This document shows, piece after piece, positions 1 through 64,000 of a stretch of 64,000 nucleotides of DNA. The notes beneath the pieces were generated by a model. That model was not told the DNA's origin. It was given only the letters and a program-made list of their open reading frames with translations, and searched no databases. The position numbers were made by a program, and so were the translations under genes. Source of the DNA: Deltaproteobacteria bacterium (GTDB lineage Bacteria; Desulfobacterota; Deferrisomatia; Deferrisomatales; BM512); contig PKTT01000023.1 of the NCBI GenBank assembly GCA_002869015.1, positions 1 to 64,000 of the forward strand. Direction: 5' to 3'. Within the stretch, counting starts at the first letter, position 1. Each line of letters opens with the position of its first letter.

Positions 1-234
1 AACCTGGGTCAAGCTGCCACCCGAAGCTATATCACCACGTGCCACAGAGGCACTTTTACACTAACATTGAAGGTGGACCTATGTAAGGGGGCAGCTCAGC
101 TGTACCATCTAAATTATGACCTCTAAGGTAAAAATTATTCGATATTTTAAGGAGTTCTGAGGTAGGACAGCGTAGCGCCAATATGAATTCATGCTTTACA
201 TATTTAATTTCTAAACTTTAATTGAGGTTATTTC

Positions 235-822
235 ATGGGCATTTCAGAAAAAAATCTATCCAAAGAGGAATACCGGATTCTCGTTGAGCAGGCCCCTATT
301 ATGATTTGGAGAGCCAATACGACTACAGAGTGTGATTATTTCAACGATGTTTGGTTGTCGTTTACCGGCAGAACCTTGGAAGAGGAGGTTGGTAACGGGT
401 GGGCTGAGGGGGTGCACAAGGATGACTTTGACAGATGTCTTGAAATTTACCTGACCTCATTTGATAAACGTGAAATTTTTGAGATGGAATATAGGCTTCT
501 CCGCCATGACGGTGAATATCGTTGGATATTTGACAGGGGCGTACCATTTTACAATGGGGATGGTTCTTTTGGTGGCTACATCGGGAGCTGTATTGATATC
601 AATGAACAGGTTTTGGCAAGGGAAAGCCTTCTAAAAGAGAAGGATGATGAAATCATGACCCTCAGTGATCTGGTGCCTATCTGTATGCACTGCAAGAATA
701 CAAGGGACGATAGGGGGTATTGGGAGAGGGTCGAGTCATTTGTAAGCAAGAAAACCAAATTCAAATTTTCACACGGAATCTGCCCTGATTGCGCAGAAAA
801 ATACTATGGCGGCATATCGTAA
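235..822 (+). CDS. PAS-domain protein with C-terminal cysteine (zinc-like) module
   Basis: The protein has 195 residues. Residues about 10-130 form a PAS/PAC fold of the PAS_3 type, with the typical RHDGEYRWIFDRGVP strand and a closing GSCIDINEQ. A short helix leads to a C-terminal module, LVPICMHCKNTRDDRGYW ... HGICPDCAEKYY, which has one CxxC and one CPxC pair. This module often follows PAS, GAF or receiver domains in bacterial signalling proteins and looks metal-binding, but its function is not established. There is no output domain and no membrane segment, so it is probably a soluble sensor or adaptor. The ATG follows TTGAGG at a normal distance. A related module occurs at the N-terminus of the protein at 37976-38494. 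Confidence 0.8.
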   Translation: MGISEKNLSKEEYRILVEQAPIMIWRANTTTECDYFNDVWLSFTGRTLEEEVGNGWAEGVHKDDFDRCLEIYLTSFDKREIFEMEYRLLRHDGEYRWIFDRGVPFYNGDGSFGGYIGSCIDINEQVLARESLLKEKDDEIMTLSDLVPICMHCKNTRDDRGYWERVESFVSKKTKFKFSHGICPDCAEKYYGGIS

Positions 823-905
823 ATTGGCCTGATCGTTCCAAAATCTTTTTGTAATGCGCTGCCTTTAGCAGCTCCTTATATGGAGACTGCTTTATCCAGC
901 ATTCC

Positions 906-1841
906 CTATTGAATTGACTCATCCTCTGCTGCGCCCTTCTCCTTCCCCTGCTCCTTAACCTTTGCCGCCAGTAGTTTTGCTATGAATTCCTTCTTCTCAC
1001 GGCCCGCGCGCTGTTTGTAGATGCTCTCCTTTAGCTTTGGCGCAGCCTCAGCGAGGGTTGGGTTATTGGCTGGGTTTATCTCTTCGCAGCGGATGAGGTG
1101 GTACCCCATCTCGGTACGTGCTATGGGGCTTGTTTCACCACTCTCCATGGAGAAGAGCAGCTTGTTGAGGATTGGGAAAAGACGCCCCTCAGGGACCGGG
1201 CCGATGAGCCCCTCCTTAATGCTCGATGGGCATTCGGAGTGTATCTTAGCCAGCTCTCCAAAGCGTTCTGGCTTCTTCATGATTTCACGCCGGAGTTTTT
1301 TTATTCTTCCCTCGGCCCGCTCCTCTGTGTTTTCGGCGTACTCAGGGTTAACCGTTATGAGGATGTGGCGCGCAAGCCTGGTCTCAGGAGTTTTGAGCTT
1401 CTCACGGTTCTCTTCGTAGAGCGTTGTTAGCTCCTCCTCAGTTACCTCCTTTGCGCGGTTGCCTACCCAGTCTAGTATGGCGTGTACCTTAAGCTCTCTT
1501 GAGAGGGCATATTTATATAACTCCTCATCAAGACCTCGGGAGCGGAGCTCATCCCTGAATGCCTCCAAGTCGCCAAAGGATGAGACTGAAGCCTCGAAAG
1601 CCTCTTCTACAGTGGCCTCATATACGGTCACCTGCTCAGCCTCCTTGGAGGCTAGGATAAGGTTGTGCAGCATGAGTTCATCCTTCGCGGCTTTGCTTAC
1701 CTGCGCAAGCTCTTCCTCAATTAGGTCCTCCGGCGGGCGGCCAAATCTCTCCATGGATATCCTAAGCGAGAGGTAAGAGAGCGCGGCGCTCTCCTTTGCC
1801 GTACCACCATCAAATCTGTTCGACTCTTTATCTTTCGCCAT
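906..1841 (-). CDS. NifM-like peptidyl-prolyl cis-trans isomerase (parvulin/PpiC family)
   Basis: This 311-residue protein has a parvulin domain in its C-terminal half (about 155-265): RHILITVNPE, then HSECPSSIKEGLIGPV, then MGYHLIRCEEI. The HSxCPSSxxEG and GYHLxxCE blocks, and the long helical N-terminal region with little similarity to SurA, match NifM, the isomerase needed to mature nitrogenase Fe protein. No signal peptide is visible, so it should be cytoplasmic, unlike SurA or PrsA. The ATG has AAAGGAG seven bases upstream. No nif gene lies in the window, so the client protein is unknown; NifM-like proteins outside nif clusters cannot be assumed to serve nitrogenase. The parvulin call is firm and the NifM subfamily call is moderate. 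Confidence 0.8.
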   Translation of the reverse strand: MAKDKESNRFDGGTAKESAALSYLSLRISMERFGRPPEDLIEEELAQVSKAAKDELMLHNLILASKEAEQVTVYEATVEEAFEASVSSFGDLEAFRDELRSRGLDEELYKYALSRELKVHAILDWVGNRAKEVTEEELTTLYEENREKLKTPETRLARHILITVNPEYAENTEERAEGRIKKLRREIMKKPERFGELAKIHSECPSSIKEGLIGPVPEGRLFPILNKLLFSMESGETSPIARTEMGYHLIRCEEINPANNPTLAEAAPKLKESIYKQRAGREKKEFIAKLLAAKVKEQGKEKGAAEDESIQ

Positions 1842-1939
1842 CTAGGCGCTCCTTTGCTATCCCTTTGCCATCGCTATGAAAGCATATTTCCATTTAGCGG
1901 CATGAGTGTTGCAGTTATTAATCCTCAACAGGTGCAAAT

Positions 1940-1969
1940 ATTTTGCCAATGCCGTTAATTGGGCAAAAT
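1940..1969. promoter_or_regulatory. Inverted repeat between divergent genes (possible operator)
   Basis: The arms ATTTTGCC (1940-1947) and GGCAAAAT (1962-1969) are perfect inverted repeats 14 bases apart. They sit in the 236-base divergent region between the NifM-like gene and the repeat protein at 2078. There is no T-run on either side, so a terminator is unlikely. The regulator is unknown. Confidence 0.35.
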
Positions 1970-2077
1970 GAGCCTAATGAGCAAGAGATATTGTACATAA
2001 ATGTCGACCCTACCTTTCAAAGTTGTCTGATTTTTTGATCTTTGGGGTCCGCCTCTTGAGAAGCGAGGTTGTTTCAT

Positions 2078-3034
2078 ATGGCCGATTTAAAATTGATGTG
2101 CGGCACCCTTAAAGATGTCGAGGAGGTGATGAGCCGCAAAGATGGCTCTGTGGAATCCTGCATAGTTATGGGGCGCTCAAAAGTTTTAACCAGCGTTGGC
2201 GAACTTACGCCGGTCTATGATGTAGAGGAGGAATCCAGGCGCATCCTCCAGCCGATCTCGATTTACCCGGACGGCAGTGTCAAGGCCGTGGCCCTGCAAG
2301 GGGTAGCTAAAGTGTCTACGCCGATTGGTGAATTTGAGGCCGAGATGGTGAGCTTCCACAAAAACGGAGGTGTCAGAGGCATCTTCCCCTTGAACGGCAA
2401 GCTCTCAGGCTTCTGGGCAGAGGAGGAGGAGGCGAAGCTGGCGAAATCAGTTGTGATAGATACTCCTATAGGCGCCATCAGAGCTAAAGTGATCTCACTA
2501 TATTTCCACCCTTCGGGCGCGCTTCGCTCAGTTACCCTCTGGCCCGGAGAGGTCATAGAGATTGACACTCCCCTGGGGCCTTTTGGGGCGAGGGTAGGGG
2601 TATCCTTCTACGAAAACGGGGCGCTCCGATCCTTAGAACCGGCGAAACCTACCGGGATAGCTACCCCGATAGGGGGATTCACAGCATTTGACCCTGACCC
2701 TGACGGCATCAGCGGAGACAGTAATTCGCTGGTTTTTGATGAAGAGGGTGGTATACGGGAACTCTCAACTCTTACTGAGCAGGTTTCGGTGTTTGAAGGT
2801 GATAAGAAATATACCTTCACTCCAGCCCTTAAAGAGAGCCTCTGTCAGGAAAGCCAGATGGTGGTGCTGCCACTCAAAGTCACCTTCACCAAGGGCGGCG
2901 TTGTGTTAGACGGCAGAGAGTTTCGCCTCGACGAGGCAAAAGTCAAGACAGAGGCGTTTTTGGGAGATATCAAACCAATGGCGCTGAACCTCGGCCGCCA
3001 GGAGTCGCCCGCTCTGCCTCTCTGGAAGTGTTGA
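2078..3034 (+). CDS. Hypothetical protein built of T-P-I-G repeats
   Basis: The protein (318 residues from this start) has four to five degenerate repeats of about 35-50 residues. Each opens with TPIG or TPLG (TPIGEFEAEMVSF, TPIGAIRAKVISL, TPLGPFGARVGVS, TPIGGF) and carries a strand ending NGxVRG or GALRS. The pattern (strand, turn, Gly, strand) suggests a beta-solenoid or MORN-like repeat, but I do not recognise the family. There is no signal peptide. An in-frame TTG lies at 2069, but the ATG at 2078 has AGCGAGG nine bases upstream and is preferred. Its stop overlaps the start region of the macro-domain gene, so the two are likely translated together. The last residue is cysteine. Confidence 0.75.
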   Translation: MADLKLMCGTLKDVEEVMSRKDGSVESCIVMGRSKVLTSVGELTPVYDVEEESRRILQPISIYPDGSVKAVALQGVAKVSTPIGEFEAEMVSFHKNGGVRGIFPLNGKLSGFWAEEEEAKLAKSVVIDTPIGAIRAKVISLYFHPSGALRSVTLWPGEVIEIDTPLGPFGARVGVSFYENGALRSLEPAKPTGIATPIGGFTAFDPDPDGISGDSNSLVFDEEGGIRELSTLTEQVSVFEGDKKYTFTPALKESLCQESQMVVLPLKVTFTKGGVVLDGREFRLDEAKVKTEAFLGDIKPMALNLGRQESPALPLWKC

Positions 3035-3036
3035 AT

Positions 3037-3468
3037 ATGATTGAGGCTGAGGGTGACCTTTTTGCTGAGATCGGAAGCGCTATTATCGCATTCACCACCC
3101 ATGGGACGGTTAACAAACGGGGGGCGACGCCGATGCTTCACGGCTCGGCGCGGGAGGCTTTAAGGCGCTTCCCAGAGTTGGCGGAAGAGCTGGGAGGGAT
3201 GATAAGTAAATACGGAAACCACGTTCACCCACTCTCCCATGGCCTCGTCAGCTTTCCGGTAGAGCACGGCTGGATGGAGGTCCCCGATCCTCGCCTTATT
3301 GAGCGTTCGGCGGGCGAACTTAAAGCTTTGGCTGACCAAAATGGGTGGAAAAAAATCATCGTGCCGCGACCTGGCTGCGGTGGTGGAGGGCTTAAGTGGG
3401 AGGAGGTAAAACCTCTCCTTGAACCATATTTCGATGAGCGCTTTACCTTGGTGGTAAAGGCTCGATAA
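3037..3468 (+). CDS. Macro-domain-like protein (putative ADP-ribose-binding)
   Basis: The product has 143 residues from the ATG. It shows an Appr-1-p processing (macro) fold: the N-terminal EGDLF element, a central HPLSHGLVSFPVE strand region, IERSAGELKALADQNGW helix, and PRPGCGGGGLKWEEV, a glycine-rich phosphate-binding loop typical of macro domains. Members bind or hydrolyse ADP-ribose derivatives; the substrate here cannot be told from the sequence. GTG 3028 and TTG 3031 are in-frame alternatives; the ATG at 3037 starts just past the upstream stop (3032-3034), which indicates translational coupling with the repeat protein. A hairpin at 3491-3519 follows the gene but favours the opposite strand. 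Confidence 0.75.
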   Translation: MIEAEGDLFAEIGSAIIAFTTHGTVNKRGATPMLHGSAREALRRFPELAEELGGMISKYGNHVHPLSHGLVSFPVEHGWMEVPDPRLIERSAGELKALADQNGWKKIIVPRPGCGGGGLKWEEVKPLLEPYFDERFTLVVKAR

Positions 3469-3490
3469 GAGTTGGCTAGTAAAATAAAGG

Positions 3491-3519
3491 GAGGGGCAAA
3501 GCCCCTGGCTTTACCCCTC
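3491..3519 (-). terminator. Rho-independent terminator for the minus-strand gene at 3546
   Basis: A 13-bp stem (3491-3503 with 3507-3519) has a 3-base loop. On the minus strand all pairs form, with one G-T wobble, and a TTTATTTT run follows. On the plus strand there is a C-A mismatch and no T-run, so it mainly serves the minus-strand gene. Confidence 0.65.
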
Positions 3520-3545
3520 GCGGATTAAAATTCTCCAAAAACAGA

Positions 3546-3797
3546 TCAGGAAGTGGGTTTGCTGAAAGTTCTAATGGAGGAGATGCCCATCCAATCGTAG
3601 TAGGTGTTAACTGATTCGCCTTCGCGACTCTCCGTAACACGTACAAAATCGCTGCCCAAAAATATTACTGCGCTCTCGAAAATGGGCCCCTCGTTGATCT
3701 GTAGCTTAACGCCGCTTCTCTGCTTTCTTGAGAGTGTCCCGTGCTGCGGGGAGGTCGCATATTCAAGCGCCTTCTCCCATGTTTCCTTGATAGCCAT
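3546..3797 (-). CDS. Small hypothetical protein
   Basis: An 83-residue acidic/basic mixed protein of unknown family. The longer frame begins at 3833, but the internal ATG at 3797 (MAIKETWEKALEYA) has GAGAGGAG just upstream and is the better start. The C-terminal half (VKLQINEGPIFESAVIFLG, then TYYDWMGISSI) looks like alternating beta strands, as in a small beta-barrel. It lies in the same orientation as the 105-residue gene upstream at 3854-4171 and is followed by a terminator, so the two may form a short operon. No function can be assigned. Confidence 0.6.
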   Translation of the reverse strand: MAIKETWEKALEYATSPQHGTLSRKQRSGVKLQINEGPIFESAVIFLGSDFVRVTESREGESVNTYYDWMGISSIRTFSKPTS

Positions 3798-3853
3798 TGA
3801 CTTCTCCTCTCTAATTTCAAGTTGCCGCGGCATTTAGCCACGTATTGAGGTCC

Positions 3854-4171
3854 CTAAGAGACCATAGGTTCGTAAAAACGCAGCTGGAGCTCTTCGCCCT
3901 CACCGGTTGAGAGCTCATAAGTGCCTGCGCGTAAAAGCTCAATCCCCTCGCTTTTCACCGCCTCCGACAACTTTGAAAGGAGCGGCGAGCGCTTTGCCTC
4001 ATCGAATTCGCGGTTAAAGTAAACGCGGACCGGGGCATCGGGGTCGGATACCTGAAAGAGGAAGTGGTTATGGGTGAAAAGCAGTAGATCCTCGTGGGCG
4101 TGGGTGAGGTGATAACCGGCAGACCATACGCTGTTCTCGACCTTCTCAACTATCTCATCACGGCTCTTCAT
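3854..4171 (-). CDS. Hypothetical protein, 105 aa
   Basis: Unrecognised soluble protein. It begins MKSRDEIVEKVENSVWSAG, contains a histidine-rich stretch (HLTHAHEDLLLFTHNH) and a second half of predicted alternating strands and helices (RVYFNREFDEAKRSPLLSKL). There is no signal peptide, membrane segment or cysteine. GAGAGGAAG lies upstream of the ATG. It precedes the small gene at 3546-3797 by 56 bases on the same strand. The clustered histidines could bind metal, but that is a guess. Confidence 0.6.
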   Translation of the reverse strand: MKSRDEIVEKVENSVWSAGYHLTHAHEDLLLFTHNHFLFQVSDPDAPVRVYFNREFDEAKRSPLLSKLSEAVKSEGIELLRAGTYELSTGEGEELQLRFYEPMVS

Positions 4172-4555
4172 AGCGGCGCTTCCTCTCTATGGCACTTTTT
4201 TGGTAGGTAAATTCTTCCTACAAATTCGAAAGTAATTGTCTACACAATTGTCAGCTTTTAGCGATTTACAAGGCCCAAATGCCCTTCGCCGGATATAAAG
4301 AGCAACATCTATGCCCAAAACATTTGTGCGGGGTGTTGGCAAAGAAAGAGTCGCGTTGAGCCAATAGTGGCTATTTGCAATGCAACCCCAAGTAGCTTGA
4401 AGAAGTGAATTGGCAGAGGAGGATGATTGCTCCCCCATGCAATTTTTAATTTATGTTGTAAAGATGGCTAATGCTTATGCGGCTTATCGTGAATGGACCT
4501 TCACCCGATGGCAAAAGAGTATTGGGCAGGGATGTAATTTTATTAATGGACCGAT
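4172..4555. other. Intergenic region, 384 bases, nothing recognised
   Basis: The stretch is more AT-rich than its surroundings and holds only short frames without convincing ribosome sites or familiar residues. It should contain the promoter of the minus-strand gene starting at 4171, and possibly the terminator of the glycosylase gene ending at 4556, but I could not pick out a convincing example of either. Confidence 0.4.
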
Positions 4556-5293
4556 TTATCTCCTCTTATTTTTTGCCTCATGGTTATCGTCCAAAAAAAA
4601 ATTCAATTCATAGAGGGCGGTCGATTGCAGCAGGTAATTCGTACCGTGGTGCTCTGAGAGTCGACGAATTTCTCCCAAAAAAGCCGCCGGCCCTTTATCT
4701 CTGGCCTCTGCTACAGAGCTTTTTTCCTCTGTGTTGACGCTGCCCTTGAGAAAGCCCCACATGTGGTCAAGGGCATTTTCGATGCCGCCATGAGAGGGAG
4801 GGAGACGAAGTAATTTAACCAGGTCTGAGGCTAGCCCTCCATCTAATCCCTCGCTCATCCCGGCAACCCTGGGGCCCGTCTCCCGGTAAAAGCGCTCATC
4901 CCTTGCGAGCACTGAAAATTTATGAGTCCCCCAGAGGTCACGACTATCCAACGGGATGGGGATCGGCCCATCAACCTTAAAAAGATATTTATCTTTGAGG
5001 AGCTCATATTGCTTTTGCGGAGGGTCAATATAGGTATCCGGCCACTTTAGGTCGCTGCTATCCTTTGGTAGGGGTGATAAATGGTTATATCCCCTTAGCA
5101 CCATCTCGGAGGCAACCATGTCGTGACGCATTGCGAGTGCATTCAGGCAGCCTTCCCACCTTAAGGTCTCCGGGTGGCGGGAGTAGCCCTTTTTCCCTAG
5201 GGTTAGGATGTTGAATATCCCGTGGATCTCCCTGTGCTCGCCTAGCAAGCTTCCCCTGTTTAGAAAGGGTGGGGGAATGTCCCAAACTCTCAA
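4556..5293 (-). CDS. Pyrimidine-dimer DNA glycosylase (endonuclease V type) fused to DUF1722
   Basis: Two domains are joined in 245 residues. Residues 1-75 match the pyrimidine-dimer glycosylase/T4 endonuclease V family: MRVWDIPP, LLGEHREIHGIF with Glu22 aligning to the catalytic Glu23 of T4 endonuclease V, KGYSRHPETLRW and RGYNHLSPL. Residues about 121-235 match DUF1722 (the YbgA domain): HKFSVLARDERFYRETG, LPPSHGGIENALDHMWGFL and YLLQSTALYEL. The enzyme family cuts DNA at UV dimers with its N-terminal amine, so the start matters. The TTG at 5293 is preceded by GGGAG nine bases upstream and leaves the family's N-terminus intact. The domain calls are strong; joint function is inferred. Confidence 0.82.
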   Translation of the reverse strand: MRVWDIPPPFLNRGSLLGEHREIHGIFNILTLGKKGYSRHPETLRWEGCLNALAMRHDMVASEMVLRGYNHLSPLPKDSSDLKWPDTYIDPPQKQYELLKDKYLFKVDGPIPIPLDSRDLWGTHKFSVLARDERFYRETGPRVAGMSEGLDGGLASDLVKLLRLPPSHGGIENALDHMWGFLKGSVNTEEKSSVAEARDKGPAAFLGEIRRLSEHHGTNYLLQSTALYELNFFLDDNHEAKNKRR

Positions 5294-5645
5294 ATCCCAA
5301 GCTCCCTTTTGAAAAATTCTCGTTAAGCCCTTTAAATAGGGCGGTACGCCATATTTTAAGCCTTAACTCCGGCTACTCTTCCAGCCGCAGGCTTACCCTT
5401 GCTATGCGGGACGGTTAGGACGTACACCAAACCTATGGCTTTATAATACAGTTAATCATGTAATATATGTTATGCCAGCTTAAGGGTGGCTGGGATTTTT
5501 TGGGCTTTGCTTTTGTATTCAATGGGGTAAAGTGGCCCTTGTTTATTTATTCAAACGCGGATTGACAGTATTTTAACTAAAATTTTGCCGCCGTAAACTG
5601 GCGAAGGACCTTGCTTCGATAGATTGCTATTTGCGGGGAACGTAA
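5294..5645. other. Intergenic region, 352 bases, between divergent genes
   Basis: AT-rich in its second half. It contains a weak hairpin (CCAGC/GCTGG, 5475-5493) followed by a T-run, and a TTGACA at about 5568 without a well-spaced -10 box. It should hold promoters for the glycosylase fusion (left) and the histidine kinase (right). No gene is evident. Confidence 0.4.
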
Positions 5646-7910
5646 ATGAACTTTTCAATTCGTATTCCAATAATTCTCGGGTCGATTCTTCTGGTCTGGA
5701 GCACCCACCTAATAATAGCCCCATACTCCTATGTGAACTCTGAGCGGGTTTTAAAGCAGCATGCCCGCGATATCATGCAGAACATCTCCGACCTGACCCT
5801 TGAGCAGTCCTACAACCATCTTAGCAAGGCAACCAGCGCCGCACACCTCGCAAAGCAGCTTTTGAGCTCCGATATCTTCGGTAATTATGACGACGGATTG
5901 GGCTCTCTAGAGAGGTACTTCTTTGATCAGCTGACGATACACCCTCACTTGGCAGGGATATATTTCGGTAACCCGAAGGGTGATTTCTTCTATGTAAGTC
6001 GAAATGATTCAAAGGTGCCCGGCGGGTTTCGCACCAAAATAATCAGGAACACCCCCGAGGGCTGGGATGTTGAGCTCAGGTGGCGTGAGGATGATTACAC
6101 CTTTCTCGGCCGCGACCACACCCCCGAGGACACTTACGATCCAAGGACACGCCCCTGGTACAAAAAGGTTATGGAGCAGAGGCGTATCGTCTGGACTTCT
6201 CCATACATCTTTTTCACCTCCAAAAAACCAGGGGTTACCATCGCGGGTCCGGCCTTCAAGGACTTCGAGGAGATGAAGGGGATAGTAGGCGTTGATATTG
6301 AGATTGATGAGCTCTCATCTTTTATAGGTAGGCTACGGGTTGGAAAAGAGGGCAAGGCCTTTATATTCAACAGAGATCTGGATGTAATCGCCTTTCACGA
6401 TATGAATAAGCTGACTGTTCCCAGCGATGACAAGGGCGGGCTGAGGTTGGCTAAGCTCAAAGATCTGGGTGACCCCGTAATAGAGGCAGCCTACAACGCG
6501 GTTGATTGGGATCGACAACCAGATGGCGAGATTAAATTTTCCGAGCCGAAGTATATAAATTATGAGTTCGGGGGGGAGAACTATATGGCGATGTTCACCC
6601 CATTCCCCGGAGCTGAGCTCTCATGGATTATTGGGGTCTACGTGCCAGAAAACGACTATCTTGGCTCGCTAAAAGAGAATCAGAACATCCTTTTTTATGC
6701 GACGGTTCTGGTAACCATACTGGCATCATGGCTTGCCCTTAAATTCGCGGGCAGGATAACAAGACCAATCGAAAGCCTTCAGAAAGAGGCGCGGGCAATC
6801 GAGGAGAATGACCTTAAAACTCGCTTTGATATAGATTCCAGCTTTTCAGAGATTCAGGAGACCGCCAACTCATTTGCAAGGATGAAGGCCTCTTTAATCC
6901 ACTTCAAAGACAGGCTCAGGGAGCGCGAGGAGATTTACCGGGCCATCACTAAGAGCGCGAATGATGCCATAGTGATGATCGACGCCAGCAGGAGAGTCTC
7001 CTACTGGAACCCGGCGGCGGAGAAGCTCTTCGGCTATAAGGAAAAGGAGGCCCTGGGGCGTGATGTAGCCGATCTCCTGGCCCCGGAGCGATTCGCCCAA
7101 GAAGCAAAAGAGGGCTTTGCCAAATTCATTTCAACCGGCGATGGCCCCTACTCGAACGCAGCCATAGAGATAAAGTGCCGCAACAAGGTGGGGCATGAGC
7201 TTCCGGTTGAGCTTTCCCTCTCAAGGATTCAAGTCGGCGGCGCCTGGCAGGTGGCGGGCATCTTCCGCGATGTAACTGAACGAAAGAAGGGGGAGAACCT
7301 GAAAAAGCAACTTGTGCGCGACCTTCATGACGGTATAGGAGGGAATCTCGCTAATATCAAGCTCCTCTCGGAGATGGTTAAGCAGGGCGGCGGGGGAGAG
7401 TTCTCTGATAAGGCCCTTGAGAGTATCTCAGAGGTTTCAGACAGCTGCATCTCTGAGATACGCAACTATATGAATGTGCTGGACAACAAAAACCTCGATT
7501 GGGAGGAGGTTACCTCAGAGCTCAGGCAATATTGCGGCAAGACCCTTGAGCCCCATCGAATCACCTTTGAGATGGTGAGCAGCATTGAGGATGGTAGCGC
7601 TGCTCCTTCCACCCTCGCCTATATGAATATATTTAAGATAGTGAGAGAGGCAGTGACGAATATTATAAAGCACTCCGGCGCTGATAAAGCGCGTCTCTGC
7701 CTATCGGTAACTGTAGAGGAGTTTGAACTGGTTATCTCAGACAATGGGAACGCCGTTCCAAGAAAATCAGGGAGCGGCAGGGGGCTGATGACTATGCAGT
7801 CTCGCGCCAAGGAGCTCGGCGGCACAATTACCTTCTCGTATGAGGGGGGTATGACCGTTACCCTACTAGTGCCGCTTAACGGAGCTGTCGAGTATCGGGG
7901 GAGAGTTTGA
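5646..7910 (+). CDS. Membrane sensor histidine kinase (Cache-HAMP-PAS-HisKA_3-HATPase)
   Basis: 754 residues. A first membrane helix (about 5-27) and a second (about 345-367) enclose a periplasmic double-Cache sensor of roughly 310 residues; the PRTRPWYKKVME block is diagnostic of Cache_1. Then come HAMP (FAGRITRPIESLQKEAR), PAS (about 425-545; AITKSANDAIVMID, GRDVADLL), the NarX/DegS-type dimerisation helix with phospho-acceptor His561 (RDLHDGIGGNLANIKLL), and an ATPase domain with REAVTNIIKHS and SDNG boxes. The partner is the regulator that starts one base after its stop. Cache domains usually bind small metabolites such as organic acids or amino acids; the ligand here is not predictable. 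Confidence 0.9.
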   Translation: MNFSIRIPIILGSILLVWSTHLIIAPYSYVNSERVLKQHARDIMQNISDLTLEQSYNHLSKATSAAHLAKQLLSSDIFGNYDDGLGSLERYFFDQLTIHPHLAGIYFGNPKGDFFYVSRNDSKVPGGFRTKIIRNTPEGWDVELRWREDDYTFLGRDHTPEDTYDPRTRPWYKKVMEQRRIVWTSPYIFFTSKKPGVTIAGPAFKDFEEMKGIVGVDIEIDELSSFIGRLRVGKEGKAFIFNRDLDVIAFHDMNKLTVPSDDKGGLRLAKLKDLGDPVIEAAYNAVDWDRQPDGEIKFSEPKYINYEFGGENYMAMFTPFPGAELSWIIGVYVPENDYLGSLKENQNILFYATVLVTILASWLALKFAGRITRPIESLQKEARAIEENDLKTRFDIDSSFSEIQETANSFARMKASLIHFKDRLREREEIYRAITKSANDAIVMIDASRRVSYWNPAAEKLFGYKEKEALGRDVADLLAPERFAQEAKEGFAKFISTGDGPYSNAAIEIKCRNKVGHELPVELSLSRIQVGGAWQVAGIFRDVTERKKGENLKKQLVRDLHDGIGGNLANIKLLSEMVKQGGGGEFSDKALESISEVSDSCISEIRNYMNVLDNKNLDWEEVTSELRQYCGKTLEPHRITFEMVSSIEDGSAAPSTLAYMNIFKIVREAVTNIIKHSGADKARLCLSVTVEEFELVISDNGNAVPRKSGSGRGLMTMQSRAKELGGTITFSYEGGMTVTLLVPLNGAVEYRGRV

Positions 7911-7911
7911 T

Positions 7912-8535
7912 ATGAGGGTGCTAATCGTCGAAGACAATACTGCGTTGAGGGAAAGCCTTGTTATGCTGCTCTCCGGTGAAGATGATTTTGAGATAACCGG
8001 CAGCTATGGAACAGCCGAGGAGGCGATGGAGGCCATGGCTGAGGAGCCGCCTGATATCCTCCTGGTGGACCTTGGTCTGCCCGGGATGTCGGGCACGGAC
8101 CTGATTAAGTGGGTCAAGGAAAACGCTTCTGATGTGGATATAATGGTTCACACCATCTTCGATGACCGCGACAACGTCTTTTCCGCCATAAAAGCGGGAG
8201 CATCCAGCTACATCCTTAAGGGTGCCAAGCCACGCGAGCTTGTGGAGGCAATTCTGGACCTGCGCTCAGGCGGCGCGCCGATGAGTCCTAAAATTGCGCG
8301 GGCTGTGATAGGTGAGTTCCAGGAGGTAAAGGTTCACAATGATTTTCTTCTTACGGTCAGGGAGAAGGAGGTCCTCGTAGGGCTTGAGCGCGGCCTTACC
8401 TATAAAGAGTTGGCTGAACGCATGAATGTTAGCCACCATACTGTTCATACCCACATAAAACATATCTATGAGAAGCTTCAGGCAAAGGGCAGGCGAGAAG
8501 CGCTCTCAAAAGCCAAAAACAAGGGCATAATTTAG
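7912..8535 (+). CDS. NarL/FixJ-type response regulator
   Basis: 207 residues: receiver domain (1-120) with acidic pair E7/D8, phospho-acceptor Asp53 (ILLVDLGLPG) and a conserved Lys (YILKGAKP), then a LuxR-type helix-turn-helix (about 140-205; LTVREKEVLVGLERGLTYKELAERM, shown here in parts: KEVLVGLERG and NVSHHTVHTHIKHIYEKL). It begins one base after the histidine kinase stop codon, so the two form a cognate pair. Targets are not visible; the porin with a sigma-54-type promoter is not an obvious target because NarL-type regulators act with sigma-70. Confidence 0.9.
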   Translation: MRVLIVEDNTALRESLVMLLSGEDDFEITGSYGTAEEAMEAMAEEPPDILLVDLGLPGMSGTDLIKWVKENASDVDIMVHTIFDDRDNVFSAIKAGASSYILKGAKPRELVEAILDLRSGGAPMSPKIARAVIGEFQEVKVHNDFLLTVREKEVLVGLERGLTYKELAERMNVSHHTVHTHIKHIYEKLQAKGRREALSKAKNKGII

Positions 8536-8681
8536 AGGCTAAGCTCTCCCCCAACCCAAAAATCAACAAAATATACCCGAAATATACCCAACCCCGGGTA
8601 TGGTTTGGCACCCTCCTATTCGTTTACCATGAAAAATACGAGAAGGCGTGCCTAGTTAATACCGGTTTTAGGAGGAATATT

Positions 8682-8774
8682 TTGAGGTTGAGCCTATCCG
8701 AATCTCTCTTCGTTACTGTATCACTAGTGATATTCGTTGGCGCGAGCTATCTCCTCCTCAATCCGCCGGGATAA
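8682..8774 (+). CDS. 30-residue single-pass membrane microprotein
   Basis: A TTG-initiated frame encodes 30 residues: MRLSLSESLF, then a hydrophobic stretch of about 17 residues (VTVSLVIFVGASYLLL), then NPPG and a TAA stop. The ribosome site is strong: TTTTAGGAGGAATAT sits directly before the TTG. The shape (short polar N-terminus, one transmembrane helix, proline at the end) is like KdpF or other small subunits of membrane complexes, but no partner gene such as kdpA lies nearby. It stands alone between a two-component pair and a structured intergenic stretch. It could be a leader peptide for the downstream RNA rather than a functional protein. Confidence 0.5.
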   Translation: MRLSLSESLFVTVSLVIFVGASYLLLNPPG

Positions 8775-8794
8775 ATATCTTCAAGGATTTTGCC

Positions 8795-8945
8795 GCGGCA
8801 AATGCTGCAACCGGAGGGGATTGGCCCACCTAGAAGTGTGGCGAAGGCGTGGCGGCGGGTGAATCCCGTCGCTATGCCGGGCCAGCCGCGGCATAGCAGG
8901 GTCGAAAAAAGTACGAGGTGAGCGCACCTGCTTTCGTTTACCTCA
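8795..8945 (+). ncRNA. Candidate structured RNA of unknown class
   Basis: This GC-rich non-coding stretch has several adjoining hairpins: GCGGCGGG/CCCGTCGC (about 8851-8872, 5-base loop, one G-U pair), a perfect 9-bp stem GCTATGCCG/CGGCATAGC with a 9-base loop directly after it, and AGGTG/CACCT further on. A rho-independent terminator follows at 8952. The pattern fits a small RNA or a leader RNA ending in a terminator. It does not match the cobalamin, c-di-GMP, glycine, Moco, FMN, SRP, 6S, tmRNA or RNase P cores as I know them. Confidence 0.4.
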
Positions 8946-8951
8946 AATTAG

Positions 8952-8985
8952 CCCCCATTCGCGGCTGTGATTGGGGGTGTTTTTT
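8952..8985 (+). terminator. Rho-independent terminator
   Basis: CCCCCA pairs with TTGGGGG around a 13-base loop and is followed by TGTTTTTTAT. It terminates transcription coming through the microprotein and the structured region. On the minus strand there is no T-run beside it. Confidence 0.7.
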
Positions 8986-9005
8986 ATCAAAAGTAGCCGC
9001 GCTCT

Positions 9006-9482
9006 TTAGCCTCCTGTTTTTGGCCTTACACCGGTCAATTTCTCAAACTTATCTACATCCATAGTTAGGTATATGCCTCTTGCTGTAGCGCAGACTTCAC
9101 CGGCTTCATCTAAAAGTTCACCCTCAAGCTCAACCTTTCTCTTCCTGTGCTCTTTTATCCGGCAGCGAAGCTCGATGGGTTTTCCCACGTAGACAGGCTT
9201 TTTAAGTTCAATGGAGAGGGAATGAGTCAGGCCGACTTTCCCTGTGGAGTGTAGGGTGCACCAACCCATAATTTCATCCAAAAGCGCGGATTGAAAGCCG
9301 CCGTGAAAGATGTTGCCAAACCCCGTCATGTGCTCGGGTGGAGTCATGATTGAACGTAGCTCCTCGGGGTCTCCACCTAGCGACTCAAAGGTAAGATGCA
9401 GGCCGAGAGGATTCTTGGGGCCACAGAAAAAACACTTCCCCTCCGGGAAGAATGACTCCAATTTTTTTGCTTTTACGGGCAT
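9006..9482 (-). CDS. PaaI/4HBT-family hotdog thioesterase
   Basis: 158 residues. The hotdog core is visible as IFHGGFQSALLDEIMGW, where the HGG loop and following acidic residue are the usual catalytic/CoA-binding signature, then HSLSIELKKPVYVGKP and ELEGELLDEAGEVCATARG. The N-terminal CFFCGPKNPLGLHL motif is typical of a subgroup of PaaI-like proteins that begin with a CxxCG...NPxGL element. It probably hydrolyses an acyl- or aryl-CoA thioester in the cytoplasm. Stand-alone gene; AGGGAG lies upstream of the ATG. The substrate cannot be deduced. Confidence 0.85.
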   Translation of the reverse strand: MPVKAKKLESFFPEGKCFFCGPKNPLGLHLTFESLGGDPEELRSIMTPPEHMTGFGNIFHGGFQSALLDEIMGWCTLHSTGKVGLTHSLSIELKKPVYVGKPIELRCRIKEHRKRKVELEGELLDEAGEVCATARGIYLTMDVDKFEKLTGVRPKTGG

Positions 9483-9680
9483 AGGATAAATCTCCCTTAT
9501 TAAATATGCGCTGAATGAATAAATTATTAGATCGAAGCGTAGCAGTCCAGCCCCTCATTTTGCCAATATGTTTGTAACGGGAAGAGGTGTGTTTGTCAGC
9601 GTTTTACCTTTTTAACCCTAAAAATGGCGCCTTGGTGTAAGATGAGAGAGTTTAAATCGAAAAGATAGGAGCCAACTTTT

Positions 9681-10883
9681 TTGAGCGCCTTGCCGAGAAA
9701 AATATTCTACCCATTTCTATTTCCAGGAGGCCTGATTTGGGCCGCAGCCATATTGCTCTTCCTCTATGGAGATGGGGCCATAGTATCTCACCCTGTCGTT
9801 TCTTGGTTGCCGATTATCGTGCTGCTTTTGAGTCTCTTTATTGGGTGGCGCTTTAACAGGGGAAAGCTGCCACTAGTAATACTGCTCGTATACGCAGCCT
9901 CTTATCTACTCGCTGAGTCCCAAAGCCTTTTAGGTGGAGACTTAAACGCTACTATTTCAATCCTGCTGCCGCTAAATTATGCGCTCCTTGCTTTTGGCTC
10001 GGAGAGAGGTTTCTTTTCACTGGCGCTCTTACTTAAAGCATCCTTCATTGTATTGCAGGCCGGTGCGGTATTGCTTCTTCACAGGGTTTTGGGAGGGGAC
10101 TTTCACAGCTACATAGCTTTTTCGCCGGTTGCACATCCTATCTTTGATGGTATTTGGATGCCGCAGCTTGGTCTGGCTGCTTTTCTCGCGACAGCAGTCC
10201 TTATGCTGCTTAGATTCCTGGCTCGAAAGACGGCTGTGGATGCCGCCTTGTTCTGGGGCATTGTATCGCTTTTTTCGGGGATGATTTATGGAGGCGCGCC
10301 TCTCTTTTTCTCGGCGGCAGCGCTGCTGCTTCTCGCGGGGCTGGTTGAGGGCTTTCACTTCCTCGCATTTAGGGATGAGCTGACCTCATTGCCTACCCGC
10401 CGCGCCTTTAACGAGACTCTTTTGAGTTGCAAAGCGCCAACTACAGTCGCCATAGCTGATATTGACCACTTCAAAAGGGTCAATTACCGCTATGGCCACG
10501 ATGTAGGCGATCAGGTTCTCAAGATGGTCTCCTCCAGACTCTCAAGGGTTGGCGGGGGAGGGAGGGCATTTCGCTACGGTGGAGAAGAGTTCGCCCTTAT
10601 ATTCCATGGATCAAAGGGTGAGAGTGCTAAAGATGAGCTTGAGGAGTTGCGTGCCGCCATCTCATCGACCCCATTTGTTTTAAGGGGAATCCTGAGGCCG
10701 ATATCCTCCTCCTCATCAAGAAACAGGAGCAAAAAAAATCCTAGGCCGCTAAGGGTAACCATTTCGATAGGTTTTTCAGAGGTAAGGGAGGGGGACCAAT
10801 CCCCTGTAGATGCGGTGACCCGTGCGGACAAGGCTCTCTACAAATCTAAAAAGGGAGGGAGAAATAGGGTTACAGGCGGTTGA
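9681..10883 (+). CDS. Membrane diguanylate cyclase (GGDEF)
   Basis: 400 residues. The first 230 hold about seven hydrophobic helices with no large soluble loop, a membrane-embedded sensor of unclassified type. The GGDEF domain follows (about 235-400) with DELTSLPTRRAFNE, DIDHFKRVNYRYGHDVGDQ and the active-site GGEEF at 300-304, so c-di-GMP synthesis is expected. The inhibitory I-site RxxD five residues before GGEEF is absent (the region reads LSRVGGGGRAFRY), so product feedback may be lost. A serine/arginine-rich insert (ISSSSSRNRSKKNPRP) lies before the last strands (VTISIGFSE). The TTG start has AGGAG nine bases upstream. Transcribed alone. Confidence 0.9.
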   Translation: MSALPRKIFYPFLFPGGLIWAAAILLFLYGDGAIVSHPVVSWLPIIVLLLSLFIGWRFNRGKLPLVILLVYAASYLLAESQSLLGGDLNATISILLPLNYALLAFGSERGFFSLALLLKASFIVLQAGAVLLLHRVLGGDFHSYIAFSPVAHPIFDGIWMPQLGLAAFLATAVLMLLRFLARKTAVDAALFWGIVSLFSGMIYGGAPLFFSAAALLLLAGLVEGFHFLAFRDELTSLPTRRAFNETLLSCKAPTTVAIADIDHFKRVNYRYGHDVGDQVLKMVSSRLSRVGGGGRAFRYGGEEFALIFHGSKGESAKDELEELRAAISSTPFVLRGILRPISSSSSRNRSKKNPRPLRVTISIGFSEVREGDQSPVDAVTRADKALYKSKKGGRNRVTGG

Positions 10884-11021
10884 GCGCCCCTTTGGCCTTT
10901 ACGAAATAGTTGTAGCTACAAAAAATTAACAATATCGTAATGTGTAATATGGGAAGTAACGTTTTTGTTTTCTCCCTTTTCGCCTCTTGACTCCCCAAAT
11001 ATCGAAATACCCTTGCTAGTA

Positions 11022-11042
11022 TTGACTAAATCAAATAGTCAA
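11022..11042. promoter_or_regulatory. Perfect inverted repeat upstream of the porin-like gene
   Basis: TTGACTA (11022-11028) and TAGTCAA (11036-11042) form a perfect inverted repeat with a 7-base AT-rich spacer, ending seven bases before the -24 element at 11049. It is likely a protein-binding site; the protein is unknown. It lies closer to the promoter than usual enhancer sites for sigma-54 activators. Confidence 0.45.
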
Positions 11043-11048
11043 ACTTTT

Positions 11049-11063
11049 TGGCACGCCCCTTGA
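11049..11063 (+). promoter_or_regulatory. Sigma-54-type (-24/-12) promoter
   Basis: TGGCACG, four bases (CCCC), then TTGA closely match the sigma-54 consensus TGGCACG-N4-TTGC, differing only in the last C. It lies 73 bases upstream of the ATG of the porin-like gene. Transcription would need an AAA+ activator, none of which is encoded in the window. Confidence 0.6.
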
Positions 11064-11135
11064 AGTAATCCTCTCCGACTGCGGCGTTAGATGATACGCC
11101 ATTAACTAACTAGACATAAACAGAGAGAGGAAAAC

Positions 11136-11852
11136 ATGAAAAGACTTAAAGTTGTAGTTGCAGCACTTTGCCTGGTTGCACTCCCGGCTATTTCTCTTGC
11201 GGAGGTCAGCCTTGGCGCTTCCATCGACTATACCAGCCGTTACATCTGGAGGGGTTTTGACTTTTACGACGATGGCCCCGGCATCCAGCCCGGCGCCTCG
11301 CTAGGCTTCTCTCCCGCAGATGGCATCGATGTCTCTCTTGGAGTATGGGCTAACTATGATGTCGATAACACAGAGGAGTGGGATGAGTTCGATTACACCC
11401 TCGACCTCTCCTACGCAGTAAGTGAGACTCTTTCGGTTTCCGGTGGCTACATATACTACGACTTCCCTGAAGCCGACACCAAGACCCAGGAGGTATACCT
11501 TGGCGCAACCTTCGCGCTTCCCGCCGATGTCGAAGGCTTCGCGACAATTTATTACGATTTTGACGAGGGCGAGGGCTACTACCTGACAGCGGGCGCCTCC
11601 TACTCGATGGAAGTAGCCGCTAATCTGGAAGGCTCACTGAGCGGCTCCGCCGGTTACATGAATTACAGTGACAGCGGCTCTTACGCCGGACTGGACGCCT
11701 TCTCCGACGTAACTGTCTCCGCCGGTCTCTCCTACGCGATAGTGGAGGGTATCAGTGCCAACTGCTCACTCAATTATGCCTATGTCCCGGACAGCGACGT
11801 CAACGAAGACAACGAGTTCTGGTACATGGTTGGTCTATCCGCTGAGATGTAA
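11136..11852 (+). CDS. TorF-type putative porin (TIGR02001-like outer-membrane protein)
   Basis: 238 residues with a clear signal peptide (MKRLKVVVAALCLVALPAIS, cleavage near SLA/EV). The mature part is acidic, rich in Gly, Tyr and Ser, and made of alternating beta strands, e.g. SLGASIDYTSRYIWRGFDF, the N-terminal signature of the family, and SLGVWANYDVDN. About ten to twelve strands suggest an outer-membrane beta-barrel. Its family has been linked to small-molecule uptake, but the substrate is unknown. GAGAGAGG precedes the ATG. The gene has its own sigma-54-type promoter and a strong terminator, so it is a single-gene unit under special control, perhaps nutrient-dependent. Confidence 0.8.
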   Translation: MKRLKVVVAALCLVALPAISLAEVSLGASIDYTSRYIWRGFDFYDDGPGIQPGASLGFSPADGIDVSLGVWANYDVDNTEEWDEFDYTLDLSYAVSETLSVSGGYIYYDFPEADTKTQEVYLGATFALPADVEGFATIYYDFDEGEGYYLTAGASYSMEVAANLEGSLSGSAGYMNYSDSGSYAGLDAFSDVTVSAGLSYAIVEGISANCSLNYAYVPDSDVNEDNEFWYMVGLSAEM

Positions 11853-11877
11853 AGACAGCTAAAACATTATAGCCAAA

Positions 11878-11935
11878 CCTCCGGCGCTGGGGCTTTTCAG
11901 TCCTCCTCACAGCCTTCGCGCCGGAGGTTTTTTTT
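11878..11935 (+). terminator. Strong rho-independent terminator of the porin-like gene
   Basis: A perfect 10-bp stem, CCTCCGGCGC (11878-11887) with GCGCCGGAGG (11918-11927), is followed by eight T residues. Confidence 0.85.
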
Positions 11936-11936
11936 C

Positions 11937-12203
11937 TTATTTCGCCCAGTGCTTCAGTATTTGGTAATCGTCGTCGGGTATATCGGCACCCCTCTTTCTC
12001 ATCTGGTTCAGGATCTCAAGCCACGCTTCGGGGGTGAAGTCTCTACCCTCCCATTTGGAGGCGCTGTGGCAAGTTGTACATCTTGCCTCCAACACCTCTT
12101 TAAAGCTCTTTTCCCCGGATGGCGCTTTGGAGCTGCCGCTGCACCCTGTAATGGCTAGAAGGGATGCGGCAACGATGGCGAAAGACATATAAAATAATTT
12201 CAT
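11937..12203 (-). CDS. Monoheme c-type cytochrome lipoprotein
   Basis: 88 residues. A lipoprotein signal peptide ends in the lipobox AITGC, so the mature protein should be lipid-anchored in the periplasm at Cys21. The heme-c motif CTTCH lies near residue 42 (ARCTTCHSASKW), and a later Met (ILNQMRKRGAD) is a likely sixth ligand. The layout CTTCH...W...M...LKHWAK resembles the small c-type domain found in many anaerobic electron-transfer proteins. It would shuttle electrons or act as a subunit of a larger complex; no partner oxidoreductase is adjacent. Confidence 0.82.
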   Translation of the reverse strand: MKLFYMSFAIVAASLLAITGCSGSSKAPSGEKSFKEVLEARCTTCHSASKWEGRDFTPEAWLEILNQMRKRGADIPDDDYQILKHWAK

Positions 12204-12302
12204 TGTTTAGCTTCTCCTTTGCCGTTGGGTTAACACGTCATCACTGAATTTTACCAGAAATTGAACCGAGTGAAGCCTTTGGAGGGGGTGCAGATGCTCC
12301 AT

Positions 12303-12338
12303 AAACAAAGAGCCCAACCTGTTCAGCAGGCTGGGCTC
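12303..12338 (-). terminator. Rho-independent terminator of hsp20
   Basis: On the minus strand GAGCCCAGCCTG pairs with CAGGTTGGGCTC (one G-U pair, 5-base loop) and is followed by TTTGTTTAT. It lies 26 bases past the hsp20 stop codon. Confidence 0.75.
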
Positions 12339-12364
12339 AATTATTTATGTTCCTGCAATTAATC

Positions 12365-12853
12365 TTATTCGATAGCTATTTTGCGCCTTTTTTCAATCAC
12401 TTCAGCGAGCTTGGGCAGAGTCAGCGTGAGGACTCCGTTCTCCATACGGGCCTGCGCCTTCTCAGCATCAATCTCGCCCGGTAGGGTGATGGTTCTCTCG
12501 AAGAGCCCCTTAAATGACTCTCTCCTGTGGTAGTGTTCGCCCTCCTGCTCCTCTTCACTCTTTCGCTCACCCTTTAAAGTTAGGGTGTTCTCCTCAATAG
12601 AGAGCTCCACATCGTCCTTGGTCATGCCCGGAAGCTCTGCGGTGAGTACAAACTCTCCTTCACGTTCCTTAAGGTCAATAGCGGGCGCGAAATTGTCGCC
12701 AGCCTCAAGGGCCCAAGCCACCGGAGACCTTCTCAGAGCTCTGCCAAAGGGGGTCACCCCATCAAAGAATGAGTCAAAAAGTTTATCTACCTCTTCGTGC
12801 ATGTGACGGAGAGGCTCAATCCTTGCTCTCGGTTCCCATTTCATAATTGCCAT
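12365..12853 (-). CDS. Hsp20/alpha-crystallin small heat-shock protein
   Basis: 162 residues. The alpha-crystallin domain (about 50-150) shows PAIDLKEREGEFVLTAELPG, MTKDDVELSIEENTLTLKGE and the closing AQARMENGVLTLTLPK, whose G-V-L-T-L-T-L-P is the family signature; a C-terminal IEKRRKIAI supplies the I-x-I type motif used in oligomer contacts. It is an ATP-independent holdase. The ORF can extend to 12871, but GAAAGGAGG lies seven bases before the ATG at 12853, which is therefore preferred. The leader contains a small inverted repeat (12877-12892). Confidence 0.92.
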   Translation of the reverse strand: MAIMKWEPRARIEPLRHMHEEVDKLFDSFFDGVTPFGRALRRSPVAWALEAGDNFAPAIDLKEREGEFVLTAELPGMTKDDVELSIEENTLTLKGERKSEEEQEGEHYHRRESFKGLFERTITLPGEIDAEKAQARMENGVLTLTLPKLAEVIEKRRKIAIE

Positions 12854-12876
12854 GACTGTGCCTCCTTTCATCTTAG

Positions 12877-12892
12877 TGCCCGTTATTGGGCA
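12877..12892. promoter_or_regulatory. Inverted repeat in the hsp20 leader
   Basis: TGCCC (12877-12881) and GGGCA (12888-12892) flank a 6-base spacer about 15 bases from the hsp20 ribosome site. It could be an operator or a leader hairpin; it is short and may be chance. Confidence 0.25.
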
Positions 12893-12962
12893 GGTTTATC
12901 ATAGTCAAAATTAAATTAACCATCATTTTTAAAGCGTCAAGTGCTAGCCATAGCCAAGCGGA

Positions 12963-12991
12963 TTGACGCTTATCTCAGGCTGTGTTGTAAT
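12963..12991 (+). promoter_or_regulatory. Sigma-70-type promoter
   Basis: TTGACG (12963-12968), a 17-base spacer and TGTAAT (12986-12991) lie 33 bases before the GTG of the exported-protein gene at 13025. Confidence 0.6.
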
Positions 12992-13024
12992 TACAAATCA
13001 TTGAAAAACTAGGGAGGTTTTAAA

Positions 13025-13666
13025 GTGAAAATCAAGGTATTTGCGGCCCTGATCGGGCTGGTCGTTTTTTCCGCATCCTCAGCATTTGCGGGGTGGACTT
13101 TCGAGCTTCAGACAGGCAGCGCATACTCCTTTCCAATGTGGATGAAAATCCAGCAGTATGGCGAGGAGGATATCGAGTTGACAGGTGAGTATGAGACCCG
13201 CCCATGGAACCACCTGGCGCCATACTATGATCTACGAGTGGGTAAATGGGATGGAGACTCGGCCTGGGAATTCGAGTCTCTTCACCATAAGGTTTTCCTC
13301 AAGAATAAGCCCGAGGAGGTTGAGGCATTCAACATCTCCCATGGCTATAATATGAATATGGTCAACAGGGCCTACAAAGTGGATGGCTTTATTTACCGTT
13401 TTGGCGGCGGCATCGTCATGACCCACCCGGAGACGACGATCCGGGGACGTGAGTGGGAGGATGAAGGCGGCGTAAACGGCTTCTACATAAGCGGAATTTG
13501 CGGTCAAGGCGCGGTGCAAAAGCGCTTTTCAATGGGCTCCAACTGGTTTTTCTCACTTGAGGCCAAGCTGACGGCAGCCGACGCTATTATTCCAGTTGCG
13601 GGCGGTGAGGCCCATGTCCCCAACGTTGCTTTGCATGGCCTCTTCGGAGTTGGTTATGACCTCTAG
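13025..13666 (+). CDS. Exported protein, probable outer-membrane beta-barrel
   Basis: 213 residues starting at GTG, with GGGAGG upstream. A signal peptide (MKIKVFAALIGLVVFSASSA, cleavage near FAG) precedes a mature part of alternating strands: WTFELQTGSAYSFPMWMKI, HLAPYYDLRVGKW, VDGFIYRFGGGIVMTHPET, FFSLEAKLTAADA, ending VALHGLFGVGYDL with an aromatic/hydrophobic C-terminus typical of barrels. I do not recognise a family; lipid A-modifying barrels such as PagL/PagP are possible by size but no catalytic signature is evident. Its stop overlaps the PAP2 phosphatase start by 11 bases, so the two are co-translated and may act on the same envelope lipids. Confidence 0.75.
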   Translation: MKIKVFAALIGLVVFSASSAFAGWTFELQTGSAYSFPMWMKIQQYGEEDIELTGEYETRPWNHLAPYYDLRVGKWDGDSAWEFESLHHKVFLKNKPEEVEAFNISHGYNMNMVNRAYKVDGFIYRFGGGIVMTHPETTIRGREWEDEGGVNGFYISGICGQGAVQKRFSMGSNWFFSLEAKLTAADAIIPVAGGEAHVPNVALHGLFGVGYDL

Positions 13667-14459
13667 CCTCATCAAGAAGACAGCATTTATACTGGCGCTC
13701 TTTGCAGCTATCCCATCCTTTGCCGCCTCTGACGAGGACCCATATTGGAGCTGGTTTATAAATGACTCATACCGGCTGGTCACATCACCTAATGAGGCAG
13801 ACGCTACGTGGTGGACAAAGGCCGCAGTAACAGTCGGCGGCGGACTCTTCTTTTATGGTGTTGATGAGGAGATAAGGGAATTCATCGGCAACAACCACTC
13901 CTCAACTGCCGAATCAATACTGGATGTTGGAGAGACCTTCGGCAACGGTCTTTATATACTTCCAGCGATGGGCATCACCGCAGGTTACGCGGCGCTCTCC
14001 GATGACGCCTATCTCATGGATACTATGAAGCTCTCCTTTGAAGCGGTAGCCCTCTCTGCGGTGGCGGTTCAGTTCGTCAAGCTAACCCTCCACAGGCATC
14101 GGCCAAACAAAGATGATGGAGCTTACAGGTGGGAGGGTCCTGACTATTTCAATTCCTCCAACGACTCCTTCCCTTCGGGCCACTCTGCGGCGGCCTTCTC
14201 TTTGGCGACGGTAATCTCCAAAAGGTATGGGGATAAAAACCCTTGGGTGTCGCCAATCGCATATGGGCTTGCGACTCTAACTCCTTTACAGCGCATGTAT
14301 GATGACAAGCACTGGGCATCGGATGTGTGGGTGGCCTCAGCCTTCGGCTACTTTTTAGGTGGAGCGCTTGTCGATTACCACTCGGAGGGGGAGGGCTTTT
14401 CTTTGATGCCTGCAATCACTGAGGATGGCCCTATGCTCACCCTTAACTGGAACTTCTAG
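13656..14459 (+). CDS. PAP2-family membrane/periplasmic phosphatase
   Basis: 267 residues from the ATG inside the end of the preceding gene. A signal peptide-like start (KKTAFILALFAAIPSFA) is followed by the three type-2 phosphatidic acid phosphatase motifs: KLTLHRHRP (KxxxxxxRP), SFPSGHSAAAF (PSGH) and LQRMYDDKHWASDV (the RxxxxxHxxxD motif). Such enzymes remove phosphates from lipids such as undecaprenyl pyrophosphate, phosphatidylglycerol phosphate or lipid A. It sits between a beta-barrel candidate and an ABC exporter, which points to envelope lipid work. The longer frame from 13596 lies within the upstream gene and is not needed. Confidence 0.88.
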   Translation: MTSSLIKKTAFILALFAAIPSFAASDEDPYWSWFINDSYRLVTSPNEADATWWTKAAVTVGGGLFFYGVDEEIREFIGNNHSSTAESILDVGETFGNGLYILPAMGITAGYAALSDDAYLMDTMKLSFEAVALSAVAVQFVKLTLHRHRPNKDDGAYRWEGPDYFNSSNDSFPSGHSAAAFSLATVISKRYGDKNPWVSPIAYGLATLTPLQRMYDDKHWASDVWVASAFGYFLGGALVDYHSEGEGFSLMPAITEDGPMLTLNWNF

Positions 14460-14487
14460 CCCCTTCGCTGTGGCTTCGTGAACGGGT

Positions 14488-15696
14488 ATGATTCTACGGA
14501 TAGCGTTAAGGAACCTACTAAGAAATAGGCGCCGGACCCTATACACCATCTCTGCGGTGGCTTTCGGACTGCTTTGCTTAATAGTATTTCAGGCCCTCAA
14601 GGTCGGGCTTCACGAGCAGATGGTTCGCTCAACGGTGGGCCTTGACGCGGGTGCCCTCCAAATACATGCCAAGGGGCACGAGGCCAACATAGCGAGCCTA
14701 CTCCCCCTTCCCGAACCTCAAGTTGTCGAGGAATTTCTAGGCAAGACTTCCGTAACAGCTTACGCACGGCGCATAAAATCTCCTGCCCTATTAATAGCCA
14801 ACGCTAAGTCCACCGCCGTTCTATTGTCAGGGGTTGAAAGGGTCCGTGAGCCCTCCGTAACCTTTATAAGTGAAAATATGGTCGCTGGAGACTATCTGGC
14901 CCCCGGTGGCTTACTGATTGGGGAAAATCTAGCTAATAGTTTGGGGGTAGGACTCGGAGATGATGTTGCGCTGATGGTGGAGGGGTGGACCGGGGCTCCC
15001 TTCATCAGAAAATTTCCCGTTAAGGGAATCTACAGAACAGCCCTCGCCACCTTCGACCTTGGACACGTTTTTATGCCATTGCCTCAGGCGCAGGAGTTTT
15101 TGCGCGCCGATGGTGTCGTGACCGAGCTTGTTGCGGCAAGCGAAGCAGGCGGCGAACTCTCTGCTGCAAATGAGGTCAGGGAAAAGCTAAATGGAGATGA
15201 CCGCTACAGTATTCGATATTGGGGTGAAATAGCCCCCGATGTGAAGCAACTCATTGACCTCAATGACTCAACGATGGCGCTCCTCATTATAATCGTCTAT
15301 TTGATAGTCGCCGTAGGGATTGTGAACACGATGTCAATGGCGGTATATGAGCGCTTCCATGAGATAGGGATACAGCTGGCTGTCGGTGATACACCACGCT
15401 CAATCTTCCTTATGATCTTGACGGAATCTGCGCTCTTGGGACTCATCGCCTCTATCTTAGGCTCTTTAATGGGGTGGCTTGCCTGCCTTTATCTGGGTAA
15501 ATATGGCGTCGATCTGACCTCCTTGACCTCTTCAAACCAGTATTTCGCGCAAAGCCATATACTAAAATCACACCTAATCTTATCCGACCTTGGCTGGGCA
15601 AATCTGCTGACAGTCACCACCGCGACACTTGCCGGGATATTCCCAGCTTTAAAAGCGGTGAGGATGGAGGTTGTGGAGGCGCTCAATCATGGGTAA
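14488..15696 (+). CDS. ABC transporter permease (LolE/MacB/FtsX type)
   Basis: 402 residues. The start MILRIALRNLLRNRRRTLY is the typical first helix of LolC/LolE-MacB permeases. A first membrane helix (about 17-37) is followed by a periplasmic MacB_PCD-like domain (to about 265) and three further helices, with the FtsX core around SMAVYERFHEIGIQLAVGDT, ending in the family's VRMEVVEALNHG. It is co-translated with the ATPase downstream (8-base overlap). The family extracts lipoproteins or exports lipids and peptides by a mechanotransmission mechanism. Only one permease is present, so it should work as a homodimer. Confidence 0.88.
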   Translation: MILRIALRNLLRNRRRTLYTISAVAFGLLCLIVFQALKVGLHEQMVRSTVGLDAGALQIHAKGHEANIASLLPLPEPQVVEEFLGKTSVTAYARRIKSPALLIANAKSTAVLLSGVERVREPSVTFISENMVAGDYLAPGGLLIGENLANSLGVGLGDDVALMVEGWTGAPFIRKFPVKGIYRTALATFDLGHVFMPLPQAQEFLRADGVVTELVAASEAGGELSAANEVREKLNGDDRYSIRYWGEIAPDVKQLIDLNDSTMALLIIIVYLIVAVGIVNTMSMAVYERFHEIGIQLAVGDTPRSIFLMILTESALLGLIASILGSLMGWLACLYLGKYGVDLTSLTSSNQYFAQSHILKSHLILSDLGWANLLTVTTATLAGIFPALKAVRMEVVEALNHG

Positions 15697-16381
15697 AGGG
15701 GCGCTCCTAAACCTTGATGGCGCTGCACGATTCTATGGAGAGGGTGAAAATAGGGTCGATGCGCTGCTTTCCACGGATTTGACCGTCGAGGAGGGGGAGT
15801 TTATCTGCGTAGCAGGGCCCTCCGGCTCCGGTAAAACCACACTCTTAAACCTGTCAGGCCTCCTTGACCTTCCATCATCCGGCCGCGTGCTGGTTTTGGG
15901 AAGGGACTCGGGAGCTCTATCAAAGGGCGCGCGCGCCTCCTTGAGGAGGGAGCTGGTCGGTTTTGTCTTCCAGGCGCACAACCTTTTGCCTGTCCTGACA
16001 GCGAGGGAGAACGTCGAGTATTCAATGCTTGTCCGTGGCTTAGGGGCGAAGGAGAGAAGTGAGCGGGCACAAAGCGCTCTCACCTCGGTAGGTCTTTTGG
16101 GGAAAGAGGATAAGTTCCCTCGGGAGCTATCTGGAGGGGAACAGCAGCGGGTAGCGGTTGCGAGGGCTATCGCCCCTGGAACGCCGCTAGTTATAGCTGA
16201 CGAGCCCACCGCCAACCTTGACTCGGTAACCGGTAAAGCGCTTATGTCGCTTCTCTACGAGCTAAAAGAGCGGGAGGGGATGACCTTTATATTCTCTTCA
16301 CATGACCCGATGGTTATGGAGTGCGCAGAGAGGGTGATTACGCTTCACGACGGCTCCATAGTCAAAGATAACACCAAATAG
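15689..16381 (+). CDS. ABC transporter ATPase (LolD/MacB type)
   Basis: 230 residues from the ATG that overlaps the permease stop (ATGGGTAA). Walker A GPSGSGKTTLLN, Q-loop VFQAHNLLP, signature LSGGEQQRV, Walker B LVIADEPTANLD and the switch His in FSSHDP are all present, with the LolD/MacB-type spacing. It powers the permease encoded just upstream. It ends three bases before the convergent isoprenyl synthase gene. Confidence 0.92.
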   Translation: MGKGALLNLDGAARFYGEGENRVDALLSTDLTVEEGEFICVAGPSGSGKTTLLNLSGLLDLPSSGRVLVLGRDSGALSKGARASLRRELVGFVFQAHNLLPVLTARENVEYSMLVRGLGAKERSERAQSALTSVGLLGKEDKFPRELSGGEQQRVAVARAIAPGTPLVIADEPTANLDSVTGKALMSLLYELKEREGMTFIFSSHDPMVMECAERVITLHDGSIVKDNTK

Positions 16382-16384
16382 ATA

Positions 16385-17383
16385 TTATCTGAGAGCGGGG
16401 GGCTTCAACGCGTTACCCCCCCTGAGGTCGAAGAGGCGTGAGAGCAGGGCTTTTGCGCTTGCCTCATCTATCCAGAGTCCAAGCTCGTGGAGCTTCTCAA
16501 ACCCTCTCAGTCCCTCATCAACAGCTTTTGCGGCAACTAGCTCGGTCGCCTCGGGGTAGAGCTTTTCCACGCCCATTGTGCGAGACTTTTTAAGCGCAAT
16601 CGCTGCGTTAAAATCGCTCCTAGTATGGTGGAGCAGCGAGTGAAGGTAATTGTGCTTGCCTCCGGCGAGGTCTTCTCCAAAATCCACAAGGTCATCGACC
16701 AATTGTAGCCCCATCCCTAAGAGGTAGACTCCCTCAGCTCCAAGGGCCACCTTCTCACGAAGCTCCCTCTCGACCAGCAGGGGGACTACAAAGGCAAGCT
16801 TAAGCAGGTTACCTCCTCGCTGACCATGGACAGTTGCGAGGACCTCCTCGGGGGTCGGTATGAATTTGCGCCCAGCCTCCTCCTCCGCCTCCACGGCGCC
16901 GATGGGGGTCATTGAAGAGAGGAGCGCCCTTTCCATCTCCATCCAGTCAAGAGCTTCTACAAGCGGGTCAGAGTTCGCGCTTAACTTAGCGTGTGAGATC
17001 AGGCGGTCGAAGAGGAGGATATTCATCACTGAGGTGAAGCGCGGCGCGCCTTTAGGCAGCGCTAGTGGAAGCTGGGGTTTTAACTCATCATCCAGGATGT
17101 TGTCGGCGGCGGTGACTATTCCCCTTACCGCGTGATTTAAGGTCCCGTAAAAATGAAGGCGCTTATGAGGGATGCCTATGCATGAGTAAAGGGCGAGAAA
17201 GAGTATGGAGAAAACGTTCTTCTGGAGGAAGTCGAGGTCTCCTGAACCCTTGCCCCTCTCCTTTAAAAAACCGCTGGGAAGAAGCTCACCGGCAAAGGTA
17301 ACGCCCTCATCCTCTATTTGGCGCTGCTCTTTTATAAAGGGTTTAAATTGGCGGAATGTGGAGCTCCAGGCCAGGGGGTTCAT
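16385..17383 (-). CDS. Trans-isoprenyl diphosphate synthase-like protein
   Basis: 332 residues from the ATG at 17383, which has GGAGAAG close upstream; an in-frame TTG at 17449 would add 22 residues but has no ribosome site. The all-helical polyprenyl synthetase fold is indicated by two Asp-rich motifs: ADNILDDE (the first, normally DDxxD, here D-N-x-x-D-D) and LVDDLVDFGEDL (the second). TPIGAVEAEEEAGRKF is unlike the usual chain-length region. It would condense or otherwise process allylic diphosphates. The altered first motif and weak similarity leave room for a terpene-cyclase or other specialised role. The gene lies 12-78 bases after the MATE gene on the same strand. Confidence 0.7.
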   Translation of the reverse strand: MNPLAWSSTFRQFKPFIKEQRQIEDEGVTFAGELLPSGFLKERGKGSGDLDFLQKNVFSILFLALYSCIGIPHKRLHFYGTLNHAVRGIVTAADNILDDELKPQLPLALPKGAPRFTSVMNILLFDRLISHAKLSANSDPLVEALDWMEMERALLSSMTPIGAVEAEEEAGRKFIPTPEEVLATVHGQRGGNLLKLAFVVPLLVERELREKVALGAEGVYLLGMGLQLVDDLVDFGEDLAGGKHNYLHSLLHHTRSDFNAAIALKKSRTMGVEKLYPEATELVAAKAVDEGLRGFEKLHELGLWIDEASAKALLSRLFDLRGGNALKPPALR

Positions 17384-17461
17384 AACTTCTCCAGGGTAGC
17401 TTAGGTCTCTTAAAGCGGGCAGTCTGACAGAAAGCCGAGAGCTTGCCAAGATTGCTTAGCG

Positions 17462-18853
17462 TTATTTCACTACCGGGGGAGGCTCGTCGACAATCCTGTG
17501 GCGGGTCCATCTGTCGGAGGTGAAGCGCAGTGATGAGATGAGTAAAAGTACGCTCACGTAAATAATCACATTGATCCAGGGACCGAAAATACCGGTCCCC
17601 ATGTATTCGACCATGATGTAAGTGGGCAACACCAGGAATGTAAGCGAGCAGATTGTAATCATCGTCATGACGAAGCGAATGTCTCCAGCGCCCTTTAAAC
17701 CGCCGGTTAAGGCAAGGACCGGGGCGTTTATTACCGAATAGATGGCGACAAGCTTTAGTAGCGCGCTGCCCATCTCAACAATCTTTTCGAACTCTTCAGC
17801 GGGAAGTCCATTTGTCCTGAAGAGGGATATCATGGGCTCCGGCAGGAATATGAAGCCAAGGGAGGCAACGAGCATGCAAAAGAGCGATATCTGGGCGGCG
17901 CTCATTACCGAACGCTTTGCCTGCGCGGGGTTATCCGCTCCAATCGCCTGTCCCGCTAGTACAGAGGCCGCTATTGAGAGTCCCATCAACGGCAAAAATG
18001 CCAAGAGCTCAATTGAGAAGACAATATTGGTTGTAGCAAGCTCAATTCTCCCGATTCTGCCGACTATAAAGACGAAGAGGGTAAAGCCGAAGATATCGAG
18101 GAAGAAGTGGACCCCTCCGGGTAACCCATATGAGAGAAATTTTTTAAATAGATAGCCTTCAAAGCGCCAGGCACTCCTCACACAAAATCGCTCATCGTTT
18201 TTGCGTGTAAAAAGAATCATGACAAAGAGCAAAACGATAAATGCGGAGCCGATGGCGGTGGCGAGGCCTGCCCCCGCTATCCCCATCTCCGGCAAACCCC
18301 ACTTTCCATTTATTAGCGCGTAGTCAAGGGGGATGTTTAAAGCCGCCCCAATAAAATTTACTGCGGCCACGGGCCAGGTCATCCCTCTCCCGGAGTAAAA
18401 GGAAGAGAGCACGACGGAGGTGATGGCGAAGGAGGAGCCCGCCAAGAGATAATTGAAGTATGTAACCTCAAGTTGCTGAACCTTTGCCGGGTGACCTGCA
18501 AAGGCAAATATCTCCTCGGAGAAGAAATACAGGCACGATATTAATAGAGAGGCCACTAAAGCGAAGTAAATCCCCTGCCAGAGCGCTGCACCCACCCTGT
18601 CATCAAGTTTTGCTCCGGTATATTGGGCCACAAAGACGGATACGTATTCAGCGATGCCCATAAAGAAGGAGAAGAAGAGAAAGTATGCTACACCTGCGGG
18701 CAAAGATGCAGCGATAGCGTCCATCGAATAATTGCCGAGGAATACCCTGTCGGTGAATTGCATCACCGTATGGGAGATCATTGAAAATATGAGCGGAAGC
18801 CCCACGCGCAATACATCTTTGTATCCGCCGGGGCCATGCCATCTTGCCAGCAA
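17462..18853 (-). CDS. MATE-family multidrug/sodium antiporter
   Basis: 463 residues with twelve predicted membrane helices in two similar halves. The first half shows VGLPLIFSMISHTVMQFTDRVFLGNYS, quoted in part as SHTVMQFTDRVFLGN, and the second repeats the pattern (SYGLPGGVHFFLDIFGFTLF). This is the MatE fold of NorM-like exporters driven by Na+ or H+. The TTG start is supported by GGAG seven bases upstream. The isoprenyl synthase gene follows closely on the same strand, so a joint role in export of a lipid-like product is possible but not shown. Confidence 0.9.
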   Translation of the reverse strand: MLARWHGPGGYKDVLRVGLPLIFSMISHTVMQFTDRVFLGNYSMDAIAASLPAGVAYFLFFSFFMGIAEYVSVFVAQYTGAKLDDRVGAALWQGIYFALVASLLISCLYFFSEEIFAFAGHPAKVQQLEVTYFNYLLAGSSFAITSVVLSSFYSGRGMTWPVAAVNFIGAALNIPLDYALINGKWGLPEMGIAGAGLATAIGSAFIVLLFVMILFTRKNDERFCVRSAWRFEGYLFKKFLSYGLPGGVHFFLDIFGFTLFVFIVGRIGRIELATTNIVFSIELLAFLPLMGLSIAASVLAGQAIGADNPAQAKRSVMSAAQISLFCMLVASLGFIFLPEPMISLFRTNGLPAEEFEKIVEMGSALLKLVAIYSVINAPVLALTGGLKGAGDIRFVMTMITICSLTFLVLPTYIMVEYMGTGIFGPWINVIIYVSVLLLISSLRFTSDRWTRHRIVDEPPPVVK

Positions 18854-18984
18854 AGGATTACTCCGGGAAAAAGTGGACTTGAAATACTACGCCCAAAAGA
18901 ACCGGCTGTCTTTATTTTGATGAAAGAAATTTAAAAGTTTTTACAATTAGAATTTACCAGAGAACCTTTGGATAGCGGTGAGGA

Positions 18985-19030
18985 AATAAATAAGCGGCCT
19001 GCCGGGGAATGCGAGGAGAAGGCAGGCCGC
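18985..19030 (-). terminator. Rho-independent terminator of the ankyrin gene
   Basis: GCGGCCTGCC (18994-19003) and GGCAGGCCGC (19021-19030) form a perfect 10-bp stem with a 17-base loop. On the minus strand TTATTTATTT follows. It lies 30 bases past the stop of the gene at 19060. Confidence 0.75.
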
Positions 19031-19059
19031 TTGGGGGGGATTTATTTAAGCTGCTTTTG

Positions 19060-19818
19060 CTACTTTGATGAAGCCATTACGTCCAGAGTCATCTCTTTTT
19101 GCTTAAAGCCCTTTGGCAGGTCCTTTTTAAGCGACCAGACTATCTTCCGGTCCGTCCCCGGCTGCACCTTTGCCCCCACATCGCCGCTTACGTGACGGGG
19201 CAGGAGCTTCATCCCGCCACCCTCTGCGTTGAGCCTCACCTTTGCCGGGAATGGCCCTTCAAGGTCGTAGTATACATAGACCGCATCACCCTGAAGGCGA
19301 AGGCGAATGTTATTCACCGTGAAGGTTGCCTGGTCTTCCCGCGCTTTCTCAATCAGCCATGTAATGGTCTCACGATCGCCGCGCGCGTTCTTTGCATATT
19401 CGTAAGCTGACAGGCCAAAGCGGTCGGTTAAAAAGGGATTGGCCCCCGCTTTTAGGAGTATCCACGCAGTAGATTCGAAATTTTTTAGGCAAGCCTCCAT
19501 GAGCGGAGTGCGGCCGTAGGCATCCGGTTGATTAACCTTTGCCCCCTTAGCGATGAGAAGTTGAACGACCCTGAAAGTGTCGCGCTCGGTGATAAAGCCC
19601 TCTTCATCTGCCAGGGCTAAAGTCGTGAGCATCGCTTGCCCAAGCACCTCCTGACCAAAAGCGCTCTGCTCCAGAAGGTCCTCAACAGATTCGATTTCGC
19701 CACGGGCAACATGTCCAAGTAATCTGTTGCCTAGTATATAGCCGGGTTCAGACAGGGCCGAAATGGCTGTGAGTAAGAAGCAGACTATACATGCTGATGT
19801 GAGTGCTATTCTTCGCAT
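19060..19818 (-). CDS. Exported ankyrin-repeat protein
   Basis: 252 residues. The longer frame starts at 19890, but the ATG at 19818 has GGAGGGG upstream and begins a clear signal peptide (MRRIALTSACIVCFLLTAIS ... SEPG). Residues about 30-165 hold ankyrin-type helix pairs; the best copies are YGRTPLMEACLKNFESTAWI and the following LLKAGANPFLTDRFGLSAYE. The C-terminal part (about 170-252) is a beta-rich domain (IRLRLQGDAVYVYYDLEG, KIVWSLKKDLPKGF) of no known family. It is presumably periplasmic and scaffolds protein contacts. It lies downstream of the response-regulator pair on the same strand but has its own leader and terminator. Confidence 0.78.
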   Translation of the reverse strand: MRRIALTSACIVCFLLTAISALSEPGYILGNRLLGHVARGEIESVEDLLEQSAFGQEVLGQAMLTTLALADEEGFITERDTFRVVQLLIAKGAKVNQPDAYGRTPLMEACLKNFESTAWILLKAGANPFLTDRFGLSAYEYAKNARGDRETITWLIEKAREDQATFTVNNIRLRLQGDAVYVYYDLEGPFPAKVRLNAEGGGMKLLPRHVSGDVGAKVQPGTDRKIVWSLKKDLPKGFKQKEMTLDVMASSK

Positions 19819-19925
19819 GGGTTCCCCTCCGATGCTGCGGAAAAATTCTCCTCTTTTATGCACTTCTAGCTCGGATTTCGGAAAATACAAGGGTCTAATT
19901 TTTAAGAAATGAATTTTTTTTAATT

Positions 19926-20549
19926 TTAGGGGGTGTTTAGAGGGGAGTGATCTCGTAAAAGCCTCAGGAGCTCTGCGCGAGAGGAGACGCCCATCTTCAT
20001 ATAGGCGCTTTTAAGGTGTGATTTGATTGTGTGAACCGTTACAAAAAGCTCCTCTGCGAGCTCTGCGTTGCTCTTGCCGGTAAGGTAGAAGGCTTTTAGT
20101 ATCTCGACCTGTCGCATCGTTAGGGAAAATTTATCTTGAATATCCCCCCAGTCCGGTGAGTGGTGCAAAGGCACCTCGGTTGACAGGACGCGCATCACCG
20201 TTTCCGTGAATTCCTCCATGGTAAAAGGCTTCGCTAGAAAATCGGCAGCTCCCCGCCGGAGACACGTTACAGCTGAATCGAGGGTTGCATAAGAGGTGAT
20301 TGCGATCACCTTTGGGGGTGTACGCGGGAGTTCATTAATGCGGGCCATGAGGGTTGGGCCATCGATGCGGGGCATCATGAGGTCGGTGATCACCAGATCA
20401 AAGGTGTTTTCGCTCATCAGGGATAGCGCCTCAGCACCGTCGTGTGCAGTGGTAGCATTGTAGCCTGCACCCTGGGCTATCTCCTTTAATTCTCTTAGAA
20501 GGAGCACATCATCGTCACAGATTAGGATGCTTACTTTCTGTTCCTTCAA
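19926..20549 (-). CDS. Response regulator, receiver plus LuxR-type DNA-binding domain
   Basis: 207 residues. The receiver has the acidic cluster CDDD, phospho-acceptor Asp56 (LVITDLMMPRIDG), a conserved Thr/Ser (AITSYA) and Lys (LAKPF). The C-terminal helix-turn-helix (about 140-200) reads LTMRQVEILKAFYLTGKS and TVHTIKSHLKSAYMKMG, the NarL/FixJ type. No histidine kinase is adjacent, so its donor is elsewhere. It starts seven bases after the diheme lipoprotein gene and is therefore its operon partner. Confidence 0.88.
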   Translation of the reverse strand: MKEQKVSILICDDDVLLLRELKEIAQGAGYNATTAHDGAEALSLMSENTFDLVITDLMMPRIDGPTLMARINELPRTPPKVIAITSYATLDSAVTCLRRGAADFLAKPFTMEEFTETVMRVLSTEVPLHHSPDWGDIQDKFSLTMRQVEILKAFYLTGKSNAELAEELFVTVHTIKSHLKSAYMKMGVSSRAELLRLLRDHSPLNTP

Positions 20550-20556
20550 CTCCAGC

Positions 20557-20964
20557 TCACTCCTTTCCCCAAGGGTGGGGGAATCCGCCTAGCCGCTGTC
20601 GGTGTTCGGGGGTGGGCGCCCTGTGACAGAGAAAACACTGAACGCCGGATTCAGTAGGCTCTACCGCCTCCTGCGCATCATCGCCCAAGTATACGCTCAA
20701 CTTCGCCTCCGGGGTATCCTGGTGAACTGGAAGGGCCAGCACCTTCTCCTTATAGCCTTCGGAGATGCCTGGGCCACCCTGAAAGCCTGGGTCCGCAGTC
20801 GTGAAAACAGCGCTCCAATCGCCTCCTATGTCAGCTTTATGGCATCTGTCGCAGCCGCCGGGAGGTGGTATCTCCATCATCATGTGTTCACCGGCGCAGG
20901 CCATGAAGAGGCTTGCCGAAACTGCCCACGCAACTGTAACTAGAAAACGCCAAGTTACATTCAT
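20557..20964 (-). CDS. Diheme c-type cytochrome lipoprotein
   Basis: 135 residues from the ATG at 20964, with GGCGGAGG just upstream; the longer frame from 21072 lacks a ribosome site and would bury the signal peptide. The lipobox FMACAG places a lipid anchor at residue 23. Two heme-c sites are visible: CDRCH soon after the anchor and CFLCH near the C-terminus (VQCFLCHRAPTPEH). Additional His and Met residues (EHMMMEI) may serve as axial ligands. It could carry electrons in the periplasm or sense redox state. The response regulator follows after seven bases, an unusual pairing. Confidence 0.8.
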   Translation of the reverse strand: MNVTWRFLVTVAWAVSASLFMACAGEHMMMEIPPPGGCDRCHKADIGGDWSAVFTTADPGFQGGPGISEGYKEKVLALPVHQDTPEAKLSVYLGDDAQEAVEPTESGVQCFLCHRAPTPEHRQRLGGFPHPWGKE

Positions 20965-21080
20965 TGAAACCTCCGCCGGGAAAAAAATCATCTGGTCCCG
21001 GTTAATCGCACATCGGACCCGATGATGGGTTGAAAGGTAAGAGCGCGATCGCTTATAAATAAAGTTTGCCATTAAAAGAT

Positions 21081-22082
21081 ATGAAAGAAAAGGAATCTGC
21101 CGTTTTGGGGCTTAAGGTGTTTGCTTCCCACTTCCTGATGGCCCCGATGGCCGGGGTCACCGATGAGCCCTTCCGTGCGCGGCTGCGGCGTTGGGGTTGC
21201 CAAGGGCAGTGGACGGAGATGGTCAGCGCGGCGGCGCTTGTGAGGAATCATAAAAAAACTCACAGGATGGCCGCGCCAAGTGATTTGGGTGGTGACACCG
21301 TAATACAGCTTTTCGGTGCCAACCCCGATGAACTTCTACCGGCAGCAGAAATTCTCTCCGATCTCGGCTGGCTGAGGGTAGACTTCAACATGGGCTGCCC
21401 GGTTAAAAAAGTGACGAAGAGCGGCGCAGGGGCGGCGCTTATGGGTGACCTCAAATTGGCGGCCCGCTGCATCAACGCTGTCAGGGCCGGATCACGCGGG
21501 GTGCTGACGGTAAAGATAAGGAGCGGCGTCACGGCCTCCCGGCTTAATTACATCGATGCCGGGCGTATCGCGGAGGGTGAGGGCGCAGACGGAGTTATCC
21601 TCCACGCCCGAACCAAGGCGCAGGGTTATAGCGGCGGGGCGGATTGGAGCCATATTGATGCGCTTGCAGGTGCGCTTGGGGTGCCCGTAGCGGGAAACGG
21701 CGACATAGAGAGCGCCCAAAGCGCGGTAAGCCGTCTCTCCGAACAACCTGTAGGAGCGGTGATGATTGGTAGAGCTGCGCTCGCAAGCCCATGGATTTTC
21801 AGGGATGCGGAGCTGCTGCTGCGAGGCCTTGAAGCGCTTGGCAAGCCCGGCGCAAAGGAACTCTCAGACGACCTCTCACGCCATTTTGAGGAGTTGGTTG
21901 ATTTTAAGGGTGAGCGTGGGGCTATAGGCGAGATCAAAAAATTCGTGGCGTGGTCTTTAACGGGGGTCCAAGGCGGCTCGGTGGCGCGTACGAGGGTGAT
22001 GCAGATAAAAGAGATTGAGGCTATGAGGGAGTTCATAGAATCACTCTCAGAAGTTTGCCAGGATACGGGAGGTGAGGGGTAG
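21081..22082 (+). CDS. dusB: tRNA-dihydrouridine synthase (DusB-like)
   Basis: 333 residues from ATG 21081 (an in-frame TTG at 21066 is also possible; neither has a strong ribosome site). The FMN-binding TIM barrel shows LMAPMAGVTDEPFR, NMGCPVKKVTKSGAGAALM with the catalytic Cys, VTVKIRSG-like LTVKIRSGV, HARTKAQGYSG and GNGDIES with MIGRAALASPWIF. It reduces uridines in the D-loop of tRNA. The gene overlaps by 11 bases with a Fis-domain regulator, matching the dusB-fis arrangement of enterobacteria. The family is certain; the DusB subtype is inferred. Confidence 0.88.
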   Translation: MKEKESAVLGLKVFASHFLMAPMAGVTDEPFRARLRRWGCQGQWTEMVSAAALVRNHKKTHRMAAPSDLGGDTVIQLFGANPDELLPAAEILSDLGWLRVDFNMGCPVKKVTKSGAGAALMGDLKLAARCINAVRAGSRGVLTVKIRSGVTASRLNYIDAGRIAEGEGADGVILHARTKAQGYSGGADWSHIDALAGALGVPVAGNGDIESAQSAVSRLSEQPVGAVMIGRAALASPWIFRDAELLLRGLEALGKPGAKELSDDLSRHFEELVDFKGERGAIGEIKKFVAWSLTGVQGGSVARTRVMQIKEIEAMREFIESLSEVCQDTGGEG

Positions 22083-22734
22083 AGTGGAGACAGCATTGAA
22101 GCAAGGTCCGGTTAACGACTCGCTGCCACCTATGGCCGTAGCGGTGGTGTCGAGGAGCCCGCTGATGCGAAAGCGCCTGGCGGCAACGCTGACTGGCGCA
22201 GGTTACAAGGTAACCGAGATTAGCGGAACGACCGCATTCATACGCAATAAGCGTCAACGCCCTTACGTCGCTTGTTTCTTTGATGCGCGTGGCTCAGATG
22301 GCAAGGAGCGAGCGCTTCGCTGCTTCGAGGCGCGGCCCAGAGAACGCTACATAGTCATACGTGATACCAACGCTTCGGGAAAACGTCTTCTAGCAAGCTC
22401 ACTCTCAAAATTCGGGTGCATCGCTGACTCCTTTACCAATGAAGAAATTGTCGACTGGGCATCGAGGGCAGCCGCCGAGGAGCGCCTCGCTGAAGGGGAG
22501 CAGCCCCTTGAAGAGCTCCTCTTCGAGCGCTTTACCTCATTTATCCATGAGGTTGGAAATGCCTCTATGTCGGACCTTCATGGTTTGATACTGGAGCGTG
22601 TGGAGCGCCCTCTCTTTAAGGCAGTGCTGGAATGGACCGATGGGAATCAATCACGCGCCGCCGAGATATTGGGAATTCATAGAAACACCCTCAGGGTGAA
22701 GATCAAAGCGCTAGGGATAGCAGTTGGAGATTAG
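22072..22734 (+). CDS. Fis-type DNA-binding protein with N-terminal pseudo-receiver
   Basis: 220 residues from GTG 22072 (GTG 22084 also possible). The last 60 residues form a Fis/NtrC-type helix-turn-helix: RPLFKAVLEWTDGNQSRAAE, then ILGIHRNTLRVKIKALGI. The first 120 (AVAVVSRSPLMRKRLAATL, CFFDARG) look like a receiver domain, but the acidic pocket and conserved Lys are not evident, so phosphorylation is doubtful. It overlaps dusB by 11 bases. There is no AAA+ domain, so it cannot activate sigma-54 on its own; it may act as a nucleoid-type or local regulator. Confidence 0.75.
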   Translation: MRGRVETALKQGPVNDSLPPMAVAVVSRSPLMRKRLAATLTGAGYKVTEISGTTAFIRNKRQRPYVACFFDARGSDGKERALRCFEARPRERYIVIRDTNASGKRLLASSLSKFGCIADSFTNEEIVDWASRAAAEERLAEGEQPLEELLFERFTSFIHEVGNASMSDLHGLILERVERPLFKAVLEWTDGNQSRAAEILGIHRNTLRVKIKALGIAVGD

Positions 22735-22739
22735 CTGCG

Positions 22740-23492
22740 ATGAATAAAACACTCAGCTTATTTATACATACAGTGTTGGCTCTCTTAATCGCATCACCTG
22801 CGCTTGCCATTACCCCCTTTGTAAACCTTAAAAGATGCGCATCCATTCCCGGCGACATAGACAGGCTTGAGTGTTACGACAACTACGTGCGGCACATGGG
22901 CATTCCCACGCCAGCCAACGACGGCACCTTAGAAACCACGCAGGCGCGTTATGGCAAATGGACCACAAGGACTGAGCTGGACCCGGATGGAGGTTCATCT
23001 GTATTCGTTTATGCCTACTCTAACAACCTGCTCTCGGGTCGGAGCGGCATCCCTGTAGCACCCCTGTTGGTGGCAAGATGCCAGGAGATGGTTACGGAGT
23101 TTTTCCTTGCCTACCCTCTGACCATGCATCTTCAACCCGCCAACGTGGAGCAACCGGCGCTATACAGCATAATGGCGGGGCAGAAAGCAGAAACATCAGA
23201 GCGTAAGACAATCTTCATCGGCGAAGACCGCAAAGATGCTGTCGTTGCCGAACCCCGCCGCGTGAGGATTGCGTTTAATGACGGAACCCGTTTCGATGAA
23301 ACATTGAAATCATCAACAGATGGCAGGGCATGGTTCTTCACCAACCCGGTCTCAGCGATAAGACGTATCGCGCGGCATAGCGATGTAAGCCTCTCCCCAC
23401 CCGATGGCGGAGGTATCGAAATGGGCATCAACTTTGACCTTGAAGGATTCGAGGAGGCCCTGGTACCCCTGAGAAACAGCTGCACCTGGTAA
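22740..23492 (+). CDS. Exported hypothetical protein with CYD motif
   Basis: 250 residues with a signal peptide (LSLFIHTVLALLIASPALA). The early motif CASIPGDIDRLECYDNYV resembles the C-x-x-I-x-x-D-x-x-R-L-x-C-Y-D element seen in VasI-type secretion-associated proteins and other periplasmic proteins; the two cysteines probably form a disulfide. Residues GKWTTRTELDPDGGSSVFV and VRIAFNDGTRFDETL look like beta strands, and a C-terminal NSCTW adds another cysteine. No type VI secretion genes are nearby, so the VasI link may reflect only a shared fold. It follows the Fis-type gene by five bases. Confidence 0.65.
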   Translation: MNKTLSLFIHTVLALLIASPALAITPFVNLKRCASIPGDIDRLECYDNYVRHMGIPTPANDGTLETTQARYGKWTTRTELDPDGGSSVFVYAYSNNLLSGRSGIPVAPLLVARCQEMVTEFFLAYPLTMHLQPANVEQPALYSIMAGQKAETSERKTIFIGEDRKDAVVAEPRRVRIAFNDGTRFDETLKSSTDGRAWFFTNPVSAIRRIARHSDVSLSPPDGGGIEMGINFDLEGFEEALVPLRNSCTW

Positions 23493-23533
23493 ACGCGTAT
23501 GCTTCGATAAACGCTTGTCTGAACTGGCATTTA

Positions 23534-23562
23534 TTGACTTTTCCCGACTTCACGTGTAAAGA
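23534..23562 (+). promoter_or_regulatory. Sigma-70-type promoter before pgpH
   Basis: TTGACT (23534-23539), a 17-base spacer and TAAAGA (23557-23562) lie 20 bases before the ATG of the HD phosphohydrolase gene. Confidence 0.5.
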
Positions 23563-23581
23563 TCGCAAACTTGGGTGAATA

Positions 23582-25969
23582 ATGGCATTCATATCGTGGG
23601 AACGGAAGAAGATCGCATCCGGTGAAGGTGGTGCCGGAGGAAAGTTCGGATCGCGCTTGGCGTTGATAACGCTGGTCTGCGCCATTGCAACAGCCGTTGT
23701 CGCCCCATCCATAACAACTTCCCAAAAAATTTACAAAGAGGGGGACATAGCTCCCGATGCGGTCAAGGCCACCAGGGATTTTTTGGTTGTCGATGAGGCC
23801 GCTACAGCGGCGCAACGCGCTGAAGCGCCGCTCCTCGTCCCTAAGGTGTATGACCGCGCCGCAGACCCTCTCTCCGCCACCCTTGAAGTCCTCGATGAAT
23901 CATTCTCTTTGGTCAAGGCGCCTACTCCGCAGCCCATCGCCGAGGGCACCGAAACAACAGCCCCGGTGGAGCCCCAGCCATCAGAACAGGATGCCCCAGA
24001 TCCGTTGGCGGCGAGCCGAATATCAAAGCTCATGGAGGAGCGCTGGTCGCTGAATATATCCGATCAGCTGGCGGCTGACCTGGCGGATGAGACCAATCGC
24101 AAAGAGCTGAAAAATCTTGTCACTGCGCTATTGGCGCCGCTATTTGAGGGCGGGGTTGTAGCTAACCGTGACCTCCTTGTCGGTGACGCCGGTCATGGAG
24201 GCGGAGTTATAGTAAGGGGTGTGGGCGGCGAGGGTGAGGGTATCCTAAAAGACCTCTCCAAGATCACAGACTACGATACTGCGCGCAGGGCGCTGGCCGG
24301 TAAGAAAGTTAAGACGGTCGGAACCCTGGACAAGTTGTCCGGGCTTCTTAGCGCGGCGCTTTTAACCCCCAACCTCATTTACAATCAGGAGGAGACCCAG
24401 GCGAGAAGAGAGGCGGCCGCCGAGGCTGTTAGCCCAATCCTCTATCAGGTTAGACGGGGCGAGATGATAGTGAGGGAGGGCGACAGGGTCTCCGAGGTTC
24501 AGGCTAAGAAGCTGTTGGCGCACGCAAAAGGTGAGGGTGACGGCGCATCCCGGTGGAGCGGCTACATTGCGCTTATGTTTGGCCTGACCCTCTTGACGAC
24601 CCTCTTAATGGAGTTCGGCCGGGTAAATATCAAAAAGGTCCGCACCGGCTCGAAGGACATGCTCTTTACGACAAGCCTCTTCCTGGTGCTCCTTATATTG
24701 CAGCGCCTTGGCCTTGGACTCGGAGCTCACCTGGACACCGGCATGGGCGATTTTATGCGCTTTGCAATGCCGATGGGCGCGGCGTTTATAACTATGAGGA
24801 TGGTCCTTAACTCCGAGACGCTAGCGATCTTTTTCCTGCCTTTTACGGTGGCGGCAGCTGTTGGCGGCGGGTTGACCAGCGGCTTTTTTGTGCCCCTTAT
24901 CTTTGGTGGTCTCACCGGGGCGCATCTGGCCGGCGGCGCCGGAAGAAGGATGGATTTTCTAAAAATTGGCTTTATCGTAGGCGTAGCTCAAGTTGTAGGG
25001 GTAATGCTTGTAGCACTACATAAGGGATCGCTCTTTACTACGGATGCGCTATGGCCTATGGGCGGCGCCTTTGTCGGCGGCTTGGTAAGCGGTCTTCTTG
25101 CCTTGAGTCTCGTACCGTTGGCGGAGACAATCCTGGATTACACCACGGATATGCGCCTTATGGAGCTAGCCAGCCTCGACCATCCCCTGCTAAAGGAGCT
25201 CCTGATCAGGGCTCCGGGTAGTTACCACCACTCCGTGGTTGTCGGCACTCTGGTAAAAGCCGCAGCCGAAGCAATCGGCGCCAGGGCGGTACTTGCGATG
25301 GTCGCCTCCTATTACCACGATATAGGCAAAATAAGAAAACCCGCATATTTTATTGAGAACCAGGGTGGCGGTAAAAACCCCCATGACAAATTATCGCCGC
25401 CGATGTCGACCCTTGTAATAACTTCACATGTTAAGGACGGGGTGGAGCTTGCCGAAAAGTATAGACTAGGCAAGGACATAGTGGACATTATCAGTCAGCA
25501 TCACGGCACCCGCCTGCTCCATTATTTCTATGACAAAGCAAAGGAGGGAGCAAGGCCGGGTGTAGATGGGGTGAGCGAGGTCGAGTACAGCTACTCAGGG
25601 CCCAAACCCCAAAGCCGGGAAGCGGCGCTGGTGCTGCTCGCCGACGTCGTTGAGGCGGCGACGAGAACATTGCCCACAGCAAACCAGTCAAGGGTGCAGG
25701 GCGCTGTGCAAACGATGATAAACAGGGTCTTCGCTGAAGGGCAGCTTGATGAGTGCGACCTCTCATTAAAGGACCTTCACCAGATAGCGAGGAGCTTTAC
25801 CCTCATCCTCACGGGGATACACCACCAGCGCATCGACTATCCGTTGCCTGTGCAAAAAGAAAAGAAGGAAGATGGAGATCTGGCTGAGAGACGACAGTCC
25901 GAAGGGATGCGTGGACGAGGGGAGGCTCCTCAGGAGGGCGAAGAGAATCTCAAGCGCCTTGGGATATGA
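23582..25969 (+). CDS. pgpH: 7TM-HD phosphohydrolase (PgpH/YqfF type, probable c-di-AMP phosphodiesterase)
   Basis: 795 residues with the full 7TMR-HD layout: an N-terminal helix (about 25-45), an extracytoplasmic domain to about 310, seven helices (about 320-520), and a cytoplasmic HD domain with SYHHSVVVGTLV, YYHDIGKIRKPAYF (the HD pair), ITSHVKDGVELA and ISQHHGTRLLHYF. Homologues in Firmicutes hydrolyse c-di-AMP. In this lineage the gene usually precedes ybeY and a corC-like gene, as here. Its last 98 bases also encode the start of ybeY in another frame. Whether this organism makes c-di-AMP cannot be told from the window. Confidence 0.88.
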   Translation: MAFISWERKKIASGEGGAGGKFGSRLALITLVCAIATAVVAPSITTSQKIYKEGDIAPDAVKATRDFLVVDEAATAAQRAEAPLLVPKVYDRAADPLSATLEVLDESFSLVKAPTPQPIAEGTETTAPVEPQPSEQDAPDPLAASRISKLMEERWSLNISDQLAADLADETNRKELKNLVTALLAPLFEGGVVANRDLLVGDAGHGGGVIVRGVGGEGEGILKDLSKITDYDTARRALAGKKVKTVGTLDKLSGLLSAALLTPNLIYNQEETQARREAAAEAVSPILYQVRRGEMIVREGDRVSEVQAKKLLAHAKGEGDGASRWSGYIALMFGLTLLTTLLMEFGRVNIKKVRTGSKDMLFTTSLFLVLLILQRLGLGLGAHLDTGMGDFMRFAMPMGAAFITMRMVLNSETLAIFFLPFTVAAAVGGGLTSGFFVPLIFGGLTGAHLAGGAGRRMDFLKIGFIVGVAQVVGVMLVALHKGSLFTTDALWPMGGAFVGGLVSGLLALSLVPLAETILDYTTDMRLMELASLDHPLLKELLIRAPGSYHHSVVVGTLVKAAAEAIGARAVLAMVASYYHDIGKIRKPAYFIENQGGGKNPHDKLSPPMSTLVITSHVKDGVELAEKYRLGKDIVDIISQHHGTRLLHYFYDKAKEGARPGVDGVSEVEYSYSGPKPQSREAALVLLADVVEAATRTLPTANQSRVQGAVQTMINRVFAEGQLDECDLSLKDLHQIARSFTLILTGIHHQRIDYPLPVQKEKKEDGDLAERRQSEGMRGRGEAPQEGEENLKRLGI

Positions 25970-26318
25970 TGACGCGGAGATATCCCTATGGATTTGTGAC
26001 GATGAAACCATAAGGGGCCTGCACGATCAATACTTCGGCCTCGACACACCAACTAATGTAATCAGTTTCTCCCAACGGGAGGGAGAATTCGACGAAGTTG
26101 AACCAGACCTCCTAGGTGACGTCGTAGTGAGCTTTGAAACAGCGGCTCGCGACAGCGTCGAGGCGGGGCACTCCGTCGAGGATGAGATAACCTTCCTCTT
26201 TATTCACGGCTTCCTCCACCTCATAGGTTTTGACCACGAGGGCGAGCGCCTTTGTGACGCACCGGAGATGGAAGCCAAGGAGGAGGAGCTCTTTAAACTT
26301 GTCAGGGAAATGGATTGA
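25872..26318 (+). CDS. ybeY: Endoribonuclease YbeY
   Basis: 148 residues, the normal length. The zinc-binding signature HGFLHLIGFDHE is complete, and the conserved NVISFS precedes it. YbeY is a metal-dependent RNase for 16S rRNA 3'-end maturation and ribosome quality control. The ATG at 25872 lies 98 bases inside pgpH with GGAAG upstream; the family's N-terminal strand would be lost at any later start, so the overlap looks genuine. The next gene starts at its stop codon (TTGA overlap). Confidence 0.92.
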   Translation: MEIWLRDDSPKGCVDEGRLLRRAKRISSALGYDDAEISLWICDDETIRGLHDQYFGLDTPTNVISFSQREGEFDEVEPDLLGDVVVSFETAARDSVEAGHSVEDEITFLFIHGFLHLIGFDHEGERLCDAPEMEAKEEELFKLVREMD

Positions 26319-27181
26319 CGGTGGCTGAAGGCGAAAGATCATTTTTAGGCAGGATAATCGCGAAATTTAAGGGAGAGCGCGGCGAACGCGACCTCGTTCG
26401 CGAGATGGAGGAGCTCATAGAAGAGGGCTCCGCAGAGGGCCTCATAAACTCCGACGAAGGGGAGATGCTCCTCTCCGTGCTTGAGTTTCGCAGCACCCTC
26501 GTAAGGGAGATAATGATACCCCGCACAGAGATGGTGTGCGGGGAGGTGAACGCATCGGTGGGTGAGATCATAAAGCTGATGATTGAGGGGGGGCACTCCA
26601 GAATACCAATCTATGAGGGTGACGTAGACCATGTAGTTGGAGTTGTCCATGCGAGAGACCTGCTCGAATTCTGGGGCAGCGAAGATAATAAAATCTCTTT
26701 GGTGCAGCTTATAAGGCCCGCCTACTTCGTTCCGGAGACGATGGCGATTGAAAACCTCTTGCGCGAGCTGAGAGATAGAAAAGTTCACATGGCTATTGCC
26801 GTCGATGAGTATGGGGGAGTATCCGGCCTCGCCACCCTTGAGGATGTGATTGAGGAGATAATCGGCGATATCCAGGATGAGTGGGATGATGAGGATGAGC
26901 CGATGGTTAGAGAGCTCTCCGACGGGTATGAAGTTGACGGGCGCTGCGAGATTGAGGAGCTTAACGAGGCTATAGGAGTAGAGATGGAAGCTGACGGTGA
27001 GTTCGAAACTGTTGGCGGCCTGGTCTTAGACGAGCTTGGACGCGTTCCTTCTCCGGGTGAATCCTTCACCAAAGGGGACTTTGACTTTGTGGTCCGCGAT
27101 GCGGATAAGCGGCGAGTGAAGTCAGTTATGATTAGGCGGCGAAAGGGGTCGGGGGGAGCCGAGGAAGATGGAGAGGGATAA
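26315..27181 (+). CDS. CorC/HlyC-family CBS-domain protein
   Basis: 288 residues: a short acidic start, two CBS domains (about 65-195; MIPRTEMVCGEVNASVGEI, HSRIPIYEGDVDHVVGVVHA in parts, VDEYGGVSGLATLEDVIEEI) and a C-terminal CorC_HlyC transporter-associated domain (DGRCEIEELNEAIG, ETVGGLVLDELGRVP). There are no membrane helices, as in CorC. Such proteins are linked to Mg2+/Co2+ resistance and envelope integrity, and are commonly coded beside ybeY. TTG at 26315 overlaps the ybeY stop; GTG at 26321 is an alternative. It overlaps the CheR gene by 14 bases. Confidence 0.88.
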   Translation: MTVAEGERSFLGRIIAKFKGERGERDLVREMEELIEEGSAEGLINSDEGEMLLSVLEFRSTLVREIMIPRTEMVCGEVNASVGEIIKLMIEGGHSRIPIYEGDVDHVVGVVHARDLLEFWGSEDNKISLVQLIRPAYFVPETMAIENLLRELRDRKVHMAIAVDEYGGVSGLATLEDVIEEIIGDIQDEWDDEDEPMVRELSDGYEVDGRCEIEELNEAIGVEMEADGEFETVGGLVLDELGRVPSPGESFTKGDFDFVVRDADKRRVKSVMIRRRKGSGGAEEDGEG

Positions 27182-28928
27182 AGCTAGAATTATAGCAGTC
27201 GCCCAGAGTAAGGAGCGCGCGCGCCAGATAGCGGAGTTGGTCAACCGCACCTCATTTTCCGCCATACACACACACGATCTTTTGGGCGCCTTATTCCATG
27301 AGCCAAACCTCTTAATAATCGATCCCACCTCCTGGGAGAGCTCCTGCAGGATGATTCTTGAGGAGTTTGAGAGTAGGGACTATCCTCCTCCAGCGGTATA
27401 TTTAATAGGCGGCGGGTTGGAGCTTGCCTTCTCCGCAGGGCCTGCTCTTGGTGTAATTAGCGATGACGAACACCCCTTCACCTTAGGTGAGAAGATTCGG
27501 ATGGCGCTGGCCGCCCAACGTATCTTCGCCTCTTCATGGAAGCGCCTTAGAAGTGCCTTTGAAAAACATTTTATGGACCGGACTGAGAAGCTTCTATTGG
27601 AGCGAACAGGGGTGCGAGTCCGGGAAGACCGCCTCTTGGCGCTCAGAAGAGCGATCTTCGCTCGCGGGATCGCCAGGCTTTCAAACAGCCCCCAAGAGCT
27701 TGAGCGTTGCCTCGCGGACCCTTCGGGTGAGCTTGACCTTTCCATCCTCGTGACCCGCGTTGTCGCCCCAGAGACTTATTTTTGGCGTTATTCAGGCCAG
27801 ATGAATGCGCTTAAAAAACTTTTGGAAGGGCGCTGCAAAGATGGTTCCGATGAAATTAAGGTGCTCTGCGCCGGATGCTCAACCGGTGAGGAGGCTTACT
27901 CCGTTGCCTTTGCCATAAAGGAGGCTTTCGGTGGTGGCGCAGACTTTCATGTTTGGGGAACAGATATAAACCTCCACGCAATTGAGGTCGCCAAAAGAAG
28001 GCGCTATACAAATCATTCAGTCAGAAACCTGCCGGAGCGCTTTATAGGCCGCTGGATAGTTCGGGATCAGGAGGAGTGGGTCGTCTCTGAAGAGCTTGAG
28101 CGCCATGTCACCTTCGAGGGGATGAACCTCCTTGGAGGGGACACTGAGAGCTGGCTTAAGGAACACGGGCCCTTTGATGCAATCTTTTGCCGCAATGTGA
28201 CCATATATTTCGACCCTGCCAAGACTAGGCTACTGCATGAGCTTATGACCTCCTCAATCGCAAATGGAGGAGGATATTTTCTCGGTTCCTCCGAGATGCT
28301 CCTAAAAATTCCCGATGGTTTTACAGCCGTTCATGATTCGGGCTCTTTCTACTACCTAAAGAGTGATGCTATCTCTGCCGTAGAGGAAGAGGCGCGATTG
28401 GCCGACGAAGAAGCTGAATTGGAGGTAAAGGTTGACGCAGCCTACCGAAGCGGTCTCCGTGCCCTGGCAAAGGAGGACACCAGAGGAGCCAGCGACGCCT
28501 TTTCGGAGCTTGAAAAGCTCTCCCCCAATGACCCCCGCACAATGACCGGCGCGGCGGTGCTGCTCTCCAACGAGGGGAGAGAGAAGGAAGCGCGTGAGAA
28601 AGTTCTTGTAGCTCTGGAGTGCGAAAAGGTGCCGGCGGAAGCCTTCTTCCTTGCCGGTCTCCTTGAAGAGAGGCAGGGGCACGATAGCGAAGCGCTCTCC
28701 ATGTATGGAATGGCGCTAGGGCAGGATGAAAACTTTTTCATGGCGCATGTCAACCGTGCGTGGATACTTCGCAGGCGGCAATGTATCAAGGCTTTCAGGA
28801 AAGAGATGGAGGCTGCACTTGAGATACTGCGAAAGAGCCCTCAGAAAGCCTCCTGGGCAACGGGCGGACTTGGGTTCGACACAATTTTAAGGATGGTTGC
28901 CGACGCCCTCGCAGAGGAGCCTAATTAA
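27168..28928 (+). CDS. CheR-type methyltransferase with N-terminal pseudo-receiver and C-terminal TPR
   Basis: 586 residues in three parts. Residues 1-120 resemble a receiver domain (LLIIDPTSW) but lack the acidic pair on strand one. Residues about 130-410 are CheR: VVAPETYFWR, VLCAGCSTGEEAYSVA (SAM loop, from 232), WGTDINLHAIEVAKRRRY and FDAIFCRNVTIYFD. Residues about 430-586 form TPR-like helices (RGASDAFSELEKLSPND, DPRTMTGAAVLLSNEGREKE, VNRAWILRRRQC). CheR with TPR is the WspC pattern. It methylates chemoreceptor glutamates, here probably those of the receptor encoded two genes downstream. First gene of the chemosensory operon, reached through from corC by a 14-base overlap. Confidence 0.88.
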   Translation: MERDKARIIAVAQSKERARQIAELVNRTSFSAIHTHDLLGALFHEPNLLIIDPTSWESSCRMILEEFESRDYPPPAVYLIGGGLELAFSAGPALGVISDDEHPFTLGEKIRMALAAQRIFASSWKRLRSAFEKHFMDRTEKLLLERTGVRVREDRLLALRRAIFARGIARLSNSPQELERCLADPSGELDLSILVTRVVAPETYFWRYSGQMNALKKLLEGRCKDGSDEIKVLCAGCSTGEEAYSVAFAIKEAFGGGADFHVWGTDINLHAIEVAKRRRYTNHSVRNLPERFIGRWIVRDQEEWVVSEELERHVTFEGMNLLGGDTESWLKEHGPFDAIFCRNVTIYFDPAKTRLLHELMTSSIANGGGYFLGSSEMLLKIPDGFTAVHDSGSFYYLKSDAISAVEEEARLADEEAELEVKVDAAYRSGLRALAKEDTRGASDAFSELEKLSPNDPRTMTGAAVLLSNEGREKEAREKVLVALECEKVPAEAFFLAGLLEERQGHDSEALSMYGMALGQDENFFMAHVNRAWILRRRQCIKAFRKEMEAALEILRKSPQKASWATGGLGFDTILRMVADALAEEPN

Positions 28929-28933
28929 AAAAA

Positions 28934-29482
28934 ATGAGCAAGGCGGGTTTCAAGAACCGGTTCAGCGAGGAGGAGCGCCTTCGCTTCTGGGCCGAGATGG
29001 AAGCAAGGGCGGAGAAGCTAAAAGAGCCCGATGGCGACCCGCATCTTGTATTCAAGGTTGGTGGAGCGAGCTTTGCCATTGACGCGACACTATCCCTTGG
29101 GGTGCTTCCCTGGACCCAGCCGACCCCGCTGCCCTTTCTCCCTAGGCACTTGAAGGGGGTCACATTCCTGCGCGGGCGGATAATATCAGTGACTTCGCTA
29201 GCTGTTTTGCTCGGCGTAGAGCCTAGCGCAAAGCCCAGCTATTACGTGATAGTAAAAGCTGGTGAGCTGGAGACTGCCCTGGAGGTCGAGGGTGTTGAGG
29301 CGGTGCTTTCGATTGACTTAGAAAAAGTCGATAGTGCCAAAGGCCTATGGAGAGGAGCGAGGATAGGGCTTGTAACGGGGCAAGCGCCGGAGCGGGTTCC
29401 GCCTATTTATATCATTGACGTTGAACGATGCCTGAGACAGAGGGCAACGGTTGAAACATTTTCTGGAGGGTTGAATGATTAA
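28934..29482 (+). CDS. cheW: CheW-type coupling protein
   Basis: 182 residues. The CheW fold occupies about 35-175: [40 protein letters not shown] (the GxxxxRGxIxxV strand pair) and [20 protein letters not shown]. The N-terminal 30 residues are charged and helical, longer than in canonical CheW. It bridges the chemoreceptor and CheA. Its stop overlaps the receptor start by eight bases, so the pair is co-translated. Only one CheW is present, against two (WspB, WspD) in the Pseudomonas Wsp system. Confidence 0.88.
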
Positions 29483-31112
29483 CTTCATGAAGAAGAGCCT
29501 GACAGTGAAGGTTACCTTCGCAATCATCACGATGATGATCATTGTCTTCGGTCTAATGGGTTGGTATTCGCTCAAAAGGTCGAGCACCACCATCGCCGAG
29601 ACGGAGATGAGGTGGAACAAACACTTCGCCTTCTTTGTCGATGACGTGATGCAGCACTATATGCAGGACAATGACCCGGAAGGGTTGGAGCATTTCATAA
29701 GCGAGGCTTCAAAGTCCAGCGGCTTTAAAATGCTGAAAGTCATAAACGCTGATAAAGAGATAAGTTTTTCAAATGAAAGAGATGAGATAGGGCGCTTTAC
29801 CGCTAACCCGGAGGTAGCGGCGCTGTTGCTGGAGGTAGAGCGGACAAGGCAGCCCGGGACAATTTTGAATGGCTCCATAAGTATAACAGCGGTGCCCCTT
29901 ATAGCTGATGAGGGCTGCTCGGTCTGCCATCCCCCCTACGGCAGATATCTTGGTACGACTGTGATAGGCAGCGATATTTCTGAGGCAAACGCAAATATCA
30001 ACAACATATTTTTTGAGGGAACATTTCTCTTTGTCGCGGCGCTCCTGATAATCATAGCCGTCCTCTACTTTTCAATGAGAAAACTGGTTCTTTCGCCACT
30101 TTTCAGGCTCGTACGGGATGCAAAAAAAGTTTCTCAGGGCGACCTTGCGCACCGTTTCAGGCTGGAGAGTGAAGATGAGATGCGTGAACTGGCGGACCAC
30201 CTCGAAACCATGCAGTCACAGCTGCGCTCGACCATAGCTGAACTGGCTGATGTCAATAACTCAATTGTCGGCGCTATCGATGAGTTGGATACCTCCAGCG
30301 AATCTTTGGTCGGCCTCTCAGCGGAGCAGGCTAGCGGAGCCGCCGAGCAGGCCGCCGCTGTGCATGAGGTCACCACCTCTGCGCAGGAGATCGCGACTAC
30401 CTCGGCGCAGATATCGGCAAACGTTGAGTCGATCAGGAAGATGGCGGAGGATGCCTTTGACGCGTGCCTCCAGGGCCGCAAGGACGTTAAGGATGCCATC
30501 AACGGGATGAGCTTGGTCCGGGACAAGGTGAGCTCTATCTCGGAAGCCACCGTTGAGCTTGGGCGAAAATCACATAAAATTGGTGGTGTCATCTCAATAA
30601 TCGACGAGATATCAGAGCAAACGCACCTCCTTGCCCTAAACGCAGCTATTGAAGCCGCCGGGGCGGGCGAGCATGGAAAACGCTTCGGAGTCGTTGCCAC
30701 AGAGGTGAGGCGTCTCGCCGAGCGTACAGTGGAGGCGACGGCTGAGATAAAGGCGCTGATTGAAGAGATACAGGAATCAACTAACGAAACTGTGATGATA
30801 ACCGAACGCGGCTCCGATATCGTGCGTGATGGCACCTCCAAGGTCGATCTTGTCGGTGATACCCTTGAGACACTTAGCAAAAGAGTTGAGATGACAAAGG
30901 AGTCTGCCAAGGAGATGGCGATAGCGACCCGGCAGCAAGCTACCGCCGGGGAGCAGCTTGTCCTCACCATTACAGATATAAACTCGGTCGCTGTTCAGGT
31001 GAGCCGCGCGGCAGAGAAGGTGGAGAAGAACGCCATGGGGCTAAAATCCATCTCCCTTAAATTAAAAGAGCTAAGGGAGAGGGCGCAGTTGCTGGACAAG
31101 TACAAGCTCTAG
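29475..31112 (+). CDS. Chemoreceptor with periplasmic heme-c site
   Basis: 545 residues. Membrane helices at about 12-32 and 177-200 enclose a 145-residue periplasmic sensor. In it the motif CSVCH (Cys148, Cys151, His152), followed by [10 protein letters not shown], is a covalent heme-c attachment site. HAMP follows ([20 protein letters not shown]), then the coiled-coil signalling domain with tip [20 protein letters not shown] and [20 protein letters not shown]. Glu/Gln-rich helices supply methylation sites for CheR/CheB. It resembles the redox/oxygen-sensing heme receptors of Desulfovibrio (DcrA) and Geobacter in principle. No C-terminal CheR-docking pentapeptide is present. It should feed the hybrid CheA downstream. 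Confidence 0.9.
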
Positions 31113-31123
31113 GATGAGCGCCT

Positions 31124-33220
31124 ATGCTTGAGCAGTCCAAGTATATAGAGATATTTCTCGATGAGGGGAGAGATATTCTATGCTCCCTGGAGAAGGAGCT
31201 CTTAGCCCTTGAGCGGGACCCCTCATCCTTTGAGGCTATCTCCACGGCGCTCAGGCTTTCGCATACCTTGAAGGGCTCTTCAAGGATGGTTGGGCTTGCC
31301 GGCGTCAGCAATGCCGCTCATGGCATAGAAAATATTCTCGAGATGCTCGGCTCCTCAAAAGAGGATGTATCCGGGGATGACTTCGCATTTGTCTTTGACG
31401 TCATAGACAAAATCAAATCGCTCTTCGAGTCCATCTCAGCGGGCGAGGTCTCAGACCTTGAGATGGACTTTCCAAACATTGCGACCAAAGAAGGGGCGAA
31501 GAGCTTCGAAGAAAAAGGTACCAAAGAGCAGAAGGCACCTAATAAATCCACTGCCAAAGGTATCCGCAAACCTCTCCTTTCCCTTGATTTGGATAGCGCA
31601 GATAGCGCCCCATCCAAGAGGCTTGGTGACGCGTTAAGAGTCAGGCTCGAAAAGTTAGACTCCTTGATGGAGGAGCTTGAAAATGCCACTGTCGCCTCCC
31701 GTAACCTCGCAGATCGCATTGCCTCGATTTATCCGGCAGCTCAGAATACCGAAGACAAGTTCTCCTCTGGAGCGTTAAGGGTTGAGAGTGAGCGTTTGGA
31801 GGCTTTGGTCTCCAGCGCGAGAAACGCTGTGGTTGAGATGCGAATGCTGCCTGTTGCGTCTCTCTTTGACCAGTATCCACGGATGGTGCGTGACATAGCG
31901 GCAGACCTTGATAAAGAGGTAGAACTTAAAATTGAGGGTGGTGACCTTGAGCTGGACAAGCACCTCATGGAGGATATATACGGCTCTTTGACCCATCTTG
32001 TAAGGAACGCCCTCGACCACGGTATTGAGAGGCCCGATGAAAGAGCCTTACGAGGTAAGGAGCGGGGAGGCGTTATATCACTCAGAGCCTATCAGCGGCC
32101 GGGGGCAGTGGTTGTAGAGGTTGAAGATGACGGCAACGGGATTGACGCCGATACTTTGAGGAGCGTTGCTATTAAGAAGGGTTTCTTGCAACCCTCGGAA
32201 GCTCAAGCCATGGAGGATGAGGACCTATTCTACCTTCTTTTAAAGCCTGCTTTTACAACTCGCCGTGAAGCGGATCAGCTCTCGGGTAGGGGCGTTGGGC
32301 TTGATGTAGTGAAAAATATGATTGACTCTGTACACGGCACAATGACAATCAAAAGTGAAAAGGGTAGATTCACGCGCTTCAGTCTCTATCTTCCGAAATC
32401 CTATTCAGGCCTGAAGGGAGTCGAGGTCATTTCTGGCGGCGTGCCGGTCGTCATTCCCACGCTCTTTGTGGAAAAGTGCTTTACCGTTGGCGCTGAAGAG
32501 TTTCAGCGGCGTGATGGCCGCGTAGCATATCTGGGAGAGAAGCTACACCTCGTAAGCCTTGGCCTTCTTCTCGGAAGAGCAGTTGAGGATATATCAACTG
32601 GTATTGAGGTTCTAGTCCTGCGTTTCAGGGATAGACGGATGGCTCTTGCTGTTGAGAGTGTTGTAGGCGATGCGGAGTTTCTCCTCAAGGGTACGGGCAG
32701 GCACCTTGAGGAGGAGGGAGCGTCCTTGCTTGGCATTACAATTACAAGGGAGGGTATACCAGCCCCTGTATTTGATGTGCGTTATCTCGCGGAGCGTTGG
32801 GCCGGGTTGGAGTTTTCCTGCCGCGTTCCCCTGCCAAAGGTAAAGCGAAAACTCAAGATCCTGGTGGTCGATGATGCATTGACTTCTTTGCACGTTATCT
32901 CCTCCTTTGTAGGAGCTATGGGGCACAGCGTCTTTCAGGCACACGATGGGGCCGAAGCTTGGAGCATGATGGAGGATTACCCCGTCGACCTGGTCGTGAC
33001 TGATATGGAGATGCCCGAGATTGACGGCATTGAGTTGACCAGGAGAATAAGGCGTAGTGAGTGGTTCAAAAAGACGCCGGTAGTGATGGTGTCGGTAAAG
33101 GGCGAAGAGACGATTGTCAGCAGAGCTTTCGAGGCGGGGGCAAATGCCTTCATCCACAAGGAGCGGTTGGATGGGGCCAGCCTTGAGAAGACAATAAAGA
33201 ATCTCTTGCCCGATATTTGA
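31124..33220 (+). CDS. CheA-type hybrid histidine kinase with C-terminal receiver
   Basis: 698 residues. Hpt domain at 1-110 with phospho-acceptor His47 (LRLSHTLKGSSRMVG); a variable linker to about 165; dimerisation helices; ATPase (about 285-430) with LVRNALDHGIE, VEDDGNGID and GRGVGLDVVKNMID; a CheW-like domain (about 435-570); and a receiver from about 577, with Asp583/584 and phospho-acceptor Asp627 (VVTDMEMPEIDG). No CheY/CheB-binding P2 domain is apparent. The CheA-REC architecture is that of WspE. The fused receiver may act as a phosphate sink or a target for tuning. It starts 11 bases after the receptor. Confidence 0.92.
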   Translation: MLEQSKYIEIFLDEGRDILCSLEKELLALERDPSSFEAISTALRLSHTLKGSSRMVGLAGVSNAAHGIENILEMLGSSKEDVSGDDFAFVFDVIDKIKSLFESISAGEVSDLEMDFPNIATKEGAKSFEEKGTKEQKAPNKSTAKGIRKPLLSLDLDSADSAPSKRLGDALRVRLEKLDSLMEELENATVASRNLADRIASIYPAAQNTEDKFSSGALRVESERLEALVSSARNAVVEMRMLPVASLFDQYPRMVRDIAADLDKEVELKIEGGDLELDKHLMEDIYGSLTHLVRNALDHGIERPDERALRGKERGGVISLRAYQRPGAVVVEVEDDGNGIDADTLRSVAIKKGFLQPSEAQAMEDEDLFYLLLKPAFTTRREADQLSGRGVGLDVVKNMIDSVHGTMTIKSEKGRFTRFSLYLPKSYSGLKGVEVISGGVPVVIPTLFVEKCFTVGAEEFQRRDGRVAYLGEKLHLVSLGLLLGRAVEDISTGIEVLVLRFRDRRMALAVESVVGDAEFLLKGTGRHLEEEGASLLGITITREGIPAPVFDVRYLAERWAGLEFSCRVPLPKVKRKLKILVVDDALTSLHVISSFVGAMGHSVFQAHDGAEAWSMMEDYPVDLVVTDMEMPEIDGIELTRRIRRSEWFKKTPVVMVSVKGEETIVSRAFEAGANAFIHKERLDGASLEKTIKNLLPDI

Positions 33221-33264
33221 GGGTTGTTTATTTATATTATATTTAGAATGTTTGGGAAGGGTTA

Positions 33265-35301
33265 ATGATTAGGGTACTTATTACCGATGATTCTCGGCTT
33301 GTAAGGGGCGTCCTCAGGGAAATTATAGAGGATGACCCCGAGATCACTGTAATCGCTGAAGCATCCAATGGCGCCGAGGCGGTAGAGATATGTATAAAGG
33401 AGCGCCCTGACGTAGTTTTAATGGACGTTCAGATGCCTGTGATGGACGGCATCGAATCCGTCAGGCGCATAATGCAGTCTGCGCCCACTCCGGTTATAGT
33501 GCTTTCAGCATCCGTTAAATCAAGCGAGACTCGCTCTGCATTCGCTGCGCTATCCGCAGGGGCAATAGATGCAATTGCAAAACCCCACGGCATAGTTTCA
33601 GCTGATACGTATAGCTCCATAGCCGATGACATCATAGGCAGGATCAAGCTTTATGCTAGGGTAGCAAAAAAAGGTAAGCTGGATACCGAAGAGCATCCAC
33701 GGAACAACGAACAAATATCATCTCCCGCAATTTCCTCAAGCGTAATTGCCATTGGCGCTTCTACCGGAGGCCCCAGAAGTCTCTCCGCGCTGCTTTCAGC
33801 TTTAAAACCCGATTTCCCTTGCCCGATACTTTTGGTTCAGCACATAAGCGAGGGCTTCATGCGTGGCTTCTCCGAGTGGCTGGGCAGGGAAATCTCTTTG
33901 GAGGTGGTGATTGTAGACCATGCGATGAGGCTGGAACCCGGCCGTGTTTACCTGCCCCCCGACGGGTACCACCTTGAGGTCGCAAGAGGCGCTGCCGTAT
34001 TGAGTGAAGCTCCTCCGCTGCATGGATGTCGCCCGGCTGTTGATGTGCTCTTTAAATCCCTAGCGGAGGAATATGGGGAGAGAGCTATTGGTGTAGTTCT
34101 AACCGGTATCGGAGTCGACGGCGCCGCAGGCGCGGCGGCAATAAAGGCTGTCGGTGGTATGGTGATAGCGCAGGATGAAGAGTCCTCGGTTATCTTCGGA
34201 ATGCCCAAAGCGGTTATAGAACGCGACGCCGCGACACATGTCGCAAGCCTTCAAAATATGCCCAAGTTGCTAAGTGAATTGGCAAGCGCTCATGCAGATG
34301 ATAACGGCGGGCTCTTCGGCGCCTCGCAGCGGGTAAACGAGGTCCTAGTGGTCGATGACAGCCCTACGATGAGGGCTGTGCTATACGATATTTTAACCGC
34401 ACACGGGCATAGTGTGCGCCAAGCTGAGAATGGGCGCCTCGCTTTGCAGGAAATCTCAAGGCAAGAGCCGGACCTGATAGTGCTGGATGTGATGATGCCA
34501 GAGCTTGATGGCTACTCCGTTTGCCGTAGAGTGCGTGAGGATTACGGCTATATACCCGTGCTAATGGTTACCGCCAAGGGCTCTTCAGAGGATATGGTCA
34601 GGGCCCTTGAGGCCGGGGCCGATGATTGTATTGCCAAGCCCTTCGAGCCGATGGAGCTCTCCGCCAGGGTTCAGTCGCTCCTTCGTATACGCTCATTACA
34701 CCAACGGCTCTTTACGCAAAATAATGAATTGGAAGCTAAAAACAGAGAGCTAGAGCGGCTCGCCCGCGCGCTTAACCGCGCCAACAAAGAGCTGACCCTG
34801 CTCTCCGTCACAGATGGGTTAACCAAGGCTTACAACCATCGCCATTTCCAGGAGCGTTTCAAGTCTGAATTTGCCCGCTCCGAGCGTTATGGGACTTTGC
34901 TCTCCATAATCCTGATCGACATTGACCACTTTAAAAGAGTTAATGATAACTACGGACACCCCGTCGGCGATCAGGTGCTCATCCATCTTGTTGAGGTGCT
35001 TGAGGAGTCAGTACGAAAAGAGGACCTTGTCGCCAGGTATGGCGGCGAGGAATTTATCTTGATGCTCCCGGAAACCTCAGGCCCCAGGGCGCTCCTCTTG
35101 GCTAAGAGAATCAGAGAGAGAATCGAGCAGAGCGAGGTGGTGATAGATGCCTCACTTTCGGTCCGCTATACGGTGAGCCTTGGGGTATCCTCCTATGAGC
35201 CGGGGGGTAAGGTGCAGACGGCAGAGGCGCTCATTGCAAAGGCCGATTCGGCCCTTTACAGCGCAAAGGCAAATGGTCGCAACCGCGCAGAGATGGCTTG
35301 A
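33265..35301 (+). CDS. CheB methylesterase fused to REC-GGDEF diguanylate cyclase
   Basis: 678 residues, four domains. REC1 1-125 (Asp54, VLMDVQMPVMDG). CheB methylesterase 157-345 with catalytic Ser166 (GASTGGP), His193 (VQHISEGF) and Asp285 (GIGVDGAAG). REC2 358-475 (Asp408, IVLDVMMPELDGY; Lys458). A coiled linker (about 478-512) leads to GGDEF 515-678 with DIDHFKRVNDNYGH, active site GGEEF 593-597 and an intact I-site RKED at 584-587. REC-CheB is the WspF layout and REC-GGDEF the WspR layout, here in one chain. It should both demethylate the receptor and make c-di-GMP when CheA phosphorylates its receivers. An AT-rich 44-base gap precedes it. Confidence 0.93.
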   Translation: MIRVLITDDSRLVRGVLREIIEDDPEITVIAEASNGAEAVEICIKERPDVVLMDVQMPVMDGIESVRRIMQSAPTPVIVLSASVKSSETRSAFAALSAGAIDAIAKPHGIVSADTYSSIADDIIGRIKLYARVAKKGKLDTEEHPRNNEQISSPAISSSVIAIGASTGGPRSLSALLSALKPDFPCPILLVQHISEGFMRGFSEWLGREISLEVVIVDHAMRLEPGRVYLPPDGYHLEVARGAAVLSEAPPLHGCRPAVDVLFKSLAEEYGERAIGVVLTGIGVDGAAGAAAIKAVGGMVIAQDEESSVIFGMPKAVIERDAATHVASLQNMPKLLSELASAHADDNGGLFGASQRVNEVLVVDDSPTMRAVLYDILTAHGHSVRQAENGRLALQEISRQEPDLIVLDVMMPELDGYSVCRRVREDYGYIPVLMVTAKGSSEDMVRALEAGADDCIAKPFEPMELSARVQSLLRIRSLHQRLFTQNNELEAKNRELERLARALNRANKELTLLSVTDGLTKAYNHRHFQERFKSEFARSERYGTLLSIILIDIDHFKRVNDNYGHPVGDQVLIHLVEVLEESVRKEDLVARYGGEEFILMLPETSGPRALLLAKRIRERIEQSEVVIDASLSVRYTVSLGVSSYEPGGKVQTAEALIAKADSALYSAKANGRNRAEMA

Positions 35302-36838
35302 CCTAAGGGTACCCGCCCTGGCGGCGTGGGGTGCCTTTGTAGGCGCCGCCGCGTTCGCTCCCGTAGGCTGGTGGCCCCTTGCCATGATTGCCCTCGTCCC
35401 CCTTTGGACAATTGCAATGACCGAGGGCCCGAGGCGCTGCGCTTTATTCGGTTTCTCATTTGGCGTGGGCTTTTTTTGCGCCTCCCTATATTTTTTAATC
35501 GAGACCCTTCGCGTGCACGGCTACATGGCGCTGCCGTTGGCTCTCTCAACCTACCTCCTGCTAGTATTTTATCTTTCGCTCTACCCTATGCTCTCTACAG
35601 CGCTAATAGGTTATGTCGCTAAAGTAAGCCCCGCTATAGCGCTGGTTGTTGCCCCCTTTGCATGGACCGGCTTTGAATGGCTAAGGGGTGAGGTCATCAT
35701 CGGTTTCCCTTGGGGAGATCTGCCGATGGCTCTTTGGCGTCTACGAACGGCGCTTGACCTTGCTCCGATATTGGGGGTTGGCGGCGTTCGCCTACTTATG
35801 GCCTCAATTTCAGTGGCGGGTGTGTTCATCCTGCTTCCGAAAAAGACCCGGCAGGGCGCGCGCTACGCTTTAATATTGCCTTTGGCCGCTTTGGTGCTCT
35901 CCTTAGCGCTGCCAAAAGCCGTGGAAATTAAAAGCGAGGTTCTCGGCAAGGGGGACATCGCCATAATTCAGGGGAATATCCCCCAAAGCGAGAAGTGGCT
36001 ACCCGGTATGCGCCAGGAGACGCTTAACCGTTACCGCCGCTTAACCCTTGATGCGGTAGCTGGTACTCCACCTGATTTTATCCTCTGGCCGGAGACCGCC
36101 ATGCCTTCGAGGGTTCCCGTCGGTTCAAGCGGGCGACGTTTTGTTGAGAAACTGGCCCGGTCGGCAAAGAGCTCAATAATCTTTGGCGCTCCTTCTAATG
36201 TCTACAAAGATGGCGGCGTAAAGGAGTCAAGAAATTCTGTCTATGGCGTTACCCAAAATGGGAATTTCACTGGACGGTACGACAAGGTAAAGCTGGTGCC
36301 TTTCGGCGAGTACGTCCCCTTTGAGCGCTACCTGCCCTTTGTAAAGAAAATTTCAAGTGCTGCGGGAAACTTCAGGCCGGGAGAGGGATTCTTGAGCCTG
36401 CCGCTGGGAATCACCGAAGATGCGCGAAGAGTTGGGTCATTGATCTGCTTTGAATCGCTATTCCCAGCCTTCGCCACCGCACAGGCTAGAGGAGGTGCCA
36501 ATATTTTAGCTGTGGTCACCAATGATTCATGGTTCGGAGACTCTTCAGCCCCCTCAAGGCACCTCGCCTACTCTGCGTGGCGGGCCGCGGAGAACGGCCT
36601 CTGGCTTATAAGAGCGGCAAATACTGGAATAAGCGCTATATTTGATGAGCGCGGCGAACTCATAAAGTCCACATCTCTGGATGAGACTACCTTCTTGAGG
36701 GGGGAGGTCGAATATAGAGCAAGCGAAGGTTTATTACAGGGCGCTCTAAGGCCTTGGGTGGAGCTCACCTCACTTCTCTTGGCTATAATAGCCCTTTTTG
36801 GTATTCTACGGCTCCGCCGCGCTGAAAGCAGCGGGTAA
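35273..36838 (+). CDS. lnt: Apolipoprotein N-acyltransferase
   Basis: 521 residues from ATG 35273, which overlaps the end of the CheB-GGDEF gene by 29 bases; the longer frame from 35180 adds only a non-homologous Arg-rich stretch. Six or so N-terminal membrane helices are followed by a periplasmic carbon-nitrogen hydrolase domain with the catalytic triad Glu (WPETAMPS), Lys (YDKVKLVPFGEYVPFE) and Cys (GSLICFESLFP), and a last membrane helix. Lnt adds the third acyl chain to lipoproteins, and the window encodes several substrates. Presence of lnt supports a Gram-negative envelope. Confidence 0.92.
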   Translation: MVATAQRWLDLRVPALAAWGAFVGAAAFAPVGWWPLAMIALVPLWTIAMTEGPRRCALFGFSFGVGFFCASLYFLIETLRVHGYMALPLALSTYLLLVFYLSLYPMLSTALIGYVAKVSPAIALVVAPFAWTGFEWLRGEVIIGFPWGDLPMALWRLRTALDLAPILGVGGVRLLMASISVAGVFILLPKKTRQGARYALILPLAALVLSLALPKAVEIKSEVLGKGDIAIIQGNIPQSEKWLPGMRQETLNRYRRLTLDAVAGTPPDFILWPETAMPSRVPVGSSGRRFVEKLARSAKSSIIFGAPSNVYKDGGVKESRNSVYGVTQNGNFTGRYDKVKLVPFGEYVPFERYLPFVKKISSAAGNFRPGEGFLSLPLGITEDARRVGSLICFESLFPAFATAQARGGANILAVVTNDSWFGDSSAPSRHLAYSAWRAAENGLWLIRAANTGISAIFDERGELIKSTSLDETTFLRGEVEYRASEGLLQGALRPWVELTSLLLAIIALFGILRLRRAESSG

Positions 36839-36867
36839 TACTCTCTCGTAAGCGAGGTTCAATATAG

Positions 36868-37966
36868 ATGACCACACCAGCAAAAACCATAGAGCTTGCC
36901 AGCCGCCTTCAAGACCTGTGGAGGCACCTTTGACCTCTCTACAAAAGAGGCTCGCTTAGAGGAGCTTGACGAGATGATGGCCCGTCCCGACTTCTGGGAT
37001 GACCAGGAGGGCGCGGAGGTCGTCTCCCGCGAGCGGATAAGACTAATAGAACAATTGGAGCTTTGGAAGCGGCTAAACTCAGAGGCAGAGGATTGTCAGG
37101 TTGCCTTTGAACTTCTCTCCGAGGTTGAGGACCCTGAGCTTAGGGGGGAGACTGAGTCGCGCGTGGAGGCTCTGGAGCGGGAGGTCTCCGCGCTGGAGTT
37201 CCAGAAGATGCTCTCTGGTGAAAATGACGAGAATGACGCAATTCTCTCAATAAATGCGGGCGCGGGGGGTACAGAGGCACAGGATTGGGCGGAGATGCTC
37301 TTTAGGATGTATATGCGTTGGGCGGAGGCTAAAGGGTATGACGTTTCCATTCTTGACCGCCTTGATGGAGAGGAGGCGGGGATAAAGTCCGCTACGTTGT
37401 CAATCTCCGGCAACCACGCTTATGGTTTCTTGCGTTCCGAGCAGGGAGTTCACCGTCTTGTCCGTATAAGCCCCTACGATTCGCAGGCGCGCAGGCATAC
37501 CTCCTTCGCTTCGGTGTCTGTCCTCGCAGACGTGATGGAGGATACAACTGTCGAGGTTGACGAGGGAGACCTCAAGGTCGATGTCTTCAGGGCAAGTGGC
37601 GCAGGAGGCCAGCACGTAAACAAAACTGAGTCCGCGGTGAGGCTCACCCACATCCCCACAGGCATAGTCGTCAGTTGCCAATCTGAGCGAAGTCAGCATA
37701 AAAACAGGGCGAACGCAATGCGAATCCTGAAGGCACGTATCAAGGATCATCAACAGTCGATTCTCGACGCACAGCGTGCGGAGGTTGAAGCCGAGAAGAA
37801 GGAGATTGCCTGGGGCAGCCAGATTCGCTCTTACATTTTACAGCCCTACCAGAAGGTCAAGGACCACCGCACAGGGGTTGAGGACGGCAACGTTACGAAG
37901 GTGCTTGATGGTGGGATAGATGAATTTATAGAGGGATTTCTGCTTGGTCAAACGGAGGAGGCTTAG
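36868..37966 (+). CDS. prfB: Peptide chain release factor 2, programmed +1 frameshift
   Basis: The gene starts at ATG 36868 and runs 21 codons to an in-frame TGA (36931-36933) in the context GGAGGCACCTTTGAC. Ribosomes shift +1 at CTT and continue as DLSTKEARLEEL, giving a product of 365 residues. The rest is standard RF2: the GGQ motif in SGAGGQHVNKTESAVRL, and the stop-codon recognition region SPYDSQARRHTSFASV, with SPY in place of the more common SPF. RF2 reads UGA and UAA, and the frameshift autoregulates it. Gene callers would report only the 3' frame from 36896. Confidence 0.93.
36922..36934 (+). promoter_or_regulatory. prfB programmed +1 frameshift signal
   Basis: AGG(CAC)CTTTGAC: an internal Shine-Dalgarno-like GGAGG (36920-36924) three bases before the slippery CTT, then TGA C. 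The layout is as in Escherichia coli prfB. Confidence 0.92.
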
Positions 37967-37975
37967 ATAGAGGCG

Positions 37976-38494
37976 CTAACCGGATACTATAGGTGGCTCC
38001 GCGTCTTTTATCGTTAAAACTACAAGGTCCCCCTTCTTTATCGTTGTAATGCTGATGTAAATACGCTCGACTCCTCTTTGGGTCCTAATCTCCTGAAAGC
38101 CTCTGGCGTCTATCACGTCACGACCCGTCTTGTAAGTTATCTCAACGGAGCTTTTAATTACACAGGCGCCGCAATGCTCTGTTTCTCCGCAGCCATTTTC
38201 ACTTTCAGCATGCTTGCACTGGATGAAGTCGCCCCCAAGCTCGCCTCGGTAATTTCCCCTGTTTTTGCTTGATAGCTTCAGCGCATGTTCATTGGCGTAT
38301 AGGATGTGTCTACCTCCATCCATTAGCACTACAGGTACATCCATGGATTCGAGAAAGGTGTCGAGGTGGGTTGGGAATTCAGCTTTTAGGAGGGCAAGTT
38401 TACAGTCGGGGCAAATGCCATGTGAGATGCCGTCTCCCTCTATCTCGGTATCCGCTGAAAGGCTTTTTTTGCACCAAGCGCATATTTTGTACAT
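37976..38494 (-). CDS. Cysteine-rich PAS-type protein with N-terminal zinc-like module
   Basis: 172 residues. The N-terminus (ICAWCKKSL ... GISHGICPDCK) is a CxxC...HGICPDC module, the same type that ends the PAS protein at 235-822. Residues about 45-165 form a PAS-like domain (FLESMDVPVVLMDGGRHILY, ANEHALKLS) with a cysteine cluster, CKHAESENGCGETEHCGACV, common in PAS proteins of anaerobic bacteria. The clustered cysteines could bind iron-sulfur, zinc or respond to redox. There is no output domain, so it may regulate by protein contact. It converges with prfB. Confidence 0.75.
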   Translation of the reverse strand: MYKICAWCKKSLSADTEIEGDGISHGICPDCKLALLKAEFPTHLDTFLESMDVPVVLMDGGRHILYANEHALKLSSKNRGNYRGELGGDFIQCKHAESENGCGETEHCGACVIKSSVEITYKTGRDVIDARGFQEIRTQRGVERIYISITTIKKGDLVVLTIKDAEPPIVSG

Positions 38495-38593
38495 CTAATC
38501 ACCCTGATTTATTGAAAGCCGAAATTACTCTGTGGAAGATTCTGAAAAAATTAGAATCATTTGGAGAATTGCTTAGAGAGAAGGAGGCGCTCT

Positions 38594-40513
38594 CTATTGT
38601 ATTGCACCTACGGCCTTCATATCTTCAGCCCGCTCCTTCGCTATCTCCTGAGCGACCTTGCTCTTCTCCTTCATCTTTTTAATTCTCTCCTGAACGGCAC
38701 GTTCAGCGTTTGATTCACGCAGTTGCTGGATCTTTTTTCTGTAGTCCACAAGCTGCGCCCTGCGCTCTCTTCCACCAGCGGCGTTTTCAAGGGTCTGACC
38801 CTGATCAGCCTCAGCCGCTACCCCATTAGTTGATAGGTTGCTTGGGAGCTCATTTGCCTTAGGATCTTCACCGGACATTGCAGTTTCTGTTGCGGCCGCC
38901 TTGATATTGTGGGGTTTTACAACCATTGCTGAGTTGACTTCTTCGGATTCGGTGGATGTCTCCTCCGGGCTCTCCTGATTAACATCGCCTTCTTTGACCG
39001 CTTCCTCGGTGGCTTTTTTCTCGGCCTCCAGGCGGGCAGCTTCCGCTTCCTCGGCGGCTTTTTTTTCGGCCTCCAAGCGGGCAGCTTCAGCTTCCTCAGC
39101 GGCCTTCTTTTCAGCCTCCAGGCGGGCAGCTTCAGCTTCCTCAGCACGCTTTCTTTCCAGCTCACGATCCTTGCGTGCCTGCGCAGCTTTTCTCTCTGCT
39201 TCTGCGCGCTCGGCCTCAAGTCGCTTAGCCTCTTCTGCTGCGATCCGCTCCTCTTCAGCTTTCTTTTCCGCTGCCAAGCGAGCCGCTTCGGCCTCCTCGG
39301 CGGCTTTCTTCTCAGCCGCTATACGAGCGGCTTCAGCCTCCTCGGCGGCCTTTTTTTCAGCAGCAACTCTCGCAGCTTCCTTCTGGGCAGCTATTTTCTC
39401 AGCTGCTACCCTTGCGGCTTCGGCTTCCTCGGCAGCTTTCTTTGCTTTTTGCTCTTCAAATTTTGCTTTTTCAAAGTCTTCAGGTTTTAGAAGCTTTGTG
39501 TCAGAGCCATCTTCGAGCTCTTGGGATTCAGCATCGTCATTTTCTTTGGGGGGCGGAGATTTCAGCATCTCCATGGCTTCCTTTGACGCCGCTTTTTCAA
39601 TCTCTTCGCGCTTTAGCTTCTCTATAATTTCAATCGCCTCAACCTCGTAGGGAGTGTCCCCGTATAGTTCAAGAAACTTTTCCAGAGCGGTTACGGAGCC
39701 CGCCTCCTCTGCCATCGTCAGCGCTTCAAGCGCTGATGAAAGGTGTGCCGCCCTGGCCCTTGCCTCCGGCACCAGATGTGAATCGGGGTGCTCCTCCAAA
39801 AAGGCGTCATAAGCGGCGACTGAGTCCTTTTTTTGCGCCATACTAAAATCAGCTTCCTGGCGGTCATACTCGGCGCGCCACTTCTCAGCAAGGGCGGTAG
39901 CCTCTATTGCTTGAGGCTCATCGGGGTAGAGGCGCACAAACTCCTCCATTTTATCTGGGCTTTTTGCTGCCAGGGCGCTTTTAAAGAGCGATTGTATCTT
40001 TGATTGACGCTTTTTAACCGCCGCATCGTAATCGCGCAATATCTTTAGCTGGCGCCTTGCGTCCTCGGAGTAGTAGCCGATGGGATTTGCGTTGATGAAG
40101 TCCTGTAGGCTCTCAATGGTCCCGGTGAGGATTGCGTTCTGGTATTCACTCTGTTCGGCTTCGTCAATCTGCTCAAGAGATTGACGGACATGAGCGAGAA
40201 CGGTTTCCATATCCTCGGCGTCCGGGTTGAGGAGGCGGTACGCGTTGAGGTGATAGAGTGCCTTTTCATACCTTCTCGACTCATCTTCGAGCCTGTAGAA
40301 ATAAAGTATGCCCAGGTTGTAGTGCACATCAGAGTACGCCGGCTCAAGCTTCAGCGCCGCCTGATACTGTTTCGAAGCCTCGACATACTCTCGTCTTTTA
40401 AGATATTCGTTCCCCGCCATCTTACGTTTGACCGCCTCAGCGGATGGTTGCGCGTAAGCTGTTGCAGTTATTAGCGAGGCGACTAGTAATGACGTCGCGA
40501 TGATGCCACGCAT
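38594..40513 (-). CDS. Exported TPR protein with long TolA-like coiled coil
   Basis: 639 residues from ATG 40513, which has GGGAGAAG upstream and a signal peptide ([19 protein letters not shown]). Residues about 25-140 carry TPR helices ([40 protein letters not shown]). A helical middle with repeated LEEHP/FLELY-type units follows to about 300. Residues about 345-500 form an Ala/Glu/Lys coiled coil with 15-residue repeats of the type [15 protein letters not shown], like the TolA shaft. A charged C-terminus ends in more helices. It may span the periplasm or bind peptidoglycan or Tol-Pal-like partners; none is coded nearby. Function unknown. Confidence 0.75.
39002..39136. repeat. Three 45-bp tandem repeats inside the coiled-coil gene
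   Basis: Units 39002-39046, 39047-39091 and 39092-39136 are near-identical and keep the reading frame, each coding a 15-residue heptad-like block. More diverged copies continue to about 39430. They are prone to copy-number change by slippage or recombination. Confidence 0.8.
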
Positions 40514-40629
40514 ATGTTGGCTTCTCCCTGATATCAATAAAATGCACGAAAGTAACACTGCCGTACATTGTAGGTGATTACGCCTTACTTTTACAAGGTT
40601 TTGGGGCTATTGGCACCTTGAAAAATGCC

Positions 40630-40657
40630 TTGACTATCGGTACTTTCCTCCTATAAT
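40630..40657 (+). promoter_or_regulatory. Sigma-70 promoter of the lipid operon
   Basis: TTGACT (40630-40635), a 16-base spacer and a perfect TATAAT (40652-40657) lie 39 bases before the DUF177 start codon. It is the clearest housekeeping promoter in the window. Confidence 0.8.
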
Positions 40658-40696
40658 GGGCGATTCTTCAAATCCTTGGGATAAGGAGGGCTCCCT

Positions 40697-41251
40697 TTGG
40701 CATATCAGGGGATACCCATAGAATCACTCTCTCAGAGTGAGATACGCGCTGAGAGAGAGGTCGACGCCGAGGCGCTTAACGCCGAATTCGACGAGCGCGG
40801 AGTTGATGATGCTAAGGCGCTTGGGCCGCTTAAAGGCAGCGCGCGCATAACCCGCTCCGGTCCGGATATCTTTGTAATCGGTAACTTCGAGGCAAAGGTT
40901 GAGCTATCTTGCGTCAGGTGCCTTGAAAATTTCCGGCATGATGTCTCAGGCGAATTTCATCTGGATTTGACCAAGGAGCCACTTGGCTTTGAGGATGAGC
41001 CCGGTGAAGTAGAGCTCTCCGAGGCGGAGCTTGAGGTTGAGTACATCGAGGGAGATCTTCTTGAGCTTGAGCCCATTTTGATTGAGCAGCTGATCTTGGC
41101 GCTGCCGGATTACCCCGCATGCCCCAAAGGCTGCGAGCTCACTTGCCCCCGATGCGGCAAGGCGATGAACGCGGATACCTGTGGCTGCGAGGATAAAGAG
41201 GTGGACCCCCGCTTTGCGGCCTTAAAGGGTTTTAATGTAAAAAAGCAATAG
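40697..41251 (+). CDS. DUF177 (YceD) protein
   Basis: 184 residues, starting at TTG with AAGGAGGG upstream. The DUF177 core is visible as VELSCVRCLENFRHDVSGEF and the following LDLTKEPLGF, with the C-terminal PACPKGCELTCPRCG and CGCEDKEVDPRFAALK. The cysteine pairs suggest zinc binding. In Escherichia coli YceD sits before rpmF and plsX and has been linked to 23S rRNA metabolism, while the plant homologue is needed for rRNA maturation. Here too it heads the rpmF-plsX-fab operon under the promoter at 40630. Confidence 0.88.
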   Translation: MAYQGIPIESLSQSEIRAEREVDAEALNAEFDERGVDDAKALGPLKGSARITRSGPDIFVIGNFEAKVELSCVRCLENFRHDVSGEFHLDLTKEPLGFEDEPGEVELSEAELEVEYIEGDLLELEPILIEQLILALPDYPACPKGCELTCPRCGKAMNADTCGCEDKEVDPRFAALKGFNVKKQ

Positions 41252-41336
41252 AGGCAGGCAAAAAATTGCCGACTCTGGTATAAATAACACTCTTAAATAA
41301 AAACCAAAGAATTACTACTTATACAGGAGAAACAAA

Positions 41337-41528
41337 ATGGCCGTCCCCAAGAGGCGACACTCAGTCACCCGTCGCAATAAGCGCCGCGCAAATGATGGGC
41401 TTACAAGCCCCAACCTAGATAGCTGCCCCGAGTGCGGGGAGGCGAAGCTCTCCCACCGTGCATGCCCTTCATGCGGTTCCTACAAAGGCCGCGTTGTGGT
41501 AGCGCAGCCTGAAGAGGTTGAGGAGTAG
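41337..41528 (+). CDS. rpmF: Ribosomal protein L32
   Basis: 63 residues. MAVPKRRHSVTRRNKRRA is the invariant N-terminus, and CPECGEAKL with CPSCGSYKG form a zinc ribbon, so this is the zinc-binding (C+) form of L32. A perfect AGGAG precedes the ATG. It lies between DUF177 and plsX as in most bacteria, tying ribosome supply to phospholipid synthesis. Confidence 0.97.
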   Translation: MAVPKRRHSVTRRNKRRANDGLTSPNLDSCPECGEAKLSHRACPSCGSYKGRVVVAQPEEVEE

Positions 41529-41548
41529 CTCTCGGGCGGGCTTAAAAG

Positions 41549-42634
41549 ATGCGTATAGCTCTTGACGCCATGGGGGGCGATCTGGGCCCCGAAGTGGTAG
41601 TCGAAGGCGCGGTTCTCGCTGCTCGTGAGAGGGGTGTCCACGTAACCCTCGTCGGAGACAGGGAACTTTTAATCGCCGAGCTTGAGCGTCATGACGTTAG
41701 GGGGCTCCCCCTGACGATCCACCATGCTTCAGAGGTCGTCACAATGGACGATTCTCCTTCCGTGGCGTTGCGCCGCAAGAAGGATTCTTCCATGAGGGTT
41801 TCCCTCGACCTCGTGAAGGCAGGGGAGGCGAATGCGGCTGTAAGTGCCGGTAACTCCGGTGCTTTTATGGCAAAGGCGATGTTGGTGCTCAGACCCCTGG
41901 AGGGTGTCGAGCGCCCCGCCATCGCTACATTGATGCCCTCTCTAAAGGGCTCCACCGTCGTTTTGGATGTTGGGGCAAACGTCGATTGTTCCCCTAAACA
42001 CCTGGTTCAGTTTGCCGTCATGGGCGAAGTATTCGCTCACGATGCCCTCGGTATTGCTTCTCCGAGGGTTGGGCTTCTCTCCAATGGCACTGAGACTTCA
42101 AAGGGCACCGAGCTTACTCGGAAGGCCCATGAGCTAATTAGCCGCCTCTCGCTAAATTACGCGGGATATGTAGAGGGGCGTGACGTCTTTACCGGTGATG
42201 TCGATGTTGTCGTAACCGATGGCTTCACAGGGAACGTCATGCTGAAGGCCTCCGAGGGGATAGCCAGGGTAATAGGAAAAATCCTCAAGAGTGAGATGCG
42301 TGCGACATGGGTCTCCAAGCTCGGCTATGTGCTCGGACACAGGGCCTTTAAAAAGCTTAGGAGCCGCATAGATTATCGAGAGGTAGGCGGAGCACCGCTG
42401 CTTGGCCTCAATGGCATAGCGGTGATATGTCATGGCTCATCGGATGCGCTTGCCATAAAGTCGGCGGTGGCCGCCGCGTCCCGCTACTCAGAGAACCGCA
42501 TTGATTTACATATGCTCCAGAAGCTCGCCGCCTATGAAGATCAGGAAATTTGGGCCTCTTCCAAGGAGAGGCATTTCTGGAAAAGCATTAAGGATAAGAT
42601 TATAAGCCCTAAGCGTGAGGGAGAGGAGAGCTGA
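41549..42634 (+). CDS. plsX: Phosphate acyltransferase PlsX
   Basis: 361 residues of normal length. MRIALDAMGGDLGPEVVVEG opens the protein, and SAGNSGAFMAKAM, LDVGANVDC, GLLSNGTE.. and VTDGFTGNVMLKASEG are family blocks. PlsX converts acyl-ACP to acyl-phosphate, the substrate of PlsY in the first step of phospholipid synthesis. It lies 20 bases after rpmF. In most bacteria fabH follows directly; here a 361-base non-coding gap separates plsX from fabD. Confidence 0.96.
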   Translation: MRIALDAMGGDLGPEVVVEGAVLAARERGVHVTLVGDRELLIAELERHDVRGLPLTIHHASEVVTMDDSPSVALRRKKDSSMRVSLDLVKAGEANAAVSAGNSGAFMAKAMLVLRPLEGVERPAIATLMPSLKGSTVVLDVGANVDCSPKHLVQFAVMGEVFAHDALGIASPRVGLLSNGTETSKGTELTRKAHELISRLSLNYAGYVEGRDVFTGDVDVVVTDGFTGNVMLKASEGIARVIGKILKSEMRATWVSKLGYVLGHRAFKKLRSRIDYREVGGAPLLGLNGIAVICHGSSDALAIKSAVAAASRYSENRIDLHMLQKLAAYEDQEIWASSKERHFWKSIKDKIISPKREGEES

Positions 42635-42995
42635 GGTCTTTTGGCTTTTTCTCTGGCACCACGCTAAAGATACAGGGTATATTTAAAGTGTTTAAGATTC
42701 AGGGCGCGCCTGTGTCTCTCTGAGTGTTCTGGTCCCTGTTGGGACTTGACCAGCCAAAGGGGCAGGGGGGTGTGCGGGGAGGCCCCGCCACTGGCCTCAG
42801 CCTGCGATATGGCAAGTTTTTCGATTTGCCTCCAAAATCCCCTCCTCGCCGGAGCGGTATCCCTGAATTACAACTTAAAAGAGGTGGAGCGAACTCTCCG
42901 GGGCGCGGCCTTTGACCTTGCGGCCCTAGAGGGGGTGAAGCTATAATTTTACCCTCCCGAAAGTAACCGTTTCCACCGTCGCCAAGGGATGATCT
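42635..42995. other. Non-coding gap between plsX and fabD where fabH normally lies
   Basis: The 361 bases carry only short frames with unlikely composition (Pro/Arg/Gly-rich), none resembling KASIII. Small stems such as GGTCCC/GGGAC near 42730 and a G-rich run around 42760-42780 are present, with no clear terminator. I see no fabH remnant. A promoter for fabD could lie here. Confidence 0.5.
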
Positions 42996-43919
42996 ATGAA
43001 ATACGCCTTAGTCTTTCCGGGCCAGGGTTCGCAGTATGTAGGCATGGGCCTGGAGCTTGCCAAAGAATATGGTGAGGCCAAAGCCGTCTTTGAAGAGGCG
43101 GATGATGCATTGGGCCGCTCCATAACAAATATAATTAAGGACGGCCCCCAGGAGGAGCTAACCCTCACCTGGAACACCCAGCCTGCGATCCTCACCGCGT
43201 CCATCGCCGCATACCGAGCGCTCACGCCTCGCGTTGAGCTTGATGTTGTTGGTATGGCCGGGCACTCTCTCGGAGAATATTCAGCACTGGTCGCAGCGGG
43301 CGCGATGGAGTTTTCCGATGCTGTGCGTACGGTGGAAAAGCGCGGCCGCTTCATGCAGGAGGCGGTTCCCGTAGGCCAGGGGGCGATGTACGCTATCCTC
43401 GGCCTTGATATCGATAAAATCAACGCTCTCTGCCAAGAGGCCTCAACACAGATCTCCCTTGTCCAGATCGCCAATGATAATTGCGCGGGGCAGACGGTGA
43501 TATCCGGTCATTCAGACGCTGCGGAGCGCGCCGCCGAAGCGGCCAAAGCGGCCGGGGCGAAGCGAGCCGTCAAGCTAGAGGTATCGGCTCCCTTCCACTC
43601 CTCCCTTATGGCTCCTGCCGCAAAGAGGCTCTCCGAAGTCCTTGGGGAACTTACCTTCAAAGCTCCCCGCGTACCTGTGGCGGCAAATGTGGATGGAATG
43701 ATGAACTCCGATCCGTGCCGTATCGCAGGGCTCCTAACCGATCAGGTTTCAGGCGGCGTGAAGTGGCAGGACTGCGTTAGAGCCCTTGCCGAACTCGGCG
43801 CGGAAACCTTTGTGGAGGTAGGCCCCGGGAAGGTGCTCTCCGGCATGCTCCGCCGCATTGAGAAGGGCCTCACCGCAGCCAATTTCGAGAAGCCAGAAGA
43901 CTTGCTTAAAATTAGCTAG
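42996..43919 (+). CDS. fabD: Malonyl-CoA:ACP transacylase
   Basis: 307 residues. LVFPGQGSQYVGMG is the N-terminal signature, GMAGHSLGEYSALVAAG carries the catalytic Ser, and SAPFHSSLMAPA carries the catalytic His. The QTVISGH motif near residue 165 is also typical. It loads malonyl groups onto ACP for chain extension. AAGGGATGA precedes the ATG. fabG follows after 11 bases. Confidence 0.96.
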   Translation: MKYALVFPGQGSQYVGMGLELAKEYGEAKAVFEEADDALGRSITNIIKDGPQEELTLTWNTQPAILTASIAAYRALTPRVELDVVGMAGHSLGEYSALVAAGAMEFSDAVRTVEKRGRFMQEAVPVGQGAMYAILGLDIDKINALCQEASTQISLVQIANDNCAGQTVISGHSDAAERAAEAAKAAGAKRAVKLEVSAPFHSSLMAPAAKRLSEVLGELTFKAPRVPVAANVDGMMNSDPCRIAGLLTDQVSGGVKWQDCVRALAELGAETFVEVGPGKVLSGMLRRIEKGLTAANFEKPEDLLKIS

Positions 43920-43930
43920 GGAGCATAGCT

Positions 43931-44668
43931 ATGTGTGATTTTAAAGATAAAGTAGTTCTCGTTACCGGCGCTAACAGGGGCATTGGCCGTTCCATCGCCG
44001 AGCAATTTGCAGTCCTTGGCGCCAACGTAGCGGTTGCCGCGAGAAGCAAGCAGAATGCTGAAGCTGTCGCTGAAGAGCTGGGCGGGGGTGCCGCGCCTTT
44101 CGTGTTGGATGTGGATGACGTTGACTCCATAGCCGCCTGCGTCAAGGCTGTCCTTGAGAGATGGGGCAAGATAGATGTACTTGTCAACAACGCTGGGATC
44201 ACCCGCGATGGTTTGGCTATGCGCATGAAAGAGGCTGACTGGCAGGCGGTAATAGACTCCAACCTCACTGGCGCATTCAACTGTACCAAGGCTGTTTTGA
44301 GGCCGATGATGAAAGCCAGAAGCTGCTGCGTTGTGAACATTTCCTCTGTTGTCGCCGCGATGGGCAACCCGGGGCAGCCTAACTACTGCGCCGCAAAAGC
44401 GGGGCTTGAGGGGCTCACTCGCTCACTCGCTTATGAGTACGCGGATAGGGGACTCAGGTTCAATGCCGTAGCCCCCGGCTTTATATCCACCCATATGACC
44501 GATGCGCTTGGGGATGATCAATCCGCCGCGCTCATGGAAAAGATTCCACTAAAAAGGCTCGGAACGGGTGAGGATGTGGCGAAAGCTGTTATATTCCTCG
44601 CCTCTGAAGATGCCTCGTATATAACCGGACAGGTACTTCACGTAAACGGGGGCATGTTCATGGGTTAA
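43931..44668 (+). CDS. fabG: 3-oxoacyl-ACP reductase
   Basis: 245 residues, a short-chain dehydrogenase: cofactor loop VTGANRGIGRSIAEQF, NNAGITRDGLAMRM, catalytic Ser in NISSVVAAMGNPGQPNYCAAKAG with YxxxK (YCAAK), and the FabG-typical VAPGFISTHMTD. NADPH-dependent reduction of beta-ketoacyl-ACP. The N-terminal MCDFKDKVV is slightly longer than usual. The position before acpP and fabF confirms the FabG role. Confidence 0.96.
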   Translation: MCDFKDKVVLVTGANRGIGRSIAEQFAVLGANVAVAARSKQNAEAVAEELGGGAAPFVLDVDDVDSIAACVKAVLERWGKIDVLVNNAGITRDGLAMRMKEADWQAVIDSNLTGAFNCTKAVLRPMMKARSCCVVNISSVVAAMGNPGQPNYCAAKAGLEGLTRSLAYEYADRGLRFNAVAPGFISTHMTDALGDDQSAALMEKIPLKRLGTGEDVAKAVIFLASEDASYITGQVLHVNGGMFMG

Positions 44669-44698
44669 CCCCCACTCACAACTTAAAAGGAATGAAAA

Positions 44699-44941
44699 AT
44701 GACTCAGAACATTGAAGAGATCGTCAAAAAGATCATAGCAGAGCAGCTCGACGTCGATATCGAGAAGGTAACCCTCGACGCGCATTTTCAGGATGACCTA
44801 GGCGCCGACTCACTTGACACGGTTGAGCTGGTCATGGCCCTCGAAGATGAGTTCGACCAGGAGATCCCCGACGAAGACGCAGAGAACATCCGCACCGTAG
44901 GTTCTGCTGTCGACTACATTAAGAGCAAGCTTGAGGGCTAA
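44699..44941 (+). CDS. acpP: Acyl carrier protein
   Basis: 80 residues, strongly acidic. The phosphopantetheine site [17 protein letters not shown] is intact, with Ser in the DSL motif, and the C-terminal helices ([16 protein letters not shown]) are standard. A ribosome site AAAAGGAATG precedes the ATG. A 226-base gap with hairpins separates it from fabF. Confidence 0.97.
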
Positions 44942-45003
44942 TTTAGAGCCCTAGTCTAGTGCCGCTTTCCGGAAAAAAGGTTTAGTACGGTGCGCCCGAC
45001 CAA

Positions 45004-45130
45004 CCCTCTTCACCTAGAAGAAGAGGGATGGCGGGGTGGGCGGTGCCACCTTTATTGCGGAATACGTCACTTTTAGCCTGAGTTAAACATTCTTGGGGAG
45101 CCGGGCCGGCCAAACGTCGGCCCGGTTCCC
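45004..45130 (+). promoter_or_regulatory. Hairpin-rich acpP-fabF intergenic region
   Basis: Two stems stand out: CCCTCTTC/GAAGAGGG (45004-45011 with 45020-45027) and a 12-bp stem at 45096-45107 with 45119-45130 (GGGAGCCGGGCC/GGCCCGGTTCCC, one G-U pair). The second lies 25 bases before the fabF ribosome site and has no T-run. It may stabilise or process the acpP mRNA, which is usually far more abundant than that of its neighbours. Confidence 0.45.
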
Positions 45131-45167
45131 TAAGTGGAATCGCCTAAAGCGGTTTCAGGAGGAAATT

Positions 45168-46406
45168 ATGGCTGACAAGAGAGTAGTTGTTACAGGGATG
45201 GGCGTCGTCTCTCCCTTGGGCCTCGACGCCAGCTCGACCTGGGAAGCAGCCCTGGCCGGGAAGTCCGGCGCGGGTCCGATAACTAAATTTGATGCCGCAG
45301 GTTATAAAACCCGCATCGCAGCAGAGGTCAAGGATTTCGACCCCCTTAAGTGGATCGACCGTAAAGACCTAAAGAAGATGGATATCTTCATCCAGTACGC
45401 TATCGCCTGTACGATGATGGCGATGGAGGACGCCGGGTATCAGGTCTCCGAGGAAGAGGCGGAGCGGGTAGGCGTTTACATCGGCGCCGGGCTTGGCGGT
45501 CTCCCGGAGATTGAAAGGCAAAAGGCCCTTCTGGATGAGGCTGGCCCTAGGCGTATAAGCCCCTTCTTTATACCGATGGTCATCTCGAATCTGGCACCAG
45601 GCTATGTTGCTATGTTTACCGGGGCCAAGGGTCCGAATATGGCGGTCGTTACTGCCTGCGCCACCGGAACGCACTCCATCGGAGAGGCGATGCATGCAAT
45701 TAAGCGAGGTGATATCGATGTAGCTTTCGCTGGCGGCGTTGAGTCTACAATTACCCCCCTTGGAATTGGCGGGTTCAATGCGCTCAGAGCTATTACGACG
45801 CGAAACGATGACCCTGCCGCCGCGAGCCGCCCCTTTGACAAGGACCGCGATGGCTTCCTCATGGGCGAGGCGGGGACGGTTCTCGTACTCGAATCCCTTG
45901 AGCATGCGCGCGCGCGCGGCGCGGAGATATATGGTGAAGTAGCCGGTTACGGCGCCACCTGCGACGCGTATCACATCACCTCGCCCGACCCCGCCGGTGA
46001 TGGCGCTGCCCGGTGCATGAAGATGGCGATGCGCTCCGGCGGCATAGGCATAGATGGCGTGGACTACATCAACGCCCACGGCACATCAACTCCGCTTAAC
46101 GATTTCTTCGAGACGCTTGCGATTAAGAGTGTCTTCGGCGACCGCGCTCACGACCTCTGGGTGAGCTCAACCAAGTCCATGACGGGGCATTGCCTCGGCG
46201 CGGCTGGCGCGATTGAGGCATTTTTCTCTATCATGGCGCTGAAAGAGGGCATAGCCCCCCCAACGATAAACTATGAAACCCCCGACCCCGAATGTGACCT
46301 GGACTATGTCCCAAACACCGCTCGTGAGGGCGATTTGAGGGCGGTCCTCTCAAACTCATTCGGCTTTGGAGGAACCAACGCAACGCTGCTATTCAAACGT
46401 TTTTAG
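45168..46406 (+). CDS. fabF: 3-oxoacyl-ACP synthase II
   Basis: 412 residues from ATG 45168, with CAGGAGG upstream; the frame upstream to 45093 runs through a hairpin and is not coding. [18 protein letters not shown] opens the protein; catalytic Cys in [14 protein letters not shown], His in [11 protein letters not shown] and His in [15 protein letters not shown] are all present, and [14 protein letters not shown] ends it. KASII elongates acyl-ACP. With fabH not beside it, initiation must be done by a distant KASIII or another enzyme. Confidence 0.96.
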
Positions 46407-46424
46407 CAGTATGGAAAGGCGAAG

Positions 46425-48119
46425 ATGATTCTCATTGCGAGCGACCACGGCGGCTTCGAGGTGAAAGAAGCTATAAAGGAACATTTGAAAGAGAGGGGGG
46501 TTGAGGTAGATGACCTCGGCACCACCAATACCGATTCGGTGGATTACCCCGACTTCGCCAGGAAGCTGGCCCGCCGCGTCGCGGATGACTCCCAAAGTAA
46601 GGGTATCCTCATCTGCGGTACGGGGATCGGAATGAGCATCGCCGCCAACAAAGTGCCTGGCATCAGGGCCGCCCTTGTTGCCGATACCTTCTCTGCTAAG
46701 ATGGCTAAGGAGCACAACAATGCCAATGTCATAGCAGTTGGTGGACGTACAAATACCCCCGCTGAGGCGAAGTCTCTTGTGGATGCCTGGCTCGATGCCG
46801 AGTTCGAGGGTAACCGCCACGCCCGGCGACTCAGTAAAATCTCTGAGATTGAAGAGACATACGGCATAGGAAGGTCAATTGCAGCCGAGGACCCGGAGGT
46901 ATTCTCCACGATAGTTGGCGAGGTCAAAAGAGAGGAAGAGACCATAGTCCTTATCGCCTCGGAGAACTACGCGTCGGAGGCAGTCCTCGAAGCGCAGGGC
47001 TCAGTCTTCACAAACAAGTACGCTGAGGGTTACCCCGGTGCGCGCTATTATGGCGGCTGTGAGTTTACCGACAAAGTTGAGAATCTCGCGATTGAGCGCG
47101 CCAAGGAGCTCTTCGGCGCGGAGCACGCCAACGTCCAGCCCATAGCAGGCTCAGCGGCAAATATGGCCGCTTATTATGCCCTGATAAATCCCGGCGACAA
47201 GGTTGTCTCAATGTCGCTCGCCCACGGCGGGCACCTGACCCACGGCGCCAAAGTCAGCTTCTCCGGCAGGCTCTACGATATAGTCCATTACTTTGTAGAA
47301 GAGGACACGGGCAAGATCGATTACGACAAGCTGTCTGAGCTGGTGAAGCAGGAGAAACCGCGCCTCCTAGTCGCCGGGGCCTCATCCTACTCGCGTACCC
47401 TCGATTTTCAACGTTTCCGTGAGATTGCCGACTCGGTTGGCGCGTATCTCATGGTCGACATGGCCCACATCGCGGGGCTTGTTGCGGGTGGGTCACACCC
47501 CAGCCCCGTGCCTTACGCTGATATAGTTACAACAACTACCCACAAAACCCTTCGGGGGCCACGCGGCGGCCTCATCCTCTGCAAGGCAAAGTATGCAGCC
47601 GCAGTGGACAAAGCTGTATTCCCCGGACTTCAGGGCGGCCCACTCGTCCACGCAGTCGCGGCTAAGGCGGTCGCCTTCCGGGAGGCCATGACCGAGGGTT
47701 TTAAAAAGTACGCCGAGATGGTAGTCAAGAACGCTGCCAGGATGGCGGAAGGTTTCAAAAAAGCTGGCTACGATGTGGTAAGCGGCGGCACCGATAACCA
47801 CCTCTTTCTCCTGGACCTCTCCTCGCGGGGGATCACCGGAGACGCAGCTGAGAAATCTCTCGATCGCGCAGGTATAACCTGCAACAAGAACGCGGTGCCC
47901 TACGACAAGCTTCCCCCCACTGTAACCTCCGGTATACGGATTGGTACGCCTATCCTGACGACCAGAGGCATGGGAGAGGAGGAGATGGACAGGGTTGTCG
48001 AGCTTATGATTCGCGTACTTGAAAATGTAGGCGACGCAAAGGTCGAAGCAAGCGTTAGGGAGGATGTGGCCGCGCTTTGCAGGCAGTTTCCCTTTTATGC
48101 CCATTTTCTCGCTGACTAA
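46425..48119 (+). CDS. RpiB-GlyA fusion: ribose-5-phosphate isomerase B and serine hydroxymethyltransferase
   Basis: One 564-residue frame joins two complete enzymes. Residues 1-143 are RpiB/LacAB ([14 protein letters not shown], catalytic Cys64 in [23 protein letters not shown]). Residues about 155-564 are GlyA ([46 protein letters not shown] Lys374 in [11 protein letters not shown]). The lengths equal the separate enzymes, and the junction ([20 protein letters not shown]) looks like the normal RpiB end running into the normal GlyA start. In related genomes rpiB and glyA are neighbours between fabF and the dCMP deaminase, so loss of the stop between them explains the fusion. Both active sites look functional. 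Confidence 0.94.
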
Positions 48120-48134
48120 GTGGAGGTTATGACA

Positions 48135-48596
48135 ATGGGGCGCCCCTCCTGGCAGGATTACTTTACGGAAATAACCAAGCTCGTCGCAACACGCTCGACC
48201 TGCACGCGGCGAAGCGTTGGCGCAATCCTCGTAAAGGATAAACGTATTCTGGCGACGGGTTACAACGGTGCCCCCGCCAACATCTCCCACTGCGAGGAGG
48301 TTGGGTGCCTTAGGGAGCAAAACGGTGTGCCCTCCGGGCAGCGCCATGAGCTTTGCCGTGGGATTCACGCGGAGCAAAATGCACTTATTCAGGCTGCCCG
48401 ACATGGCGTCAACATGGATGGGGCGGACCTTTACTGTACCAATCTTCCCTGCATTATCTGCACAAAGATGATAATAAATTCAGGGATCACAAACGTTTAC
48501 TATTTTGATGGTTATGCAGACGAGATGAGCCTGGCGATGTTTCAAGAGGCCGGGGTTAAACTCCATGCCCTCAATGATGAGGGGAGAGGTAAGTAG
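48135..48596 (+). CDS. dCMP deaminase (ComEB-like)
   Basis: 153 residues from ATG 48135, eight bases after TGGAGG; GTG 48120 and ATG 48129 also lie in frame. Zinc ligands are His/Glu in [14 protein letters not shown] and two Cys in LPCIICTKM. Additional blocks are [28 protein letters not shown] and the RGIHAEQNA allosteric-type region. It supplies dUMP for thymidylate synthesis. ComEB homologues share this fold; a competence role is not implied by position. It follows the rpiB-glyA stop by 15 bases. Confidence 0.92.
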
Positions 48597-48600
48597 CGAG

Positions 48601-49053
48601 ATGAGATGCCCTTACTGTGGGGAGAACCACGACAGGGTCATTGACTCACGCACCGCGAAGGAGGGCGATGTAATCAGACGCCGTCGCGAGTGCGAGTCGT
48701 GCGAGCGCCGCTTTACCACCTATGAGAGAGTAGAGGAGATAATGCCTCTCCTCGTCAAGAAGGACAACTCCCGCGAACCCTATGACCGCCAGAAGGTCAT
48801 AGCGGGTCTCCAGAAGGCTTGCGAAAAGCGGCCAATTTCAGCCCAGACAATCGAGGAGATCACCGACCGCATTGAGGCGGAGATTCAGGAGCTGGGCAGT
48901 AAAGAGGTCCCCGCGAGCGTCATAGGCGAACAGGTGATGAACGCGCTGCGCGAGCTTGATGCGGTGGCTTATGTTCGCTTTGCCTCGGTCTACAGGGATT
49001 TTCGCGACCTAGACGAATTTATGTCAACCCTGAGGGATTTGCTGAACAGATGA
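48601..49053 (+). CDS. nrdR: Transcriptional repressor NrdR
   Basis: 150 residues from ATG 48601. The N-terminal zinc ribbon ([17 protein letters not shown], then [18 protein letters not shown]) and the ATP-cone ([18 protein letters not shown], quoted in parts) match NrdR exactly, and the length is standard. It represses ribonucleotide reductase genes in response to (d)ATP. No nrd gene or NrdR box was recognised in the window. The final ATGA overlaps ribD by four bases. Confidence 0.96.
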
Positions 49054-50159
49054 GCTCCGGCGGCGACCTCCTTCTCATGGAGCTGGCCCTTAGGCTGGCT
49101 AAGAGAGGGGTTGGCACCACCACTCCCAACCCTGCGGTGGGGTGCGTCATCGTGAATGACGGGCGCATCGTTGGGCATGGGTACCATGAGCGGGCTGGCG
49201 GACCTCATGCGGAGGTCATGGCTTTACGCGAAGCAGGAGAAGCGGCGCGCGGAGCGACTGCTTACGTGACCCTTGAACCATGCTCCCACCACGGGCGCAC
49301 CCCTCCCTGCACTGATGCGTTGATTACTGCGGGGGTTAAGCGCGTAATTGCGGCGACGGTTGATCCCAACCCAATGGTCGCGGGCAGAGGGCTGGCGCTT
49401 CTTAAAAAAGCCGGGGTAGAGGTTGAAAGCGGTCTTTTGAATGAGGAGGCGAACCTTATCAACGAGGGTTACCGCCATGCAATCCTTGAAAAGAGAGCTT
49501 TTTTAAATCTCAAGTTGGCGGCCACGCTCGACGGGCGAACCGCCACAAGTACGGGCGATTCCAAATGGATCACCTCTCCTGCGTCACGTGCGCGGGTGCA
49601 CGACTTGAGAATGCGCACAAGAGTGGTTATGGTAGGCGTCGGAACGGCAAATGCCGATGACCCGGGCCTTGATGTGCGCCTTGGCGTTGATGAGCCAATC
49701 GATACCTTGAGGGTTGTTGTAGACCGTGACCTTGTCATACGCAGCGGCCTCAAGATGCTCACCGAGGGCCGCGCCTCCGGCACAGTTATCTTTTGCGGCT
49801 ATAAAGCACCGGCAGAGCGCTTGGAGGAGCTTACCGCTCTTGGCGCGAAGGTGATTCCACTTGGCGAGAGCTCCCATACGGGGGGCCTGGACCTAAAAGA
49901 GGGGCTCACCGCTCTTTATGGGATGGGCAAGATGGAGGTTCTCTGCGAGGGGGGCTCTAAGTTAGCGAAAGCGCTTCTTGATGCCGGGTTGGTCAATAGG
50001 CTGCACCTCTTCATCGCGCCCAAACTTCTTGGGGGAGATGGGGTCCCTATATTTACCGGCGCCGGGGTAAAAAACATTTCAGAGGCAGCAAGGCTTGACG
50101 AGGTCCGCTATGAAGAGCTGGGCCAGGACCTCTATGTGACCGGCAAGGTCAAGGGATAG
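49050..50159 (+). CDS. ribD: Bifunctional deaminase/reductase of riboflavin synthesis
   Basis: 369 residues. The N-terminal deaminase (1-145) has zinc ligands in [15 protein letters not shown] and [13 protein letters not shown]; the C-terminal reductase (150-369) has [38 protein letters not shown] and [17 protein letters not shown]. It catalyses steps two and three from GTP. No FMN riboswitch precedes the rib genes, which are transcribed through from upstream. ribE follows after six bases. Confidence 0.95.
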
Positions 50160-50165
50160 CTTTAT

Positions 50166-50810
50166 ATGTTTACAGGGATAGTGGCCGACCTCGGCACCCT
50201 GAAATCTTCCACTCCCTCGCAGGGCGGGATGCGGATGAGCTTCGTGACCGCGCTGGACTCCAGCGACTTTGAGCTGGGCGAATCCATCGCGGTTAATGGC
50301 GTTTGCCTTACTGTTGACGCAATCGAGCGGGGTGGCTTTTGCGCAGATGTGAGCCCTGAGACTTTAGCGAAATCAACCCTTGGGGCACTAAAGCCAGGTG
50401 ATAAGGTCAACCTTGAAAGGGCGCTTAGGCCCATTGACCGACTTGGCGGACACTTTGTCCTGGGTCATGTAGACGGCGTCGGGCGCTTTAGCGCCAGGGG
50501 TAGGGAGGGCGAGTTTGAAGTGCTCTCCTTCACCGCGCCGCCGGAGGTAGTGAAGTACCTTGTGCCAAAAGGGTCTGTCTCTGTCGAGGGGATCTCCCTT
50601 ACGGTGGCATCCCTCAAAGGAGATACCTTCACGGTGGCGGTTATACCGCACACCCTTCAAAGGACAACTCTGGGTGGAAGGCAAGTTGGAGTAAAAGTAA
50701 ACCTTGAAGCGGACATCCTCGGCAAGTATGTTGAAAAGCTCCTTAATAAAGGGGAGCGTGGCGGGGGACTCACCATGGAAGCGCTGGCATCTGGCGGCTT
50801 CCTTAGATAG
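50166..50810 (+). CDS. ribE: Riboflavin synthase, alpha subunit
   Basis: 214 residues made of two lumazine-binding barrels: MFTGIVADLGTLKS with GESIAVNGVCLTVD, and VLGHVDGVGRFSARG with VEGISLTVASLKGDTF. The duplicated pattern and the start MFTGIV identify the enzyme, which dismutates two lumazines to riboflavin. It lies between ribD and ribBA. Confidence 0.95.
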   Translation: MFTGIVADLGTLKSSTPSQGGMRMSFVTALDSSDFELGESIAVNGVCLTVDAIERGGFCADVSPETLAKSTLGALKPGDKVNLERALRPIDRLGGHFVLGHVDGVGRFSARGREGEFEVLSFTAPPEVVKYLVPKGSVSVEGISLTVASLKGDTFTVAVIPHTLQRTTLGGRQVGVKVNLEADILGKYVEKLLNKGERGGGLTMEALASGGFLR

Positions 50811-50841
50811 CTAAGCCGGTATTCCCGGACAGAGGATAAAA

Positions 50842-52038
50842 ATGCCGATTAAGAGAGTTGAAAAAGCGCTGGAAGCCTACCGCGCAGGAAAGATGGTCAT
50901 CATCGTAGATGATGAGGATAGGGAAAATGAGGGCGACCTCGCTATGGCGGCGGAGCTCGTAACCCCGGAGGCTATAAACTTTATGGCCACAAAGGGGCGG
51001 GGGCTTATCTGTCTTGCCATGACCGAGGATCGTTGCGACAAGCTCGACCTAAAGCCAATGGTCCATGAAAATACCTCCAGCTTCCAGACCGCCTTCACGG
51101 TCTCCATAGAGGCGCGCACAGGTGTTACCACAGGAATCAGCGCGGGGGACAGGGCGCGGACAATTCAGGTGGCCGTGGCAGATGATACCACTGCTTACGA
51201 CCTCGCCCGGCCCGGTCATATATTCCCCCTAAGAGCTCGCCAGGGAGGCGTTCTTGTGCGCACCGGGCAAACCGAGGGCTCCGTTGACCTTGCCCGCCTC
51301 GCGGGCCTTAAGCCAGCGGGCGTCATCTGCGAAATTATGAAGGATGACGGCACGATGGCGCGCATGCCTGACCTTGAAGAGTTTGCCAAAGAGCATGACC
51401 TTCTAATCATCTCGATTGCAGACATAATTGAATACAGGCTGAGAAAAGAGCGCCTTGTGCGCCGCGCCGCCGAGGCCAAACTGCCCACCGCTTATGGCGG
51501 TGACTTTAAGACGGTGGTCTATGAAAACGATGTCGACGATCTCCTCCACGTAGCCCTTATTAAGGGTGAGTGGGAGCCTGGAGAGCCTGTTCTGGTGCGT
51601 GTGCACTCCGAATGCTTGACGGGCGACGTCTTTGGCTCTTGCCGCTGCGACTGCGGAGAGCAGCTGCATGAGGCTATGCGGATGATAGATGAAGAGGGGC
51701 GCGGGGCAATAGTCTACCTTCATCAGGAGGGCCGCGGCATAGGCATCGTAAACAAGCTAAAGGCCTATGCGCTACAGGATGAGGGTCGCGATACCGTGGA
51801 GGCTAATGAGGAGCTTGGCTTTGCAGCGGATTTGAGAGACTACGGCATCGGCGCGCAGATACTCATCGATCTGGGCATAACCCGCCTTAAGCTAATGACA
51901 AACAACCCCAGAAAGATCGTGGGCCTCGATGGCTACGGAATAGAGGTGGCGGAGCGTGTTCCGATAGTAATCACCCCTGGGGCTGACAATGAAAGATACC
52001 TCTCAACCAAGAAGCAGAAGCTCGGCCACATGATGTAG
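50842..52038 (+). CDS. ribBA: Bifunctional DHBP synthase/GTP cyclohydrolase II
   Basis: 398 residues. RibB half (1-200): [31 protein letters not shown], and the [16 protein letters not shown] block. RibA half (205-398): [20 protein letters not shown], with three zinc cysteines, and [20 protein letters not shown]. It makes the two riboflavin precursors from ribulose 5-phosphate and GTP. Both active sites look intact, unlike the RibBX variants with dead RibA halves. Confidence 0.95.
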
Positions 52039-52062
52039 GCCTGGGAGAAACGAGGGCATAAA

Positions 52063-52530
52063 ATGGTAGCATTCGTTGAAGGTAAATTATCCAGTCAGGG
52101 CCTTAAGTTCGCCCTTGTAGTCTCGCGCTTTAACTCCTTTATCACGGACAGGCTCGTCGAGGGCGCTGTTGACGCTATAGTCCGTACTGGCGGCAGCCCC
52201 GATGAAGTCAGCGTCTATAAAGTGCCGGGCGCCTTTGAAATTCCGCTTGTAGCGAAAAAGCTTGCCGAGTCCGGCGACTACGACGGCATATGTTGTCTAG
52301 GCGCTGTTATCCGTGGCTCCACCCCCCACTTTGATTTCGTTGCGAGCGAGGTCGCCAAGGGCGTTGCATCGGCTTCACTTGAAACCGGCAAGGTCATCAG
52401 CTTTGGTGTCCTCACCACCGATACACTTGAGCAGGCTGTCGAGCGCGCAGGTTCCAAGGCTGGAAACAAGGGCAGCGAGGCGGCGATGGCGATGATCGAG
52501 ACCGTTAACCTTCTTAATGCGGCTGGGTAG
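52063..52530 (+). CDS. ribH: 6,7-dimethyl-8-ribityllumazine synthase
   Basis: 155 residues. [56 protein letters not shown] (with the catalytic His) and [18 protein letters not shown] are family signatures. It condenses the RibA/D and RibB products and assembles as a 60-mer or decamer. It ends three bases before nusB. Confidence 0.96.
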
Positions 52531-52532
52531 CT

Positions 52533-52964
52533 TTGGGTTCACGTCACTATACCCGACAGCTGGCTTTGCAGGCTCTTTATGCGCTGGACGCCAATCCGGC
52601 CTTGACCGTAGTGGAATCTATCCTCGCCGTTAGGGCCGAGTCCGGGGATGCCTTTAGCCGCGCCGATGAAGAGCGGCTTACCACCCTCGTGGAGGGTGTC
52701 CACAGCGATATAGAGCGCATTGACGATACCGTTGAGGCTGCAAGCCGCAATTGGAAACTGCCGAGGATGGACAGGGTGGACCGCTCCATCCTGCGCCTCG
52801 GCACCTTTGAGTTGACGGGCCTTGTAGATGTGCCTGCGCCGGTGATCTTGAGCGAGGCGGTTGAGCTCGCCAAGGATTTCGGCAGCACCGAGTCGCCCGC
52901 CTTTATAAATGGAATCCTCGACAGGGTCGCCCGCACCAGCCGGCCCGACGAGGTTAAAACCTGA
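52533..52964 (+). CDS. nusB: Transcription antitermination factor NusB
   Basis: 143 residues from TTG 52533. RHYTRQLALQALYALDANP is the conserved RNA-binding N-terminus, and MDRVDRSILRLGTFEL and VILSEAVELAKDFGSTESPAF, cited in parts, are the C-terminal family blocks. NusB with S10 binds boxA to keep rRNA transcription processive. The ribH-nusB pairing is widespread and supports the start. Confidence 0.95.
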   Translation: MGSRHYTRQLALQALYALDANPALTVVESILAVRAESGDAFSRADEERLTTLVEGVHSDIERIDDTVEAASRNWKLPRMDRVDRSILRLGTFELTGLVDVPAPVILSEAVELAKDFGSTESPAFINGILDRVARTSRPDEVKT

Positions 52965-52990
52965 AGCTTTTTTGCTGCCACTAATCCCCG

Positions 52991-53551
52991 ATGGCGCTCT
53001 TAAAACCACAACGACTACTTGCTGTCTGGCTTTTTTTGGTCTCCGTTGGAGATTTCGCGGTTCTCTATCTGAACCTCAAGAGCAGCGCAATGCTCCTCCC
53101 GATACCGGACGTTCCTGAGATACGCTGGACCCTCTTTTACGTCGTTATGTATGGCCTTGTGGCGTTCCACCTCTGGCGTGGAGACAAGCTTGGGTGGTAT
53201 GGCTTTATATATCTGACCCTCCTTCGAGTGATAGAGGGGAGCGTTTGGGAGATAATGGACCCAATCCCGCTATACGCGCCACTCGCGGCTGGTATAGCTC
53301 TTTTGTATCACGGACTGCTCTTAACGCTCCTAGATAAGCCAATAATGCGCCGGGAGTTCTTCCCCTCCGGCGAAAAACCAGTGGCGATACTGGGAAAAAT
53401 ATCCCTCCTCATCAGATGCTCCGGTTTGGCCCTTCTTGCCTACTACTTTGGCTCCTACCCGCTCGCCATCGCGGTTGTGCTTGTATGGGTCTTCGTGGTC
53501 ACCTTTTATAGGCCTCTGGTAGCGCTAAAGAGAACTCCAAACAAAAAATAA
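52991..53551 (+). CDS. Hypothetical integral membrane protein
   Basis: 186 residues with about five hydrophobic helices: residues 9-28 (LLAVWLFLVSVGDFAVLYLN), 46-65, 72-85 (LGWYGFIYLTLLRVIEG), 95-115 and 140-172. The ends are basic (RPLVALKRTPNKK). I do not recognise a family. It follows nusB by 26 bases and precedes the Dam-type gene, and is probably the end of the long rib operon or a separate unit. No conserved charged residues in the helices suggest a transport function. Confidence 0.65.
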   Translation: MALLKPQRLLAVWLFLVSVGDFAVLYLNLKSSAMLLPIPDVPEIRWTLFYVVMYGLVAFHLWRGDKLGWYGFIYLTLLRVIEGSVWEIMDPIPLYAPLAAGIALLYHGLLLTLLDKPIMRREFFPSGEKPVAILGKISLLIRCSGLALLAYYFGSYPLAIAVVLVWVFVVTFYRPLVALKRTPNKK

Positions 53552-53604
53552 GCGACGCCGGATCCCCGTTCATGTATGATCTTCCTCAAGGAGGTCAAGG
53601 GGTT

Positions 53605-54441
53605 ATGGTGAAGAGCAGCGTCAAAGGGCCGGTTGGGGCTCCCTTTGTAAAATGGGCTGGAGGTAAACGTCAGCTTCTGGATGAGCTCCTTAAGCGCGCG
53701 CCTGAATCCTATGAGCGCTACGTTGAGCCTTTCGTGGGAGGCGGAGCGCTATTTTTCGCGCTATCGCCAAAAAGCGCGATCCTGATAGACCTTAACGCCG
53801 AGCTTATAAATCTTTATAGGGTTGTGAAGGAGAAGCCACGGGAACTTTTAGAGGAGTTATCAAGGCATAGAAATGAAGAGGAATACTACTATGCTGTGCG
53901 AACCCTTGACCGAGCTGCCGAATTTGCTGAGATGAGTGAGGTGGAAAGGGCAGGGCGCTTTCTCTATCTCAATAAGACAGGCTACAATGGGCTCTGGCGG
54001 GTGAACTCGAGGGGTGAGAACAACGTCCCCTTCGGCAGGTATAAGAACCCAACAATAGCCGACCCTGATAAAATCAAGGCATCAAGCGCGGCTCTAGCCT
54101 CCTCCATACTTATTTGCGGAGATTTTTCCGAGGTTGAACATGCTGCAAGGGAGAATGACTTTCTATACCTGGACCCTCCCTATCACCCCTTGAGCGCCAC
54201 CTCCGGCTTTACAGGTTACTCATCAGGAGGGTTTTCGGCTGAAGATCAGATCCGCTTAAGAGAGATGGTCCTAAGGCTGACAAAAAAGGGGGTAAAGGTG
54301 ATGCTCTCAAATTCAGACACCCCCTTCATTCAAAAACTATACAATGGCTTCAATGTCGATAGGGTGAGCGCCACTCGAACCATCAACTGCAAGGGCGCTA
54401 AGCGTGGCCATGTCTCCGAAGTGATAATAAGGAATTACTGA
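53605..54441 (+). CDS. D12-class N6-adenine DNA methyltransferase (Dam-type)
   Basis: 278 residues from ATG 53605, ten bases after GGAGG (an in-frame ATG at 53572 has no such site). SAM-binding FVKWAGGKRQLLDELL and YVEPFVGGGALFF, target motif LDPPYHPLSATSGFT and the Dam-like NKTGYNGLWRVN match the D12 class. It methylates adenine, most likely in a short palindrome such as GATC, but specificity cannot be read from sequence. No restriction gene is adjacent, so it acts as an orphan methylase. It converges with the flavoprotein gene; their ends overlap by seven bases. Confidence 0.9.
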   Translation: MVKSSVKGPVGAPFVKWAGGKRQLLDELLKRAPESYERYVEPFVGGGALFFALSPKSAILIDLNAELINLYRVVKEKPRELLEELSRHRNEEEYYYAVRTLDRAAEFAEMSEVERAGRFLYLNKTGYNGLWRVNSRGENNVPFGRYKNPTIADPDKIKASSAALASSILICGDFSEVEHAARENDFLYLDPPYHPLSATSGFTGYSSGGFSAEDQIRLREMVLRLTKKGVKVMLSNSDTPFIQKLYNGFNVDRVSATRTINCKGAKRGHVSEVIIRNY

Positions 54442-55271
54442 GGCACCCCCTTCTTCTCAGAGAAGAACTCCTTCACCGCCGAATGTATCTCCCTGAAGTT
54501 CTCTCTAAACCAGGGGCCTGAGGGGAGGATTTTCTCTTCATAGTGGTACTTCATTGAGGCTTCGCTCCAGCGGTTTTCGCTGTCGGCGTCGGGGATGATG
54601 GTAGCTACGCCCTCTACGGAATCAACTTCGCCGGAGATGTCGCAAAGTGGGCAATACCCTTTACCACCTCGGTAGGTAACCATGTTAAGTCGGCATATGG
54701 GGCACCCTCCCTTGTCCCCTATGAAATTTTTCTCCCCTTTCGCAAGGGCTACCCCGCCATCATAAGCGCGGTCCATAGCAGCATCGTCGTAAAGTATTTC
54801 ACCTGGTCCTTGACCGTAACCGACGAAGCGATCTACAGGGGCCATGCCTGCCGCCAAAATTGCGGTCATGGGCTGCTCAAGGGCGAAGGGCTCCCAGCCG
54901 ATGACTCCAGCTGTGGCCACCGCCATCGCGCTCTTACCCGCCAGCTCTCTGGTAAGCCCGAAAACCACCAGCCGGTCCAGGATGTTCTTCATAACTGAAT
55001 TTGAGCTAAGTATGTAGGTTGGCGTGCCGATTACCACCGCGTCGGCCCAACGAAGCGCATCAAGGAATTCGTTGAAACGGTCCTTTATAACGCAATCGCG
55101 GCGTTTAAAAACGCAGGCCATGCAGCCATTGCATGGTTTTAGCTCCAGGTCCGCAGGTCTGATAAATCTTGTTTCGGCTCCCGCTGACTCAGCACCGTAA
55201 AGCACCTGAGTAACCAGAATATCTGTGTTTCCCTCTTTTCGCGGACTGGTGCTGACTCCAAGGACTTTCAT
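54435..55271 (-). CDS. Iron-sulfur/flavodoxin-type NADPH-dependent FMN reductase
   Basis: 278 residues. The flavodoxin-like fold shows MKVLGVSTSPRKEGNTDIL, a Cys pair in PCNGCMACVFKRRDC (the iron-sulfur flavoprotein pattern) and IGTPTYILSSNSVMKNILDR. A C-terminal extension (about 190-278) adds CPICRLNMV and YCPLCDISG, a four-cysteine metal ribbon uncommon in the family. It probably transfers electrons from a low-potential donor to an unknown acceptor. Its end overlaps the methylase by seven bases. Confidence 0.82.
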   Translation of the reverse strand: MKVLGVSTSPRKEGNTDILVTQVLYGAESAGAETRFIRPADLELKPCNGCMACVFKRRDCVIKDRFNEFLDALRWADAVVIGTPTYILSSNSVMKNILDRLVVFGLTRELAGKSAMAVATAGVIGWEPFALEQPMTAILAAGMAPVDRFVGYGQGPGEILYDDAAMDRAYDGGVALAKGEKNFIGDKGGCPICRLNMVTYRGGKGYCPLCDISGEVDSVEGVATIIPDADSENRWSEASMKYHYEEKILPSGPWFRENFREIHSAVKEFFSEKKGVPQ

Positions 55272-55392
55272 TCATACTTCTCCCGTAGTGCGCAGACTTA
55301 AAATATAAGTACCTGCTTAAGAAGCTTGCGCAAAAAAAATCAATAGTTCATTGATGGCAGTATGAAAGGCCCATATGGATTTAAGGAGCGGT

Positions 55393-56253
55393 TTACATAG
55401 CTGCCTGTACGCTAAAGCAGTGTCGGAGGTTGTCAAACCCTGATATTTGGCGAACCTTTTGAACCGCATAGCCGAAAACCCAGCCCTCCTCGCTCTTCCA
55501 ACCGAAACCTATAGAGGTTGCATCTTCATCGGTCAGCCCCTCCCACATCTGCCCGAAGCGGAGGGCGAAAGAGCTGCCTGAGGGGGTCCATTCGAGCCCC
55601 ACATGGTAGTCCTGCCCATCGCTCATCGATTCTTCAGTGTGGCGTACGAAGTCAGTAGAGAGGTTCCAGCGTGGGAAGATCGGATAAGCCAGGCCGAGAG
55701 CGATACGCGGAGAGAGAAAGCCGAGCTGATCTGCGAAAAGGTCGTGGCCCGTCACCGCTATCTTGAGGCCGCCGTGTCGTTCGGCCAGAAAGCCGAGGTC
55801 GCCCACAAGGGCTGATTCCCAGCTGTCAAGGTTGGAATCCCTGCCGTGGATGTACCTCAAGGTTGCCCCGAAGTGGTTTGATTTTCCACCGGCTATCGAT
55901 ATTCCTAAATCCTCAAGCTGGTAATCCGAAGTGCTGCGCGTGTACTGGATCGCCCCGGCGAAGTTGGAGGTGGCGTTATCCACGAGGGTGACCTGAACGG
56001 CATCGAACCCGCCTACGTCACGGTCCTGCCCCTCATAGGAGAAGCCACCATAGAAACCACGGATTGGCGACAGCGCAGCCGGATTCATCCTTGCGGCCAT
56101 TACCGTGGATGGTATGGCGCGCACAGCGCCGCCTAGGGCGAGAGCCCTGGCGTTGAAGAGTTCCGGCCTTATCTCCCCGGCTGCGGAGGGCAGAGATGCC
56201 AAAAACAGCATCGTTGCGAGGATCAACAAAAAAAGTTTGCGATGACTACTCAT
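55393..56253 (-). CDS. FadL/PorV-like outer-membrane protein
   Basis: 286 residues with a signal peptide (KLFLLILATMLFLASLPSAA). The mature start, NARALALGGAVRAIPSTVMA with NPAALS, is the signature of the FadL/PorV/TraF-like barrels (A-L-x-G-G-x-x-x-A ... N-P-A-x-L). Beta strands continue to the end: FAGAIQYTRSTSDYQLE, GATLRYIHGRDS, SFALRFGQMWEGLTD. It is presumably an outer-membrane barrel for hydrophobic molecules or a chaperone of secretion. The dksA promoter overlaps its 5' end. Confidence 0.75.
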   Translation of the reverse strand: MSSHRKLFLLILATMLFLASLPSAAGEIRPELFNARALALGGAVRAIPSTVMAARMNPAALSPIRGFYGGFSYEGQDRDVGGFDAVQVTLVDNATSNFAGAIQYTRSTSDYQLEDLGISIAGGKSNHFGATLRYIHGRDSNLDSWESALVGDLGFLAERHGGLKIAVTGHDLFADQLGFLSPRIALGLAYPIFPRWNLSTDFVRHTEESMSDGQDYHVGLEWTPSGSSFALRFGQMWEGLTDEDATSIGFGWKSEEGWVFGYAVQKVRQISGFDNLRHCFSVQAAM

Positions 56254-56264
56254 GTTGCTATAAT
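56237..56264 (+). promoter_or_regulatory. Sigma-70-type promoter of dksA
   Basis: TTGCGA (56237-56242), a 16-base spacer and TATAAT (56259-56264) lie 89 bases before the dksA ATG and overlap the start of the divergent outer-membrane gene. Confidence 0.6.
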
Positions 56265-56352
56265 CCCATATCCTTCATGTAAGGTCAGTATACTATACTC
56301 CTGTAGACCCGCTTACCACAACAGTTGTGGAGACGGATTTGAGGATTGCGAT

Positions 56353-56712
56353 ATGACAAAAAAACAGCTTGAAGAGTTTAAAGACCTTTTGAATGAAAGG
56401 CTTAGCGAACTTGTCGACGAGGCGCACAACACCGTCGGCGACCTCATTGAGGGCGAGGAGAATTTCCCCGACCCGACTGACAGGGCTACCGCTGAGTCGG
56501 ACAGAAACTTCCTCCTGAGGATTCGCGACAGGGAGCGGAGACTTATTCTCAAAATCCGTGAGGCGCTTGAGCGCATTGAGGACGGCACCTTCGGGGAGTG
56601 TGAGAATTGCGGTGAGAACATAGGCGTCAAGCGCCTTCGCGCACGTCCGGTGACCACCCTTTGCATCGACTGCAAAACAGAAATGGAGAGCATCGAGAAG
56701 AGTGGCAACTAA
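56353..56712 (+). CDS. dksA: RNA polymerase-binding protein DksA
   Basis: 119 residues from ATG 56353, eight bases after GAGG; the longer frame from 56242 is not homologous. MTKKQLEEFKDLLNERLSEL starts the coiled coil, DPTDRATAE with two Asp is the tip that enters the polymerase secondary channel (DxxDxA), and CENCGENIG with CIDCKTEME form the zinc finger. It acts with ppGpp in stringent control. The GTG of the next gene overlaps its end. Confidence 0.93.
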   Translation: MTKKQLEEFKDLLNERLSELVDEAHNTVGDLIEGEENFPDPTDRATAESDRNFLLRIRDRERRLILKIREALERIEDGTFGECENCGENIGVKRLRARPVTTLCIDCKTEMESIEKSGN

Positions 56713-57397
56713 GCGGCACCTCCACCTTAAGATGCACACAGGGCGCAAGGGCAATAATTTAGCTATTTTAGCCCTTACGCTCCTCTCCTTACTCCTCCTC
56801 GCTTTCGCTCCCCTGCCTGCCGAAATCTTTGAAAGGTGCCGCAAGGCAACACCAAGCGGCCCTGTAAGTTTCCGCGCCTTCTTGGATGGCGTGCCCGGAT
56901 ACCTTCATATAGTTACTCCCGGGCATCATAAGTTCATCCCCGATGGTGGTGAGGCCATCTCAGACCCAGGTCCATTGGCTGGAGATTTCGCCACAACCCA
57001 GGCGCTTTGGCGCATACTCGATTTTTACTCTCCAATTGGCGCGGATGAGTATGGCGACCTGCTCCTTGAAGTCGGAGTGGACCTAAATGTGAGGGGGTGG
57101 GTACGCCTCGACCCGGAGGGCAAGGCGATGGCTGAGACCATAGGTTCTCCTGGTGAGAGCAAACCTAAAGCGCCTCAGGCTATCTTCGACCGGGATACAG
57201 GGCGTGTCGTAAAGGTCATCTTGTGGGGCTCCAGCGTTACCTCGGGACCGCCCGCACCCTCCGGTTATCCCCGCTGGTTCAACACTTCCGCAGGTTTTCT
57301 TGAGCTTGTAGGAGAGCCAACCTCTATACCAATGCCATCGGTAACCATTGAGTTTGAAAGTAATACACCGGCCCGCTCCGAAGACCCTCCGCGCTAA
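56702..57397 (+). CDS. Hypothetical membrane-anchored or exported protein
   Basis: 231 residues from GTG 56702. A basic start and a hydrophobic stretch (NLAILALTLLSLLLLAFAPL) form an uncleaved signal anchor or signal peptide; the rest looks like a beta-rich extracytoplasmic domain (GYLHIVTPGHHKFIP, LLLEVGVDLNVRGWVRLDPE, VVKVILWGSSVTSGPP). It is proline-rich at the end. No family recognised. It overlaps dksA by 11 bases and is 20 bases before priA. Confidence 0.6.
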   Translation: MATKRHLHLKMHTGRKGNNLAILALTLLSLLLLAFAPLPAEIFERCRKATPSGPVSFRAFLDGVPGYLHIVTPGHHKFIPDGGEAISDPGPLAGDFATTQALWRILDFYSPIGADEYGDLLLEVGVDLNVRGWVRLDPEGKAMAETIGSPGESKPKAPQAIFDRDTGRVVKVILWGSSVTSGPPAPSGYPRWFNTSAGFLELVGEPTSIPMPSVTIEFESNTPARSEDPPR

Positions 57398-57417
57398 CCC
57401 CGACATGGTGACGTAAA

Positions 57418-59826
57418 GTGAAATACGCTAAAGTCGCCGCGATCCTTCCTCTAAGAGAGCCGCTCACCTACTCAATTCCCGAGCGCTTTGAGGAGTTGCT
57501 TCGCGCAGGGGTGCGTTGCTCAGTGCCCATAGGGCCGCGAAAAGTAGCAGGCTTTGTGCTTTCAATTAGCTCCACTCCGGATATAGAGGAGAAGAGGATA
57601 AGGCCTATTCATGAGGTGCTGGACGAGGCTCCCACGCTTACCCCTGACCTCCTGAAGCTTGGTGAGTGGGCGGCCAATTATTACCAGTATCCTCTAGGGG
57701 AGGTGCTCGCTTCCTTCCTTCCCCCCTCGGTAAGGACTCCGTCAAAGGTCTCATATCTGGCTTCCGGCGCTTGCGAAGACAAAGTGTCAGAGGCGGCGTT
57801 AGCGCTCCACTCCCGCATCAAGGGATTTAAGAATGGACTCCCATCCTCATTGGTGAAGAGCGGTGAAGCCGTTTATTTGGAGGAGCTCTTGAAGGCGGGG
57901 GCTGTTACCCGGGAATGGAGCGTTGCCAGGCCAAAGGAGGTTAAGGGGAGGCGTTGGCTCTACCTTACCGAGGAAGCGCCCTCACCGGAGGCTCTTCCCG
58001 CAAGCGCCACCCGCCTTGCGCAGCTTCTGGAGCTCCTCTCCTACGGACCTCAGGAGGCTGCTGGGCTAAAGAGCTCCGGCATAACAAGCGACACTGTAAA
58101 GCGAGGTGAGCGCAATGGCTGGATTTTAGTTGCAGAGACCCCACCTGAAGCCCTGGAGGCGGGGAAATTCGGCTTTGGAGGGACGGGGGAGGTAACCCTC
58201 ACGGCTGCACAGTCTAAGGCGGTCGCGCGGATTGAGGAGGCCGTCGAGGCAGGACGGTTCGAGCCGCTTCTCCTTTACGGCGTAACGGGTTCGGGGAAAA
58301 CCGAGGTCTACCTTCGCGCGGTTAAGGGAGCCTTGGCGGCTGGGAGAAGCGCGCTTATCCTGGTCCCGGAGATATCCTTGACCCCACAGCTGCTCGGGCG
58401 TTTCGCCTCCGCGCTGGGTGAGGGGATGGCGCTTTTACATTCGGGGCTTAGTGAACGAGAACGCAGGCTTCAATGGGAGCGCGTTCGTGATGGGGGGGCA
58501 AAGGTAGTTATAGGTACCCGCTCCGCTGTGTGGGCACCCTTGAGGGATATAGGACTCATCGTGGTCGATGAGGAGCATGACCCTAGCTATAAGCAGGCTG
58601 ACGGGCTGAGATACAACGCCAAACATGCTGCGCTTATGCGTGGCAGGGAGGTCGGCTCACCCGTGCTGCTCGGCTCTGCGACCCCTGAAGTAGATTCGTT
58701 TCTCTCAGCAAAAGAGGGACGCTTTACACTGCTGACCCTTCCCGAACGGGTTATGGGCGCCTCCTTCCCCGAGGTCCGACTTATCGACATACGAGATGAG
58801 GAAAGAGAAAAATCCAAAAGGGTGACGATCTCCGAAGAGCTTGGCGCAGCTGTTGATGAAGCCCTGGCGCGAGGTGAGCAAGCGCTCCTCTTTATCAACA
58901 GGAGGGGGCTTAATTCAGCCCTCTTTTGCCCTGAATGCGAAAGTTCGGTGAAATGCGCCTCTTGCTCGGTTCCCATGACCCTCCACAGGCGAGGGGGGAG
59001 CTTTAAGCTCCTGTGCCATTACTGTGGAAGCGGCAAAAACCCCCCGGATATATGCCCCGAATGTTCGGCTTCAGAGCTGATAGGCCTCGGCACCGGGACC
59101 CAGAGGGTAGAGGAGAGCATCTCCAAGCGCTGGCCCAAAGCGAGGATAGCCCGCCTTGACAGGGACGCGGTAGGGGGCGAGGGCGCTCTTGAGCTTCTCC
59201 GAGACTTCTCATCAGGCCGCTACGATATCCTGGTAGGGACCCAGATGGTTGTAAAGGGGCATCACTTCCCCTCGCTAACGGTTGTGGGTGTACTCTCAGG
59301 CGATGACCTCCTCCACTTTGCTGATTTCAGGGCCGGTGAGCGCACCTTCCAGATGATAACCCAGGTGGCGGGAAGAGCGGGGCGGGAGGAAAAACCAGGG
59401 GTGGTTTTTTTGCAGACGAGAAATCCGCACCATCCTGTTTTGCAGGCGGTTGTCGCGGGTAGCTTTGATTCCTGGGCCAAGGGTGAGCTTGATGAGCGTA
59501 AGCTTGCCGGTTTTCCACCCTACAGGCGACTTGCGCTGGTGCGGGTCTCCGGTAGCGGCGAGGCGGCAGTTAAACGTTACACGCTGGATGTCTCCCATTA
59601 TTTAAAAAGCCGCGGGCGCGTACTAGGCGTTGAGCTATTGGGCCCCGCCCCCGCCCCCATTGAGAGGCTTCGCGGCCGGTGGAGACACCACATCCTCCTT
59701 CGTGCGGAGGGGCAAAGCGCCGCTCCCCTTGTGATGCTCCTTGGTGAGTTCACCAGAAGCGACCTCTTTCGCGCCTCTGGAGATATATCCGTCCAGTTGG
59801 ACGTCGATCCGCTTCGTATGTTGTAA
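57418..59826 (+). CDS. priA: Primosomal replication protein N' (PriA helicase)
   Basis: 802 residues. The N-terminal fork-binding part (KYAKVAAILPLREPLTYSIP, GEVLASFLPPSVR) precedes the helicase core: Walker A GVTGSGKTEVYLRA, DEAH-type VVDEEHDPSYKQ, and GTQMVVKGHHFPSLTVVGVL with QVAGRAGR. Eight zinc cysteines are seen in CPECESSVKCASC, CHYCGSGKNPPDICPEC. It reloads the replisome at stalled forks. GTG start. It lies in a run of DNA-maintenance genes with dprA and topA. Confidence 0.95.
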   Translation: MKYAKVAAILPLREPLTYSIPERFEELLRAGVRCSVPIGPRKVAGFVLSISSTPDIEEKRIRPIHEVLDEAPTLTPDLLKLGEWAANYYQYPLGEVLASFLPPSVRTPSKVSYLASGACEDKVSEAALALHSRIKGFKNGLPSSLVKSGEAVYLEELLKAGAVTREWSVARPKEVKGRRWLYLTEEAPSPEALPASATRLAQLLELLSYGPQEAAGLKSSGITSDTVKRGERNGWILVAETPPEALEAGKFGFGGTGEVTLTAAQSKAVARIEEAVEAGRFEPLLLYGVTGSGKTEVYLRAVKGALAAGRSALILVPEISLTPQLLGRFASALGEGMALLHSGLSERERRLQWERVRDGGAKVVIGTRSAVWAPLRDIGLIVVDEEHDPSYKQADGLRYNAKHAALMRGREVGSPVLLGSATPEVDSFLSAKEGRFTLLTLPERVMGASFPEVRLIDIRDEEREKSKRVTISEELGAAVDEALARGEQALLFINRRGLNSALFCPECESSVKCASCSVPMTLHRRGGSFKLLCHYCGSGKNPPDICPECSASELIGLGTGTQRVEESISKRWPKARIARLDRDAVGGEGALELLRDFSSGRYDILVGTQMVVKGHHFPSLTVVGVLSGDDLLHFADFRAGERTFQMITQVAGRAGREEKPGVVFLQTRNPHHPVLQAVVAGSFDSWAKGELDERKLAGFPPYRRLALVRVSGSGEAAVKRYTLDVSHYLKSRGRVLGVELLGPAPAPIERLRGRWRHHILLRAEGQSAAPLVMLLGEFTRSDLFRASGDISVQLDVDPLRML

Positions 59827-59901
59827 CCACCCCCTTGCAATCGCCCCCTTATAATACTAATGTATGCCGCCGGGTCCCTAAAGACCCGTTAGGGGGGAAC
59901 T

Positions 59902-61002
59902 ATGGATGCACAGGAGATGGTCAGCGCGCTCGCGCTAAGGAGCGTCGAAGGGCTTGGCGACCGCACCTACAAATTGCTTATTGATACCTTTGGTTCTGCT
60001 TCTGCGGCCTTTGGAGCATCCAAAAGCGCTTTGAAAGAGGCGCTCGGGGGCAAGTCAAAGGTTGCAGAGAGTATCATCGGAGGGGGCGCTTATCTCGACA
60101 GCGCAGAAGCGCTACTTGAGCGTCACAGGGTTGCCGGGGGGTGGCTCATATCATATGGCTGCGAGGGTTATCCGGAGCTGCTTTCGGAGGTTTACGATCC
60201 GCCGGGAGTGTTATTCGGTTACGGCGAGCTCCAGGCTGATGTTCCCGCTGTAGCGGTGGTAGGCTCAAGGCGGGCTTCTCCACATTCGCTCAAGCTGACC
60301 TACTCCATTTCGCGAGAGCTGGCAGAGGCGGGAGTGGTTGTCGTAAGCGGCCTTGCCGAGGGGATAGATGCCCGCGCCCACGCAGGCGCCCTCGACGGCG
60401 GCGGAAAGACAATCGCCGTATTCGGGGCAGGGATTGATGTTGTATATCCACGCTCCAACAAGGCCCTTGCGGAGAAGATTAAGAGCGGGGGAGGGGCGCT
60501 CCTTAGCGAGCACCCGCCGGGACAAAAGCCGGATGCCCGCTTTTTCCCGAGGCGCAACCGCATAATAAGCGGCATGAGTATGGCGGTGGTTGTAATAGAG
60601 GCGGCTAAAAAGTCAGGGTCATTGATAACGGCTAACTTTGCTCTGGATGAGGGGAGAGAGGTCTTCGCGGCCCCCGGCGTTGCAGGGTCGGCATGGGCCA
60701 GCGGCACAAACGACCTCTTGAGGCATGGGGCAAGGATAGTGGAAAGCGCTGAGGATATCCTGACTGGGCTTGGCCTTGGCGGTGTTAAAAATTCTGCCGA
60801 AGAGGGGAGGGACTTCTCCTCGACGTTGACCGCTGAGGCGCGAAATATGTTTCATGCGCTTGAGGATGCTCCGATAGATATCGATACTTTGGCGACACGC
60901 GCAGGATTTTCTCCCTCAAAAAGCGCCGCACTTTTAATGGAATTGGTTATATTGGGTTACGCGGCCGAATGGCCCGGCAAGCGGTTCACCAGGCTGTCTT
61001 GA
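59902..61002 (+). CDS. dprA: DNA-processing protein DprA
   Basis: 366 residues. An N-terminal helical part is followed by the Rossmann-like core (VAVVGSRRASPHSLKLTY, GVVVVSGLAEGIDARAHAGA, FPRRNRIISGMSMAVVVIEA, quoted in parts) and a C-terminal winged-helix-like domain (DIDTLATRAGFSPSKSAALL). DprA loads RecA onto incoming single-stranded DNA in transformation. AGGGGGGAA precedes the ATG, and a small hairpin (CGGGTC/GACCCG) lies just before it. The dprA-topA pairing is common. Confidence 0.94.
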   Translation: MDAQEMVSALALRSVEGLGDRTYKLLIDTFGSASAAFGASKSALKEALGGKSKVAESIIGGGAYLDSAEALLERHRVAGGWLISYGCEGYPELLSEVYDPPGVLFGYGELQADVPAVAVVGSRRASPHSLKLTYSISRELAEAGVVVVSGLAEGIDARAHAGALDGGGKTIAVFGAGIDVVYPRSNKALAEKIKSGGGALLSEHPPGQKPDARFFPRRNRIISGMSMAVVVIEAAKKSGSLITANFALDEGREVFAAPGVAGSAWASGTNDLLRHGARIVESAEDILTGLGLGGVKNSAEEGRDFSSTLTAEARNMFHALEDAPIDIDTLATRAGFSPSKSAALLMELVILGYAAEWPGKRFTRLS

Positions 61003-61031
61003 ATAAAAAAAACAAGGGGATTTAAATAGTT

Positions 61032-63299
61032 ATGTCAAAATCGCTCCTCATAGTTGAGAGTCCCGCCAAGGCGCGCACGATAAAGCGGTACCTGGGGAAG
61101 GACTTTATTGTTGAGGCGTCGGTGGGGCACGTTAAGGACTTGCCGAAGTCAACGCTTGGGGTGGACGTGGAGCACGGCTTCACCCCGCAGTATGGAGTCA
61201 TTCGAGGCAAGGGGAAGGTCATCTCCGCCCTTAAAAAGGCCGCGGCCGAGGCTGACGAGATATACCTTGCACCTGACCCCGACCGCGAGGGTGAGGCTAT
61301 AGCTTGGCACATCGCGGATGAGATTCGTCCCAAAAAGGGTGACAAGCCAATTCATCGCGTGATGATTCACGAGATAACCAAGAAGGGCGTCCGGGAGGCT
61401 ATAGCGCATCCCTCGGAGCTCAATGAGGATATCTATAATGCGCAGCAGGCAAGGCGCATCCTCGACCGCCTGGTGGGTTATCAGATAAGCCCAATCCTCT
61501 GGAGAAAAGTTAAGCGGGGCCTCTCAGCAGGGCGAGTTCAATCGGTGGCGCTCAGGCTTGTCGTAGAGCGCGAAGCTGAGATCAAGGCCTTTGTCCCTGA
61601 AGAGTATTGGAACCTCAAGGCAACCCTGGCCGGGGAAATTCCACCTGAATTCGTAGCAAAGCTCTCCAAGGTTGAGGGCAAAAAGATCAAAATCGCCAAC
61701 GCCGAAGAGGCGGCCGGAATAAAGGCGGAGGTCGATTCCGCTAATTTCGACCTCGCTAAGGTGGAGAAGCGCCAGCAGAAGAGAAATCCTTCGCCCCCCT
61801 TCATTACATCAACGCTACAGCGTGAAGCCTCTTTAAAGCTGGGGTTTTCAGCGAAGAAGACGATGATGATCGCCCAGCGCCTATACGAGGGTGTGGATGT
61901 CGAGGGGGAACCTGTCGGTCTCATTACCTATATGAGGACCGACTCAACGAGGCTTAGCGCCGACGCGGTAACAAATGTCAGGGAGTATATAGCCAAAAAA
62001 TTTGGCGAGGATATGCTCCCCTCAGCCCCTGTCGAGTATAAGGCCAAAAAGTCGGCGCAGGATGCACATGAGGCAATCCGTCCGACACACATATACTACC
62101 CGCCGGAGGCCGTGAAAAACTTCCTTGATAGGGACCAGTACCGCCTCTACAAGCTCGTCTGGGAGCGTTTTGTCGCATGCCAGATGAAGCCCGCTATATA
62201 TGACAGGACAACCTTCATAATAAATGCAGGCCGCTTTGAGCTGAGGGCCTCGGGCTCGATACTCCGCTTCAAGGGCTTCATGGCCCTCTACGTCGAGGAT
62301 AGCGAGGCCAACGGCAGCGATGATGAGAGTGAAGGAGATGAGGGGCGCATCCTGCCAGACCTTTCGGAGGGTGCTCCCTTAAAGCTCAAAAAGAGCGAGA
62401 CGAGTCAGCACTTCACCCAGCCCCCGCCACGCTTCACCGAATCTTCGCTGGTAAAGGAGCTGGAGGAGCAGGGCATAGGCCGCCCCTCCACTTACGCTTC
62501 AATCCTCTCCACCATCCGCGACAAGGGCTACGTGGAGATGGCAGAGCGAAAGTTCACCCCCACTGACCTCGGGACGCTGGTTTGCGAGCTTTTGGTTAAG
62601 AACTTTCCAGATGTCTTTGATGTGGGCTTCACCGCCTCCATGGAGGAGAGCCTGGACGAGGTAGAGGGTGGAAAGAGGGATTGGAGAGAGCTTTTAACCA
62701 AATTCTACAAGCCCTTCGAGAAATCCCTTGAGAGGGCTGAAGAGGAGATGGAGAACGTCCGCGCGCGCACTGAGGAGACCGACATAGAGTGCGATCAGTG
62801 CGGCTCCAAGATGGTGATACGGTGGGGGCGTAACGGCTTTTTTCTCGCCTGCTCGGAGTACCCCTCATGCCGCAACGCAAAGGGATTTGAGCGTAAGCCC
62901 GACGGCACCATAGAGGTTAGCGAGGGTGAAAAGCTGGATGAGTCATGCCCGGAGTGCGGAAAACCATTGCTCATACGCCAGGGCCGCCGTGGCCGCTTCG
63001 TCGCCTGCTCCGGCTACCCCGATTGCAAATTCACGCGCCCCGTAGGCACCGGGGTCGCCTGCCCAGGTGTTGAGGGCAAGAGCTGTGATGGGGAGTTGGT
63101 CGAGAAACAGTCAAAGACGGGGAGGGTTTTCTACGCCTGCAACAAATACCCTGACTGTACCTACGCCCTTTGGGACCGCCCCATTACCCGCGAGTGCCCG
63201 GAGTGTAAGAAACCATTTCTGGTGGAGAAGTTCACCAAGAACGGTACTCAGATTCGGTGCCCGCAGAAGGGTTGTGGGTATAAAGAGCAGGGTGAGTAG
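61032..63299 (+). CDS. topA: DNA topoisomerase I
   Basis: 755 residues. TOPRIM domain (SLLIVESPAKARTIKRYLG, APDPDREGEAIAWHIAD), catalytic Tyr in GLITYMRTDSTRLS, and the conserved SAQDAHEAIRPT. The C-terminus has four zinc-ribbon units starting at about 585: CDQCGSKM ... CSEYPSC, CPECGKPL ... CSGYPDC, CPGVEGKSC ... CNKYPDC and CPECKKPF ... CPQKGC. It removes negative supercoils. It follows dprA by 29 bases. Confidence 0.96.
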   Translation: MSKSLLIVESPAKARTIKRYLGKDFIVEASVGHVKDLPKSTLGVDVEHGFTPQYGVIRGKGKVISALKKAAAEADEIYLAPDPDREGEAIAWHIADEIRPKKGDKPIHRVMIHEITKKGVREAIAHPSELNEDIYNAQQARRILDRLVGYQISPILWRKVKRGLSAGRVQSVALRLVVEREAEIKAFVPEEYWNLKATLAGEIPPEFVAKLSKVEGKKIKIANAEEAAGIKAEVDSANFDLAKVEKRQQKRNPSPPFITSTLQREASLKLGFSAKKTMMIAQRLYEGVDVEGEPVGLITYMRTDSTRLSADAVTNVREYIAKKFGEDMLPSAPVEYKAKKSAQDAHEAIRPTHIYYPPEAVKNFLDRDQYRLYKLVWERFVACQMKPAIYDRTTFIINAGRFELRASGSILRFKGFMALYVEDSEANGSDDESEGDEGRILPDLSEGAPLKLKKSETSQHFTQPPPRFTESSLVKELEEQGIGRPSTYASILSTIRDKGYVEMAERKFTPTDLGTLVCELLVKNFPDVFDVGFTASMEESLDEVEGGKRDWRELLTKFYKPFEKSLERAEEEMENVRARTEETDIECDQCGSKMVIRWGRNGFFLACSEYPSCRNAKGFERKPDGTIEVSEGEKLDESCPECGKPLLIRQGRRGRFVACSGYPDCKFTRPVGTGVACPGVEGKSCDGELVEKQSKTGRVFYACNKYPDCTYALWDRPITRECPECKKPFLVEKFTKNGTQIRCPQKGCGYKEQGE

Positions 63300-63327
63300 C
63301 GACGTTGCCAAGTGGCTTATAGAAGCG

Positions 63328-63807
63328 TTATCGCTCCCATCTGCCGGATTTGCCGCCATCCTTAAGTAGTAATTTGACCTCGCCGATAACCATCCCGCGG
63401 TCAACTGCTTTACACATATCGTAGATGGTTAAGGCTGCAACGGAAGCTGCGGTAAGCGCCTCCATTTCAACGCCTGTGCGTGAGGAGACGCTAGCAGTTG
63501 CCCGGATGTCAATCCGGTTGGCCTCCTCGACGAGGTCGAAGTCGAGGGAAACCGAGTCAAGCCCTATGGGGTGGCAGAGGGGGATAAGGTCGCTTGTGCG
63601 TTTGGCTCCGGTGATGCCGGCGAGCCGGGCGACTTCTATTACGTCACCCTTTTTCATCTGGCGGTTCTTGACCTTCTGAAAGGTCTCAGCCGCCATTGTA
63701 ACGGTGGCTGCGGCGACGGCGACTCTGGAGGTTACCTCCTTGCCGCCGACATCGACCATGTGCGCCCCACCCTCGTCGTCAAAGTGGGTTAGGCCGTCAA
63801 ACGCCAC
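63328..63807 (-). CDS. moaC: Cyclic pyranopterin monophosphate synthase MoaC
   Basis: 159 residues from [36 protein letters not shown] and [20 protein letters not shown], quoted in parts, are the MoaC signature; catalytic His and Lys (the KAVDRGM region) are kept. It acts with MoaA in molybdenum cofactor synthesis, consistent with an anaerobic or nitrate-type respiratory metabolism. It starts four bases after the stop of the upstream minus-strand gene, so it belongs to that operon. Confidence 0.95.
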
Positions 63808-63811
63808 GGGG

Positions 63812-64000
63812 TTACTCCACTACTTCAAAGTGGTCAACTACAAGGAACTTGTAGTCGCGGCCCATTGCGTCAAATTTGCCGTAGGCGCGTATCTTGGAGC
63901 CCTTTTTAAGGCCCATCAATTCGGGAACCTGAATGTGGTTTTTCTTCAGGTAAAAGCGGATGAGATTTACCGGCCCAAGTGCGAAGCAGAAGTAATCTCG
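63812..64000 (-). CDS. C-terminal part of an unidentified protein, cut by the window edge
   Basis: The last 62 residues are readable: [19 protein letters not shown], ... [20 protein letters not shown] and [15 protein letters not shown] before the TAA at 63812-63814. The [10 protein letters not shown]...[10 protein letters not shown] pattern looks like an OB-fold strand set (as in nucleic-acid-binding or bacterial OB-fold modules) but is too short to assign. It lies four bases upstream of moaC on the same strand. Confidence 0.6.

Follow-up and report, generated by a model that had tools for sequence, protein, structure and literature searches.

A conserved bacterial fusion of a T4 endonuclease V-type glycosylase domain with DUF1722, a candidate member of the photodamage toolkit

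We identified a bacterial gene that joins a pyrimidine-dimer glycosylase domain of the T4 endonuclease V type and a divergent, all-helical DUF1722 domain in a single polypeptide. The gene occupies positions 4556..5293 (minus strand, stop included) of the window, the whole 64,000-nucleotide stretch of deltaproteobacterial DNA analysed here, and encodes 245 aa from a TTG start. The Pyr_excise-DUF1722 combination is a new domain architecture built from known families; the fused gene is old, widespread and highly conserved. On balance we lean towards reading the protein as a dimer glycosylase/AP lyase of the T4 kind that carries a helical DUF1722 docking module and belongs to a photodamage toolkit. 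In the literature searched we found no description of the fusion, nor any paper pairing DUF1722 with the term "pyrimidine dimer DNA glycosylase".

An earlier note on this DNA had given the coordinates of the gene correctly; the open reading frame, however, is on the minus strand, and the plus strand across 4556-5293 contains many stops. The note's central observation, a glycosylase and DUF1722 in one frame, is borne out by the Pfam scan, in which both domains score above their cut-offs. PF03013 (Pyr_excise) matches residues 1–73 (E 9.1e-24, 84.1 bits, cut-off 23) and PF08349 (DUF1722) matches residues 125–198 (E 1.8e-6, 28.6 bits, cut-off 22.5). Both domains are present in all 39 relatives of the alignment that were scanned. 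PF04463 (TudS) is absent from the Pfam scan of the protein, the N-terminal half of which is Pyr_excise and not a RudS-type TudS domain. A scan against NCBIfam gave a weak match to the MSMEG_6728 family, far below the cut-off, and nothing else. The domain limits needed revision: judged by the Pfam match and the structural model, the T4-type domain comprises residues 1–112 (4958..5293, minus strand) rather than 1–75, and the DUF1722 domain, judged by Pfam, profile comparison and the model, residues 115–234 (4592..4951, minus strand) as against the 121–235 proposed before.

The fusion of a congener (G001/L004) is 68–69% identical to that of the window. In either half, differences between the two genes pile up at the third positions of codons (dN 0.25, dS 2.9, the latter near saturation and informative for direction only). 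More distant full-length relatives share 50% (G019) and 44% (G040) identity. The window fusion is a genuine gene under purifying selection.

The AlphaFold2 model of the fusion protein (pLDDT 94.5, pTM 0.89) has a sole clear structural match, T4 endonuclease V (PDB-entry 1enk), with a Z-score of 9.2 for 108 residues; residues 1–112 of the model superimpose on residues 2–136 of the T4 enzyme, and the next unrelated entry follows at Z 4.2. Because the match extends over residues 1–112, the T4-type domain is longer than its Pfam match. Foldseek alone ranked T4 endonuclease V second with an E-value of 2.3, and the assignment therefore rests on the structural aligner together with the Pfam family. 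Sequence searches of the PDB with the fusion, either as a single sequence or as a profile, yielded no match, and the global sequence likeness to the T4 enzyme is weak (hhalign probability 61.7%). An alignment with T4 DenV (E 7.7e-5) pairs Arg21 and Glu22 (codons at 5228..5233, minus strand) with Arg22 and Glu23 in the gene numbering of the T4 protein.

In the mature T4 enzyme the imine is formed by the N-terminal α-amine, and proton transfer falls to Glu22 in mature numbering (PMC3285167). The spacing from Met1 to Glu22 in the fusion equals the amine-to-glutamate spacing of the T4 enzyme. Members of the fusion family start with the motif Met-Arg-[Ile/Val]-Trp-Asp; Met1, Arg2, Trp4, Asp5 and Glu22 are conserved in 100% of 79 sequences and Arg21 in 99%. 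Glu22 had been called a catalytic-type residue before, and its alignment and invariance agree with that, as does the alignment of the preceding Arg21. A free N-terminal amine and a glutamate preceded by arginine, the signature of the T4 type, are thus predicted for the fusion. By homology, the window protein would be a light-independent pyrimidine-dimer glycosylase/AP lyase.

The N-terminus deserves particular attention in this chemistry. The TTG start and the Arg2 codon are located at 5288..5293 (minus strand), and Met-Arg is found in 79/79 aligned relatives. A Shine-Dalgarno-like GGGAG (5302..5306, minus strand) lies 8 nt upstream of the TTG, and no other start is possible between the preceding stop and this TTG. 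In the congener the same TTG has an in-frame stop two codons ahead of it. The TTG start chosen in the earlier note was therefore right, and its insistence on the exact N-terminus is matched by the invariance of Met1 and Arg2. No alternative start codon precedes the stop in 60 of 72 relatives with a closed upstream frame, and as read from these sequences the start position in fusion genes is forced. The 78 relatives counted start with ATG (73), GTG (3) or TTG (2), so that the position is special and TTG itself is not. Methionine aminopeptidase leaves a methionine that precedes arginine uncleaved. Given the arginine at position 2, Met1 is probably kept and would be the carrier of the catalytic amine.

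To survey the distribution, 84,980 species genomes were scanned; 426 encode a relative, and the best 80 loci were kept. With one or two exceptions, the match at these best 80 loci spans almost the entire query. The fusion occurs at 80 or more loci across about a dozen phyla, including Thermodesulfobacteriota, Zeta- and Gammaproteobacteria, Nitrospirota, Acidobacteriota, Spirochaetota, Myxococcota, Bipolaricaulota, Fermentibacterota, Delongbacteria, Aminicenantes, SAR324 and others. Its absence from relatives, which the earlier note had named as an outcome that would count against its proposal, is not what we find. Judged by record titles, many carriers come from sediment, groundwater and other dark habitats. 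Within the window's phylum (217 genomes), Pyr_excise is encoded in 32 genomes, nine of them with full-length fusions, and a RudS-like DUF1722 in 98.

In the tree, a branch supported at 100/100 separates the DUF1722 domains of the fusions from the others, a pattern that fits the fusion having arisen once and then spread widely. The glycosylase tree is less clear-cut: in it, short stand-alone forms are nested close to two of the fusions. The glycosylase half of the fusion (LLGEHRE subfamily) lies apart there from the T4 branch and two further Pyr_excise branches. Stand-alone glycosylases of the LLGEHRE subfamily lacking DUF1722 were seen at L103:1501-1830 (109 aa) and L105:1501-1857 (118 aa). 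A viral or plasmid origin was considered and rejected: viral contigs, phages and plasmids contained zero full-length relatives, and phage records match either the glycosylase half or the DUF1722 half alone. In the gamma proteobacterium HdN1 two fusion-bearing units of 785 bp (L074:5975-6759 and L075:5975-6759) are 100% identical and about 122 kb apart; one adjoins a reverse transcriptase of the group II intron type, the other is near an IS3-type transposase. An origin of these copies as integron cassettes was also dismissed, since the flanking repeats are direct repeats of about 395 bp and not attC-like.

The C-terminal half is related to the DUF1722 domain of RudS and YbgA (profile-profile probability 97.9%, E 4.4e-13, 101 columns). 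Both groups share a core consisting of His124-Lys125, Ala130, Gly140, Asn173, His177 and Gly180. The DUF1722 domains of the fusion clade lack the first helix of RudS, have a shorter loop and carry an invariant C-terminal STAL motif. Invariant DUF1722 residues in the full-length relatives include His124, Lys125, Asn173, His177, Trp179 and the STAL motif at 224–227. Positions 167/168, the equivalents of Ser243 and Arg244 of RudS_KT, for which contact with the tRNA anticodon has been proposed, are variable in the fusions and also among RudS sequences. A model of the domain by itself is all-helical (pLDDT 96.3). Against the PDB this model gave a best Foldseek E-value of 5.7 (probability 0.01) and nothing at Z ≥2 with VIA-align, which is not proof of a new fold. 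A Dali result for DUF1722 by the RudS authors is in line with this absence of a PDB match (PMC11417400).

4-Thiouridine (s4U) in tRNA is a UVA-sensitive base. Jamontas et al. (2024) showed that in E. coli the TudS-DUF1722 protein RudS strips tRNA of 4-thiouridine and reduces the growth delay caused by UVA (PMC11417400). They modelled DUF1722 of RudS on the anticodon arm of tRNA, a placement supported by mutations of S243 and R244, and reported that RudS genes often lie within light-responsive operons (PMC11417400). Stand-alone YbgA had zero effect on s4U in the same assays (PMC11417400). In their census, 74.4% of DUF1722 domains were TudS fusions and 21.4% stood alone (PMC11417400), which leaves about 4% undescribed, where the Pyr_excise fusion would fall. 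We found no experimental work on DUF1722 in the literature searched beyond this study. The Shewanella genes listed for the RpoE2 regulon, a regulon of photoreactive and oxidative stress, include ybgA and phrB (PMC4336711). In E. coli, ybgA and phr lie next to each other with a 4-nt overlap, confirming the tie to the photolyase gene from which the earlier note had argued. As the tested role of DUF1722 concerns tRNA s4U and YbgA alone was ineffective, the ybgA-phr operon accords equally well with a general light response extending to tRNA and with DNA repair. A tie between DUF1722 and light damage is supported; the form that the earlier note gave it, a likely part in recognising or processing UV-damaged DNA, is not, the sole tested role being that on tRNA s4U.

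Neighbours of the fusion were surveyed at 79 loci with flanks of up to 6 kb. An oxidoreductase of the TIGR01777 type is directly upstream at nine loci (gaps of 8–14 nt, one of 57 nt). TudS follows directly downstream in the Zetaproteobacteria L032, L043 and L081 (gaps of 4–9 nt) and also in L035; two of these loci, L032 and L035, have ThiI about 3 kb downstream as well. RudS is found 9 nt downstream in L013; in this Mariprofundus sp. (L013:2987-5054) the fusion, RudS and a separate TudS are located inside 2.8 kb. Nitrococcus (L034) contains a RudS-photolyase-TspO-fusion cluster. TspO also occurs in L051, and in L037 it begins 3 nt downstream of the fusion. By a rough estimate, well under one such adjacency would be expected by chance in 79 loci. 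The adjacencies collapse to about five lineages, a minority, and most loci have no photodamage gene within reach. At ten further fusion loci, inspected by eye with 1.5-kb flanks, no photodamage neighbour was recognised, and none adjoins the fusion in the window. The link to photodamage genes is therefore real but partial. The neighbours (TudS, RudS, ThiI, photolyase, TspO) are consistent with a photodamage toolkit and give no preference to DNA.

Near the window fusion, two small ORFs of 95 and 105 aa (3546-3833 and 3854-4171, minus strand) are without a Pfam match. The congener keeps their order, with small ORFs of 105 aa and 83–95 aa, and also a macro-like gene near its fusion. The window counterpart of the latter (3028-3468, plus strand) encodes a 146-aa macro-domain-like protein with a sub-threshold Pfam Macro match and a partial match to the DarG antitoxin (residues 72–137, E 1.4e-8, far below the cut-off). 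A 321-aa protein with repeated motifs of the type TPIG.F.A and no Pfam match is encoded at 2069-3034 (plus strand).

Canonical ThiI, the s4U synthase, defined as a full-length match with an E-value below 1e-50, is encoded in 13/39 fusion genomes: 13/30 outside the window's phylum and 0/9 within it. It was not found in the remaining 26, and the weaker matches in the window's phylum are MnmA-like or partial ThiI-like. The complete genome of HdN1, which has two fusion copies, contains no ThiI match at E 1e-10. A strictly 4-thiouridine-dependent substrate is therefore unlikely, although a non-canonical synthase may be present. The window genome encodes a divergent RudS (TudS-DUF1722; L121:3250-4200, G000:C65), yet no canonical ThiI was found there, and 93 of the 98 RudS-positive genomes of the phylum sample are likewise without a full-length ThiI match. 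A PP-loop protein of the window genome (L120:1039-1749, G000:C25), cut by the contig end, has a partial ThiI match (E 6.5e-13) and could be a non-canonical tRNA thiolation enzyme. An enrichment of RudS in fusion genomes was not observed (5/9 versus 93/208 in the rest of the phylum, Fisher p 0.73). Class-I photolyase is absent from 38/39 fusion genomes. We rejected the idea that the fusion replaces photolyase, because class-I photolyase is rare throughout the window's phylum (7/217 genomes) and its absence is uninformative there.

Based on these results we infer the following mechanism, which includes the reaction, the substrate, the retention of Met1 and the docking role. In a cyclobutane dimer of DNA, the N-terminal amine of Met1 would attack the 5' pyrimidine at C1', and Glu22 would act as acid/base. 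The base would be released, and the strand would be cut by β-elimination through the imine. The C-terminal DUF1722 could serve as an all-helical module for docking to nucleic acid, either raising the affinity of the enzyme or positioning it on its substrate, by analogy with DUF1722 of the RudS desulfidase on tRNA. The gene would then be part of a bacterial photodamage toolkit that also comprises photolyase, TspO, TudS/RudS and the TIGR01777 oxidoreductase.

The nature of the substrate is the main point on which other readings differ. DNA is favoured over tRNA, because canonical ThiI is scarce in fusion genomes. DUF1722 might instead deliver the glycosylase/lyase domain to photodamaged RNA, most likely tRNA, where the enzyme would remove or cut at a photoproduct such as an s4U8-C13 crosslink or a pyrimidine dimer as a quality control beside the RudS/TudS desulfidases. 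The steering of a catalytic domain to tRNA s4U by DUF1722 of RudS (PMC11417400) and the adjacency of TudS, RudS and ThiI described above speak for this reading, which we nevertheless regard as unlikely in view of the ThiI counts, of a RudS frequency no higher in fusion genomes than in the phylum and of the DNA substrates known for T4-type enzymes. A shade less likely still is a dimer-type glycosylase/lyase retargeted by DUF1722 to photodamaged tRNA and working beside the RudS/TudS thiouridine erasers; it would be the first enzyme to remove, or cleave at, a UV/UVA photoproduct of RNA.

Alternatively, the same amine/glutamate chemistry may act on another DNA lesion, such as an abasic site or a different damaged base, with UV being secondary. 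The separation of the LLGEHRE subfamily from the T4 and the two other Pyr_excise branches would suit such a shift, as would the dark habitats given in many record titles and the majority of loci without light-linked neighbours; photolyase, TspO and RudS as neighbours would then be unexpected, and we give this option a small chance, if a slightly better one than the tRNA reading. An old chance fusion of two halves without joint function, in which DUF1722 is a passenger or an element for dimerisation or stability, is a further option; stand-alone glycosylases of 109–118 aa of the same subfamily speak for it, as they show that this half can exist without DUF1722. It is very improbable, given the low dN and the retention of DUF1722, with its invariant residues, in all full-length relatives examined from about a dozen phyla. 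The preferred reading thus remains a T4-type glycosylase/lyase that acts on dimers in DNA with the help of DUF1722.

The fusion hints at a link between the repair of light-damaged DNA and the protection of tRNA. It offers a direct handle on the role of DUF1722, for which one tested role, the removal of s4U from tRNA, and the unexplained ybgA-phr operon were available before. With a single soluble protein of 245 aa, irradiated DNA and irradiated tRNA can be compared. If DNA is the substrate, DUF1722 would be a general nucleic-acid docking module and YbgA would likely aid photolyase; if tRNA is the substrate, excision of RNA photoproducts exists.

The known system closest to the N-terminal half is T4 endonuclease V (DenV, PDB-entries 2END and 1ENK), which resembles residues 1–112 of the fusion in fold, in the Arg-Glu pair and in the spacing between amine and glutamate. 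It differs in that a processed threonine carries the amine, in place of Met1 in the fusion, in an identity of only about 14–15% and in the lack of a C-terminal domain. Stand-alone bacterial Pyr_excise proteins (such as L103, L105 and L125-L138) belong to the same Pfam family and have the Arg-Glu pair and mostly a Met-Arg-x-Trp start, but they lack DUF1722, and just the short LLGEHRE forms group with the glycosylase half of the fusion. Like the fusion, RudS has its catalytic domain in front of a C-terminal DUF1722; it is found in light-linked clusters and is sometimes the next neighbour of the fusion. The catalytic domain of RudS, a [4Fe-4S] desulfidase, is unrelated to that of the fusion, and the DUF1722 of the fusion forms its own clade (100/100) without the first helix and with a different C-terminal motif. 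In E. coli YbgA, DUF1722 is tied to a UV-lesion repair enzyme as in the fusion, but by an operon: YbgA is a separate polypeptide, its partner is photolyase, and alone it left tRNA s4U unchanged (PMC11417400).

Follow-up and report, generated by a model that had tools for sequence, protein, structure and literature searches.

Five consecutive genes in a 64,000-nucleotide stretch of DNA from a Deltaproteobacteria bacterium (contig PKTT01000023.1; the whole stretch is henceforth termed the window) probably encode a non-flagellar, stand-alone chemosensory array of the ACF (alternative cellular function) kind that turns a redox or nitric oxide (NO) signal, received by a periplasmic heme, into cyclic di-GMP (c-di-GMP). 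Such an array probably serves a decision to settle or move on this signal, rather than the steering of swimming. Its ligand, output and phenotype we infer from gene content and homology: the heme as the input, CheA as the kinase phosphorylating both receivers of a fusion protein, and a surface- or pilus-related phenotype. Heme c chemoreceptors (MCPs), ACF arrays with cyclases, and CheR-TPR proteins are already known separately. In the open-access literature searched, we found no description of a c-di-GMP chemosensory operon with a heme c receptor of its own or of a CheB-GGDEF fusion. The signal sensed by Wsp-type receptors is a long-standing question, and an array of one receptor and one kinase with a defined periplasmic cofactor offers a chemically controllable input to a Wsp-type pathway. 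The CheB-GGDEF fusion makes a shared phosphate source of adaptation and c-di-GMP output directly testable, and the array would couple life on surfaces to redox or NO status in a bacterium apparently without flagella.

Operon architecture, conservation and genome context

The original prediction described a nearly contiguous block of CheR-TPR, CheW, a CxxCH-containing chemoreceptor, CheA-REC and CheB-REC-GGDEF, in this order, with short gaps or overlaps and no separate CheY. ORF and Pfam analysis recovered all five genes in that arrangement (Table 1). They run in the same direction across 27168–35301 with no gap or overlap above 44 bp: cheR overlaps corC by 14 bp, cheW lies 5 bp behind cheR and overlaps the receptor gene by 8 bp, and spacers of 11 and 44 bp separate mcp from cheA and cheA from cheB. 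No separate cheY occurs within the block. At its far end, the cheB-GGDEF gene runs into the lnt ORF. Overlapping corC on one side and lnt on the other, the che block may be co-transcribed with its envelope-housekeeping neighbors.

Table 1. Features of the chemosensory locus, in positions of the window.
Feature	Position	Strand	Basis
Flanking CorC/YbeX	26315..27181	+	synteny
CheR-TPR methyltransferase, 586 aa: receiver-like N-terminus, CheR SAM domain, 2-3 TPRs	27168..28928	+	PF01739 1.1e-39, TPR_16 6e-4
Degenerate receiver (pseudo-REC), CheR N-terminus	27168..27512	+	alignment
CheW	28934..29482	+	Pfam CheW 1e-16
Chemoreceptor (MCP), 545 aa	29475..31112	+	HAMP 2e-8, MCPsignal 3e-39
Periplasmic sCache_heme-type sensor domain	29556..30020	+	order profile vs PDB
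Met63 codon, aligned with GSU0935 distal heme ligand Met60	29661..29663	+	alignments
CSVCH covalent heme c motif, residues 148-152	29916..29930	+	motif
CheA-REC hybrid kinase, 698 aa	31124..33220	+	Pfam Hpt, HATPase, CheW, REC
REC-CheB-REC-GGDEF fusion, 678 aa	33265..35301	+	Pfam; CheB_methylest 3e-61, GGDEF 6e-46
CheB methylesterase domain	33745..34269	+	GASTGG, QH, LTGIGVDG motifs
PleD-like REC, coiled-coil linker, GGDEF	34342..35286	+	PDB search, cyclase tree
I-site RKED and active site GGEEF	35014..35055	+	motifs
Flanking Lnt (apolipoprotein N-acyltransferase)	35180..36838	+	synteny

Conservation of the gene order in related genomes, proposed as a check in the original prediction, was borne out in four families of the order, where synteny was read whole or as far as each contig reached. 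The relatives' locus reads PgpH-YbeY-CorC-[CheR-TPR, CheW, MCP, CheA-REC, CheB, REC-GGDEF]-Lnt-PrfB, and the block lies between corC/ybeX and lnt in every order relative with a readable locus. Since the same gene order is conserved in relatives with operon proteins about 28–94% identical, the pattern is far beyond chance. One member of the order, G009, gave no strong match. Across the order, the usual corC/ybeX-lnt pair (26315–36838 in the window) is split by the che block, which thus sits inside an envelope-housekeeping cluster.

A receiver-like region at the N-terminus of CheR had gone unmentioned in the original prediction. It aligns with receivers and keeps the beta3 Asp, while the acidic pair and the beta5 Lys are absent; a distant homologue (L148:9312-11150) has a full receiver (PF00072) at this place. 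CheA has its Hpt histidine at His47 and its C-terminal receiver aspartate at Asp627, and a domain search of the protein returned no P2-like match.

The genome of the window (2.53 Mb, 95% complete, 67 contigs) is incomplete, so absences from it are strong, not absolute. A CheW-domain search of this genome detected a single pair, the free-standing CheW and CheA, and the MCP of the operon was the only chemoreceptor found. Neither of the flagellar markers FliG_C and FHIPEP gave a match. The genome encodes seven GGDEF proteins, i.e., six besides the fusion of the operon, as well as ten PilZ proteins, several T4P/T2S-type (T2SSE-family) ATPases and cytochrome c assembly genes; the search found no COX1-family oxidase or NO reductase. 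Control genomes gave matches in every genome search except that for Tll0287, where the window's own genome matched. Two more Tll0287-type (sCache_heme) domains occur in this genome outside MCPs, at C63:24151-24651 (L151) and C31:54370-54807 (L152).

The combination of a multidomain response regulator (GGDEF) with CheR-TPR and CheA-REC is a mark of ACF systems (PMC3447774), and together with the missing CheY, FliG_C and FHIPEP it upholds the non-flagellar, ACF-type wiring first proposed. Flagellar chemotaxis was ruled out on the same absences and on the position of CheA outside the E. coli clade.

The chemoreceptor and its probable heme sensor

Transmembrane helices are predicted at residues 9–27 and 183–201 of the receptor; CSVCH lies between them and therefore on the periplasmic side, so that the protein has the CxxCH-bearing Cache domain between two membrane helices typical of the sCache_heme/GSU0582 type. 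When the window sensor was compared with the PDB by phmmer, GSU0935 was the sole match (E 0.03), whereas a nine-sequence profile of the order retrieved GSU0582 (3B47, 4.8e-8) and GSU0935 (3B42, 6.4e-5) and nothing else credible. Against PF21563, the sensor scored E=9e-4 (19.9 bits, below the 27-bit cut-off), and the receptor did not match PF11845. Because the lone window sensor falls under the Pfam cut-off, the heme assignment rests on the order profile and on invariant residues. In both alignments, phmmer and profile, Met63 shares a column with the methionine corresponding to Met60 of GSU0935 (residue offset worked out from C140/H144), which is the distal heme ligand of that protein (PMC8396549). 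Met63, both cysteines and the histidine are invariant in nine relatives, all of which have a CX2CH or CX4CH motif (9/9; CX4CH in G003 and G008), and the sensor domains of relatives are 23–87% identical to that of the window. A chance CxxCH was ruled out by the invariant motif, Met63 and the homology to 3B42/3B47. These sequence data favor the covalent heme c of the original prediction, and the receptor very likely carries its heme outside the cell membrane. Two receptors of the same operon with CX4CH are found at L133:9926-11569 and L135:8701-10350 (CVVADCH and CSTAACH).

Of the three inputs initially considered, i.e., redox, oxygen and NO, oxygen is the weakest: neither of the two sCache_heme proteins tested forms a stable complex with O2 (PMC12889525, preprint), and no COX1-family oxidase was found in the genome.

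Compared with the 36H receptor Tar of E. coli, the signaling hairpin contains 14-residue insertions on both sides and a further 7 residues on the N-terminal side; it appears longer than 36H and roughly fits 40H. Methylation-site-like motifs (GAAEQAAA and ATRQQATA) are conserved, and the C-terminus carries no CheR-binding pentapeptide.

The fused output protein

The fifth protein, originally read as CheB-REC-GGDEF, has two receivers and is better described as REC-CheB-REC-GGDEF. Its receivers (including the receiver aspartate), CheB motifs, GGEEF and RKED I-site are all intact, and every relative of the order retains the GGEEF and I-site motifs of the cyclase. Judged by the GGEEF motif, the GGDEF domain looks active, as the original prediction presupposed. 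The REC-GGDEF part is nearer to PleD (9e-64) than to WspR (1e-46) in PDB searches. A cGAMP-type (Hypr) cyclase was considered and is unlikely, as the motif NDNYGHPVGD has the canonical form, which we take to be the signature that separates such cyclases from Hypr enzymes.

Each of the four remaining family genomes also encodes the full-length fusion (five genomes with that of the window), at 60–90% identity to the window protein, which ruled out an assembly artefact. Elsewhere in the order, six genomes from three families carry CheB and REC-GGDEF as separate, adjacent genes. Because the halves are fused in the window's own family and split but adjacent in the others, the fusion would have arisen at the level of the family, in an operon shared across the order; this would fit a stop codon lost from between two tandem genes. 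CheB placed next to, or fused with, REC-GGDEF would form a natural link between adaptation and output.

Relationship to Wsp and other chemosensory systems

Like the Wsp system of Pseudomonas, an ACF-class array with c-di-GMP output (PMC8846402), the operon unites CheR-TPR, CheA-REC, CheB and REC-GGDEF, lacks CheY and has a non-flagellar output. It differs in having one CheW instead of two (WspB, WspD), in a gene order of R-W-MCP-A-B/GGDEF instead of A-B-C-D-E-F-R, in the fusion of CheB to the cyclase, and in its heme Cache sensor, where the Wsp receptor WspA has a 4HB sensor (PMC8846402). For phylogenetic comparison, the Wsp-order operons of Pseudoduganella and Duganella, plus a partial one of Rugamonas, served as Wsp references, and the operons of PLSDB records H1 and H41 were read from ORFs. 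In the CheA tree, the order of the window forms its own clade (support 100/100), while the Wsp-order operons form another with G053 and G070 (100/100) that leaves the window outside; both clades lie separate from those of E. coli and of the ChpA type. The cyclases of the order likewise form their own clade (98/100), separate from that of WspR.

The idea of a reduced Wsp system by descent, as first put forward, is at odds with these separate clades, and we regard it as improbable. It would account for the shared components, and a topology in which the order is sister to Wsp, G053 and G070 was not rejected (p-AU 0.39); grouping the order with the named Wsp references alone, however, was rejected (p-AU 0.0002), and the single CheW, the different sensor and the PleD-like cyclase speak against it as well. 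The comparison suggests an array that works like Wsp but does not demonstrate Wsp descent.

Other systems share parts of this architecture. The Esn array of Geobacter sulfurreducens consists of an MCP of class 40H, CheW, CheA and the cyclase EsnD, makes c-di-GMP and is required for growth on electrodes (PMC5585712, PMC6456294). Like the window array, whose receptor roughly fits 40H, it connects an MCP, CheW and CheA to a diguanylate cyclase, a likeness of components, and it is linked to electron-acceptor life (PMC5585712, PMC6456294). Its genes are dispersed, however, and EsnA lacks a periplasmic domain, having a GAF in the cytoplasm instead. GSU0582 and GSU0935, of the sCache_heme family, share the sensor fold, CxxCH and the distal Met position, yet they are described in a model of redox-dependent motility (PMC8396549) and not as part of a dedicated c-di-GMP operon, whereas the window receptor is the sole one found in its genome. 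Chemosensory cluster 2 of Halomonas combines a 40H MCP, CheA-REC, CheR-TPR and a cyclase (PMC5907407), but includes CheY and an Hpt-REC-REC-GGDEF cyclase; the PA16-9 receptor examined has no heme motif, and CheA falls outside the clade of the window. Within the phylum, clusters of G041 and G072 (L147, L148) share the order CheR-TPR, CheW, MCP, CheA-REC, CheB, REC, but with a bare REC as output and a receptor without a heme motif.

Heme-motif receptors in other putative c-di-GMP arrays of the phylum

Homologous receptors with the heme motif (E ~1e-8 or better against the order profile) also occur beyond the order, in clusters in which CheB adjoins REC-GGDEF. These belong to two further CheA lineages that combine a heme receptor with CheB and REC-GGDEF. 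One is the Wsp lineage, with operons at L143:3877-13315 and L144:3986-13402 that encode a WspA-like MCP with periplasmic CLQCH, two CheWs (the second a CheW-like ORF), CheR, CheA-REC, CheB and REC-GGDEF. The other is an E. coli-like lineage that includes CheY (L141, L157, L161-L163). It is quite possible, if somewhat doubtful, that heme c Cache receptors joined c-di-GMP-producing arrays at least three separate times in the phylum. If so, chemotaxis-type redox sensing of c-di-GMP would constitute a recurring, undescribed type of signaling, and the window's fusion of CheB (adaptation) to GGDEF (output) would be its most compact form. The CLECH receptor of G083 was left out of the three lineages, since its sensor is not homologous; this chemoreceptor (L149:5731-7209) does not match the Cache-heme profile and lies beside CheB and REC-GGDEF.

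None of the eight sampled clusters without GGDEF (0/8) contained the heme motif; among them, receptors at L170:12311-14101 and L175:11388-13178 match the sensor profile over its initial part (E about 1e-8 to 1e-9) and have no heme motif. A family-level Fisher test gave p 0.004, a value that ignores tree structure and locus choice and counts the non-homologous sensor of G083. Phylogenetic control left only 3 independent pairs, with which significance is unreachable. Similarity to the query decided which loci entered the survey, and the phylogenetic test is underpowered, so the association between heme receptors and GGDEF is no more than suggestive.

Proposed mechanism and alternative readings

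In the mechanism that we favor, the Cache sensor would hold one covalent heme c, as motif and homologous fold suggest, and the distal Met63 would be freed or displaced when the iron is oxidized or NO binds, by analogy with GSU0582 and GSU0935. This ligand switch would be relayed via the second transmembrane helix and HAMP to the 40H-like hairpin and set CheA autophosphorylation through CheW. CheA would then pass phosphate to both receivers of the fusion protein, a partnering with GGDEF that we infer because the genes share an operon and the domains are fused. The second REC would activate the PleD-like GGDEF and raise c-di-GMP, subject to I-site feedback, and the first would activate the CheB methylesterase to reset the receptor in opposition to CheR-TPR; a single polypeptide would thereby deliver output and adaptation 1:1. 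The REC of CheA itself is probably a sink for phosphate or a brake, as has been reported for FrzE. Downstream, some of the ten PilZ proteins would respond to c-di-GMP, with type IV pili or surface life as plausible targets. As a counterpoint, the six other GGDEF proteins could dominate the c-di-GMP of the cell.

Surface sensing persists in WspA chimeras that carry other periplasmic domains (PMC8846402), so the main input may lie outside the heme domain. Such chimeras, together with the Wsp-like wiring of the operon, lend some weight to an array that mainly senses the state of the membrane or surface via its transmembrane and HAMP regions, with the heme domain in a tuning or structural role. 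We consider this unlikely, as a dispensable heme is hard to reconcile with a CxxCH/CX4CH motif and Met63 that are invariant over sensors only 23–87% identical to that of the window. Less likely still is direct, Frz- or Pil-like control of type IV pili through the CheA REC or protein contacts, with c-di-GMP secondary. The T2SSE-family ATPases and the missing flagellar markers would suit it, and Frz also has CheR-TPR (PMC3447774) and CheA-REC (PMC5907407), but no pil genes lie in the block or its conserved neighborhood, the ChpA-type CheA clade is separate, and GGDEF, with its active-site motif kept in every order relative, is the only dedicated effector domain.

Within the heme-based reading, the sensor might be a receptor for NO rather than for redox state, a sub-hypothesis whose confidence overlaps with that of the whole and which we regard as rather unlikely. 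A signaling-associated sCache_heme protein binds NO, releases it slowly and forms no stable O2 complex (PMC12889525, preprint). That protein, however, lacks an axial Cys and is predicted to be five-coordinate (PMC12889525), whereas the window sensor keeps Met63 like the GSU sensors. The latter show redox-linked Met release along with CO/NO binding, and their proposed switch is redox (PMC8396549); the lack of a detectable COX1-family NO reductase in the genome also weighs against NO.

Other features of the window

Elsewhere in the window, the segments 5646–8535 and 9681–10883 encode a dCache-HAMP-PAS histidine kinase together with a LuxR-type response regulator and, nearby, another GGDEF protein. 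At 46425–48119, a ribose-5-phosphate isomerase B (RpiB) domain and serine hydroxymethyltransferase share a single ORF.

Follow-up and report, generated by a model that had tools for sequence, protein, structure and literature searches.

A predicted heme c chemoreceptor that probably controls c-di-GMP through a Wsp-like operon in a deltaproteobacterium

The Wsp pathway of Pseudomonas (WspA to WspF and WspR) serves surface sensing, with WspR activated via WspE phosphorylation. One operon encodes its parts: an MCP, CheW, a CheR with a TPR region, a CheA with a receiver (REC) domain, CheB, and a REC-GGDEF protein. What does the receptor respond to? As late as 2022, a review called the stimulus of WspA a mystery (PMC8846402).

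Heme-bearing chemoreceptors have been described separately. The Geobacter proteins GSU0935 and GSU0582 (PDB 3b42 and 3b47; Pfam family PF21563, “sCache_heme”) are MCPs with a periplasmic Cache/PAS-like domain, a CxxCH motif followed by LG, and a Met as distal heme ligand; in the literature searched they are discussed for motility. The axial ligands of the GSU0935 heme are H144 and M60, and the Met coordinates the heme in its reduced state and is displaced upon oxidation or by NO/CO (PMC8396549). DcrA of Desulfovibrio, compared here through its description in the literature, is an MCP with c-type heme for which sensing of O2 or redox has been proposed. Heme c MCPs and Wsp-like pathways are therefore both known already; a heme c receptor within a Wsp-like pathway was not found in the literature searched, which covered few subscription journals. 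The receptor described here is probably a heme c redox (or NO) sensor that controls c-di-GMP in a cell without flagella.

The operon and the layout of its receptor

The window, a 64,000-nucleotide stretch from a Deltaproteobacteria bacterium (contig PKTT01000023.1), carries a che operon set between housekeeping genes, with the following features.

23582..27181 (+): PgpH-like HD protein, YbeY and CorC-like protein; conserved, syntenic housekeeping neighbours upstream
27168..28928 (+): CheR methyltransferase (PF01739, 1.1e-39) with a C-terminal TPR region (weak, below cut-off); WspC-like
28934..29482 (+): CheW coupling protein (PF01584, 1.1e-16), overlapping the receptor gene by 8 bases
29475..31112 (+): predicted heme c MCP, 545 residues, ATG start, open frame
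29661..29663 (+): codon of Met63, which corresponds to GSU0935 Met60 and would be the distal heme ligand
29916..29930 (+): codons of C148-S-V-C-H152, the predicted site of heme c attachment with the proximal His; counterparts in GSU0935 are C140/C143/H144
31124..33220 (+): hybrid CheA (WspE-like) with Hpt (LSHTLKGSS), HATPase, CheW-like and C-terminal REC domains
33265..35301 (+): fused REC-CheB methylesterase-REC-GGDEF protein (WspF and WspR in one), with GGEEF and an RxxD site
35264..37966 (+): Lnt and PrfB; conserved, syntenic housekeeping neighbours downstream

The gaps from CheR through CheW, receptor and CheA to the CheB fusion are 5, -8, 11 and 44 bases. The operon proteins have the Hpt histidine, the kinase boxes, the phospho-acceptor aspartates, the CheB catalytic motifs, GGEEF and RxxD. 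The operon encodes no stand-alone CheY; its only regulators are the RECs of CheA and of the CheB-REC-GGDEF fusion. A CheR with TPR and regulators with added output domains typify alternative cellular function (ACF) pathways (PMC3447774), and, judged by its domain make-up, the operon encodes a Wsp-like ACF pathway, with CheB fused to the diguanylate cyclase. It shares with Wsp the full set of components listed above, the TPR match being weak, and, most likely, an output other than motility. There are also differences. WspA has a 4HB sensor domain, whereas the receptor here has a predicted heme c Cache domain; Wsp has two CheW proteins (WspB and WspD) and this operon one; and in the receptor's family CheB and REC-GGDEF are a single protein.

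To briefly describe the cyclase, its REC-GGDEF half matches both PleD and WspR along its length, with PleD scoring better. A Hypr (cGAMP-type) GGDEF was ruled out, as the GGEEF motif is retained along with the Asp of GHxxGD, which we take to be the residue meant by the published rule for such enzymes (PMC6456294).

The receptor has the build of a transmembrane MCP: TM1 at about 12-33, a single-Cache sensor at about 35-175 that is predicted to be periplasmic, TM2 at about 176-200, HAMP at 202-251, and the MCP signalling hairpin. The reverse strand of 29475-31112 holds no full-length open frame. By hydropathy the protein has membrane segments at two places, within about 7-34 and 175-210, which agree with the helices of the original prediction (12-32 and 177-200), and its placement of Cys148-Ser-Val-Cys151-His152 between them is borne out by sequence and hydropathy alike. 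HAMP and MCPsignal (322-505) both score above the Pfam cut-offs, and because of where they lie in the protein, the CxxCH stretch should be on the periplasmic side. Homology likewise supports the proposed coupling of the receptor to the operon's CheA. As for heptad class, 36H was rejected, since the hairpin's N-terminal arm exceeds that of Tsr (36H) by about 21 residues in the alignment.

Kinship of the sensor and its predicted heme ligands

Is the CxxCH motif likely to hold a heme? The receptor has only three cysteines (C148, C151 and C331), and when its sequence is shuffled 200,000 times with the composition preserved, CxxCH arises by chance in a fraction of 1.65e-4. The best solved relative of the sensor by sequence is 3b42 (GSU0935), a weak match at E 0.017. 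An AF2 model of the sensor, built from six loci and with heme absent, has a Cache-type fold, with a pLDDT of 73 that falls to about 53 near the CxxCH. Foldseek matches this model to 3b42 with E values of 2.4e-5 and 1.4e-4 and probability 1.00. The model superposes badly on 3b42 (rmsd 14), plausibly owing to the domain-swapped dimer in the crystal; a domain swap has been described for the GSU0935 sensor crystal (PMC8396549). The PF21563 profile gives 19.9 bits for the whole receptor and 21.4 bits for its first 240 residues, below the cut-off of 27, though it matches 10/10 orthologs at E<=1 (best 5.2e-7). Matches of the orthologs to sCache_3_2 are weak. Membership in the Tll0287/DUF3365 family (PF11845) was rejected, with no profile match at E<=1 in any of 10 orthologs.

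When 30 sensors are aligned with 3b42, C148, C151 and H152 share columns with C140, C143 and H144 of GSU0935, as does M63 with M60. The CxxCH is followed by LG, as in the Geobacter sensors. All four are invariant columns in the 10 orthologs, which come from four families of one order. Across the whole alignment, C-X(2-4)-C-H occupies this position in 31/31 sensors, 3b42 included, and the M63 column is Met in 30 of the 31, the exception (L017) having an adjacent Met. Kinship with the Geobacter heme receptors, part of the original prediction, is supported for GSU0935 by both sequence and fold, and the heme c that it placed in the periplasmic sensor gains support from this homology, as a predicted loading. 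The likeness is a distant one, with identity of <=17% in structural alignments. The setting differs as well: this receptor is encoded within a conserved che operon that includes a diguanylate cyclase gene, and it is the sole MCP of its genome.

Could the CxxCH instead be a heme-free metal or disulfide site, in a Cache domain that responds, as WspA or WalK might, to membrane stress or a small ligand? The Foldseek ranking is what such a reading would draw on: the heme-free Cache domains of WalK come first and 3b42 next, with 3b47, CitA and DcuS further down. The receptor's PF21563 score under the cut-off points the same way. The spacing of the motif, on the other hand, is variable. CX4CH replaces CX2CH in two orthologs, one in the receptor's family (L013, genome G003) and one in another family (L014, genome G008), and both Cys and the His are kept in each; among more distant sensors, six have CX4CH and one CX3CH. 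CX4CH heme sites are known from multiheme cytochromes, and the change in spacing is hard to reconcile with a tight metal or disulfide site. Met63 and His152, moreover, are invariant and take the places of the two axial heme ligands of GSU0935, the motif is placed in the periplasm, and the genome has heme c assembly genes. A heme-free site is for these reasons very improbable, and we infer that the receptor carries a covalent heme c in its periplasmic sensor.

How would the heme be attached? It had been suggested that the genome be checked for ccm genes. Cytochrome c assembly is indeed present, but it is system II rather than Ccm, comprising ResB and an adjoining CcsB (TIGR03144 above cut-off). 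A second ResB/Cytochrom_C_asm pair adjoins a multi-CxxCH protein. Separately, the window encodes at 20557-21072 (-) a protein of 171 residues with a lipoprotein-like stretch, two CxxCH motifs (CDRCH and CFLCH) and no Pfam match; a gene next to it (19926-20549) codes for a LuxR-type response regulator.

What signal might such a heme read? For the Geobacter domains, a redox-linked ligand switch has been proposed (PMC8396549), and for sensors fused to signalling modules, detection of NO (PMC12889525, preprint). The sensor could accordingly be primarily a selective NO (or CO) receptor, in which NO displaces Met63 or water and so sets CheA and the c-di-GMP output. Binding of NO and CO by GSU0582 and GSU0935 is reversible (PMC8396549), and a signal-coupled sCache_heme of P. 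azotoformans has a tight hold on NO but does not form a stable complex with O2 (PMC12889525, preprint). Against this stand the redox-linked on/off switch of the Met in the GSU domains (PMC8396549) and the want of an NO-enzyme partner among the two families searched in the receptor's own genome, where COX1/NorB gave no match and NrfA only one, below threshold. That result is consistent with an anaerobe and lends no support to NO respiration, though NO may still act as a signal. Selectivity for NO or CO is thus a tentative and rather unlikely reading.

Distribution, the single array and its probable output

Nine further genomes from the order retain the arrangement PgpH-YbeY-CorC-CheR-(CheW)-MCP-CheA-CheB-GGDEF-Lnt-PrfB around the receptor, judged as far as each contig or stretch reaches; the short contig of L038 ends inside CheA, and CheW was unmatched in L039 and L041 in this comparison. 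CheB and REC-GGDEF are fused in the receptor's own family and are separate genes in other families, again where the stretch reaches. Close orthologs of the sensor, as recognised by sequence, appear restricted to one order, probably Deferrisomatales: in the sampled genomes from the rest of the phylum, the best matches weaken to an E value of about 1e-12.

Within the receptor's family, each of the five genomes searched has one PF00015 (MCP) match, although in G004 a contig end truncates it and it may not be the same gene. FlhA was found in none of these five genomes, and flagellin was not found in the source genome. The seven genomes from elsewhere in the order each carry FlhA and between 10 and 29 MCP matches. 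Since the family genomes are drafts, 91-100% complete, one absence would be weak evidence; five agreeing absences are not. The CheW-domain proteins of G000, G001 and G003 are the operon's two only (CheW and CheA). In G002, three extra CheW-domain proteins occur (contigs C5 and C22) with one PF00015 match. Might this be a second array with an undetected receptor?

What, then, is a lone chemoreceptor for? A conventional chemotaxis or twitching receptor would have CheA act directly on flagella or type IV pili, leaving the GGDEF part as an accessory. The receptor is, after all, a bona fide MCP with CheA, CheW, CheR and CheB, and PilB/PilT-like type IV pilus ATPases are encoded in the genome. The missing flagellin and FlhA tell against that role, as does an operon whose only regulators are the two proteins with RECs, making it improbable. 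The operon's output protein is a predicted diguanylate cyclase, and the genome is without flagellin, FlhA and any other MCP, so the receptor is most likely not for taxis.

The preferred reading, control of c-di-GMP by a heme c sensor, can be laid out as a mechanism whose redox switch is carried over by analogy from the Geobacter proteins. The receptor would be a transmembrane dimer with one covalent heme c in a periplasmic Cache domain. His152 would be the proximal ligand and Met63, on the first sensor helix after TM1, the exchangeable distal one. Met63 would be released when the heme is oxidised or binds NO/CO, and the resulting movement would pass via the transmembrane segments and HAMP to the signalling hairpin and alter the activity of CheA-REC. 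CheA would then phosphorylate the second REC of CheB-REC-GGDEF and in this way set how active the diguanylate cyclase is; adaptation of the receptor would fall to CheR-TPR and to the fusion's CheB portion. The heme loading, the redox or NO signal, the sign of the response, the c-di-GMP output and its targets are all predicted elements of this scheme. We give even chances to a broader scenario in which flagella loss in one family left a single array, with the heme c receptor coupling extracytoplasmic redox (or NO) to CheB-REC-GGDEF and one CheA feeding both demethylation and c-di-GMP synthesis in one polypeptide.

Where might the c-di-GMP act? Possible receivers in the genome are ten PilZ proteins and MshEN-type pilus ATPases, and c-di-GMP under redox or gas control would probably act on these. 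With seven GGDEF matches in the genome, the operon's cyclase is one among several. The window itself holds a second GGDEF protein, at 9681-10883 (+), with its N-terminal region in the membrane.

A comparable arrangement occurs elsewhere in the phylum. In a genome from the same phylum but another family (G057), a che cluster (L086, 5825-14256) encodes CheA, a heme MCP, CheW, CheR, a CheD-like protein, CheB and REC-GGDEF. As here, a heme c type MCP accompanies a REC-GGDEF gene; the cluster differs in its gene order, the presence of CheD, a CheA without REC, a CheR without TPR, and a larger MCP. Because it is built differently, the pairing of heme MCP and REC-GGDEF may have more than one origin.

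The operon is a Wsp-like system with a predicted, spectroscopically readable cofactor, so that input (heme redox or NO) and output (c-di-GMP) are both measurable in principle. It also suggests why a chemosensory array is retained by cells lacking flagella. A tie between redox state and c-di-GMP in cytochrome-rich bacteria would have consequences for biofilm formation, and possibly for the control of pili.

One further pair of genes in the window deserves mention. Small PAS proteins encoded at 235-822 (+) and 37976-38494 (-) have a common CxxCK...HGICPDC segment, which is C-terminal in one and N-terminal in the other.

Follow-up and report, generated by a model that had tools for sequence, protein, structure and literature searches.

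Related chemosensory systems

In the Wsp system of Pseudomonas a single kinase, WspE, has two phosphorylation targets: the receptor-demethylating WspF and the c-di-GMP-making WspR (PMC6324874). How far cells commit to biofilm depends on the balance between WspF feedback and WspR output, and a main route to wrinkly, biofilm-forming mutants is the loss of WspF; a WspC-WspD fusion among wrinkly spreader mutants provides a laboratory precedent for component fusion altering output, and in P. fluorescens wspR has its own promoter (PMC6324874). WspF and WspR are two proteins in this system, which has two CheW-like scaffolds (WspB and WspD) and the gene order wspA-B-C-D-E-F-R. The Geobacter Esn system (EsnABCD), which serves growth on electrodes (PMC5585712, PMC6456294), also combines an MCP, CheW and CheA with a c-di-GMP-making regulator, but EsnD is separate and unlinked, EsnA is without a periplasmic domain, and there is no CheB fusion.

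The locus considered here lies in a window of 64,000 nt, the whole stretch of DNA that was analysed (contig PKTT01000023.1 of assembly GCA_002869015.1, Desulfobacterota). While the kind with separate genes is known, what appears to be new is a Wsp-like alternative-function chemosensory system with its methylesterase and cyclase fused. The first-pass annotation knew of no characterised protein with this domain order, and text searches of open-licence papers for a CheB-GGDEF fusion likewise gave no published description; such a fusion goes unmentioned in the available portions of papers on Wsp systems (PMC8552884) and on CheR-TPR clusters (PMC3447774).

The fused gene and its product

The fused gene (33265..35301, + strand, as are all operon features below) runs from an ATG at 33265 to the stop at 35301 with no internal stops. 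Its reading as one REC-CheB-REC-GGDEF chain in the first-pass annotation is confirmed: it is a single frame of 678 aa in which Pfam and NCBIfam domains follow in that order, with homologues in the family, and the residues named at the time (Asp54, Asp408, Ser166, His193, Asp285, GGEEF and RKED) are all correct and intact. Pfam finds two Response_reg domains, CheB_methylest at residues 161–335 (2.7e-61) and GGDEF at residues 515–674 (6.5e-46). The NCBIfam CheB match over residues 2–340 is above its curated cut-off (417.8 vs 293 bits), as is that of the GGDEF family TIGR00254.

The first receiver, REC1 (residues 1–125, 33265..33639), has the phospho-acceptor Asp54 and an acidic pair at residues 8–9, and is followed by the CheB methylesterase domain (residues 159–340, 33739..34284) with its triad Ser166, His193 and Asp285; Pfam, residue checks and structure matches agree for both, with NCBIfam in addition for CheB. 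Asp54 and the triad are conserved in all 10 alignment rows that have the CheB half. A receiver, a CheB match over the curated cut-off and a Ser-His-Asp triad together make this half a predicted methylesterase. The fusion joint (residues 341–357, 34285..34335) is the former gene boundary, as judged from gene junctions, dN/dS, alignment and the structural model, and is both disordered and the fastest-evolving segment of the protein.

Beyond the joint are REC2 (residues 358–478, 34336..34698), identified in the same ways as REC1, with Asp408 as phospho-acceptor and an acidic pair at 364–365; a helical stalk (residues 479–512, 34699..34800), part of a helix modelled from 462 to 521; and the GGDEF cyclase domain (residues 513–678, 34801..35298; Pfam, NCBIfam and residues). 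The last of these has GGEEF at 593–597 and RKED at 584–587, five residues ahead of GGEEF, which is the I-site spacing. Asp408, GGEEF and the I-site RxxD are conserved in 10 of 10 alignment rows with the cyclase half. With a single receiver, a stalk whose long helix is modelled, and a GG(D/E)EF motif, this half is a WspR-type REC-GGDEF protein; it matches PleD (1e-61) and WspR (3bre, 4e-46), neither of which bears CheB. A Hypr (cGAMP-making) cyclase was considered and rejected, as the residue which we take, via PleD numbering, to be equivalent to GacA S347 is not Ser here but Asp569, retained within NDNYGHPVGD. The window has a second GGDEF-like stretch at 10443-10871 (+), within an open frame of 404 aa.

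In an AlphaFold2 model the domains are confident and residues 345–356 of the joint disordered. Residues 1–346 superpose on complete CheB (1a2o; Z 43.5, 2.0 A over 338 residues), and REC1 is predicted to pack on CheB as in that structure. Residues 357–678 match WspR and DgcR with a large rmsd, because the stalk orients the domains differently. The pTM is just 0.50, and therefore the mutual placement of the CheB and cyclase halves carries no prediction. Start codons around the joint that might give a free cyclase are not conserved among the homologues compared. One chain carries both the feedback and the output enzyme, so their ratio is always 1:1, and the fixed ratio of adaptation to output proposed in the first-pass annotation holds.

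The surrounding operon

Four genes precede the fusion. A CheR methyltransferase (27168..28928; NCBIfam, Pfam) in the WspC role has a weak TPR-like C-terminal part, whose match (6e-4) is under the cut-off. It is followed by a CheW scaffold (28934..29482; Pfam); a chemoreceptor (MCP; 29475..31112), recognized from Pfam, alignment and profile, which has a HAMP domain and a periplasmic sensor of the heme-c type and is the genome's sole PF00015 match; and a CheA kinase in the WspE role (31124..33220; Pfam), with Hpt, HATPase, CheW-like and C-terminal receiver domains. Downstream is Lnt (35273..36838; ORF and gene row), a conserved flank whose likely start, ATG 35273, overlaps the fused gene. Farther along the window, at 38594-40558 (-), is a gene whose product of 654 aa contains a long, charged coil of repeated units.

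As in Pseudomonas Wsp, CheR-TPR, MCP, CheA-REC, CheB and REC-GGDEF are encoded together and one kinase would serve both methylesterase and cyclase, except that here the last two components are fused. The operon also differs in having one CheW gene where Wsp has two, in its order (CheR, CheW, MCP, CheA, fusion) and in its heme-c type receptor. Lacking both a pair of CheW scaffolds and the Wsp gene order, it is not classed as strict Wsp. The first-pass description of the protein as fused WspF and WspR equivalents thus stands functionally, with halves orthologous to the adjacent CheB and REC-GGDEF proteins of sister operons, but applies to an operon that is Wsp-like and not Wsp proper.

Conservation and origin of the fusion

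Each of the five genomes in the window's family, which span three genera, has the fusion full-length and stop-free (identities 100, 90, 73, 72 and 60%), and the sequence of the joint has diverged among them. The domains are under purifying selection, with dN/dS of about 0.02–0.10 in close pairs with unsaturated dS; dS is saturated in several other pairwise comparisons, and dN/dS from those pairs is meaningless. A sequencing or assembly frameshift joining two genes, named in the first-pass annotation as a possible refutation, has nothing in its favor except the two-gene state of relatives; it is excluded by the full-length recurrence of the fusion across the five family genomes, and such an artefact, common to independent genomes of three genera with diverged joints, is scarcely conceivable.

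Of the class's seven other genomes, six encode CheB and REC-GGDEF separately, by overlapping genes of the same operon, while the seventh is without a match. The gene row in these sisters is YbeY, CorC, CheR with a TPR-like tail, CheW, MCP, CheA-REC, CheB, REC-GGDEF, Lnt and PrfB (in G006 and G010 the contig covers only part of it); between CorC and Lnt the row is the same as that of the fused operon wherever the contig shows it, the difference being the two overlapping genes. The split proteins are 52–61% identical to the halves of the fusion, and the joint aligns with the CheB tail and cyclase N terminus of the split genes. Since the halves are two separate genes in sister operons, the fusion derives from a neighboring pair in wspF-wspR-type order. 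The sister genes overlap by 1, 4 or 14 nt (TGATG in G009, ATGA in G010 and G011, 14 nt in G005–G007) and are in different frames, so that going from this kind of overlap to a fusion requires a small indel.

No fusion was found outside the window's family in 395 genomes of the phylum, counting strong matches only among three scored candidates per genome, nor among the best 80 loci of a genome-contig scan, where CheB-bearing ORFs were REC-CheB only. Two plasmid matches spanning both halves were examined and both proved to be tandem genes. Elsewhere in the phylum, REC-GGDEF comes after CheB in five genomes, in one frame with it but set off by stop codons. The two are also adjacent but separate genes in Wsp-type operons on Cupriavidus and Novosphingobium replicons; in one of these (2428-4521 of locus L136, a Cupriavidus sp. 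EM10 replicon) they share a frame and are kept apart by just a stop and a short spacer, so that one mutation could nearly join them. Most simply, the fusion has a single origin, in an ancestor common to one bacterial family.

The receptor and its likely signal

The periplasmic domain of the operon receptor, as a profile of nine orthologues, matches the PAS-like heme-c sensors of the Geobacter chemoreceptors GSU0582 (3b47, 4.8e-8) and GSU0935 (3b42, 6.7e-5); for the window's own receptor alone, the Pfam sensor score is under the cut-off (21.8 vs 27). Like those two periplasmic sensors, it combines a CXXCH motif with an N-terminal Met. The heme-c motif CSVCH (residues 148–152, 29916..29930) and Met63 (29661-29663), a candidate axial ligand, stand out in the orthologue alignment, where Met63, Cys148, Cys151 and His152 are invariant and the motif takes the form CX4CH in two members. 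In GSU0935 the heme ligands are His144 and Met60 (PMC8396549). With the fold match, a CX2-4CH motif and the N-terminal Met all present, the receptor looks like a putative c-type-heme redox or gas sensor of the GSU0582/GSU0935 kind, and its sequence suggests redox or gas sensing. The difference from the Geobacter proteins is that here the receptor belongs to a Wsp-like c-di-GMP operon, and no other receptor was found. The heme motif is common to the split sister operons, so it is older than the fusion.

Genomic context

None of the five family genomes has FliG, whereas each of the seven sister genomes of the class does. By PF00015 there is one MCP per family genome, compared with 10–29 in the sisters (16–29 in those with split operons). 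The single MCP is the operon receptor in G000–G003; in G004 the operon contig ends inside CheA, before the MCP, and the PF00015 match is an unrelated fragment. Both c-di-GMP effectors and type IV pilus motors are at hand as targets, given the PilZ proteins (10 in G000) and the ATPases of the PilT family.

G000 has one CheB and no match of the hybrid kind seen in G001, where a frame from 1245 of locus L134 (contig C102) encodes a 1528-aa CheB-CheR-PAS-histidine kinase-REC protein. In G003, whose genome has a single MCP, a second cluster (158-5108 of locus L123, contig C22) comprises CheA-REC, CheB and a response-regulator kinase, with no MCP seen near it. Given this cluster and the G001 hybrid, the family is not strictly single-CheB.

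With no FliG and one receptor per genome, the fusion thus belongs to a lineage reduced to a single array, with c-di-GMP as its only visible output. Possibly, tying CheB to a single output requires that it no longer serve other receptors. The fusion and the loss of flagella and receptors amount to one evolutionary event, however, and hence their coincidence is suggestive only.

Possible mechanism and alternatives

The most likely interpretation is redox- or gas-gated, Wsp-like control of c-di-GMP, with receptor demethylation and cyclase output on one polypeptide. From the locus we infer phosphotransfer, both enzyme activities, localization, signal and downstream phenotype as follows. The heme-c receptor would read periplasmic redox state or a gas and so control the CheA-REC kinase. 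Phosphorylation of Asp54 by CheA would open CheB, leading to receptor demethylation as negative feedback, while phosphorylation of Asp408 would, via the stalk, drive the cyclase and so supply PilZ effectors with c-di-GMP. The two receivers would compete for phosphate within one molecule, binding of CheB to the receptor should carry the cyclase to the array, and CheB may be dimerized through the stalk. The first-pass interpretation of the fusion as a whole is partly supported: the fused WspF and WspR equivalents and the 1:1 ratio stand, array placement of the cyclase and phosphate competition are predictions, and the derived origin, single receptor, lack of flagella and likely redox sensor lay outside its view.

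That the product of the truly fused CheB (WspF role) and REC-GGDEF (WspR role) genes works as such a module is probable. A quite different possibility, one to be taken seriously if somewhat doubtful, is that a small indel in the gene overlap produced a neutral fusion whose halves act as separate proteins, affecting stoichiometry only. The short overlaps in the sisters fit this, as do the same-frame pairs with a stop and short spacer in other phylum members and the Cupriavidus operon, and the flexible, rapidly changing joint. Retention of the fusion in five of five genomes, down to 60% identity, speaks against it, yet loss of a fusion made by an indel may be rare. It is improbable that REC1 mainly drains the kinase or REC2 as a phosphate sink, which would make the CheB half a direct brake on c-di-GMP output and leave demethylation a secondary role. 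In its favor, two intact receivers are under one presumed kinase, and CheA bears a third; the complete CheB triad is nevertheless conserved under purifying selection, and a CheR in the same operon fits working methylation.

To return to the preferred reading of a working feedback-and-output module, a more speculative extension, tentative and on balance unlikely, is that it is a minimal one: with a single redox array and no flagellar motor, adaptation and second-messenger enzymes would merge into a protein that couples receptor demethylation physically to c-di-GMP synthesis, the stalk dimerizing CheB and CheB anchoring the cyclase to the receptor.

Significance

This is a natural fusion fixing the ratio of feedback to output, for which sister operons with the genes unfused, found at the same place in the chromosome, are ready controls, and it makes testable how adaptation and output share one kinase. 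For the organisms themselves, which lack FliG, it connects c-di-GMP with a likely heme redox receptor.
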